Virus record (IMG/VR): IMGVR_UViG_3300021091_000232
Coordinates: 1-33,679 of that record
DNA from: a virus
Direction: 5' to 3' (one strand)
Length of the DNA stretch: 33,679 nt
Positions 1 through 33,679 of this stretch are shown here, piece by piece. Under the pieces are notes generated by a model. It saw only the letters and a program-made list of their open reading frames with translations, ran no database searches and was not told the DNA's origin. How positions within the stretch are numbered: the stretch's first letter is position 1; every line of letters starts with the position of its first letter. The translations under genes and the position numbers were made by a program.

Positions 1-33
1 AGTATACTTTATGCGTTCGTGTTTGACAGTTAA

Positions 34-58
34 GGGCGCCTTATGGGCGGGTCGGGGG
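34..58 (+). other. G-rich patch with four G-tracts (possible G-quadruplex)
   Basis: Four runs of three or more G lie at 34-36, 45-47, 49-51 and 54-58, with spacers of 8, 1 and 2 bases. A 5-bp hairpin, TAAGG (31-35), GCG loop, CCTTA (39-43), overlaps the first run. The surrounding DNA is strongly A-rich, so the patch stands out. The first spacer is one base longer than the common G-quadruplex search rule allows. Whether any structure forms is inference. Confidence 0.35.
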
Positions 59-211
59 TATGCGATATAAAAACGCAACACTACCCTAACCTACAAAGTG
101 TTACACAAGAGCTCAAAAAAAAACACGTGGACTTAAAAAAAATTCCCCCATCTCAAAAATTCAAAAAACCCCCCTATATAAAAACAAAAATAACTTTTAG
201 TTTCCCCTATA

Positions 212-382
212 ATGAAAAAAAATTCCGGAGATATTTTTGAGTCCATAGAGATCGATCCAATCAGTGGAGAATACTTTGTTCATATACCAGAGCAAATTAT
301 GAATGAACTCGAATGGTATGAAGATACAAAAATCAAGTTTTCGATTGAGAGTGGTGAAGTCATTCTATCAGAGGCAGATTGA
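212..382 (+). CDS. Small AbrB/MazE-like (swapped-hairpin) protein, 56 aa
   Basis: This 56-residue ORF begins MKKNSGDIFESIE and ends at TGA 380-382. Residues 21-53 follow the pattern of an AbrB/SpoVT/MazE swapped-hairpin domain: a strand, an IPEQIMNEL helix, a tryptophan and acidic turn, and a final IESGEVILS strand. Such domains bind DNA as dimers, in transition regulators and in antitoxins. No toxin gene is visible beside it. The protein is acidic, unlike many DNA-binding proteins, so a different use of the fold is possible. There is no clear ribosome-binding site before the ATG. The 3' end overlaps the -35 box of the promoter for the next gene, which would suit a local autoregulator. That role is inference; the domain match is by eye. 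Confidence 0.65.
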   Translation: MKKNSGDIFESIEIDPISGEYFVHIPEQIMNELEWYEDTKIKFSIESGEVILSEAD

Positions 383-407
383 CATCTTATAGATAATACT
401 GTATGAT
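379..407 (+). promoter_or_regulatory. Sigma70-type promoter upstream of the glycosyltransferase gene
   Basis: A perfect -35 box, TTGACA (379-384), is followed after exactly 17 bases by TATGAT (402-407), one base from the -10 consensus. The predicted transcript starts near 413-415, about 15 bases before the ATG at 430. Early genes of T4-like phages use host-type promoters, so this region may be read early or throughout infection. The -35 box overlaps the last codons of the upstream 56-aa gene. Confidence 0.7.
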
Positions 408-429
408 ATGAATGTAATTACTTTCTATT

Positions 430-1185
430 ATGGCTAAAGGATTTACCGTAAAAGCAAAAGCGCCCACTCCATCACAAGAACAAGAGTGGGACTATAATTT
501 GGCAAGAGAGATGGTCAAAGGAAAGTCCATCGTATTTTGTCTTCCAGGAAGAGGAGTTTCTTATACTTACTTAAAGAATTTTGTACAACTTTGTTTTGAT
601 CTTGTACAAAGTGGTGCGAGTATTCAAATTTCGCAAGACTATTCATCAATGGTCAACTTTGCACGATGCAAGTGTTTAGGTGCGAACGTGTTGCGTGGAC
701 CGAATCAGATTCCATGGGATGGCAAACTGAATTATAATTGGCAACTTTGGATTGATTCTGACATTGTTTTCAACACAGAAAAATTCTGGCAGTTGATTTT
801 AATGGATAAAGATATTGCAGCAGGTTGGTATGCTACTGAAGATGGTCATACAACCTCAGTGGCACATTGGTTGGACGAGGATGACTTCCGTGGAAACGGT
901 GGTGTGATGAATCATGAAACTGTTGAGAGCATCTCCAAGCGTCGCAAACCATTCACTGTAGACTATACAGGTTTTGGGTGGGTTTTGATTAAAAATGGTG
1001 TTTTTGAACACGAAGAGATGAAGTATCCATGGTTTGCTCCAAAGATGCAAATCTTTGAATCTGGTGAGGTTCAAGATATGTGTGGAGAAGATGTATCGTT
1101 CTGTTTGGATGCAAAGGAAGCAGGTTTTGAAATCTGGTGTGATCCTCGCATTCGCGTTGGTCACGAGAAGTCAAGAGTGATTTGA
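430..1185 (+). CDS. Glycosyltransferase, GT-A fold (family 2-like), 251 aa
   Basis: This is probably a cytoplasmic nucleotide-sugar-dependent glycosyltransferase. A DxD motif that would hold the metal and nucleotide sugar lies at residues 109-111, in WIDSDIVF. The C-terminal part has the acidic GED motif at 219-221, the FCLDA segment, and a conserved-type histidine at 245 in VGHEK. That pattern is usual in GT-A enzymes. There is no membrane segment. The ATG lies about 15 bases after the likely transcription start, and no strong ribosome-binding site is visible. The next gene starts one base after the stop. In T4-like marine phages such enzymes may decorate virion proteins or alter host surface glycans, but the substrate cannot be read from sequence. 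By eye its base composition is less AT-rich than the baseplate genes. Confidence 0.75.
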   Translation: MAKGFTVKAKAPTPSQEQEWDYNLAREMVKGKSIVFCLPGRGVSYTYLKNFVQLCFDLVQSGASIQISQDYSSMVNFARCKCLGANVLRGPNQIPWDGKLNYNWQLWIDSDIVFNTEKFWQLILMDKDIAAGWYATEDGHTTSVAHWLDEDDFRGNGGVMNHETVESISKRRKPFTVDYTGFGWVLIKNGVFEHEEMKYPWFAPKMQIFESGEVQDMCGEDVSFCLDAKEAGFEIWCDPRIRVGHEKSRVI

Positions 1186-1186
1186 T

Positions 1187-1381
1187 ATGACAAACGAAAC
1201 TTACAATATACTCTGTAAGGGACGTCGAATTTATACGGGTCTTACAGAAGAAGAATATTTCAGTGTTATGGAGGATCTGTCGATAAAATTTTATCAGACA
1301 GGTTCTCCAAGTCCTGAAGATCTTGAAACTGAAATTTTATTGGAGAATCATACATGGCAACAAAAGCAAAAGGCGGTCTGA
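1187..1381 (+). CDS. Hypothetical protein, 64 aa
   Basis: This small ORF starts one base after the glycosyltransferase stop, and its last 28 bases overlap the next ORF. The product begins MTNETYNILCKGRRIYTGLTEEE and has an acidic middle (SPEDLETEILLE). The strand-turn-helix look of the first 35 residues, ending in EEYFSVMEDLSIKFYQTG, resembles short conserved proteins of T4-like marine phages, but I cannot name a family. There is no signal peptide or membrane segment. Tight packing within a same-strand gene string supports it as a real gene. Function unknown. Confidence 0.6.
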   Translation: MTNETYNILCKGRRIYTGLTEEEYFSVMEDLSIKFYQTGSPSPEDLETEILLENHTWQQKQKAV

Positions 1382-1509
1382 ATAAGAATAGTTCTTATAT
1401 TCCTGGTCCACCTAAGAAATCTCGTCAAGGAGAAGGTGGAGGAACTAAGTACGCAGCGTCTTCTCGCAATGGAGCACGAAAGAAATATAGAGGGCAAGGT
1501 AAAGGATGA
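1354..1509 (+). CDS. Small basic protein, 51 aa (cyanophage-type conserved)
   Basis: This 51-residue protein begins MATKAKGGLNKNSS and ends in a Lys/Arg/Gly-rich tail (ARKKYRGQGKG). It is strongly basic, rich in Gly and Ser, and probably unstructured alone, which suits a nucleic-acid or virion-associated role. A good ribosome-binding site, GGAG at 1342-1345, sits 8 bases before the ATG. The ORF overlaps the preceding gene by 28 bases and joins the next gene by an ATGA overlap (1506-1509). These junctions argue strongly that it is translated. I recall very similar short proteins from T4-like cyanophages, always without an assigned function. Confidence 0.75.
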   Translation: MATKAKGGLNKNSSYIPGPPKKSRQGEGGGTKYAASSRNGARKKYRGQGKG

Positions 1510-2162
1510 GTCAACTTCTAGTAAATCTTCCAGCACAAAAAGTATGGGTGCGTAAAGAGTATCTACGTGATTTACAAGATGGGCATGGAGAATTTGTAGA
1601 GGGCGTCTGGGTGTCGGCAAAGTCGATTCCTGGACGTGCTTTTTATTTCGAAACTTATTTACCAGAATATGGAGCAATGTACGATAAATTGCCGATTTCT
1701 GCCTTTGTCTCGTCTCCAAATACACCAGATCTCGATTTAGATCTTCCTAGTCTTCAATTTTGGAATTGTATGGACTATGGTGTTCGCTGTATTGTTAAGC
1801 AACATGTCTCTACAATGGATTTTGAAGTGTATAGTCGCAACTTTGGAACTTTAAAGGGTCAATATTTATTCACTCTAGACAACTTTCATGCGGATCCAGA
1901 CACAATTGACTCAAATGTAAGTGAAATTCCTCAAGAACATAAGTCACATAACTGCATTATGCTTGAGAATGGTCAGTTTTGTCTCTATCCAAACAACCGA
2001 TTGAGAGTTTATGATCTCTCAATCACTCCAGAACATCCAAAAACACCAGATTTTAAGGTTTCGACCACTGTTTATCAGGTTGAAAATGGTGTCAGATGGG
2101 GTAGACTGGGTGATTGTGATGAATATTTCTGGCAAACACCTCAAGAAAAGCAAAATAAATAA
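1506..2162 (+). CDS. Conserved-type phage protein of unknown function, 218 aa
   Basis: The product begins MSQLLVNLPAQKVWVRKEYL and looks like a soluble, beta-rich protein with many aromatic residues. It has no signal peptide, no membrane helix and no catalytic motif that I recognise. The middle (FWNCMDYGVRCIVKQ) and the end (NGVRWGRLGDCDEYFW) look like ordered domain sequence rather than linker. It is translationally linked to the 51-aa gene by an ATGA overlap and precedes speD by 35 bases. By context it belongs to the accessory block before the baseplate operon. I recall similar proteins in T4-like cyanophages but no function. Confidence 0.7.
   Translation: MSQLLVNLPAQKVWVRKEYLRDLQDGHGEFVEGVWVSAKSIPGRAFYFETYLPEYGAMYDKLPISAFVSSPNTPDLDLDLPSLQFWNCMDYGVRCIVKQHVSTMDFEVYSRNFGTLKGQYLFTLDNFHADPDTIDSNVSEIPQEHKSHNCIMLENGQFCLYPNNRLRVYDLSITPEHPKTPDFKVSTTVYQVENGVRWGRLGDCDEYFWQTPQEKQNK
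2155..2161 (+). promoter_or_regulatory. Candidate late-promoter box before speD
   Basis: ATAAATA at 2155-2161 differs from the T4 late consensus TATAAATA only at the first base, which is A here. It overlaps the stop codon of the 218-aa gene and lies 36 bases before the speD ATG. A single short AT-rich match in AT-rich DNA is weak evidence. Confidence 0.35.
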
Positions 2163-2197
2163 ATTTTTTACTCGAAATTGAGTTGAAACAACATTCC

Positions 2198-2524
2198 ATG
2201 GGTAAGCACCTGCTCATAGAGGTGTATAATGTCAATTTTAACCTTTTAAATGACTCGATTTCTCTTCAAGAAGTCATGATAAGCGGCATTAAGCGGGCAA
2301 AGATGACAATTTTGAATACATTTTCACATTGCTTTCTTCCTCAGGGGTGTACAGTCGTAATTGCTCTTTCAGAAAGTCATGTTTCTTGCCATACTTGGCC
2401 CGAAAATGGTTGTTTAGCAGTGGATATTTACACCTGTGGAGAAGGAAATCCGCGTTTAATTGCTTTGGAGATGCTTAAATATCTTGATTCTAACTCATAT
2501 TCACTGCGCGAATTAGATCGTTAA
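2198..2524 (+). CDS. speD: S-adenosylmethionine decarboxylase proenzyme, 108 aa
   Basis: This enzyme decarboxylates S-adenosylmethionine to give the aminopropyl donor for spermidine synthesis. It matches the short prokaryotic (class 1b) form. GKHLLIEVY lies at residues 2-10. The self-cleavage motif ESHVSCHTWPE has Glu59-Ser60, where Ser60 would become the pyruvoyl group, and His65. The YTCG motif carries the catalytic Cys80. All key residues are present, so it should be active after autocleavage. I chose the ATG at 2198, which fits the family start; an in-frame TTG at 2183 would add five residues with no support. In marine T4-like phages speD is a known auxiliary metabolic gene. Polyamines could help neutralise packaged DNA or sustain host metabolism. 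No speE is in this window. Confidence 0.93.
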   Translation: MGKHLLIEVYNVNFNLLNDSISLQEVMISGIKRAKMTILNTFSHCFLPQGCTVVIALSESHVSCHTWPENGCLAVDIYTCGEGNPRLIALEMLKYLDSNSYSLRELDR

Positions 2525-2562
2525 ATAAAAATACGGAGATAGCAACCTCCTTTATAAAAGTT

Positions 2563-2583
2563 CTGTTTTATTCATTAAAACAG
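2563..2583 (+). promoter_or_regulatory. Perfect 8-bp hairpin before the 82-aa gene
   Basis: CTGTTTTA (2563-2570), loop TTCAT (2571-2575) and TAAAACAG (2576-2583) form a perfect stem. The 3' arm runs into the AGGA ribosome-binding site (2582-2585) of the gene starting at 2592. The hairpin could partly mask that site or mark an RNA end. It has no run of T after it, so it is not a standard terminator. A weaker GGAG/CTCC stem lies just upstream (2535-2550). Confidence 0.45.
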
Positions 2584-2591
2584 GATCTAAA

Positions 2592-2840
2592 ATGTCTAAT
2601 TTACCGACCGATAGAGACCCCAACTACATGAGAGAAATGTGGGGAACATCTCATTTAATTACTGATTACAATTCAGAACCACAAAAAAAGGTTATTCAAG
2701 AAGTGATGCACGATACTGCACCAAAGCATGACTTTAAAAAACAACTTGAGTTGCATGAAAGGATTAGAAATGATGAAGATTATGATGATTGGAGTTATGG
2801 AACTGAGCCAACATACGGTTCTTCCTGGGAATCATCATAA
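2592..2840 (+). CDS. Hypothetical acidic protein, 82 aa
   Basis: The product begins MSNLPTDRDPNYMREMWGTS and is hydrophilic. A charged, probably helical middle (KKQLELHERIRNDEDYDDW) is followed by a tail rich in Ser, Tyr and Gly. An AGGA ribosome-binding site lies 6 bases before the ATG. It sits alone between speD and gene 25, with a hairpin before it and a late-promoter-like box across its stop codon. I do not recognise a family. Its position directly before the baseplate genes suggests expression with them or just before them. Confidence 0.65.
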   Translation: MSNLPTDRDPNYMREMWGTSHLITDYNSEPQKKVIQEVMHDTAPKHDFKKQLELHERIRNDEDYDDWSYGTEPTYGSSWESS

Positions 2841-2843
2841 ATA
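2837..2843 (+). promoter_or_regulatory. Candidate late-promoter box before gene 25
   Basis: ATAAATA (2837-2843), preceded by C, is one base from the T4 late consensus TATAAATA recognised by the gp55/gp33-directed RNA polymerase. It lies 22 bases before the gp25 start, a spacing like the two perfect boxes at 17133 and 26278. It overlaps the stop of the 82-aa gene. Confidence 0.5.
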
Positions 2844-2865
2844 AGTAAAGAAATTTATTTAAAAA

Positions 2866-3267
2866 ATGGCAATCACCAGGATATCTAGATCTTTCAAAGA
2901 TATTAGTTTATCTTTTGATCCACATCCTGTGACAAAAGATCTGCCTGTTTTAATAAATCAAAGAGCAATTATTCGTTCTGTTCGTAATTTAGTTGAAACA
3001 ATACCAACTGAAAGATTTTTTAATTCAACTCTTGGTTCAAATGTAAGATCGAGTTTATTTGAGTTTGTCGATTATGCAACTGCTTCTTTAATAGAAGATC
3101 AAATCAATGAAGTTATTCTTAATTATGAACTAAGAGTTACAAACACAATCGTACAAGTTGATCCAATATCAGATTTGAATCAATTTGAAGTGACGATTAC
3201 ATTTGATATTATTGGGCAAGAAATACCAACACAACAATTTTCATTCATACTAGAGGCAACAAGATAA
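2866..3267 (+). CDS. 25: Baseplate wedge subunit gp25
   Basis: This is a GPW/gp25-family protein of 133 aa, against 132 in T4. gp25 sits where the baseplate wedge meets the tail tube and sheath and primes sheath assembly. The pattern fits: an N-terminal KDISLSFDPHPVTKDL segment, the INQRAIIRSVRNLVET helix, ERFFNSTLGSNVRSSLFE, and a beta hairpin around NYELRV. The usual EPR-type motif is ELR here. It is followed one base after its stop by gene 6, the same 25-6 pairing seen in T4-like phages. These proteins bind each other in the wedge. The start ATG is followed directly by the conserved N-terminus; no strong ribosome-binding site is visible. Confidence 0.9.
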   Translation: MAITRISRSFKDISLSFDPHPVTKDLPVLINQRAIIRSVRNLVETIPTERFFNSTLGSNVRSSLFEFVDYATASLIEDQINEVILNYELRVTNTIVQVDPISDLNQFEVTITFDIIGQEIPTQQFSFILEATR

Positions 3268-3268
3268 A

Positions 3269-5209
3269 ATGCCTTTTACTAAATTTACTAATCTCGATTT
3301 TGATCAGATAAAGACCTCAATCAAAGATTACCTTCGTGCGAACTCCAATTTTACGGATTTTGACTTTGAGGGGTCTAATTTTTCTATCTTAATCGATACT
3401 TTAGCATATAATACTTATATTACAGCATTTAATTCAAACATGGTTGTGAATGAGTCCTTTTTGGACTCAGCAACAGTAAGAGAAAATGTTGTATCATTAG
3501 CAAGAAATATTGGATATGTACCTCGTTCCAGATCAGCATCAAGTGCGGTAGTTTCATTTACGGCAGAACCAAAGAGTTCTACATCTACTCTTACTCTGCA
3601 GGCAGGTTTAGTATGTACTGGAACTGCAAGTGGGACTTCTTATGTGTTTTCAATTCCAGAAAACACAACAGCAACTGTAAAGAATGGAGTCGCAAGTTTT
3701 AATAATCTTACAATTAAACAAGGAACATTTCTTAAAAAACAATTTACAGTTAATGGATCTCTAGATCAAAGATTCATTCTAGACAACTCATTTATTGATA
3801 GTTCCACAATTAGAGTTTATGTAAAGGGTACTTCTGATACTGGACTTGGTAGAACATATAATCTTGTAGAAAATATTTTTGATATTGATTCTACTTCAGA
3901 AATTTATTTACTTCAAGAAGTAAAGGATGAAAAATATGAATTACTTTTTGGCGATGGTATTTTTGGTAAAAAACTTGAAAATAATGCGGTAATTACTGTA
4001 ACTTATATTATAACCGATGGGAAAGAAGGGAATGGGGCAAACTCATTTAGTTTTGCAGGAACATTTAAGAATGAAAATTCTATCGTAGAAACTTTAAACA
4101 ATACCATACAAGTTACTACTGTTCAAAATTCACAGAATGGATCTGATATTGAAAGTATAGATTCGATTAAAAACTTTGCACCAAGATTATATTCTTCGCA
4201 ATATAGAGCAGTGACTGCAAAGGATTATGAAACTATTATCAAATCAAAAATATATGCAGATACAGAATCTGTTTCTGTAATTGGTGGTGAAGAAATGACA
4301 CCGCCTCAATATGGCAAAGTATTCATAAGTATCAAACCAAAAAATGGAACTTATGTTTCAGATTTTAATAAACAGCAAATAAAAAATAAACTTAAGCAAT
4401 ATACTGTAGCAGGTATTAATCCTGAAATAGTAGATCTTAAAATTTTATATGTTGAAATTGATTCTTCAATTTATTACAATTATTCTCAAGTAGATAATAT
4501 TGAGAACTTAAAGACAAAAGTAATTAAATCTTTAAATTTATATGCACAATCTCCTAATTTAAATTCTTTTGGTGGAAGATTTAAATATAGTAAAGTTCTT
4601 CAAGTTATTGATAACACTGATGCTGCAATTACATCAAATATTACAAAAGTTAGAATTCGAAGAGATTTAAAGGCACAGATTAATGCACAAACTCAATATG
4701 AAATTTGTTATGGTAATAAGTTTCATATAAATCCAGAAGGTAGAAACATTAAATCTACTGGATTTAAAATTTTAAATGTACCAGATACTGTTTATTTGAC
4801 TGATACTCCAAGAAGAAATTTAGATGGTTCATTGTCAAATATTGGTGTCATATCAATTGTAAAAGAAACACCAGTTTTAGTCAGCACTGGATCAACAATA
4901 ATTAGTAAAATACCTGTTGTTGTTCAATCTGCAGGGACAGTTGATTATGAGGCAGGTGAAATAAGATTAAATTCTTTAATGATTACATCTACATCATTAG
5001 ATCAAGATATTATTGAAATTCAAGCTTTTCCAGAATCAAATGATATTATTGGGTTAAAGGATTTGTATCTATCTTTTAACATCTCAAAAAGTAAAATAAA
5101 TATGATTAAAGATGTTATTGCTTCTGGCGATGATACATCTGGAGTTGTTTTCTCTACAAACGATTACTACAGTTCAAGTTATTCAAACGGGGCATTAACG
5201 AGGTCATAA
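3269..5209 (+). CDS. 6: Baseplate wedge subunit gp6
   Basis: At 646 aa this is close to T4 gp6 (660 aa). gp6 belongs to the gp6/J-like baseplate family and forms the inner ring joining the wedges. The N-terminus shows the family pattern: FTNLDFDQIKTSIKDYLR, then GSNFSILIDTLAYNTYITAF and SFLDSATVRENVVSLARNIGY. A middle block (around LLFGDGIFGKKL and RAVTAKDYETIIKSKI) corresponds to the baseplate J core. It begins one base after gp25 and ends one base before the giant gene, so the three are almost certainly co-transcribed. No truncation or frameshift is seen. Confidence 0.9.
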   Translation: MPFTKFTNLDFDQIKTSIKDYLRANSNFTDFDFEGSNFSILIDTLAYNTYITAFNSNMVVNESFLDSATVRENVVSLARNIGYVPRSRSASSAVVSFTAEPKSSTSTLTLQAGLVCTGTASGTSYVFSIPENTTATVKNGVASFNNLTIKQGTFLKKQFTVNGSLDQRFILDNSFIDSSTIRVYVKGTSDTGLGRTYNLVENIFDIDSTSEIYLLQEVKDEKYELLFGDGIFGKKLENNAVITVTYIITDGKEGNGANSFSFAGTFKNENSIVETLNNTIQVTTVQNSQNGSDIESIDSIKNFAPRLYSSQYRAVTAKDYETIIKSKIYADTESVSVIGGEEMTPPQYGKVFISIKPKNGTYVSDFNKQQIKNKLKQYTVAGINPEIVDLKILYVEIDSSIYYNYSQVDNIENLKTKVIKSLNLYAQSPNLNSFGGRFKYSKVLQVIDNTDAAITSNITKVRIRRDLKAQINAQTQYEICYGNKFHINPEGRNIKSTGFKILNVPDTVYLTDTPRRNLDGSLSNIGVISIVKETPVLVSTGSTIISKIPVVVQSAGTVDYEAGEIRLNSLMITSTSLDQDIIEIQAFPESNDIIGLKDLYLSFNISKSKINMIKDVIASGDDTSGVVFSTNDYYSSSYSNGALTRS

Positions 5210-5210
5210 T

Positions 5211-8200
5211 ATGATACAGATGGGGTTTGAATCTAGAATCAAAGTACAGCAAATAATTAATAACCAATTACCAGAATTCATTTTAGATGAAAGTCCAAAA
5301 GCAGCAGAATTTTTAAAGCAATATTATATTTCTCAGGAATATCAAGGTGGTACTGTCGATATTGCAGAAAATCTTGATCAATATTTAAAACTCGATAATT
5401 TGACTCCAGAGGTAGTAGTTGGATTTACTACACTTTCTTCTGCAATTTCTTCTAGTGCAACAACAATTCAAGTTTCATCTACAAAGGGGTTTCCTCCAAC
5501 TTATGGATTATTAAAAATTGATAATGAAATTATTACTTACACTGGATTAACAACTAACACTTTTACTGGATGTATAAGGGGTTTTTCTGGAATTACAAAT
5601 TATCATAAAGACTTAAGTTCTGAAGAATTAGTTTTTTCTGATACAGATCAAGCATCTCATACATCTTCATCTAAAGTACAAAACCTAAGTGTTTTATTTC
5701 TACAAGAATTTTATAAGAAACTTAAAATTACATTAACACCAGAATTAGAAAATAAAGATTTTGTTTCTAATTTAAATGTTGGTAATTTTATAAAAGAAGT
5801 AAGAACTTTATATCGATCTAAAGGAACTGATGAATCTTTTAAAATTTTATTCAATGTTTTATTTGGAGAAACTCCAAAGGTAATTGACCTTGAAAGATTT
5901 CTTTCTAAACCATCTTCAGCATCATATTCACGCAGAGCAGTAATAGTTGCAGATGCAATTTCTGGAGATCTATCAAAATTAAAAGGACAAACTATATTTA
6001 AAAATACTGATACTAATACCTCAGCATCAGTATCAGAAGTTGAAGTAATCCGCAGAAAAGGAAAAACATATTATAAAATTTTTCTTTTTATTGGATATGA
6101 TGATTCATTTTCAACCATTACAGGACAATTTAATATTACTGGAAGTACAAAAAATTTAGAATATGTTGATATTAATAGTACTAACATCATTGTAGATTCT
6201 ACCATAGGATTTCCAAAATCTGGAAAAGTTTATTGCGGAGAAAATGTAATCAAATATACTGATAAAAGTATTAATGAATTTTTTGGTTGTTCTGGAATCA
6301 CATCAGGTATTTCTACAGCATCTACAATTTATTCTGATGAAACTTATTATGGTTATGAAAATGGAGATCTAAGTAAAAAAGTTATATTCAGAATCACAGG
6401 TGTTTTATCGGGGTATAATTCTTCCACGAATGATTCTTCAATTAGTGTAGGTGAAAATATAAAAATTAAAAATATTGGTGAAATTATTAAAAATCCAGAA
6501 ATTGATAAAACATATAAGGAAATATTTGCAAATAGTTGGATTTACAATACGAGTTCAAGATATCAAGTATCTAAAGTTATTTCAACTACTCAATTATTAT
6601 TAGCAGATAATGTTGATAAATCTAGTTTAAAAGTCGGTGATGATATTGATATTCTTATTAGAGACACGCAAATAATAGTTAGATCTAATCTAAAAATTAA
6701 TGAGATCAGTGGAAATGAAATAACTATCTTAGTTCCTCCACCACCTGATTCTATTGATCTAAGTTCTTTAACTGATAATTATGATATCAGAAGAAAAATT
6801 AAAAAATCTGTTAGTTCTTCAGTTCCATTAGAATTTAATTCTACTTTTGCTGATATTCAAAATGTTTATAATGAAAATGATGAATATTTATATGTAACAT
6901 CAAATTCACTACCATCATATCAAATAACAAAATCAATTTTTTCATATAATGCATCTAATGTTAGTGATCAAAATTCAACCACTGGATTGTATTCTAAAAT
7001 TGTTTTTTCAAGTAAAATCTCTTTTATAACTGGAAGTGAAGTATATTATAAACCATCAGGAAGTCCAATATCGGGATTATCTGAAGGAGTTTACTATGTT
7101 GAAGTTTTTTCAGGTAACCTAGAGATTAGATTATATGCTTCTAGATCTGTTATAGGCACTGAGAATTACATATCTTTTGGATCATTATCATCAGGAATTC
7201 ATAATTTTACTTTAAATTCTCAAAAAGAAAGAATTTTATCACCACAAAAATTACTTAGAAAATTTCCATTAGAAGTTAATATTGGAGATGGAGAGTCTGA
7301 TTTAACTACTCCTGGAACAGTAGGACAATTGATAAATGGTGTTGAAATTATTAGTTACAAATCCAATGATAAAGTTTATTATGGACCATTGGAATCAGTT
7401 GATGTTTTAAATGGTGGAGATGGATATGATGTAATTAATCCTCCTCTATTATCAGTATCAACAGGAAATGCATTATTACAACCGATTGTAAGTGGTTCTG
7501 TAGAAAAAATTTACGTTACTCCACAAGATTTTGACTTAGATGTTGTGGTTTCAGTTGCAATTACTGGTGGAAATGGATTTGGTGCTGTTTTTGAACCAGT
7601 TATTGAAAAAAGAAGGAGAGAAATTGAATTTGATGCTAGACAAACTTCAATCGGAGGGGGAGTAGATGTAACCTATGAAACGATTACATTTTTAACAGAT
7701 CATAATTTAGTAGATGGACAACCAATTGTTTATCGACCAGGAAATAATCCCTTACTAGGTATTGGAACTTTTAATGGATTAAATGAAAACACTGGAAATA
7801 CTTTAAAAAGTGAATCAACATATTATACTAAGTTCATAAGCAATAATACAATACAACTTTACCAATCACTTTCAGACTACAGGTCTGGTATAAACACAGT
7901 TGGATTTACTACTGCTGGAAACTCTGGAATTCAAAAATTTGCAACTGAACCAAAAAATACTCTTTCTCAAATTAAAATTTTAAATGGTGGAAGTAATTAT
8001 ACAAATAGAAAATTAAGAGTTACTTCTTCAGGAATTTCTACAGAAACTGATATCGTTTCTTTCACTAATCATGGATTCACTGATGGTGACTTAGTTACAT
8101 ATTTTAGTAGTGGTTCAACAATATCAGGATTATCTACTTCAAATCAATATTATATTCTTAAGACTGATAATGATAAATTTAGACTATCAGATGCTGGAGT

Positions 8201-11200
8201 AGGTGGCACTAACAGAAGCAATTATTTAAGAAGAAAATATATTAGCTTAGGATCGACAGGTAGTGGATATCATACATTTAATTATCCAGAAATATCAATA
8301 GATATTAAATATTCTCCCGTTGGATTAGGTACTACACAATATTCAAATTCAATTTCAGTATCTCCAATAGTAAGAGGAAAAATTGTAGGTGTATATGTCT
8401 ATGAACAAGGATCTGATTATGGATCATCAATTTTAAACTATCATAAAAAACCATCTATCTTAGTGAAAACTGGTAAAAATGCTCAACTATATCCAACTAT
8501 CATTAATGGTAGAATAACCAGTGTTTCTGTTTTATATTCTGGAACCGAATATTATTCAACTCCAGATATTGTTGTTTCTGGTAGTGGTATAGGCGCTATT
8601 CTTCAACCAGTTATTGTTAATAATAAGATATCCAGAATAATTATAGTCAATGGTGGATCGGGTTATTCCACTACAGACACACTTATTACCGCAGTTCCAA
8701 CTGGTAAAAATATTATTTTTGACCCTCAAGTAAGATCTTTAGATATTAATAATAATTTTCTTTATAATGATGTTAATAGTACAACTATAGAGTCTAATGA
8801 AATTATTAAATCTTCAAATAATAATTTACAATACTTTATTTCTGGACACTCTGTATTAACTACAAGTATTTTTAAAGATGATGGAATAGACCATTCTCCA
8901 ATTATTGGATGGGCATATGATGGAAATCCAATTTATGGTTCTTACGGTTATCCAGATCCAAAAAATAAAAATTCAAAACCAATCAAAAGATTAACCTCTG
9001 GTTATACATCAAATACAAATAATATTTTAAATCGACCATCTGAATTCTCTAACGGATTTTTTATTCAAGACTATAAATTTACAAATTCTGGAGATTTGGA
9101 TGAATATAATGGAAGATTTTGTGTTACTCCAGAATTTCCTAATGGGGTATATGCATACTTTGCAACATCTATAATTGATAGTGAAAATAATATTGTTGGT
9201 AGTTTTCCATACTTCATTGGTGATAGATATAGATCAAAATTTGTTAATGAGAATAAAACTTTAAATCAATCATTTGATTTTAACAATTCAAATTTAATTC
9301 GTAATACTTTCCCATATAAAGTTAATAGTAAATATGCTGATAATGATTTTATCATTGAATCTAATGAAATTATCAATCAAAGTGTAAATGTAGAATCCAT
9401 CGTATCTGGATCAATTGATAATTTTGAAATTATTGATTCAGGAGATGATTATAAGGTAGGTGATTTATTACAATTTGATGAAACCAATACTGATGGTGGC
9501 GGATTAATTTCTCAAGTTGAACTTATTAATGGAAAGGAAATATTAAACTTACAAACTTCTATTGAATCTTATTATAATGCCACTTTTACCTGGAATAGTA
9601 AAGATAAAATTAAAGTAAAAATAAATCCAAATCATAATCTTAAAAATTCTGATTATGTTAATATATCGGATTTTTCAACATCATTAAGTTTCTTAAATGG
9701 ATATCAACAGATTGGAGTTAGTTCTTACACATCAACTCTAATTAAAAATATTACGGCATCTGCTAATATAACTGACATATATGTTTCTAATATTCCTGAA
9801 AATATTTCAATTGGTAGTAGTATTGGAATAGGAACTGAAACTTTATCAGTTTTAAATATTTTTGATACTCAAAATATAGTTAGAGTTTCTAGGGAATTGC
9901 CTGGAATATCTCACACTTTGACTACAACAGTAAACTTTATTCCAGATACTTTTACGATCAATAAATCTACAGAATATTTTGAATCTAAATTTAATGATAA
10001 GATTTATTTTAATCCAAAATATTCCGTTGGAGTTGGAACAACTTCCGGAATTGGAGTTGCTGTTACATTTAATGTTGGCATTCAAACTAACAATATTATT
10101 TCTATTCCTACACAATCAATTTACCTACCAAACCATTCATTTAAAACAAATCAAGAAGTAATTTTTAAAAAATTATCATCTTCTTCACAAATTTCAGTAG
10201 CTAATACTTCTGGCAGTTCTTCGTTTAATTTACCTTTTAGTGGAGATAGTCAAACAGTTTACATTATTAAAAAATCGCCTGATTATGTAGGAATTGTAAC
10301 CCAAATTGGATTAACTACAACAACTGATGGTTTATTCTTTATATCTAATGGATCCGATGATTATCAATACTCTTTAGAATCTAATTTTATACAAGTAAAG
10401 GGAAATATTGAAAAAATTGATTCTTTAGTAACAATAACAACTTCTCATAACCTAACATCAGGAGACATTATAAATCTCTCTATCAAACCAAGTCTTTCTG
10501 TTGGAATCGGTACATCAACATCAATAAAAGTAAAAAGAGATTCTTTAACTAATTATATTTTAATAAATCCAATTGAATTTAATTCATCTGGAATTAATAC
10601 ATTAACAGATGAAATTACTTTACCTTCACATAATTTGAAAACAGGAAACAAAGTTAAGTATTCAGCAAATAATGTATCTTCTGGATTAACTACAGGATTT
10701 TATTATGTTTATAAAGTTGATAATAATAAAATTAAATTATGTGAAACCTATGTTGATTCTATTGACACAATTTCACCAAATATTGTAAATATTAGTAGTA
10801 TTGGCGGATCCTCTCAGATTATTTCTTTAGTTAATCCACCTTTAACAATATTCAATAATAATAACATTATTTTTGATTTATCAGATTCTTCTTTATCTGG
10901 ATATAATTTTAAAATATTTTATGATCAAAATTTCAAAGATGAATTTATTTCAACAGGTTTAACAACTACATTCTCAATAAGTAAGAATGGTATTATTGGA
11001 GTTTCTCCAAGTGCATCTTTGACAATTGATAATGGTGAAGGATTACCAAATCCATTATTCTATACTCTGGAGAAATCTGGACATATAATCGCATCAGACA
11101 AAGAAGTTAAAAATTATTCTCAAATTAATTTTGTGGATAGTTATTACAATAATTCTTATAAAATTTCTGGAGTTGGTGCCACTACATTTACAATATCATT

Positions 11201-14200
11201 AAAAAATTATCCAGAAAAAACTTCTTATAATCAATCCGAATGTGATATTTTAAAATACACAACATCATCAATCTCTGCTCTTGGTGGAGTTTTTAAAATC
11301 AGAACAATTTCTCCTGGTTATAATTTTAAAAAATTACCCACATTTAATGGTATAAATTCTGTTCTTGGAAGTGGTGCATATATTATTCCAAAATCTAATA
11401 GTATTGGTAAAGTTAATCAGATTAGAATTTTAAATGAGGGATTTGAATATTCTTCAGATAAAACTTTAAAACCAGAAGCTTTAATACCTAGTTTTATAAC
11501 AATTAAAAATTCAAAGACAATAGAATCAATTAGTATTATTGATGGTGGAAAAAATTATACTTATCGCCCAGATTTAATTATTGTCGATACAAATACTGGT
11601 AATAAAATTGATACTGGACTGTTGACTGCAAATGTTTCAGGATCAAGTATCAACTCAATTTCTATAGAGGTTCAACCAAATGGTCTTCCAGAATCTATAG
11701 TTACTGTAAGAGCAATTAATAATACCAATGGTGTAGGCATTCAATCTATACAAGCATCTTCTTCGGGAATTGTAACATGTTTTATTGTTACTCCTCTTTC
11801 TGGTTTTGAAATAGAACCTTTTGCACAATATGATAGAATATTTGTAGAGGGTGTACAAAAATCAAATCAAAATGATGATGGTGTCAATTCTGAAGATTAT
11901 GGATATCAATTTTTCACAATTACAGAATATAATAATGTTGCAAATCCAAGAAAACTAGAATTTAGTTTATCTGGACTAACTACAAATCCAGGAACACCAA
12001 AAATAATAGAAAATTTATATGGAACTATTGTAAATTATAATAACTATCCAAAATTTAATGTTACTCAGAAATTTTCTAACTTTATTATAGGAGAAATTTT
12101 AGAAGTAAATAGTGGAAATGGTTTTTCTCAATCAAATTTAAGAATTACAGAATCTAATAATAATTATATTAAAGTAACTGGGTCTGATGTTTTACAAAAA
12201 AATAATGTATTGAGAGGTATTGAATCGGGATCTTTAGCAACAGTTAATTCAATTAAAGAGTCTTCAGGACAATTTACAATTGACTATGCATCAATTCAAC
12301 GAATTGGATGGTTAGATGATACTGGCAAACTTGACGAAGATACTCAGGTTATTTCTGATAATAATTATTATCAGAATCTCTCATATTCAATTAAGAGTAA
12401 GCAAGAATGGAATGATATCATTAGTCCAATAAACAACATTGTCCATCCAATTGGACTTAAAAACTTTGCCGATACTGAAATTATTGAAAATGTAACCACA
12501 GGTGAGATTATTTCTACAGATCAAATAAAATTATTATATAATCTTAGTAGTCAAAATAGGGTAGATACAATTAATAACTATGATTTAGTTGTTGATGTTG
12601 ATACTTTTGGAGATTCATCAAAGTTTTTAAAATTTAGTAGGAAAATATTATCAGATTATTTTGAATGTAAAACTAATAGAGTTTTAGAAATAGATGATAT
12701 AAGTTCAGAATTTTCATCTTCAGATAAACCAATTGATACTTCAACAAAAATTGTAGATATTATTCCAGCAAACAAATATAACAGATATTTAGTTCAAGTT
12801 TCAAATAAAGACTACTCACAATCACAATTTACAGAAATTATAGTTTTAAATAATAATTCTGATATTTTTACTCTTGAAAAAGGATCAATTAGTACTGAAC
12901 TATCTCCAGAATTTGGTTATGAAACTAATATTATGGGAGATGTTTTTGGGTATATTGATGAATTAGGAAATTGTTATTTAAAATTTGATCCTAAGGATGG
13001 ATATGATACTACCTATAACATCAAGTATTTAAATACAAGATTTACAAACTATACATCGGGTATTGGAACTACCTCAATTGGATATGTTGATTTATTTGGA
13101 GTAACTTCAACAGTTTCTCCAGATTCAACTTCCAATTTAATACAAAAATCTACATCAAAATTAGAATCAATACATTCAGGCATCCATTTAATTAACAATG
13201 TAACAAATGAAATGAGTTATGTTGAAATTTTTGTAGATCATGATGGAACAAATACAAATCTTTCTGAATTTTATTTTGATACTAAAGATGGTTTGAGTTC
13301 TAATTTTATTGGATCATTTGGAGCATCTATAAGTAGTGGAATTCTATCATTACAATATACAAATACCTCTAGTAATAGTATAACTTTAAGAACTAGAAAT
13401 GTTGGATTTGGTACAACAGCAATTGGGGCAGGTACTTATAGATTTAAACAAACTGGCCAGGTTGACGGATATGAAAGCACCGTTAAATATGACTCATTAT
13501 ATTCAAATGTTTCAACAGCATCAACTATCATAGGATTTGATACGAATGATTTTACTTCTATAAAGTCTACGATAAAAGTTAGTATCGGACAAACGAGTGC
13601 ATTGCATCAAGTAATGTTGATTTCAGATTCATCAAATGTATATACAACTCAATATCCATTTTTATCAATCGGAAGTACAAGTGGTATTGGAACTTTTGGT
13701 GGAGAAATGTCTGGTTCTATAGTTTCACTAGTATTTTATCCAGATCCTTCAATTTCAGGTGATATTGAAATTTTAAGTTTTAATGAAAGTTTTTATAGGG
13801 AAAATGATGAAGTAAATATTCCACCAAGTTTGAACTATAGTAATGTTACTGAATCAGTTGGAGTCGCTAAGTATTTTGCAATCAATGATCAAGACATTAA
13901 TAAACTTGACTTTGAACTGAAATATCAAGGCATACCAATTTTTATGAAAACATTTAATCCATCGGATTCTTCTATTTTAGATCAATCTACAGGTAAATTT
14001 ACGATAGTAAATCACTTCTTTAGCACTGGTGAAGAATTAATTTATCGACCAAAATCAACTTTTGTTGGAGTTGCGGCAAGTTCGGTTGGAATTGGATCAA
14101 CACTTAATCATGTTGGAGTTGTCACTGATATTCTGCCTCAAACTGTATATGCAATTAAAGTTTCGAATGATGTATTTAAATTAGCAACAAGAAAAGAATA

Positions 14201-17114
14201 TGCAAATAATGGTATTGCTGTTACATTTACATCTATTGGATCTGGAAATGCTCACGAATTGGAGATGGTAAAGAAAAATGAAAAATCTCTTATTTCGATT
14301 GATAATGTCATTCAATCTCCAATTGCATACTCACTACTAGATTATACCGTTAATAATGGTGGAACAATAGGAACTTCCTCTACAATTTTTGGATTAAGTG
14401 GAATTTCATCCATTCAATTGGGAGATATTTTAAAAATTGATAATGAATATATGAAAGTTGAAAATGTTGGTTTGGGTACGACATACTCTGGACCAATATC
14501 CTTTGCCGGAACATTTCCATTAGTAAGTGTTAGAAGAGGATTTGTTGGATCTTCAGCGACTTCACATTCAGATTCAACTTCTGTATCTGTTTATAGAGGT
14601 TCATTTAATATTACTAACAGTCGCATTTATTTTACAGAGCCGCCCGAAGGAAGTTTAGAAGATCAGTTGTTTATAGATTATGATAATCTTGCGGAAGCTA
14701 GATCATATTTTAATGGAAGAGTATTTTTAAGAAAAGATTATACTTCTAATCAAGTTTATGATAATCTTTCAGAAAAATTTACAGGTATAGGACAAACTTA
14801 TACACTAACAGTTGGTGGAGCTAATACTGTTGGATTAGGAACTAGTGGTGGAAATGGTATTGTTCTTATTAATGGAATATATCAAACGCCAACTACAGAA
14901 AATAATACTAATAATAATTTTAGAATAATTGAAAATTCATCTATTGGAATTAGTAGCGTAATTTTCTCAGGAATTACATCTTCAAATGGATCTATTATTA
15001 TTTCAGAATCAGATGTAAACCTGAATCAACTACCCAGAGGTGGAATTATTGTTTCTCTTGGATCAACTCCAGGTCTTGGTTATGCACCCCTCATAGGCGC
15101 TGCAATAACGGCAATAATTGGTGCAGGTGGATCTATTACTTCCATTGGAATTGGAACATCTGGCAGTTGGGGGTCTGGTTATAGAAGTCCAGTTTCGATA
15201 GCAGTGACTGAAAGTGGTCATACAGGACTAGGAGCAACAATTAATGCCGTTGTAGGTGCTGGTGGAACACTTTCATTCGTTATTGTTGGTGGTGGTACAA
15301 ATTATACAAATCCAACTATCAATATATCTTCACCAAGTTATAGTAATCTTTCTATGATTGGTGTTTCTAGATTAAGCACTGGAGCAACAACTGAATGTGG
15401 TATTGGTTTACTTTTAAATGTAGATGTTGGGGCAAGTTCAACAACAGGAATAGGTTCAACTTTATTTGAAGTTACTGGTTTTGACATTGTAAGAAATGGT
15501 TATGGATTTAAAAAAGGTGATGTAATTAAACCAGTAGGTCTTGTTACAGCATACGGTCTTACACAACCAATTACCGAATTTGAATTAACAATCCTTGATA
15601 CTTTTACAGATTCTTTTTCGGCTTGGCAATTTGGAGAATTAGATTATATTGATTCTATTAAAAACTTACAAAATGGAGTAAGAAAAAGATTTCCTCTTTA
15701 TTACAATTCTCAATTGTTAAGTTTTGAAAGAAGTTCTAGTGATGAAGATTCTCGAGCAATAGATTTTAATTCATTGCTTGTAATATTTGTAAATGGAATT
15801 CTACAACAACCAGTTGCTACATATCAATTTGATGGTGGAGCATCATTTGCATTTACTGAAGCACCTAAGAGTGAAGATAATGTGTCAATTTATTTCTATA
15901 AAGGTAGTCCTTCTGATAGTCAATATAAAGATGATGTATATGAAACTATTAAATCTGGAGATGATGTCCAAGTTTTTAGTAATAATAATTCTTTGACAAA
16001 TACAATAACACAATCTTCAAGAACAGTAACTAATATTATTTCATCCAAGGTACTTGAAACTAATCTTTATAATTTACAAGGTGTTGATGATACTAATTTT
16101 AAACCAGTTAGTTGGACAAAACAAAAAGTTGATAAAATTATTAATGGATATTTAGTTTCTAAAGCAAGAGAATCTTTAGAACCTCAAATTTATCCAACAT
16201 CCAAAATTATCAAAAATGTAAGTCAAAATGATAGTCAAATATTTGTAGATGATATATCTTTGTTTAATTATGAAGCAGAACCTTCAGTTGATTTTGACGC
16301 ATTAATTGTTTCTGGGTTACAAGATCCAATATCAGGTGTTGTTACTGCTGTGGTTTCTAGTGCTGGAACAATTCAATCTTTAGTTATTAGTAATGTTGGT
16401 AGTGGATATACAGGATCTTCAATTGAAGTAAATATTGCATCACCATTACCTACAATTGTAGCATTTGGAACTACTTTATCAGTTACTCCTGGAACTAGAG
16501 CGACTGCTTCTATTTCCATTATAAATGGATCACTTTCAACAGTATCAATTATAAATGCAGGATCTGGTTATACTACATCAAATCTGCCACAAGTAATCAT
16601 TCCACTTCCAGATCCAATTTATGAAAATATTACTAAAATTACTAATATTAGTGGAACCTCAGGAAATGTTATAGGAATAGGCACTACTGTAGGAATTGGG
16701 ACAGATCTTGCTCTTAATTTTACTTTGTCTTCGATGAATAATATTGAAGTAGGAAATCCAATTTATATTTTTAATACTAAAGTTGGTAATGGTGTAACAT
16801 CAATTATAAATGATAATTCTAGTATTGTTGGTGTAGGAACCACTTTCTTAGATAATGTGTATTATATTAGTGGAAAAAATGTTTCTGCAGGAATTATTAC
16901 TTGTAATGTTCATTCTCAAACATCAATTGTTGGAATTGCCACAACTGGGTCTAATATTGGTAAATTTTCATGGGGTAAATTATCAGGATTTACTAGGTCT
17001 TCATCTCCGATATCGATAGGTATTTCTGGATTTACAATTAATTCTGGTTTATCAACATTCCCAACAATTCAAAGAAGGGGATTTGGATTAAAGGGTATTG
17101 GTCCTATTAGTTAA
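5211..17114 (+). CDS. Giant modular baseplate/tail structural protein, 3,967 aa (position of T4 gp7)
   Basis: One uninterrupted ORF of 11.9 kb. The N-terminus (FESRIKVQQIINNQLPEFI) leads to a conserved core, LYRSKGTDESFKILFNVLFGE, from residue 200, typical of large phage baseplate proteins. An IDNEIITYTG module (103-112) lies inside this region. The rest is largely a chain of beta-type repeats. GGxGY-type motifs occur at residues 735, 926, 1067, 1111, 1148, 1411, 2112, 3730 and 3784. Several HNLxxGxxVxY modules also occur. A YHYH-type domain spans about 1224-1320. The C-terminus ends in RRGFGLKGIGPIS, a cyanophage-style ending. A GAGG ribosome-binding site 7 bases upstream supports the start. 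Its place between genes 6 and 8 matches gp7 (1,032 aa in T4), but homology to gp7 is inferred from order, not shown by sequence. Confidence 0.85.
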   Translation: MIQMGFESRIKVQQIINNQLPEFILDESPKAAEFLKQYYISQEYQGGTVDIAENLDQYLKLDNLTPEVVVGFTTLSSAISSSATTIQVSSTKGFPPTYGLLKIDNEIITYTGLTTNTFTGCIRGFSGITNYHKDLSSEELVFSDTDQASHTSSSKVQNLSVLFLQEFYKKLKITLTPELENKDFVSNLNVGNFIKEVRTLYRSKGTDESFKILFNVLFGETPKVIDLERFLSKPSSASYSRRAVIVADAISGDLSKLKGQTIFKNTDTNTSASVSEVEVIRRKGKTYYKIFLFIGYDDSFSTITGQFNITGSTKNLEYVDINSTNIIVDSTIGFPKSGKVYCGENVIKYTDKSINEFFGCSGITSGISTASTIYSDETYYGYENGDLSKKVIFRITGVLSGYNSSTNDSSISVGENIKIKNIGEIIKNPEIDKTYKEIFANSWIYNTSSRYQVSKVISTTQLLLADNVDKSSLKVGDDIDILIRDTQIIVRSNLKINEISGNEITILVPPPPDSIDLSSLTDNYDIRRKIKKSVSSSVPLEFNSTFADIQNVYNENDEYLYVTSNSLPSYQITKSIFSYNASNVSDQNSTTGLYSKIVFSSKISFITGSEVYYKPSGSPISGLSEGVYYVEVFSGNLEIRLYASRSVIGTENYISFGSLSSGIHNFTLNSQKERILSPQKLLRKFPLEVNIGDGESDLTTPGTVGQLINGVEIISYKSNDKVYYGPLESVDVLNGGDGYDVINPPLLSVSTGNALLQPIVSGSVEKIYVTPQDFDLDVVVSVAITGGNGFGAVFEPVIEKRRREIEFDARQTSIGGGVDVTYETITFLTDHNLVDGQPIVYRPGNNPLLGIGTFNGLNENTGNTLKSESTYYTKFISNNTIQLYQSLSDYRSGINTVGFTTAGNSGIQKFATEPKNTLSQIKILNGGSNYTNRKLRVTSSGISTETDIVSFTNHGFTDGDLVTYFSSGSTISGLSTSNQYYILKTDNDKFRLSDAGVGGTNRSNYLRRKYISLGSTGSGYHTFNYPEISIDIKYSPVGLGTTQYSNSISVSPIVRGKIVGVYVYEQGSDYGSSILNYHKKPSILVKTGKNAQLYPTIINGRITSVSVLYSGTEYYSTPDIVVSGSGIGAILQPVIVNNKISRIIIVNGGSGYSTTDTLITAVPTGKNIIFDPQVRSLDINNNFLYNDVNSTTIESNEIIKSSNNNLQYFISGHSVLTTSIFKDDGIDHSPIIGWAYDGNPIYGSYGYPDPKNKNSKPIKRLTSGYTSNTNNILNRPSEFSNGFFIQDYKFTNSGDLDEYNGRFCVTPEFPNGVYAYFATSIIDSENNIVGSFPYFIGDRYRSKFVNENKTLNQSFDFNNSNLIRNTFPYKVNSKYADNDFIIESNEIINQSVNVESIVSGSIDNFEIIDSGDDYKVGDLLQFDETNTDGGGLISQVELINGKEILNLQTSIESYYNATFTWNSKDKIKVKINPNHNLKNSDYVNISDFSTSLSFLNGYQQIGVSSYTSTLIKNITASANITDIYVSNIPENISIGSSIGIGTETLSVLNIFDTQNIVRVSRELPGISHTLTTTVNFIPDTFTINKSTEYFESKFNDKIYFNPKYSVGVGTTSGIGVAVTFNVGIQTNNIISIPTQSIYLPNHSFKTNQEVIFKKLSSSSQISVANTSGSSSFNLPFSGDSQTVYIIKKSPDYVGIVTQIGLTTTTDGLFFISNGSDDYQYSLESNFIQVKGNIEKIDSLVTITTSHNLTSGDIINLSIKPSLSVGIGTSTSIKVKRDSLTNYILINPIEFNSSGINTLTDEITLPSHNLKTGNKVKYSANNVSSGLTTGFYYVYKVDNNKIKLCETYVDSIDTISPNIVNISSIGGSSQIISLVNPPLTIFNNNNIIFDLSDSSLSGYNFKIFYDQNFKDEFISTGLTTTFSISKNGIIGVSPSASLTIDNGEGLPNPLFYTLEKSGHIIASDKEVKNYSQINFVDSYYNNSYKISGVGATTFTISLKNYPEKTSYNQSECDILKYTTSSISALGGVFKIRTISPGYNFKKLPTFNGINSVLGSGAYIIPKSNSIGKVNQIRILNEGFEYSSDKTLKPEALIPSFITIKNSKTIESISIIDGGKNYTYRPDLIIVDTNTGNKIDTGLLTANVSGSSINSISIEVQPNGLPESIVTVRAINNTNGVGIQSIQASSSGIVTCFIVTPLSGFEIEPFAQYDRIFVEGVQKSNQNDDGVNSEDYGYQFFTITEYNNVANPRKLEFSLSGLTTNPGTPKIIENLYGTIVNYNNYPKFNVTQKFSNFIIGEILEVNSGNGFSQSNLRITESNNNYIKVTGSDVLQKNNVLRGIESGSLATVNSIKESSGQFTIDYASIQRIGWLDDTGKLDEDTQVISDNNYYQNLSYSIKSKQEWNDIISPINNIVHPIGLKNFADTEIIENVTTGEIISTDQIKLLYNLSSQNRVDTINNYDLVVDVDTFGDSSKFLKFSRKILSDYFECKTNRVLEIDDISSEFSSSDKPIDTSTKIVDIIPANKYNRYLVQVSNKDYSQSQFTEIIVLNNNSDIFTLEKGSISTELSPEFGYETNIMGDVFGYIDELGNCYLKFDPKDGYDTTYNIKYLNTRFTNYTSGIGTTSIGYVDLFGVTSTVSPDSTSNLIQKSTSKLESIHSGIHLINNVTNEMSYVEIFVDHDGTNTNLSEFYFDTKDGLSSNFIGSFGASISSGILSLQYTNTSSNSITLRTRNVGFGTTAIGAGTYRFKQTGQVDGYESTVKYDSLYSNVSTASTIIGFDTNDFTSIKSTIKVSIGQTSALHQVMLISDSSNVYTTQYPFLSIGSTSGIGTFGGEMSGSIVSLVFYPDPSISGDIEILSFNESFYRENDEVNIPPSLNYSNVTESVGVAKYFAINDQDINKLDFELKYQGIPIFMKTFNPSDSSILDQSTGKFTIVNHFFSTGEELIYRPKSTFVGVAASSVGIGSTLNHVGVVTDILPQTVYAIKVSNDVFKLATRKEYANNGIAVTFTSIGSGNAHELEMVKKNEKSLISIDNVIQSPIAYSLLDYTVNNGGTIGTSSTIFGLSGISSIQLGDILKIDNEYMKVENVGLGTTYSGPISFAGTFPLVSVRRGFVGSSATSHSDSTSVSVYRGSFNITNSRIYFTEPPEGSLEDQLFIDYDNLAEARSYFNGRVFLRKDYTSNQVYDNLSEKFTGIGQTYTLTVGGANTVGLGTSGGNGIVLINGIYQTPTTENNTNNNFRIIENSSIGISSVIFSGITSSNGSIIISESDVNLNQLPRGGIIVSLGSTPGLGYAPLIGAAITAIIGAGGSITSIGIGTSGSWGSGYRSPVSIAVTESGHTGLGATINAVVGAGGTLSFVIVGGGTNYTNPTINISSPSYSNLSMIGVSRLSTGATTECGIGLLLNVDVGASSTTGIGSTLFEVTGFDIVRNGYGFKKGDVIKPVGLVTAYGLTQPITEFELTILDTFTDSFSAWQFGELDYIDSIKNLQNGVRKRFPLYYNSQLLSFERSSSDEDSRAIDFNSLLVIFVNGILQQPVATYQFDGGASFAFTEAPKSEDNVSIYFYKGSPSDSQYKDDVYETIKSGDDVQVFSNNNSLTNTITQSSRTVTNIISSKVLETNLYNLQGVDDTNFKPVSWTKQKVDKIINGYLVSKARESLEPQIYPTSKIIKNVSQNDSQIFVDDISLFNYEAEPSVDFDALIVSGLQDPISGVVTAVVSSAGTIQSLVISNVGSGYTGSSIEVNIASPLPTIVAFGTTLSVTPGTRATASISIINGSLSTVSIINAGSGYTTSNLPQVIIPLPDPIYENITKITNISGTSGNVIGIGTTVGIGTDLALNFTLSSMNNIEVGNPIYIFNTKVGNGVTSIINDNSSIVGVGTTFLDNVYYISGKNVSAGIITCNVHSQTSIVGIATTGSNIGKFSWGKLSGFTRSSSPISIGISGFTINSGLSTFPTIQRRGFGLKGIGPIS
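6990..8280 (+). repeat. Coding repeat cluster: HxxxxG/YYV beta modules in the giant protein
   Basis: Three degenerate protein repeats lie in tandem here. Each runs from a strand and loop (such as FTNHGFTDGDLVTY or LTDHNLVDGQPIVY) through a GLS-type turn and a YYxxK or YYV strand to an IQLY or FRLS strand. Further copies of this module are seen near 10110-10780 and 14000-14270. Copies are similar at protein level but not identical in DNA. Confidence 0.6.
8880..9170 (+). other. YHYH-type domain inside the giant protein
   Basis: Residues 1224-1249 contain DHSPIIGWAYDGNPIYG and 1295-1320 contain NGRFCVTPEFPNGVYAYFAT. These two blocks, in this order, are the hallmark of the YHYH domain family, where a secreted-type domain ends in a Tyr-His-Tyr-His motif. 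Here that motif reads YAYF, so the name-giving histidine positions are lost. The domain has no known catalytic role. It probably acts as a structural or binding module on the particle. Confidence 0.6.
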
Positions 17115-17132
17115 AAAGACCTTTTTATATGA

Positions 17133-17140
17133 TATAAATA
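17133..17140 (+). promoter_or_regulatory. T4-type late promoter before gene 8
   Basis: TATAAATA is an exact match to the T4 late-promoter consensus. It sits in the only sizeable gap (45 bases) of the baseplate block, 19 bases before the gp8 ATG. T4 late promoters have a single -10-like box, read by RNA polymerase carrying gp55. The position implies that gene 8 and the genes after it can be transcribed independently of the giant gene. Confidence 0.75.
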
Positions 17141-17159
17141 CAGAAAAAACAATATTCAT

Positions 17160-18728
17160 ATGTCTGCAATTGTAACAGATCAATTTAGAATACTTAATGC
17201 AACTAGTTTTGTAGATTCTGTTAATGATTCTTCAAATTCTTACTATGTTTTTGTTGGATTGTCTAATCCTAATGTTTCTGGGTTTGGTAGAAATGACAAT
17301 TGGGATACAACAGTACCAAATCCAATAGATAATAGTGATTATTTAAATCATTACAAATCAACAATTTTATTTGGTAAAAAAATTACAAGTGCCAATATTA
17401 GAAGAGTAATTAGAAAAATTAATTGGATTTCTGGCACACAATATGAAATGTATAGATCAGATTATAGTATAATAAATCCTTCACCAACTACTGGATCAGT
17501 AAGATTATATGATGCAAATTATTATGTTTTAAATTCTGACTATAGAGTTTATATTTGTATTGATAATGGTTCTTCTGGAATTAAAACTACGGGAAATGCT
17601 TCACAAATTGAACCAACATTTACAGATTTAGAACCATCTAAACTTAGTGATGGGTATACTTGGAAATATCTATATACAGTGTCTCAAAGTGATATTATAA
17701 AGTTTGATTCCACTGAATATATTACACTTCCAAATGATTGGGATACCTCTACAGATTCTCAAATTACTGCGGTTAGAGAAAATGGAAATTCAAATTTAAA
17801 TGAAAATCAAATTAAAAAAGTTTATATACAAAATCAAGGTTTAGGATATGATACTGGAACTAAATCTTGCAATTTAGTTGGTGATGGTTCTGGCGGAACT
17901 GTTTCAGTAACAATTGACACATCAAGTAAAATTAGTGATGTGGTGGTTACATCTGGGGGAAAAAATTATACATATGCTCTAGTCGATTTAGGAACTACTA
18001 AGATGGGATTAAACGGAGTTTTTGCAGAATTAATACCAATTATTCCTCCATCTAAAGGTCATGGTTTTAATATCTATCATGAATTAGGTGCAGATAAGGT
18101 ACTAGTATATGCAAGATTTGATGATTCTACCAAAGATTTTCCAGTAGATAGTAAATTTGCACAAGTTGGAATTTTAAAAAATCCAACAGTTTATGATTCT
18201 ACAGGAATCAATACCACAGTATATAATCAGAATGATTTTTCTGCCCTTTATTCGATGGCATTAACTGGAATAATTGGTGGAACTCCTTCAGTTGGTGATA
18301 AAATACAACAACTGCAAGCAAATGATAAAAAATCTTTTGGTTGGGTTGCTTCCTATGATTCCGAGACTAATATTTTAAAATATTATCAGGATAGATCTTT
18401 ATACTATAATGGTGGAGGTGGATCAAATCATACGGATTTTATTGGAATAACATCATTTTTTGATTCTACAGGAAATTTAGTTGGATTTAATACAAGTACA
18501 CAAATAACAAGCAGTGGATGGAGTGCAAATGTTGATGCATCTATTGACAACACAAGTACATTGACTATTTCAAATAAAATTATAAATCTTGGCGTCCAAT
18601 TTACGAATGGTCTTGCAAATCCAGAGATAAATAGTAAGTCTGGGGATGTAATTTATATTAGTAATAGGCAAACAGTTACAAGAAATTCTAGACAAAAAGA
18701 AGACATTAAAATTATCCTGGAATTTTAA
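17160..18728 (+). CDS. 8: Baseplate wedge subunit gp8
   Basis: 522 aa against 334 in T4. gp8 is a dimeric wedge protein that binds gp7, gp6 and gp10. Both ends fit gp8. The N-terminus has the AIVTDQFRILNATSF strand and the YVFVGLSNP block. The KLSDGYTWKYLYTV segment matches the T4 GDGYVWEYLFEI block. The C-terminus, GDVIYISNRQTVTRNSRQ then EDIKIILEF, matches T4 GEMIYMENRPPI and EEINILFTF. The extra length lies mainly in the middle, where two repeat motifs are inserted, GLGY at 227-230 and GGKNY at 266-270. These are the same modules as in its neighbours. A perfect late-promoter box precedes it, and the next gene starts 3 bases after the stop. Confidence 0.85.
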   Translation: MSAIVTDQFRILNATSFVDSVNDSSNSYYVFVGLSNPNVSGFGRNDNWDTTVPNPIDNSDYLNHYKSTILFGKKITSANIRRVIRKINWISGTQYEMYRSDYSIINPSPTTGSVRLYDANYYVLNSDYRVYICIDNGSSGIKTTGNASQIEPTFTDLEPSKLSDGYTWKYLYTVSQSDIIKFDSTEYITLPNDWDTSTDSQITAVRENGNSNLNENQIKKVYIQNQGLGYDTGTKSCNLVGDGSGGTVSVTIDTSSKISDVVVTSGGKNYTYALVDLGTTKMGLNGVFAELIPIIPPSKGHGFNIYHELGADKVLVYARFDDSTKDFPVDSKFAQVGILKNPTVYDSTGINTTVYNQNDFSALYSMALTGIIGGTPSVGDKIQQLQANDKKSFGWVASYDSETNILKYYQDRSLYYNGGGGSNHTDFIGITSFFDSTGNLVGFNTSTQITSSGWSANVDASIDNTSTLTISNKIINLGVQFTNGLANPEINSKSGDVIYISNRQTVTRNSRQKEDIKIILEF

Positions 18729-18731
18729 AAG

Positions 18732-21700
18732 ATGGCTCAAAAAACTAACCTTAATGTAAGTCCATATTTTGATGACTTTTCCGAACCAACTATAGGTGCT
18801 AAAGATAAAGATTACTATAAGATTTTATTTAACCCAGGAAAAGCAATTCAAACTCGTGAGTTAAATACTCTACAGTCAATATTGCAAAATCAAATAGAAA
18901 CTTTTGGTAGTCATATTTTTAAAGAAGGATCTGTAGTAATTCCAGGAAATATCACTTATGATGGACAATTTTATGCTGTTAGAGTAAATCCTAAGCAATA
19001 TGATGTTGATGTTACCACATATTTACAAAATTTTGTAGGTAAAAAAATTACAGGACAGGTATCTGGAATTACTGCAACTGTTCAGTTAGTTCAACTTCCA
19101 AATTCAGATATTGAATATGCCACACTTTATGTAAAATATATTGATTCTGACTCAGATTTTAAAATTAGTCAATTTCAGAATAACGAAACTTTATCTGCAT
19201 CAGAAACTGTAGATTCAATTACATCTGGTATTCCTTTTGCTACAACAATTTCATCTGAAGCATCTTCAATTGGGTCTGCAGCTTCTATAGGTGAAGGTGT
19301 ATATTTTATTAGGGGTATTTTTGTAAGAGTTCCTCAACAAACAATTATTTTAGATTATTATACTAACACTCCATCATATAGAGTTGGTTTGAGAATTAAT
19401 GAACAAATCATTACTGCTAAGGATGATAGCACTCTTTATGATAATGCAAAGGGATTTACAAATTATGCTGCTCCAGGAGCAGATAGATTTAAAATTTCAT
19501 TAATATTAAGTAAAAAACTTTTAACTGATTTAGATGATACTGATTTTGTAGAACTTTTAAGAGTTAGAAATGGTGCTATTCAAAAAATTCAAGTTAAATC
19601 TAGTTATTCTTTAATTAGAGATTATTTGGCGCAAAGAACATATGATGAATCTGGAAATTATACAGTAACACCATTTCAATTTACATTAAATAATTCTTTA
19701 AATAATAGACTTGGGAATGATGGTTTATTTTTCAGCAATGAAAAAACGAATCAGGGAAATACTCCAAATGATGATTTAATGTGTGTAAAACTTTCTCCAG
19801 GAAAAGCTTATGTAAGGGGATATGATATAGAAAAAACTGGTGTTGAAATTATAGATGTACCAAAACCAAGAACTACTCAAAAAGTTTCATCAGTAAATAT
19901 TCCCTTTGAAATGGGAAATTTATTGAGAGTTAATAATGTAACAGGGGCACCAAAACAAAAAGAAATAGTTTATCTACAAAATAGAAGAAAAAATAGTACA
20001 ATAAATCCTGCAGGATCAACTATTGGATCGGCAAGAATTTATAATTTTAATGTAACAGATGCTGCATATAGTGGTGCATCAACAAACTGGGACATTTATC
20101 TTTATGACATTCAAACTTATACTGAATTAACATTAAATCAATCTGTTTCTTCATCGGAAATTCCTGCAACTTCATTCATTAAAGGAAAAAGTAGTGGCGC
20201 AAGTGGTTATGCAGTTTCAGCAGGATCTGGGACAAATATAATTAGTGTAAGACAAACTTCAGGAACTTTTTCTGTCGGTGAACAAATTTTTATTAATGGA
20301 GTTGAATTATATCCAAGAACAATTTCTTCTGTAAAAATTTATGGAATTGATGACATAAAATCTGTATATCAGTCAACAGCAGTATCTGGATTTACAACAG
20401 CGTTTTTATCAGATACTCAATTGGATATAATTTCTAGACCAGAACTTATTACTATAACTGCGGCAAGTGGTGGAATTAGTACCGCTACAGTTTCATCTCC
20501 AGCAACCTTTAGTGGAATTAAAACAGATACTATAATTAGATATCAAAGAGATGGTGCATCAAGTGAAATTTATAATCGTGTTGTTTCAATATCACCATCT
20601 TTAAATTCTATGACTCTAGAAGCGGTTACATCTGTTTCTAATATTTGCGATGGTTCTCTTCCTGGTGTTGGTTTAACTTCTAAGGTTTCATATTCTTTAG
20701 GAGTTTCAATATTAAAAAATGAAGAAAGAGGATTTTTATACGCACAGTTACCAAATTCAAATGTTTCATCAACAGATTTAAGTGCATCAACAATTACTTT
20801 TTCGGCACAATCAAATAGTACATTTACTGTATCAACAAATACATTAACTGTAAACACAGGAAACTTTAATTTAGGAATAAATTCAACATCAGTAAACTTT
20901 GAAGCATATGATGAAGAAAGATATTCTATTTTCTACAGTAATGGTACTATAGAAAATTTAACATCAGATAAAGTTAATGTGAGTGGTAATCAGGTTACAT
21001 TTTCAAATATTTCTAATGGACAAATTTCGGCAATTAATGCAACTTTTGTTAAAAATGGGATTCAAAGTAAAATTAAACAATTTAATAGATCAAAAATAAT
21101 AAATATAACCTTATCTAAAGATCCTCAATCTGGTGTTGGAGTCAATACATCGATAAATGATGGTCTTACATATAATCAATATTATGGATTAAGAGTGCAA
21201 GATGAAGAAATAAGTCTTAACTATCCAGATGTTGCAAATGTCATTGCTGTTTATGAATCTTTAGATACTAGTAGTCCAGTTTTAGATCAAGTTTTATTTA
21301 ATTCAATTGCAAATGTTAGTAATAATGCAATTATAGGCGAAAATATTATAGGTAGTACAAGTAAATCAGTTGCAAGAGTAGTATCAAAACCATCTTCAGA
21401 TACACTAGGTATTGTTTATTTAAATGATAGTAAATTTATTTCTGGTGAAAATGTTACTTTTGAAGAATCAAATGTCAATACAACAATTGCATCTATTACA
21501 TTAGGAAAATATAGAAATATTACAACAAAATTCATATTAGATAAAGGTCAAAAAGAACAGTATTATGATTATTCCAAATTAATTAGAAAAAATGGAGAAA
21601 GTTCTCCATCCAAACAACTTTTAATTATATTTGATTATTATTCAGTACCTTCAAGTGATACTGGAGATGTATTTACTGTAAATAGTTATGATGAGGAAAG

Positions 21701-24700
21701 ATTTTTATCAGATATTCCATCTATTGGTGCAAATAGTTTAAGAGCATCTGATACTTTAGATTTTAGACCTAGAGTACCAGTTTTCACTAGCACTACAGCA
21801 TCTCCATTTGATTTTTCCTCTAGAACATTTGGTACAGATCCAAAAATTATTATGTCACCAAATGAAAGTGCATTGATTGGTTATGATTTTTACTTAGGTA
21901 GGATTGATAAACTTTATCTGGATAAATCTGGCGTATTTACAATTCTACAAGGTATTCCATCTACAGATCCGAAAGCACCTAAGAATCCAGACGAGGTAAT
22001 GGAAATTGCTACAATTACATTACCGCCATATTTGTATAATCCAAAAGACGCTTCAATATCTTTAGTTGATAATAGAAGATATACAATGCGTGATATTGGT
22101 AAAATAGAAGATAGAGTTGAAAACTTAGAAAGAGTAACTTCATTATCCCTATTAGAACTGAATACTCAAACTTTACAAATCCAAGATGCTCAGGGACTTA
22201 ATAGATTTAAAACTGGATTTTTTGTAGATGATTTTAAAAATAATAACTTATTAGATACAGAATTTTCGACTATAGAAATTGATTCAGTAAATAATGAATT
22301 AAGACCAAAAGTTTCTAAAAATAGTATTAGTTTAAAACCAGTATCTGCACAAGATATAACTGATGAAGATTTAGATTTAAACAGTAATTTTGAATTACTT
22401 GATTCAAATGTTCAAAAGACTGGAGATGTAATTACACTAAAATATGATTCAGTTGGTTGGATTGAGCAAACATTTGCAACAACAGTTGAGAATGTTAACC
22501 CATTCCATGTTGTTTCTTATAGTGGAAGTATAATATTAAATCCATCAAGTGATAGTTGGGTAAGAACAATTAGGTTAGCAGATGTTTCTATAACAGAGAA
22601 AAAGAAAAAGAGAGTAGGTGTAACAGGAACTTTTTCAGTTGTTAGACGTACAACAACAGTAACAGAAGAAGATCGATTAATTTCGAGTGGTTCTGAATTA
22701 TACATGAGATCTAGAAACACTCAGTTTAGTGCTGTTAAGTTAAAATCACTAACTAGATATTATCAATTCTTAGACGGAAATAGCGGAGTAGATTTCATAC
22801 CTAAACTTGTAGAAATTGCTAATGATTCAACACTTCAAAATTATGGAGCGTCTACTGCTTTCCAAGTAGGAGAAACTGTAATTGGAACTGCTAATGGAAA
22901 CAATTTAATTAGTTTTAGAGTTGCTGCATCAAATCATAAAGAGGGTGCATTCAATTCACCATCAGTAACATACACAACTAACCCATATTTGTCTTCAGAA
23001 ACTATACCAGAGTTTTACAGTGCTTCATCTAAAATTTTAAATATTGACATATCTTCTTTATGTTCAGAAGTACAAGGTTTATACTCTGGGTATTTAACAA
23101 CGGGTATGATTTTAGTTGGTCAAACAAGTAATGCTGTTGCATATGTAAAAGATCTAAGATTAATCACTGATATTAATGGTTCTATAACAGGATCATTCTT
23201 CTTAAGAGACCCAAATGGAAATCCTCCTCCTGCTGTTAGAATATCAACTGGTTCAAAAGTTTATAAGTTAACATCAAGTTTAACTAATGAAACTCCACTA
23301 CCTGGGGATACATTAATTTCCTCTGGAGAAACAATTTATAAATCAGAGGGAACCTGGGAAGAGAGGCAAAAAGTTACGACCACAACGACAACAACATATT
23401 TTGTTGATCCACTTGCACAATCTTTTTCTGTAGGTGGTTCTACAGAGGTATCTGATGGTATTAAACCAGAGGAAGATGTAAATGGCGCATATTTAACTGC
23501 AGTTGACATATTCTTTGCAACTAAAGATTCAAATAATGCACCTCTTACAGTAGAAGTTAGAACCGTTGAATTAGGAACTCCAACTAGAATTATTGTTGGC
23601 AATCCAGTAACATTAAAACCATCCGATATTACAACTTCCGCAGATGCATCTATAGCAACTAAAATAACATTTGATTATCCAATTTATCTTGCTCCCAATT
23701 TAGAGTACGCTATAGTTTTACTTGCTCCACAATCTAACGAGTATCAAGTTTGGATTGCTGAAATGGATGCAAAAACAATTCAAACCAAAAATCTTCCAGA
23801 TACTCAGGCAATCAGATATTCTAGACAATTTGGATTGGGAAGTCTATTTAAATCTCAAAATGGTTCTATTTGGACTGCAAACCAATATCAAGATATGAAG
23901 TTTAAGTTATACAAAGCAAGATTTACTTCTACTTCAGGAAGTGCATTTTTCCATAATTCAACTTTAAATCAAAGTAATAATTATATACCTACACTAGAAT
24001 CCAACCCTATTACAATTTTACCAAAAAAATTAAAAGTTGGTGTCGCAACAATTACAGATTCTGGTTTAATATCTGCTTTATCTATAGGAAGAAAAGTTTC
24101 TGTCCAAAATGCTTCATATAATTATGGTTATATTGAAAAAACAGGAAATTCAGTTTCTTCAGTTGTGATCACTACGGGAGGTTCAAATTATAGCGTTTGT
24201 AATAGTGTGGAAACATATAATATTACCGGTAATGGTTCAGGATTAAAAGTAAACATTCTAAGTGTATCTAATGGTGCCATAACAGGAATTGGAATATCTG
24301 TTCCAGGTAATGGTTATTCAGTTGGTGATGTAGTTGGTATTGTTACATCAACTGTAAGTCCAGTTGGAGGTCGTGATTCACGTATTACAATTACCGGAAT
24401 ATCAAATGGGATTGATACATTATACTTATCAAATGTTCAGAGTAATTCTTTTAGTGTTGGCGTTTCTTCTTTAGCATATTACAACAATTCTGGAAATTTC
24501 ACGTCAACTGGAGCTACAATCACATCATCAACCTCTATCGGTGATGTATATTCTGGAAACTTCTTTAAGATTAATCATTATGAACATGGAATGTATTCAA
24601 ATGTAAATAAAGTCAGAATTTTTGATGTTCAAAGTGATATACCATCAACAACATTATCTACACCAGTATTAGTTTCCGATACTGCAATTAGTTTGGCGTC

Positions 24701-25919
24701 AACAGCAAATTTTGCAACTTTTGAAGGTTTACCAGTAAGTGCAACAAATCCAGGATTTATCAAGATAGGAAATGAAATTTTAAAATATACATCTCCTCCT
24801 GGTGCAGGGACAATTAATGTTACTAGAGGAATTGATTCAACTATAGTAACGTCTCACGATACAACTGATCCCGTTTACAAGTATGAAATTGGTGGCGTAT
24901 CATTAAGAAGAATAAATAAAACTCACGACATCAGTGATACTGGTATTGATATTGATAGTTACTATGTTGAATTTGATAGAACTAATTTTGATTCAAATGT
25001 ATCGAGTAGATCTACTGATCAAGGGAGTGGAGGATCTCCAGAAAATTCTCCACAACTATCATTTAATTCTGAATTATCTTGTGGTGGAAATAATGTTCAA
25101 GCAACGGAAAATATTCAGTTTAATAGTTTAATTCCACATATTGGACTATTAAGTCCAAGTTCAACAACTTCAGTATCTGGAGAAATTAGAACAGTTAGTG
25201 GAACAAGTGTCAGTGGAAATGAAACATCATTTATTGATCAACAATATGAACCAGTTGAACTTGGGGTCGAAAATAGACTTATTTCTACAAGAATTGTATG
25301 CTCTAATGTAAATGAACAAGAATATTTGGGATCTCTTTTAAGAAATAAATCATTTACAATGAAAGTTAATTTAGAAACTACAGATTCTAATCTTTCACCC
25401 ATGATCTTCTGGAAGCAATCTTCTGTTGAATTTTTAAATAGTAGATTAAATAAACCAATACAAGATTATTCTGGGGATAATAGAGTTAATAGTATCTTCA
25501 ATGATCCACATGCTGCAATTTATGTATCAAATACAGTTAGACTAGCACAACCAGCAACTTCACTTAAAGTTATTTTGAGTGCTTATAGACATTCATCTGC
25601 AGATTTTAGAGTATTATATAGTTTGATTAGACCAGATTCGAGTGAAGTTGAACCATCATTTGAGTTATTCCCTGGTTATGAAAACTTAACAGTTGATAAT
25701 AATCAAGATGGATTTTTAGATGTTGTTGATCCTTCTAAAAATAATGGACTTTCTGATATTTTTGTACCAGAAAGTTTAGATGATCAATTCTTAGAGTATG
25801 ATTTTAGTGCTAATAATCTTGGTAGTTTTACTGGATATACCATCAAAGTGGTAATGTCAGGAACTAATCAGGCATATGCACCAAGATTTAAAGATCTCAG
25901 AAGTATTGCTTTAGCGTGA
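18732..25919 (+). CDS. Large DUF4815-like virion structural protein, 2,395 aa (position of T4 gp9-gp11)
   Basis: The N-terminus, NVSPYFDDF then YYKILFNPGKAIQTRELNTL, is characteristic of the DUF4815-type structural proteins of T4-like cyanophages. Further conserved blocks are LDFRPRVP at 1009-1016, RRYTMRDIGKIEDRVENLE from about 1115, and DPLAQSFSV from 1559 followed by a jelly-roll-like stretch (EYAIVLLAP). The C-terminus, APRFKDLRSIALA, also fits. Two GGSNY/GNGY repeats (1816-1820, 1859-1862) and an IGNEILKYT module near 2015 are shared with the giant protein. It probably forms an outer baseplate or fibre-attachment part. T4 gp9, gp10 and gp11 have no separate counterparts here, so it may fill those places, but this is inferred from gene order. 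It starts 3 bases after gp8 ends. Confidence 0.8.
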   Translation: MAQKTNLNVSPYFDDFSEPTIGAKDKDYYKILFNPGKAIQTRELNTLQSILQNQIETFGSHIFKEGSVVIPGNITYDGQFYAVRVNPKQYDVDVTTYLQNFVGKKITGQVSGITATVQLVQLPNSDIEYATLYVKYIDSDSDFKISQFQNNETLSASETVDSITSGIPFATTISSEASSIGSAASIGEGVYFIRGIFVRVPQQTIILDYYTNTPSYRVGLRINEQIITAKDDSTLYDNAKGFTNYAAPGADRFKISLILSKKLLTDLDDTDFVELLRVRNGAIQKIQVKSSYSLIRDYLAQRTYDESGNYTVTPFQFTLNNSLNNRLGNDGLFFSNEKTNQGNTPNDDLMCVKLSPGKAYVRGYDIEKTGVEIIDVPKPRTTQKVSSVNIPFEMGNLLRVNNVTGAPKQKEIVYLQNRRKNSTINPAGSTIGSARIYNFNVTDAAYSGASTNWDIYLYDIQTYTELTLNQSVSSSEIPATSFIKGKSSGASGYAVSAGSGTNIISVRQTSGTFSVGEQIFINGVELYPRTISSVKIYGIDDIKSVYQSTAVSGFTTAFLSDTQLDIISRPELITITAASGGISTATVSSPATFSGIKTDTIIRYQRDGASSEIYNRVVSISPSLNSMTLEAVTSVSNICDGSLPGVGLTSKVSYSLGVSILKNEERGFLYAQLPNSNVSSTDLSASTITFSAQSNSTFTVSTNTLTVNTGNFNLGINSTSVNFEAYDEERYSIFYSNGTIENLTSDKVNVSGNQVTFSNISNGQISAINATFVKNGIQSKIKQFNRSKIINITLSKDPQSGVGVNTSINDGLTYNQYYGLRVQDEEISLNYPDVANVIAVYESLDTSSPVLDQVLFNSIANVSNNAIIGENIIGSTSKSVARVVSKPSSDTLGIVYLNDSKFISGENVTFEESNVNTTIASITLGKYRNITTKFILDKGQKEQYYDYSKLIRKNGESSPSKQLLIIFDYYSVPSSDTGDVFTVNSYDEERFLSDIPSIGANSLRASDTLDFRPRVPVFTSTTASPFDFSSRTFGTDPKIIMSPNESALIGYDFYLGRIDKLYLDKSGVFTILQGIPSTDPKAPKNPDEVMEIATITLPPYLYNPKDASISLVDNRRYTMRDIGKIEDRVENLERVTSLSLLELNTQTLQIQDAQGLNRFKTGFFVDDFKNNNLLDTEFSTIEIDSVNNELRPKVSKNSISLKPVSAQDITDEDLDLNSNFELLDSNVQKTGDVITLKYDSVGWIEQTFATTVENVNPFHVVSYSGSIILNPSSDSWVRTIRLADVSITEKKKKRVGVTGTFSVVRRTTTVTEEDRLISSGSELYMRSRNTQFSAVKLKSLTRYYQFLDGNSGVDFIPKLVEIANDSTLQNYGASTAFQVGETVIGTANGNNLISFRVAASNHKEGAFNSPSVTYTTNPYLSSETIPEFYSASSKILNIDISSLCSEVQGLYSGYLTTGMILVGQTSNAVAYVKDLRLITDINGSITGSFFLRDPNGNPPPAVRISTGSKVYKLTSSLTNETPLPGDTLISSGETIYKSEGTWEERQKVTTTTTTTYFVDPLAQSFSVGGSTEVSDGIKPEEDVNGAYLTAVDIFFATKDSNNAPLTVEVRTVELGTPTRIIVGNPVTLKPSDITTSADASIATKITFDYPIYLAPNLEYAIVLLAPQSNEYQVWIAEMDAKTIQTKNLPDTQAIRYSRQFGLGSLFKSQNGSIWTANQYQDMKFKLYKARFTSTSGSAFFHNSTLNQSNNYIPTLESNPITILPKKLKVGVATITDSGLISALSIGRKVSVQNASYNYGYIEKTGNSVSSVVITTGGSNYSVCNSVETYNITGNGSGLKVNILSVSNGAITGIGISVPGNGYSVGDVVGIVTSTVSPVGGRDSRITITGISNGIDTLYLSNVQSNSFSVGVSSLAYYNNSGNFTSTGATITSSTSIGDVYSGNFFKINHYEHGMYSNVNKVRIFDVQSDIPSTTLSTPVLVSDTAISLASTANFATFEGLPVSATNPGFIKIGNEILKYTSPPGAGTINVTRGIDSTIVTSHDTTDPVYKYEIGGVSLRRINKTHDISDTGIDIDSYYVEFDRTNFDSNVSSRSTDQGSGGSPENSPQLSFNSELSCGGNNVQATENIQFNSLIPHIGLLSPSSTTSVSGEIRTVSGTSVSGNETSFIDQQYEPVELGVENRLISTRIVCSNVNEQEYLGSLLRNKSFTMKVNLETTDSNLSPMIFWKQSSVEFLNSRLNKPIQDYSGDNRVNSIFNDPHAAIYVSNTVRLAQPATSLKVILSAYRHSSADFRVLYSLIRPDSSEVEPSFELFPGYENLTVDNNQDGFLDVVDPSKNNGLSDIFVPESLDDQFLEYDFSANNLGSFTGYTIKVVMSGTNQAYAPRFKDLRSIALA

Positions 25920-26119
25920 TGATTCCGGTCAAAGGATTTCCAAATTTATACAGAGATGAAAAAACTGGCGCTATATTAAATTATGATAGTCAATCATATA
26001 ATCAATATATGAATGCTAAAAATAATCGTGAATTGCAAAAATTTGAACTTGAAGAAATGAAAAAAGACATTGAAGAAATTAAACTTTTATTAAAGGAGAT
26101 TATTAATGGATCCAAATGA
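25919..26119 (+). CDS. Small coiled-coil protein, 66 aa
   Basis: The product begins MIPVKGFPNLYRDEKTGAIL. Its second half is a charged heptad-like helix (residues about 33-62, with FELEEMKKDIEEIKLLL), probably a coiled coil. I chose ATG 25919, which overlaps the previous stop as TGATG; a GTG at 25916 would add one residue. Its 3' end overlaps the next small gene by 14 bases. I recall very similar short proteins beside neck genes in T4-like cyanophages. Their role is unknown; a chaperone or oligomerisation role is possible but unsupported. Confidence 0.75.
   Translation: MIPVKGFPNLYRDEKTGAILNYDSQSYNQYMNAKNNRELQKFELEEMKKDIEEIKLLLKEIINGSK
26092..26098 (+). promoter_or_regulatory. Strong ribosome-binding site for the 58-aa gene
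   Basis: AAAGGAG lies 7 bases before ATG 26106 and within the coding part of the previous gene. It is the best Shine-Dalgarno match noticed in this window and decides that the short overlapping ORF is real. Confidence 0.75.
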
Positions 26120-26282
26120 AATTAGTTTAGAATCAATGAATAAACTATTTGAGTATGAAAAACATTCAAGAGCCATTGATACTTTAGATTTGGAAGATCT
26201 TAAAAAATTTGCAAAACTATATTGCAAATTGTACCTAAAACAACAAGAAGTTATAGGATTTTTAGGTAATCTTGGAATATAA
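26106..26282 (+). CDS. Small helical protein, 58 aa
   Basis: A short ORF beginning MDPNEISLESMNKLFEYEK and ending FLGNLGI. It looks all-helical: a first helix around residues 8-25 and a second around 29-52, with a cysteine at 40. Its start overlaps the 66-aa gene by 14 bases and has an excellent ribosome-binding site. Its stop overlaps the perfect late-promoter box of the next gene. The two small genes therefore end the transcript that began at gene 8, or read through into the next group. I recall similar proteins in T4-like cyanophages but no function. Confidence 0.75.
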   Translation: MDPNEISLESMNKLFEYEKHSRAIDTLDLEDLKKFAKLYCKLYLKQQEVIGFLGNLGI

Positions 26283-26285
26283 ATA
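26278..26285 (+). promoter_or_regulatory. T4-type late promoter before the neck gene group
   Basis: TATAAATA at 26278-26285 matches the T4 late consensus exactly and lies 23 bases before the ATG at 26309. It overlaps the stop codon of the 58-aa gene. It would drive the two small virion-type genes and genes 13, 14, 15 and probably 16. Confidence 0.75.
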
Positions 26286-26308
26286 AAAAGTAGGATATTA
26301 AAAGATAG

Positions 26309-26650
26309 ATGGCAGCAGTATATGTCAATAATTTAGTGATTAATGCTGGCAGTGATTTTACTCAATCTTTCACTTTAGAGGGGTCAGAAACAAATTCTGT
26401 TTTTGATTTAAATGGATATACTGTAGAATCTCAAATGAGAAAGTGGTATGGTAGTTCATCATCTACAAATTTTACTGCTGAAATTATCGTACCATCTGAT
26501 GGAAAAATATCAATATCTCTAACTTCTACACAAACAACTAGTTTAAAACCTGGAAGATATGTTTATGATGTAGTAATTACTGATGATTTTGGAACAAAAA
26601 ATAGAGTTATTGAGGGAATGGTTCTCGTAACAGAGGGAGTTACCCGATAA
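26309..26650 (+). CDS. Small beta-type virion protein, 113 aa
   Basis: The product looks like a single Ig-like beta sandwich. Strands can be seen in FTQSFTLEG, YTVESQMRKWYG, GKISISLTS and GRYVYDVVITDD, with a final VIEGMVLVTEGVTR. I recall this pattern from T4-like cyanophage structural proteins encoded just before gene 13. The phrase LKPGRYVYD also resembles N-terminal domains of phage baseplate proteins that anchor receptor-binding proteins. It lies in the T4 gp12/wac position. It joins the next gene by a TAATG overlap. A role as adaptor or fibre base is inference. Confidence 0.7.
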   Translation: MAAVYVNNLVINAGSDFTQSFTLEGSETNSVFDLNGYTVESQMRKWYGSSSSTNFTAEIIVPSDGKISISLTSTQTTSLKPGRYVYDVVITDDFGTKNRVIEGMVLVTEGVTR

Positions 26651-27201
26651 TGGCAGATATTAAAGTTAGAGTTGGGCAACAAAATACTGTAAAAATTATT
26701 TCTAGTGTTTCTGGAGCTGCGGGAGGTAGATCAGAAATTGCAAAAAATGTAATTGGTGGAATAGCCTCAGTAACACAGTTAAGTGTTTCTGGAGTATCAA
26801 ATCATGTTGGTGTCAGTACATTCCAATCAACACTCTTTGCCAACCGGTTAAGTGTCGCTGGTGTATCAACATTTATTGGGATTGCAACATTTCTAAGTGA
26901 TGTATATATTAACGGAGATCTTTATATACAGGATGATCTTCGTTTTGATGAATTTATTGCTAGAAATGCAATTGTAACTGGTATTATATCAACTAATAAT
27001 TTAATTGCTGGTATATCTACAGTAAATACATTTTATTACACTCCATCATATACTAATGGAGTCGCATATTTTAATTCATCGGGATTAATGGTCTCTACAG
27101 GATCAACAAGTTCTAGTATTGATTATACTAACTACATACTTACAACAGATAACTCTGGTATTCCTATTTGGTCCAATGTCATCGATGGAGGCTCATACTA
27201 A
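26650..27201 (+). CDS. Repeat-bearing fibre-like virion protein, 183 aa
   Basis: After a short N-terminal strand region (IKVRVGQQNTVKIISS) comes a series of VSGVS/VAGVSTF and GIATFxSDVYINGDLYI repeats, from about residue 45 to 130. Such short beta repeats are usual in phage fibre shafts or trimeric beta-helices. The C-terminal part (YILTTDNSGIPIW) would be a cap. T4 has the fibritin gene wac in a similar place, but I see no coiled coil, so homology to wac is not claimed. The gene overlaps its neighbours by one base on each side (TAATG). Confidence 0.7.
   Translation: MADIKVRVGQQNTVKIISSVSGAAGGRSEIAKNVIGGIASVTQLSVSGVSNHVGVSTFQSTLFANRLSVAGVSTFIGIATFLSDVYINGDLYIQDDLRFDEFIARNAIVTGIISTNNLIAGISTVNTFYYTPSYTNGVAYFNSSGLMVSTGSTSSSIDYTNYILTTDNSGIPIWSNVIDGGSY
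27187..27191 (+). promoter_or_regulatory. Ribosome-binding site fixing the gp13 start
   Basis: GGAGG lies 9 bases before ATG 27201. It selects this start over the upstream in-frame ATG at 27168, which would add 11 residues unlike the family. Confidence 0.75.
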
Positions 27202-28043
27202 TGTCTAAACCAGCATCTAGGCAACAACTTGTCGATTATTGTTTAAGGCGTTTGGGCGCTCCAGTACTAGAAATTAATTTGGATGATGACCAAATAGATG
27301 ATTTAGTTGATGATGCCTTACAATACTTTCATGAAAGGCACTTTGATGGTGTTGAAAGAATGTATCTTAAATATAAGATAACGCAGCAAGATATTGATAG
27401 AGGTAAATCTAAAGGAACTAATGGTGTTGGTATTGTAACCACAACAGGATCTTCAAATATAGTAGGAGTAGGAACAACTTCTTTTAATTTTTATGAAACT
27501 GCCAATTATATTCAAGTTCCAGATTCAGTAATTGGTATTGAAAAAGTATTTAAATTTGATACTAGTTCTATTTCTGGAGGAATGTTTAGTATTAAGTATC
27601 AGTTATTTTTGAACGATCTTTATTACTTCAATTCTGTTGAACTTTTACAGTATGCAATGGTAAAGACATATTTAGAGGATATAGATTTTCTTTTGACTAC
27701 TGATAAACAAATTAGATTTAATAAAAGACAAAATAGAATGTATCTTGATATTGAATGGGCGGCTCAAAAAGCAGATTCTTTTATAGTTATCGATTGTTAC
27801 AGAATTTTAGATCCAAATGATTTTACTAAAGTTTACAATGATAGTTTTTTGAAAAAATATTTAACTGCATTAATGAAAAAACAATGGGGGCAAAATTTAA
27901 TTAAATTCAGAGGAGTAAAACTCCCTGGTGGAATTGAACTTAATGGTAGAGAATTATATGAGGATGCTGAAAGAGAGTTAGAGAATATTAGAGAAAGAAT
28001 GTCCATGGACTATGAACTTCCACCTTACGATTTTATTGGATAA
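27201..28043 (+). CDS. 13: Neck protein gp13
   Basis: 280 aa, against 309 in T4. gp13 sits under the portal and connects the head to the tail with gp14 and gp15. The N-terminus (PASRQQLVDYCLRRLGAPVL then DDDQIDDLVDDALQYF) is typical of gp13 in T4-like marine phages. A Gly/Thr-rich stretch, TNGVGIVTTTGSSNIVGVGTT, at about 74-94, looks like an inserted loop and echoes the GVGTT motifs of the giant protein. The C-terminal part (KKQWGQNLIKFRGVKLPGG) is well ordered. The start is set by GGAGG 9 bases upstream and by a TAATG overlap with the preceding gene. Confidence 0.9.
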   Translation: MSKPASRQQLVDYCLRRLGAPVLEINLDDDQIDDLVDDALQYFHERHFDGVERMYLKYKITQQDIDRGKSKGTNGVGIVTTTGSSNIVGVGTTSFNFYETANYIQVPDSVIGIEKVFKFDTSSISGGMFSIKYQLFLNDLYYFNSVELLQYAMVKTYLEDIDFLLTTDKQIRFNKRQNRMYLDIEWAAQKADSFIVIDCYRILDPNDFTKVYNDSFLKKYLTALMKKQWGQNLIKFRGVKLPGGIELNGRELYEDAERELENIRERMSMDYELPPYDFIG

Positions 28044-28045
28044 TA

Positions 28046-29437
28046 ATGGCACTTAATCCATTTTTCTTACAAGGATCTTCTGGAGAACAGAGACTAGTTC
28101 AAGATCTAATCAATGAACAACTAAAAATTTATGGAATTGATGTAATTTATATTCCAAGAAAATTTGTTAAAAAGCAAACTATTCTTAAAGAAATATCGTC
28201 ATCAAAATTTAATGATAATTTTGCGATTGAAGCATATGTCAATAATTATGATGGATATACTGGTCAAGGAGATATTTTAACAAAGTTTGGAATGAGTTTA
28301 AAGGATGAATTAAGTTTAGTTATATCTAAAGAAAGATTTGAAGATTTTATTTCTCCATTCTTAGATGCTTTAGATAATGATGAAATTGTTCTTGCATCTA
28401 GACCTAGAGAGGGTGATTTAGTTTATTTTCCTTTAGGGCAAAGACTTTTTGAAGTTAAATTTGTCGAACATGAAGTTAATTTTTATCAATTAGGTAAACT
28501 ATATGTTTATGAATTGAAATGCGAATTATTTGAGTATGAAGATGAAGTTATTGATACTACAATTGATGAAATTGATACTCAAGTTCAAGATGAAGGTTAT
28601 ATTACTACTTTACAACTTATAGGTATTGGAGTTACAGCAACAGCAATTGCAGGAATTCATAGTGGTTACATTCGTCAAATATATTTAAACAACGATGGAT
28701 CTGGATATACTTCATCTCCAACAGTTTCAATATCAACTGCTCCAGCTGGAGGAATTAATGCTCAAGCAGTTGCTATAACTACATCTAGAGCAGGCATTAG
28801 ATCAATACTTGCGATAGAATTAACAAATTCTGGAGCTGGATATACTGAGGCACCAACTATTAATATTACTGGAGGTGGTGGAGTAGGTGCTTCATCCACT
28901 TGTGCAATTGAAACTACACTAAAAGGTATTACAAACTTTACAATCACTAATAATGGATCTGGATATGCAACATCACCAACGGTTACGATTGTTGGTAATG
29001 TTGGAGTAGGAACAACTGGTATAGGAAAAGCAATAGTGGGTACTGATCAATCTATATCTTCAATCAGAATCATTAATTCTGGAGTTGGTTATACAGTGGC
29101 ACCAACGGTTACAATTGGAAATCCAGCAATTATATCTGGAATTGGTACTTATAAATTTAATGAAATTATTACTGGATCAATTTCAGGTACTACGGGAAGA
29201 GTTAAATCTTGGGACAAAGATACAAAAGTTCTTAAAGTATCATTTATCAATGATGCATCTAAAAAAGGATTTTACAAAGGTGAATTAATTGTTGGAGCAG
29301 CGTCTAGCGCCACATACGCAGTATCTTCATATAATACTTGGGATGAATATGATAAATATAGTGAAAATACCCAAATTGAAACAGAAGCGGATAATATTAT
29401 AGATTTTTCAGAGTCTAATCCATTCGGCACATTCTAA
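28046..29437 (+). CDS. 14: Neck protein gp14 with repeat insertion
   Basis: 463 aa against 256 in T4. gp14 forms the hexameric neck ring with gp13. The first ~190 residues fit gp14: MALNPFFLQGSSGEQRLVQD, then IDVIYIPRKFV and VYELKCELFEYEDE. The C-terminus, DNIIDFSESNPFGTF, is also the family ending. Between them lies an insertion with four GxGY repeats (G218, G263, G304, G346), spaced 45, 41 and 42 residues. After these comes a strand-rich linker. The repeats probably protrude from the neck as beta decoration. The gene overlaps gp15 by one base (TAATG). Confidence in gp14 rests on both ends plus position. Confidence 0.88.
   Translation: MALNPFFLQGSSGEQRLVQDLINEQLKIYGIDVIYIPRKFVKKQTILKEISSSKFNDNFAIEAYVNNYDGYTGQGDILTKFGMSLKDELSLVISKERFEDFISPFLDALDNDEIVLASRPREGDLVYFPLGQRLFEVKFVEHEVNFYQLGKLYVYELKCELFEYEDEVIDTTIDEIDTQVQDEGYITTLQLIGIGVTATAIAGIHSGYIRQIYLNNDGSGYTSSPTVSISTAPAGGINAQAVAITTSRAGIRSILAIELTNSGAGYTEAPTINITGGGGVGASSTCAIETTLKGITNFTITNNGSGYATSPTVTIVGNVGVGTTGIGKAIVGTDQSISSIRIINSGVGYTVAPTVTIGNPAIISGIGTYKFNEIITGSISGTTGRVKSWDKDTKVLKVSFINDASKKGFYKGELIVGAASSATYAVSSYNTWDEYDKYSENTQIETEADNIIDFSESNPFGTF
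28690..29115 (+). repeat. Four tandem GxGY coding repeats in gene 14
   Basis: Four copies of a unit reading roughly I-x-N-x-G-x-G-Y-x-x-x-P-T-V-x-I. The glycine-tyrosine cores start at 28697, 28832, 28955 and 29081, giving periods of 135, 123 and 126 bases. Copies one and three share the 10 bases GGATCTGGAT at the core, so they may be fairly recent duplications. Confidence 0.75.
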
Positions 29438-30234
29438 TGTTAGGAACTTACTATTACCATCAAATTATAAGAAAAACTGTTATTGCATTTGGAACTTTGT
29501 TTAATGAAATTTACATTAAACATAAAGATTCAGATGATAATAATATCAGCGAAATAAAAGTTCCTTTGGCATATGGACCAATTCAAAAGTTTCTTGCCAG
29601 AATAGAGCAGCAACCAGAATTGAATAAACCAATTGCTATGACTTTGCCAAGAATGGCATTTGAAATGACTTCAATTCAATATGATGCAACTAGAAAAGCA
29701 AATGTAACTCAAACTTTTAAAACTTTAGATGGTTCAAATTTAAAAAAAGTTTATTTACCAGTTCCATATAATATTGGATTTCAATTAAATTTAATGAGTA
29801 AAGTGCAGGATGATGCTTTACAAATTGTTGAGCAAGTTTTACCATATTTTCAACCATCTTTTAATTTAACTGTAGATTTAGTTAATTCAATTGGAGAAAA
29901 AAGGGATATTCCAGTTGTTTTAGATAGTGTTACCTTTACTGATGATTATGAAGGTGATTTTTCAACCAGAAGAATTTTAATATATACATTTAACTTTACT
30001 GCAAAGACATATCTCTTTGGACCAATTGCCGAAAGCACTGAAGGATTAATTCGTAAGGTACAAGTTGATTATTATACTGGAACTGAAACTTCAACTGCTA
30101 AGAGAGAAATGAGATATACCGTTGTTCCAGATCCCATTAATGCTGCACCAGATGATGATTTTGGATTTAACGAATCTATTGAAATGTTCTTTGATGGTAA
30201 AGAATATAGTCCAACTCAGCAAAAAGATATTTAA
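29437..30234 (+). CDS. 15: Tail completion and sheath stabiliser protein gp15
   Basis: 265 aa, close to T4 gp15 (272). gp15 caps the tail tube and sheath and joins them to the neck. The N-terminus, MLGTYYYHQIIRKTVIAFGTLFN, and the following IYIKHKD, VPLAYGPIQKFLARI and ITLPRM-like blocks (here AMTLPRMAFEMTS) are characteristic. The middle (YNIGFQLNLMSKVQDDALQIVEQ) and YTFNFTAKTYLFGPI also fit. The length, the ends and the 13-14-15-16 order agree. It overlaps gp14 by one base and is followed by gene 16 after two bases. Nothing unusual is seen. Confidence 0.92.
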   Translation: MLGTYYYHQIIRKTVIAFGTLFNEIYIKHKDSDDNNISEIKVPLAYGPIQKFLARIEQQPELNKPIAMTLPRMAFEMTSIQYDATRKANVTQTFKTLDGSNLKKVYLPVPYNIGFQLNLMSKVQDDALQIVEQVLPYFQPSFNLTVDLVNSIGEKRDIPVVLDSVTFTDDYEGDFSTRRILIYTFNFTAKTYLFGPIAESTEGLIRKVQVDYYTGTETSTAKREMRYTVVPDPINAAPDDDFGFNESIEMFFDGKEYSPTQQKDI

Positions 30235-30236
30235 TT

Positions 30237-30659
30237 ATGAAAAATAGTTATGAAAAATTAAATGAAACTCTGAATATTGAAAGTAGCATTATTGGGGTAG
30301 ATAAAGTCAAAGAAGAGTTGACAATATCCCCATTAAAATCTGATGATATAAAAAAAGATTATGAGTATACTCGTGCAAATTTGTATTCATTAATTGAAAA
30401 GGGGCAAGAGGCAATAAATGGAATAATGGAACTTGCTGGAGAGGGTGGTTCTCCAAGAGCATATGAGGTAGCTGGTCAACTTATTAAATCGGTTGGGGAT
30501 GTAACTGATAAACTTATAGATTTACAAAAGAAATTAAAAGATGTTGAAGAAGATTCTAATAAAACCACAAATAATGTGACTAATAATGCTGTTTTTGTGG
30601 GATCAACTTCTGAATTATCAAAACTACTCAAACAAGGTTTTCTAAATAATAAGGAGTAG
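30237..30659 (+). CDS. 16: Terminase small subunit gp16
   Basis: 140 aa, against 164 in T4. gp16 forms a ring that recognises DNA and stimulates the gp17 motor during packaging. The centre is a helical pair: DYEYTRANLYSLIEKGQEAI, then a GSPRAYEVAGQLIKS turn and helix, then DKLIDLQKKLKDVEE. This is the usual gp16 coiled-coil core. A polar Asn/Thr-rich stretch follows, and a C-terminal helix ends in LLKQGFLNNKE. It directly follows gp15. Unlike T4, gene 17 does not follow at once; two other genes lie between. Confidence 0.88.
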   Translation: MKNSYEKLNETLNIESSIIGVDKVKEELTISPLKSDDIKKDYEYTRANLYSLIEKGQEAINGIMELAGEGGSPRAYEVAGQLIKSVGDVTDKLIDLQKKLKDVEEDSNKTTNNVTNNAVFVGSTSELSKLLKQGFLNNKE

Positions 30660-30671
30660 TTCTTATTTCTA

Positions 30672-32822
30672 ATGAGTTGGTCTGACAAATATAAAAGATC
30701 AATAAACTGCGATAATCCTAGTGGATTTTCTCAGAAAGCTCATTGTGCTGCTCGTAAAAAAAGAGCAAAGGGTGAAGAGACTAAATCAAAATCACCTTTC
30801 AATGAAATGAACGATCCTCGTATTCCAAAGAAACCAGGACAACCAGATAAGTCTGATAAACACTCTGATCTCTATACAGATGAAGATCCAAAAGGAACAA
30901 TTCACGGATTGGGATTTAAGGATGCTGCAACTGCAAAACAAAGTGTCTCTAAAATAAAAAATTCTGGAAGATCTCATGCTCATAAAATTCAAGCAGCAAT
31001 TGCGATGGTACAAAGAGCAAGAGTGATGAGAAAGACTTCTGAAGCTGCTATTTTTAGAAAATTTATTAACTCAATGAAAAAGAAAACAGAAGAAATGAAC
31101 GAGGAAAAAAACAAAAATAGGTGCAAACCAGGAAACTATTATTGCTATACAGATAAAAAGTGTAAACCAATTCCTACTGGATATGTGATAGGTCGTGATG
31201 GTATGCTTGATAAGGAAGATGATTCTGAAGGTAATGGTTCTAATGGAAATGGAAATGGTTCTAGTATATCTGAAGAAGGTCTCCGTGACTGGTTTGGTAA
31301 ATCCAAATCAAAGGGTGGTAAGCGTGGTTGGGTAAATGTTGTTACGGGTGGAACTTGTGCAAGTGATGAACCTGGAGAAGGAGTTCCTAAATGCGTTTCT
31401 TCTTCCAAAAGAGCAAGTATGACTAAAGCAGAAAGATTGTCTGCTGCAAGAAGAAAGAAAAAAGCAGATCCAGGACAACAACAAAAGTCAGGTGCTGCAA
31501 GACCAACTTATGTTTCTACCGATTCCCCAAGAAAGAAAAGAAAAAAAATGAAAGAAGAATTTGATTTACAAGAAGCAAAAGATAAACCAGGTAAGGGTAG
31601 TGGTACAAAGGATGCCTGTTACCATAAGGTCAAGTCAAGATATAGCGTCTGGCCCTCTGCATATGCCTCTGGAGCATTAGTCAAGTGTCGTAGAGTTGGC
31701 GCGGCAAACTGGGGAAATAAGTCGGAATCAATAGATATAAAATCAAGAGATCCACTGTCGGAAGCAATTGGAATGATTCGCTATTGCCCTAAATGTGAAA
31801 AAAATGAAACCAGAGAAGAATGTAGATATGGCCCAAAGTTCTGGGATACATATTCACTCCCAATGAACTTAGGGAAAAAATACACACCAAATACACCACA
31901 TCCTGGTAATATGCCCGAAGGGTATGACCATGAGTATTCAATGGCTCGCTCTGAACTTTCAACAATCATTTCTGCTGCAAAAAGACTTCGTAAAAAAATG
32001 AAAGGTGAAGGTAACATTGAGGCATGGGTTCAATCAAAGATTACTAAAGCAGCAGATTATCTTGATACTGCGGCAGATTATGTTGATAGTGGTGAAATGA
32101 AAGAACAGGTTTCTGATACTAGCATTCCAGCAGATGAAAAAAATATTGAAAGATTCAGTGTTGCAATTAAATCTACAGGAAGAAGAAATTTACCAAATGA
32201 TCAGAAAATAAATGCTCTTAGACAAGCAGCACAAATATATCGTGGTGTGAGAGAAGAAGTTAGTTTTACAATTCCTAATGCAAAACCAACATACAAATAT
32301 CCAATTCTTCCACAAGAAAAAGGAGATGAAGTTCCTATCCAATTAATTAAAAAAATTAAAAAACCAGGAGTAAAATTACCTCTTGCTAAAAAAGAAACAA
32401 AAACACAAGTTGCTCACTTTGAACCAGAGGGTGAAGTTATTGATGAAAAGTGCTGGCCTGGTTATAAGAAAAAAGGTATGAAGACGATGTTTGGTAAGAG
32501 ATATCCAAATTGTGTTAAAGCAGAAGGATTCTCTAACTGGAGAGCAGAAATGGGTTTAAGTGAGGATTGGCAAAAAGTCAATCGTAAAGATAAAACTGAT
32601 GGATTAAGTCCTGCCGCTGTAAAAGCATATCGTCGTGAGAATCCAGGTTCAAAACTTAAAACTGCTGTAACTGAAAAAAATCCAACTGGTAAAAGAGCAT
32701 CTCGTCGCAAATCATTCTGTTCAAGAATGGGTGGAATGAAAAAAAAATTAACTTCAGCAAAAACTGCAAGAGACCCAGATTCAAGAATCAACAAAGCCCT
32801 CCGTCGTTGGAACTGTAATTAA
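30672..32822 (+). CDS. Basic, cysteine-patterned mosaic protein, 716 aa, between gp16 and gp17
   Basis: No enzyme motif is seen. The protein is a string of small, very basic modules. 1-33: FSQKAHCAARKKR. 78-135: GLGFKDAATAKQSVSKIKNS, ending in the FRKFINSMKKK helix. 151-164: Cys at 151, 158, 164. 203-260: GLRDWF with Cys 229 and 241. 316-339: a Cys pair. 372-384: CPKC plus C384, a possible half zinc ribbon. About 410-480: DHEYSMARSELSTI and WVQSKITKAADYL. 594-614: CWPGYKKKGMKT with C614. 632-716: DGLSPAAVKAYRRENPGSKL, ending RRWNCN. I recall each module as separate units in T4-like cyanophage proteins. Packing with, or binding, DNA in the head is plausible but inferred. A Gly/Asn linker (about 187-198) splits the modules. 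TAATG links it to the next gene. Confidence 0.75.
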   Translation: MSWSDKYKRSINCDNPSGFSQKAHCAARKKRAKGEETKSKSPFNEMNDPRIPKKPGQPDKSDKHSDLYTDEDPKGTIHGLGFKDAATAKQSVSKIKNSGRSHAHKIQAAIAMVQRARVMRKTSEAAIFRKFINSMKKKTEEMNEEKNKNRCKPGNYYCYTDKKCKPIPTGYVIGRDGMLDKEDDSEGNGSNGNGNGSSISEEGLRDWFGKSKSKGGKRGWVNVVTGGTCASDEPGEGVPKCVSSSKRASMTKAERLSAARRKKKADPGQQQKSGAARPTYVSTDSPRKKRKKMKEEFDLQEAKDKPGKGSGTKDACYHKVKSRYSVWPSAYASGALVKCRRVGAANWGNKSESIDIKSRDPLSEAIGMIRYCPKCEKNETREECRYGPKFWDTYSLPMNLGKKYTPNTPHPGNMPEGYDHEYSMARSELSTIISAAKRLRKKMKGEGNIEAWVQSKITKAADYLDTAADYVDSGEMKEQVSDTSIPADEKNIERFSVAIKSTGRRNLPNDQKINALRQAAQIYRGVREEVSFTIPNAKPTYKYPILPQEKGDEVPIQLIKKIKKPGVKLPLAKKETKTQVAHFEPEGEVIDEKCWPGYKKKGMKTMFGKRYPNCVKAEGFSNWRAEMGLSEDWQKVNRKDKTDGLSPAAVKAYRRENPGSKLKTAVTEKNPTGKRASRRKSFCSRMGGMKKKLTSAKTARDPDSRINKALRRWNCN

Positions 32823-33100
32823 TGAACGGACCTATTAAAATTTTAGGAAACTCTCAACAATTATCAGGAATAGGAACGACAGTTTCAGATATTAATGGAC
32901 TTGGAGCACAGTATGTTTTAATTCAACATACTGGATCTGGAAATCACTATGTAATTGAAAAAACTGGTGCTGGAGTCACTGTTGGAACAGTTTATATGCC
33001 GTCCGAATCATTTTTATTAATGAAAAAAGAAAGAACTAATATTATATCTGTCGATAGTGGAAATGATATTTACGCAACTTCTGTAGTGTATCAAGGATAA
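32822..33100 (+). CDS. Small beta-type protein, 92 aa
   Basis: The product begins MNGPIKILGNSQQLSGIGTT and looks like a compact beta barrel or sandwich. Strands include AQYVLIQHTGS, NHYVIEKT and ESFLLMKKER, with a final IYATSVVYQG. The pattern of a value followed by a carrier strand recalls small decoration or tail-accessory proteins in T4-like cyanophages. It carries the SGIGTTVSD motif also common in the giant protein. It overlaps the preceding gene by one base (TAATG) and ends 11 bases before gene 17. Function is not known. Confidence 0.65.
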   Translation: MNGPIKILGNSQQLSGIGTTVSDINGLGAQYVLIQHTGSGNHYVIEKTGAGVTVGTVYMPSESFLLMKKERTNIISVDSGNDIYATSVVYQG

Positions 33101-33111
33101 AAAAACATTTT

Positions 33112-33679
33112 ATGACTGATAATGTATATCTTGGCAATCCTCTGCTCAAAAAAGCCAACATTCAAATAGAATTCACCGAACATCAAGTTGTTGAGTTCTT
33201 AAAGTGTAAAGAAGATCCTGTATATTTTGCAAGAAATTATATCAAGATTGTATCTCTGGATCACGGTCTAGTTCCTTTTGAGTTGTATCCATTTCAAGAG
33301 AAATTGATTGATAATTTCCATAAGAACAGATTCAACATTTGTAAGATGCCCAGACAAACGGGTAAATCTACAACTGTTGTTTCTTATTTACTACATTATG
33401 CAGTATTCAACGATAATGTCAATATTGCCATTCTTGCAAACAAAGCATCAACTGCAAGAGATTTACTTGGAAGATTACAACTTGCTTATGAGAATCTACC
33501 AAGTTGGATGCAACAAGGTATCATATCGTGGAATAAAGGATCTCTGGAATTAGAAAATGGCTCCAAAATTTCATCTAACTCTACTTCGTCATCTGCTGTC
33601 CGAGGCGGATCCTATAATGTCATCTTTCTTGACGAGTTCGCTTTCATCCCGAATCACATTGCTGATGACTTCTTTGCCT
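33112..33679 (+). CDS. 17: Terminase large subunit gp17, N-terminal part (cut by window end)
   Basis: The first 189 residues of the packaging motor ATPase; the frame is open at the window end. An adenine-binding type motif (YPFQEKLID) lies at 59-67. The Walker A loop PRQTGKST is at 80-87, and Walker B, VIFLDEFAF, at 170-178 with Asp173 and catalytic Glu174. T4 gp17 has the same order. The C-terminal nuclease domain lies beyond the window, so activity cannot be judged. The start follows an AAGGA (33093-33097) at a long spacing of 14 bases. By eye this gene is less AT-rich than the baseplate block. Confidence 0.95.
   Translation, partial: MTDNVYLGNPLLKKANIQIEFTEHQVVEFLKCKEDPVYFARNYIKIVSLDHGLVPFELYPFQEKLIDNFHKNRFNICKMPRQTGKSTTVVSYLLHYAVFNDNVNIAILANKASTARDLLGRLQLAYENLPSWMQQGIISWNKGSLELENGSKISSNSTSSSAVRGGSYNVIFLDEFAFIPNHIADDFFA

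Follow-up and report, generated by a model that had tools for sequence, protein, structure and literature searches.

Phage T4 gp7 (PDB 5iv5, 5hx2) is encoded between gp6 and gp8, and its landmarks are the Gp7_helical region at residues 643-689, the KGT motif at 738 and domain V at 766-861. A minimal gp7 has been described in Vibrio phage XM1, where the orthologue (gp17, 242 aa) is present in one copy per wedge and six per baseplate, places a helix-turn-helix in the core bundle, and holds the tail spikes by an internal loop of its domain I (residues 80-106) together with its C-terminus (PMC10457771). Located on the lateral surface, the gp7-like part of AlgoCIS binds fibres and has been called a hotspot of re-engineering (PMC8894135). 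For the cyanophages, a review lists baseplates without recognisable T4 g10, g11 and g12 (PMC2984593), and gp7 itself has been stated to be absent from pelagi- and cyanomyophages, with VrlC substituting for it (PMC7029224).

The window analysed here is a whole IMG/VR record, a complete contig of 33,679 bases, and the virus is marine and cyanophage-like. A sequence-only reading had pointed out a single open frame of 11.9 kb, about a third of the window, between genes 6 and 8, and this frame is indeed intact and takes up 35% of the window. It lies among the following genes:

2866-3267: gp25, upstream of gp6
3269..5209, + strand: gp6, the baseplate wedge partner, 646 aa (phrog_219, E 6.5e-205; Pfam Gp6 domains)
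5211..17114, + strand: giant gp7, 3,967 aa, with an ATG start and no internal stop
17160..18728, + strand: gp8, baseplate wedge (PF09215, E 2.4e-9; phrog_438), with one C module (see below)
18732..25919, + strand: VrlC/DUF4815 protein, 2,395 aa (PF16075, E 1.9e-58)

The frame is not an artefact, since gp7 of phage S-SRM01 (3,895 aa) aligns with it collinearly from end to end (a single BLASTP match, residues 1-3966 against 1-3891, 55% identity) and another contig agrees with this region over 7,796 bases at 99.97%. At 28.7% GC, the chance of a random stop-free run as long as this is about 1e-147. The PHROG family phrog_2885, 'baseplate wedge subunit', matches the protein with 3,693 bits, while NCBIfam and the Pfam gp7 domain models gave no match and phmmer of the full-length protein against PDB returned nothing. 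Its place in the tail cluster, with gp6 before it and gp8 after it, is that of a gp7 gene, and the order gp25-gp6-gp7-gp8-VrlC is found both in the window and in nearly every relative examined. The protein is a real and intact member of the known giant-gp7 family. Upstream of the baseplate genes, positions 430-2524 of the window code for a glycosyltransferase-like protein, a PHROG-family 'ferredoxin' protein and, starting at TTG, an S-adenosylmethionine decarboxylase; such a gene set is typical of a cyanophage metabolic-gene pocket.

When its first 333 residues were used in tblastn, 461 phage records were matched, all of them from cyanophages or marine viruses and many already annotated as 'baseplate wedge initiator' or 'baseplate wedge subunit'; hundreds more giant gp7s are present in IMG/VR. 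In the annotated Kyanoviridae records, gp7 lengths run from 1,915 residues in S-B68 through 1,937 (S-CREM2), 3,048 (S-PM2), 3,533 (ACG-2014h), 4,067 (Bellamy), 4,225 (ACG-2014f), 4,314 (S-CAM7), 4,454 (P-HM2), 4,749 (S-T4), 5,195 (P-SSM2), 6,395 (S-RIM8) and 6,619 (S-SZBM1) to 7,124 in P-SSM7, so that the 3,967 residues of the window protein fall in mid-range. Its size is normal for its phage family and no singularity. The Kyanoviridae giants of phrog_2885 (S-SRM01, P-SSM2, S-CAM7, Bellamy, P-HM2, S-PM2, S-SZBM1) share its genomic position and the three core pieces described below, and their module families overlap with those of the window protein, whereas length and module number vary.

Since tblastn with T4 gp7 gave no cyanophage among the matches listed, profiles were needed to compare the two proteins. 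A profile of eleven N-termini of the giant family, aligned by hhalign with a five-member T4-type gp7 alignment, scored 73.0 (E 1.7e-8) and paired window residues 193-292 with T4 residues 727-813; the highest score from 200 column-shuffled gp7 alignments was 27.6, and nine further T4 proteins from the baseplate or the fibres gave E-values of at least 0.4. Searched against all PDB sequences, the N-terminal profile found only two matches, T4 gp7 (E 6.7e-4) and a T4-like gp7 (E 2.7e-3). The proposal that the region around LYRSKGTDESF is a baseplate core therefore agrees with the profile match, and the profile search of the N-terminus against baseplate structures leads to T4-type gp7 and nothing else in PDB. 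The E-values that the last iterated KGT model assigns to T4 are circular, T4 sequences being part of that model, and were excluded from the evidence. The helix-turn-helix region adds a weak collinear match to T4 gp7 644-671.

In addition to the profiles, an AlphaFold model of residues 1-325, of moderate confidence (pLDDT 66.5, pTM 0.40), predicts a helix-turn-helix, a beta insert, three helices and a beta domain. With this model, the best two of 350,542 Foldseek chains come from gp7-containing T4-type baseplate entries (303 and 300 columns). Both chains have roughly the length of gp7 (~1,000 residues); their TM-scores are low (0.14-0.15) despite the E-value rank, and we take this predicted-model ranking as supporting only. 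Judged by its profiles, the giant gp7 is homologous to T4 gp7 in its core.

The shared part corresponds to T4 residues ~640-890, a stretch of about 250 residues near the T4 C-terminus, in which the KGT helices, domain V and HPxG segment follow in one order in both proteins; no match was found outside it. In contrast, the first ~640 residues of T4 gp7, comprising the fn3-like and following domains, have no counterpart in the window protein, and no match to T4 domain VI was found there, whereas it has an extra 2,034 residues behind domain V and a further 1,543 at its C-terminus. To call the protein nearly four times T4 gp7, as had been done, is thus misleading, since only ~250 residues are shared and the first ~640 of T4 are missing.

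Comparison of the giant gp7 with its shortest relatives left three shared islands, at residues 16-388, 1046-1449 (with the YHYH domain) and 2327-2427, the last of which forms the C-terminus in S-B68 and S-CREM2. The protein can be divided as follows:

5241..5396, + strand: core piece 1, helix-turn-helix, residues 11-62, its profile found in all relatives
5448..5591, + strand: growth site 1, a beta module B, residues 80-127
5679..6089, + strand: core piece 2, KGT helices and domain V, residues 157-293, matching T4 gp7 727-813
6090..12191, + strand: growth site 2, an insertion of 2,034 residues (294-2327) with A, B and C modules and the YHYH domain
8880..9170, + strand: YHYH domain (PF14240, E 3.6e-26), residues 1224-1320, within growth site 2
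12192..12482, + strand: core piece 3, the YYQ...HPxG segment, residues 2328-2424, with profile matches in relatives
12483..17111, + strand: growth site 3, the C-terminal tail, residues 2425-3967, with A and C modules

The profile of piece 1, for which the AlphaFold model predicts helices at 7-19, 22-27 and 31-43, is found even in pf16, DLP6, Melnitz-3, HTVC008M and phiN3. The profile of piece 3 (98 residues, YYQ..SYsIkS......HPaG) gives one strong match in each of the 15 relatives searched, and against T4 gp7 864-890, directly after domain V, it scores 37.0 (maximum of 200 shuffles, 22.8), a match resting on ~27 residues. The Baseplate_wedge model PF23786 (284 positions) independently ties pieces 2 and 3 together: its positions 178-211 match piece 2 in 43 of 50 members (best 3.4e-7) and positions 217-278 match piece 3 in seven of 15 (best 5.3e-4), while for the window protein alone the two matches (E 0.007 and 0.031) fall short of the curated cut-off. 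The two pieces adjoin in the compact PF23786 family and are separated by 2,034 residues in the window protein. By these alignments, the gp7 core of about 290 residues is in three pieces and is split by some 2,000 residues of beta modules; the core of S-SZBM1 gp7 is split too, at residues 8-58, 665-803 and 3485-3580. The sequence-only reading had regarded the N-terminus as the only baseplate domain, and this did not hold, since the remaining core is at 2328-2424; for the same reason, much of the chain would be an insertion anchored at both ends and not a free tail. No description of a split gp7 core was found in the open-licence literature, and the internal layout thus appears new.

It could be argued that only the N-terminus is gp7-like and that the HPxG segment is a mere module, in which case the protein would be a short anchor with one long free chain. 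The T4 match of piece 3 is indeed short, and when the PDB sequences were searched with a profile of piece 3 alone, T4 gp7 was not among the matches. However, the segment is non-repetitive and, besides the N-terminus and the YHYH region, is what the family has kept, even in its 1,915-residue member; the order of the pieces is that of T4 gp7 and of PF23786; and in compact relatives the segment lies only 165-418 residues past domain V. We therefore regard a short anchor as unlikely and prefer the split core.

These compact gp7 relatives, from outside the cyanophages, were reached by searching with the HPxG segment. The gp7s of pf16, Melnitz-3, HTVC008M, DLP6 and phiN3 have the same three core pieces as the window protein, with an inner insertion of only 165-726 residues, and several of them are annotated as hypothetical protein or head closure; the split core explains why the gp7 genes of HTVC008M, Melnitz-3 and pf16 went unannotated or misannotated. 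From the end of domain V to HPxG, the distance in residues is 165 in pf16, 253 in DLP6, 288 in Melnitz-3, 418 in HTVC008M, 726 in phiN3, 1,489 in S-PM2, 2,034 in the window, 2,128 in P-SSM2 and 2,610 in S-RIM8, a size series and no proven order of events, and both ends of the insertion are recognised in every member. In S-B68 and S-CREM2, where the domain V match is partial, the distance is ~1,560-1,590. The other two growth sites vary as well: the gap between the helix-turn-helix and KGT is 2-4 residues in DLP6 and pf16 (site empty), 94 in the window and ~600 in S-RIM8 and P-SSM7, and the tail past HPxG ranges from 17 to 3,630 residues among the relatives, with 17-18 in S-B68 and S-CREM2 and 1,543 in the window.

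The remainder of the protein had been described as a long chain of beta modules, which was borne out by three repeat families and a predicted structure. Plain BLASTP of the protein against itself showed no repeats; segment-wise phmmer and iterated HMMs found them, namely module A (HGFxTGDxVxY) in seven copies, module B (STxGFPxxxGLLxIxdEIitYT) in two and module C (tNGGSGYtsPPtV) in ten, with 0, 0 and 2 matches, respectively, in five-fold shuffled controls. For residues 930-1345, AlphaFold predicts an almost entirely beta structure (pLDDT 78), and a Foldseek search of this module/YHYH model against PDB gave no significant fold match for any module. A structure of this phage or of one of its relatives did not turn up either. 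Segment-wise conservation showed that the tail evolves no faster than the middle and that no tip stands out as fast-evolving, so that the sequence bears no signature of host-range variation. Copies of module C are also present in the gp8, VrlC and gp14 homologues of the window, and the modules appear common to neck and baseplate proteins; this is probably why HTVC008M gp7 carries the label 'head closure Hc2'. The gp14 (head closure) homologue, at 28046-29437, has three C modules at its C-terminus (residues 194-382). A separate 183-aa protein, at 26650-27201, aligns with internal stretches of PHROG profiles whose names are baseplate wedge initiator or subunit, and module sharing may extend to this small gene. 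The idea that a conserved RRGFG peptide at the C-terminus might serve as an assembly tag was rejected, since the peptide is not common to the family.

The inner insertion also raises the question of a working enzyme, since a tail-associated metal-dependent hydrolase attacking peptidoglycan has been predicted for the YHYH domain (PMC7824862). The strength of the PF14240 match and the strong conservation of this region in nearly all relatives speak for such an enzyme in the giant gp7. The motif, however, reads YAYF in the window, with both motif histidines replaced, and Y-A/C-Y-F/Y, again without histidines, in the characterised relatives with a readable motif. One YHYH histidine is kept in a few contig relatives only (six of the 31 readable in A3), and another conserved histidine (1228) in 26 of 44. 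With both motif histidines lost, a functional hydrolase is very improbable here.

The published view, by which gp7 is absent, VrlC replaces it and the giant is an unrelated receptor-binding protein, has more in its favour than the statement itself: gp7 is too divergent for BLAST, T4 gp7 giving no cyanophage among the matches listed, and one genome labels the gene at the gp7 position VrlC and a later gene gp7. Yet it is the giant protein that matches T4 gp7, and VrlC does not (E 0.19-0.68); HTVC008M, the pelagimyophage reference, has gp6, a split-core gp7 of 1,016 residues, gp8 and VrlC in succession; and in S-CREM2 virions gp7 is found alongside the VrlC-position protein (450 peptides, 46%). 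As a gp7 substitute, VrlC is contradicted by its lack of sequence similarity to T4 gp7, and we give this view hardly any credence; the split-core result corrects the claim of a missing gp7 in pelagi- and cyanomyophages.

Presence of a giant gp7 on the particle has been shown in relatives by published proteomics, and by analogy would be expected for the window protein. Purified S-SZBM1 virions yielded 71 peptides of the 724-kDa gp7 (13.5% coverage, PMC9146016), and S-CREM2 virions 91 unique peptides (27.2% coverage, PMC10665884), corresponding to ~890 of 6,619 and ~530 of 1,937 residues. Since these figures exceed the core of ~290 residues, parts of gp7 outside the core must be present in both particles. 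That the giant chain is an assembly scaffold, cleaved or lost so that little is left on the mature particle, is most unlikely, because even this partial coverage (13.5-27%, given without peptide positions) exceeds the entire core in both phages, and gene length and order are conserved.

Taken together, we consider it likely that the window protein is gp7 and that its three-piece core anchors beta modules forming the outer baseplate, which probably contacts the cell. Position, homology, the order of the split, modules and conservation are read from the sequence; copy number, loop geometry, host contact and signalling are what we infer from them and from the XM1 and AlgoCIS precedents. The giant gp7 would be the third chain of a (gp6)2-gp7 wedge heterotrimer, with the helix-turn-helix (11-62) joining the core bundle with gp6. 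The 2,034-residue insertion would leave the wedge after domain V and return at 2328, and the 1,543-residue tail would leave it again past piece 3. Following the two precedents, six such chains (432 kDa each, 2.6 MDa in total) would form the outer baseplate directly, taking over peripheral tasks and fibre attachment, which in T4 are shared by the gp7 N-terminus and gp9-gp12, and would probably touch the cell and pass the contact signal to the core bundle. Like the window protein, XM1 gp17 has an N-terminal helix-turn-helix and extra material at an internal loop and the C-terminus, and growth sites 1 and 3 appear topologically equivalent to its attachment sites, a comparison made without direct alignment; XM1 binds separate spikes, whereas the window phage appears to grow its own modules. 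A skirt or host-contact surface, as had been suggested, is plausible and unproven. More tentatively, and with considerable doubt, the interrupted core may, throughout a family of abundant marine phages, give loops of thousands of residues tied to the wedge at both ends, and six loops with their six tails could form a built-in host-sensing apron that has replaced the separate T4 sensor proteins gp9-gp12 and acts directly on the contraction trigger. The value of the result lies in the split-core anatomy and the corrected borders rather than in size: the borders between wedge core and added modules give exact domain limits for cryo-EM model building and deletion tests.

Several database entries deserve comment. 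The S-SKS1 gp7 gene (20001-32387) is interrupted and runs through four overlapping frames (20001-22124, 22055-26860, 26845-30186 and 30168-32387), of which the first 7 kb are unannotated; the breaks may be sequencing errors or true frameshifts. In S-MbCM7 (KF156338), the gp7 and VrlC annotations (2405-13006 and 14980-21001) appear swapped, and the gp7 genes of Melnitz-3 (3090-5780), pf16 (7882-9453) and HTVC008M (2936-5986) are labelled hypothetical protein or head closure Hc2. ORF124 of S-CREM2, the positional homologue of the window VrlC and named a hypothetical protein, has 450 unique peptides at 46% coverage, the most among the proteins shown from its virion table.

Follow-up and report, generated by a model that had tools for sequence, protein, structure and literature searches.

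The 716-aa protein encoded between the two terminase genes of an uncultured T4-like cyanophage is probably a polyprotein precursor that the prohead protease processes into small internal head proteins. This reading draws on the shuffling of modules among homologues, a motif at the module borders, the type of the protease, a conserved site in the major capsid protein gp23 and the published presence of two relatives in virions. It also draws on gp20-gp21 and gp23 locations of module proteins, on free modules and on the targeting-like start of a relative of one module (M11). In the proposed mechanism, the precursor would join the prohead core, and the prohead protease gp21 (Peptidase_S77) would cut the linkers after hydrophobic-x-Glu. 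The released modules would be about 40-230 aa long and mostly basic, with a Cys pair in most of them. They would remain in the capsid beside the DNA, ejection with the DNA being probable as for the T4 internal proteins, and would be swapped among phages as cassettes. The cutting of the window protein, the retention of its pieces, their ejection, their contact with DNA and the function of each piece are what we infer here. Regarding function, we lean towards a mixture, in which the conserved M4, M5, M9 and M10 would have structural or DNA-associated roles and the rarer modules would be more effector-like.

The stretch of DNA analysed (the window) is a viral fragment from IMG/VR, 33,679 bases long, that belongs to a T4-like cyanophage. 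Its nearest isolate by DNA is S-SRM01, a freshwater phage of Synechococcus (78% identity over 77% of a 5.7-kb query). The gene is an uninterrupted open reading frame (Table 1). As an earlier sequence-only reading had stated, genes 16 and 17 are adjacent in T4; they even overlap, and the 716-aa gene is therefore an insertion relative to T4. The placement between terminases was borne out by Pfam matches on both flanks, while a second insert, a 92-aa ORF before gp17, had been missed. By eye, this ORF looks like the small S-SCSM1 ORF38/39, which are labelled as virion proteins. In S-SRM01 (L160:23569-27530), gene size suggests that GenBank has exchanged the labels of the tail sheath (1722 bp) and the large terminase subunit (2178 bp).

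Table 1. Features of the terminase interval, modules and predicted protease sites in the window
Feature	Position	Residues (aa)	Strand	Basis or remark
gp16-like small terminase, 5' flank	30237..30659		+	Pfam DNA_Packaging, E 2.2e-6
Modular protein of 716 aa with C-terminal DUF6321, T4-GC119-like family	30672..32822		+	ORF, PHROG/Pfam, homologues
M1	30672..30773	1-34	+	Cys13/25; recurs at other positions in homologues
M2	30804..31109	45-146	+	No Cys; recurs in homologues
M3	31110..31211	147-180	+	Cys151/158/164; recurs; 3 Cys in 16/16 copies counted
Predicted protease site ISE, before M4	31266..31274	199-201	+	Strict [LI]xE; junction statistics
M4	31281..31547	204-292	+	Cys229/241; alignment A2 (55 sequences), both Cys invariant
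Predicted protease site LQE, before M5	31566..31574	299-301	+	Strict [LI]xE
M5	31569..31727	300-352	+	Cys316/339; 365 phage records; 2 Cys in 38/38 copies
Predicted protease site LSE, before CPKC block	31755..31763	362-364	+	Strict [LI]xE
M6, CPKC block	31755..31847	362-392	+	Cys372/375/384; 3 Cys in 47/50 copies
M7	31848..32117	393-482	+	Recurs in homologues
M8, rare	32118..32267	483-532	+	Few homologues match
M9	32427..32531	586-620	+	Cys594/614; 27 phage records (33-aa query)
Predicted protease site IDE, before M9 core	32439..32447	590-592	+	Strict [LI]xE
M10 = DUF6321	32553..32819	628-716	+	Cys683/715; Pfam; alignment A1
Predicted protease site LSE, before M10	32556..32564	629-631	+	Strict [LI]xE
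Extra 92-aa ORF, phrog_18571, before gp17	32822-33100
gp17 large terminase, truncated at window end	33112..33679		+	Pfam Terminase_6N, E 2.7e-12

The protein contains 151 Lys and Arg against 87 Asp and Glu residues (net charge +64) and 16 Cys, and ten blocks, M1-M10, were delimited in it by eye. Every Cys position reported by the sequence-only reading was correct; the pairs 13/25 and 683/715 have to be added. DUF6321 (Pfam PF19846) covers residues 639-713 with 57.8 bits against a gathering score of 28.5 (E 1.8e-15). It was the single domain above the Pfam cutoff in this protein, in which neither enzymatic or effector domains of the polyvalent type nor a peptidase were found. DUF6321 occurs in 505 of the 50,697 phage records searched, mostly Synechococcus and Prochlorococcus cyanophages, and M4 was matched in 86 phage records. 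Additionally, the protein matches several PHROGs, among them 727, 3477 and 12753, none of which has a known function. When a single M4 peptide pattern was run, as a weak test, against 84,980 bacterial and archaeal species genomes, one match came up, on a contig filed as Rhodospirillaceae MAG that is probably phage, given the terminase-like genes on the same contig. Structure prediction yielded mean pLDDT values of 64.3 for M10 and 58.5 for M4 and no assignable fold, and the best match of a PDB search with M10 was no better than E 7.8.

Homologues were taken from two viral-contig scans as the best 80 of 595 and the best 80 of 585 matches, a choice biased towards close relatives. Among 118 distinct module-bearing complete ORFs, 15 without a visible terminase and two shorter than 300 aa were excluded. 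The remaining 101, which contain the window itself and a near-identical contig, have both terminases at the locus in 58 cases and one in 43; before the two short ORFs were removed, the classes of terminase visibility counted 59, 28 and 16. A pattern scan of these 101 terminase-interval proteins, drawn from the best 80 matches of each scan, distinguished 73 module orders, including M4-M5-M6-M7-M9, M4-M5-M9-M6-M7 and M6-M7-M4-M5. The mosaic noticed in the sequence-only reading is thus real and not a matter of chance, as its modules recur in varying orders in 101 distinct homologues. M4, M5, M9 and M10 show strong conservation and occur in nearly all proteins of the sample. Where M10 is found among the terminase-interval proteins it is always the final module, and in gp20-gp21 relatives it is internal. 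Many homologues carry at their N-terminus DUF5661, which has no counterpart in the window protein. In another homologue (L079:3670-6261), a large insertion within M5 gives a weak Hint-domain match (E 0.0032, under the curated cutoff) and is possibly an intein, to judge from this match.

Shuffling of this kind also fits a different emphasis on function, one that is compatible with cutting and that we regard as possible, if somewhat doubtful. The pieces may act chiefly once they have been ejected into the new host, where they would serve as anti-defence or take-over peptides, with DNA compaction secondary and shuffling the outcome of an arms race. The 73 architectures among the 101 sampled proteins are in line with it, as is the capture of extra domains. 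For example, a module protein right behind gp23 (L117:1345-3960) contains a complete DUF192 domain (E 4e-28); its N-terminus, MKSLNLFINE, is targeting-like. Furthermore, IPI of T4 is ejected and counteracts restriction (PMC9026906, in excerpt). The P-SSM4 gene lies near a cytidylyltransferase, and such enzymes are present in S-CREM2 and S-SCSM1 virions according to excerpts of the virion studies. However, typical arms-race genes are not conserved and near-universal in the way that M4, M5, M9 and M10 are, and the Pfam and PHROG scans gave no defence-related homology.

The case for cutting was examined at the module borders, where we counted H-x-E ([LIVMF]xE), a relaxed version of the T4 prohead-protease site L/I-x-E. 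The sequence-only reading had overlooked these linker sites. The module patterns were written once the contexts had been viewed. They gave [LIVMF]xE in 244 out of 290 unique contexts, each consisting of the 9 aa ahead of one of eight module cores. Shuffling predicts 93.2, and 0 of 500 shuffles reached as high a count. In an interior control (stretches off the borders) the motif stood at 1.05 times expectation. In the same 290 contexts, HE, HxxxE and HxxxxE were at or below expectation and HxxE reached 105 against 81.0. With 14 patterns and 10-aa contexts, H-x-E preceded modules in 333 of 412 distinct contexts (143.6 expected), and the strict [LI]xE in 136 of 412 (50.9 expected). These contexts are unique and yet kin by descent, and a count by ordered neighbour pair was used to address this kinship: most contexts carried H-x-E in 48 of 56 pairs (expected 16.2, maximum 24 in 300 shuffles), and about 45 of 56 still did so with one random context per pair. 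HE, HxD, ExH and KxE remained within the shuffle range in this pair-level test. Ten proteins outside the set (nine named phages and one MAG contig) gave H-x-E in 26 of 36 contexts, where 11.1 were expected and 1000 shuffles reached at most 19; this count is reported as run with a widened M5 pattern that shifted the context and hid some sites near M5. A count of [LI]xE over whole proteins, ignoring borders, was discarded as weak (hydrophobic residue at -2 of E in 0.27, against 0.14-0.25 at other offsets); the signal is located at the module borders.

The window protein has five strict [LI]xE sites, every one of them at the start of a module. If cut at these sites, the chain would yield pieces of 201, 100, 63, 228, 39 and 85 aa, whose net charges would be +15, +13, +7, +5, +6 and +18, respectively. 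The sequence-only reading described its modules as rich in Lys and Arg; strong basicity is not shared by all blocks, the piece 365-592 having only +5. In T4, gp21 cleaves after L/I-X-E, residues 4 and 7 of the signal are needed for targeting and residues 8 and 10 for processing (PMC9026906, in excerpt), and according to the published T4 work processing is blocked by Asp at P1. The gp21 of S-SRM01 is a Peptidase_S77, and in gp23 its SFLSE|A aligns with SFLTE|A of T4, whose 521-aa gp23 precursor exceeds the mature chains by 65 residues. The same gp23 position, located by eye, reads LAE|A in S-SCSM1 and LTE|A in S-CREM2. None of 327 module junctions has an aromatic residue at P4, so the junctions are like the processing half of the T4 signal and unlike the targeting half. 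Several observations count against cutting. The window protein starts with MSWSDKYKRS, without the capsid-targeting start MK-T/S-aromatic-x-x-F-I/L-x-E. P3 is V in 88 and M in 85 of the 333 H-x-E contexts, where T4 has L or I, the strict [LI]xE is confined to 136 of the 412 contexts, and H-x-E is less frequent before M6 (33/54), M7 (17/38) and M12 (5/17). In the 412-context test, HxxE (166 against 128.3 expected) and HxxxE (147 against 111.3) also rose mildly.

Some modules exist as separate proteins. In podovirus P-SCSP1o, DUF6321 forms an 84-aa protein immediately after the capsid gene, and in pelagiphage HTVC023P a 105-aa protein a few genes past the capsid gene gp40 (gp41 and gp42 lie between); neither contains [LI]xE. 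Adjoining the free DUF6321 gene of P-SCSP1o is a second small, very basic gene (L171:8201-8377; 58 aa, phrog_16028). Its product matches part of two DUF6321-containing PHROGs and may be another free module. Additionally, M11, which is absent from the window, matches a free 102-aa protein over a modest stretch (hhalign E 3.6e-7, 41 columns). The gene of this protein lies directly downstream of the polyprotein gene in many loci (32 distinct copies), and its product starts like MKSFKQFLSE, where T4 internal proteins II and III start with MKTYQEFIAE.

These results bear on whether the protein could be an internal head protein that is left whole, its linker H-x-E motifs being scaffold docking sites or a by-product of module joining. 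The broader P3 and the absence of the motif at some borders speak for such an uncut chain. Nevertheless, we consider it unlikely, since the enrichment is specific for the spacing and for E over D, the positions fit the T4 processing residues and not the aromatic targeting position 7 (PMC9026906, in excerpt), and single modules exist free.

Support for a place inside the head comes from published virion proteomics of S-CREM2. Table 3 of PMC10665884 gives 4 unique peptides (4.1% coverage) for gp137 and 7 (13.1% coverage) for gp160 in CsCl-purified virions, a result that does not distinguish head from tail. Of these relatives, gp137 has M10 at its C-terminus and gp160 the order M4-M9-M5. The low coverage of gp137 and its acidic net charge (-20) count against the cutting reading. 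The S-SCSM1 homologue, ORF29, has the GenBank label 'virion protein'; that these labels represent the mass-spectrometry set is unproved, with 48 labels counted by eye against 45 virion proteins in the excerpted paper. For P-SCSP1u, a related podovirus studied by cryo-EM, a term search of the published paper found no mass-spectrometry text on the DUF6321 protein. As a separate observation, the N-terminus of S-CREM2 gp160 (L173:4343-5236) resembles, by eye, a stretch of the phage's own major capsid protein (GATGFTGAAAPEGPVAGYDP and GADGFTGAAAPGGPNAGFDP, respectively). The cyanophage virion-associated NMN adenylyltransferase/cytidylyltransferase also has targeting-like starts, MKSFLQFLKEA (L164:38819-40048) and MKNFSSFLTEA (L173:609-1469), which would account for its virion presence.

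The cysteines leave room for another role, in which the modules would be zinc-binding or disulphide-bonded nucleic-acid-binding regulators in infected cells, with virion presence as carry-over. Cys numbers are even in M4 (2 in 55/55), M5 (2 in 38/38) and M10 (2 or 4 in 50/50), as such regulators might have, and on these counts would be compatible with disulphides or metal sites. Of 50 copies of the CPKC block, for which zinc binding had been proposed, 47 have 3 Cys and 42 lack His, and by this composition the block would on its own be an incomplete zinc site; Pfam scans of the window protein and relatives gave no zinc-finger profile above cutoff. A regulatory role is quite improbable in view of two separate module proteins in the purified virions (PMC10665884, Table 3), the head-cluster locations and the protease-type junctions. 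The suggestion in the sequence-only reading of a protein inside the head is supported by the virion mass spectrometry of the two S-CREM2 proteins, by module proteins at gp20-gp21 and beside gp23, and by protease-type sites at module borders.

The position of the gene varies across phages. A homologue lies between the terminases in 6 of the 8 cyanomyovirus isolates fetched (S-SRM01, S-SCSM1, S-B43, S-CREM2, S-SM1 and syn9). In P-SSM4, where it is near a cytidylyltransferase, and in S-SSM7 it lies away from the terminases, and thus not always in the head cluster, which counts against the cutting reading. In other lineages, module proteins are encoded between gp20 and gp21 (both genes seen in 6 loci, one in 4; Portal_T4 and Peptidase_S77 confirmed at locus L014) or directly behind gp23 (3 loci). 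The gp20-gp21 place is that of gp67 in T4, the next gene after 20. The module family therefore has no constant terminase linkage, its places including gp20-gp21, gp23, the cytidylyltransferase and the side of a podovirus capsid gene. The proposal of a terminase accessory or packaging factor, whose sole basis was the gp16-gp17 position found in many phages, is very improbable given these other places and the presence of module proteins in finished S-CREM2 virions (PMC10665884, Table 3).

The protein shares modules with a family known as T4-GC119, the label of the S-SM1 (SSM1_115), P-SSM4 and S-SSM7 homologues, since SSM1_115 holds the M4, M5, M9 and M10 patterns. In excerpt, PMC3037559 calls T4-GC119 a hypothetical protein and places it in what may be a mobile cassette. 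The GC119 genes of P-SSM4 and S-SSM7 are annotated 'similar to Synechococcus phage S-SM1 protein', which may mark S-SM1 virion proteins. In the open-access papers searched, DUF6321 was not mentioned. The literature on cyanophage internal head proteins, prohead proteases, polyproteins and modular proteins, covered by titles and the starts of abstracts outside subscription journals, gave no such proposal. What is new is thus the arrangement of T4-type internal head proteins, or prohead-protease substrates, as a shuffling polyprotein, the family itself being known as T4-GC119 and DUF6321.

More tentatively, T4-like cyanophages and their relatives could carry a combinatorial payload, in which any small Cys module behind a hydrophobic-x-Glu linker would be a protease-released head peptide delivered with the genome. 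If so, some of the ocean's commonest phages would have a general cassette with which injected proteins are loaded and evolve. If the polyprotein reading itself is right, many hypothetical marine phage proteins would become internal head cargo, and their module borders and predicted mature ends could be tested directly with existing virion mass-spectrometry data.

Among known systems, several comparisons can be drawn. Polyvalent proteins (PMC5512222, a text in which 'cyanophage' is absent) are likewise chains of several domains that have been predicted to travel with the DNA, and for which proteolytic release of domains has been proposed. Their domains are enzymatic, often with an embedded peptidase, whereas here the domains are small and of unknown function and the head protease is separate. 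The T4 core proteins gp67, gp68 and gp22 are multi-site gp21 substrates cut into internal peptides, as predicted for the present chain. No sequence relation to the modules was found, and the modules are conserved small domains common to different genes and phage types. A further likeness is to T4 IPI-IPIII and Alt, which are phage-encoded and carried in the head, as proposed for the modules. The three internal proteins of T4 are small, carry a net positive charge (IPI +2, IPII +4, IPIII +9) and are processed by gp21 after L/I-X-E (PMC9026906, in excerpt), and the window protein has gp21-type sites. In contrast to them, the window protein has Cys pairs and lacks an obvious N-terminal signal. 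In T4, each internal protein has a separate gene and its own N-terminal signal; here, many modules share one chain with sites between them. If the polyprotein reading is correct, this would be another way to pack injected proteins, one precursor giving rise to many, compared with one gene per protein in T4.
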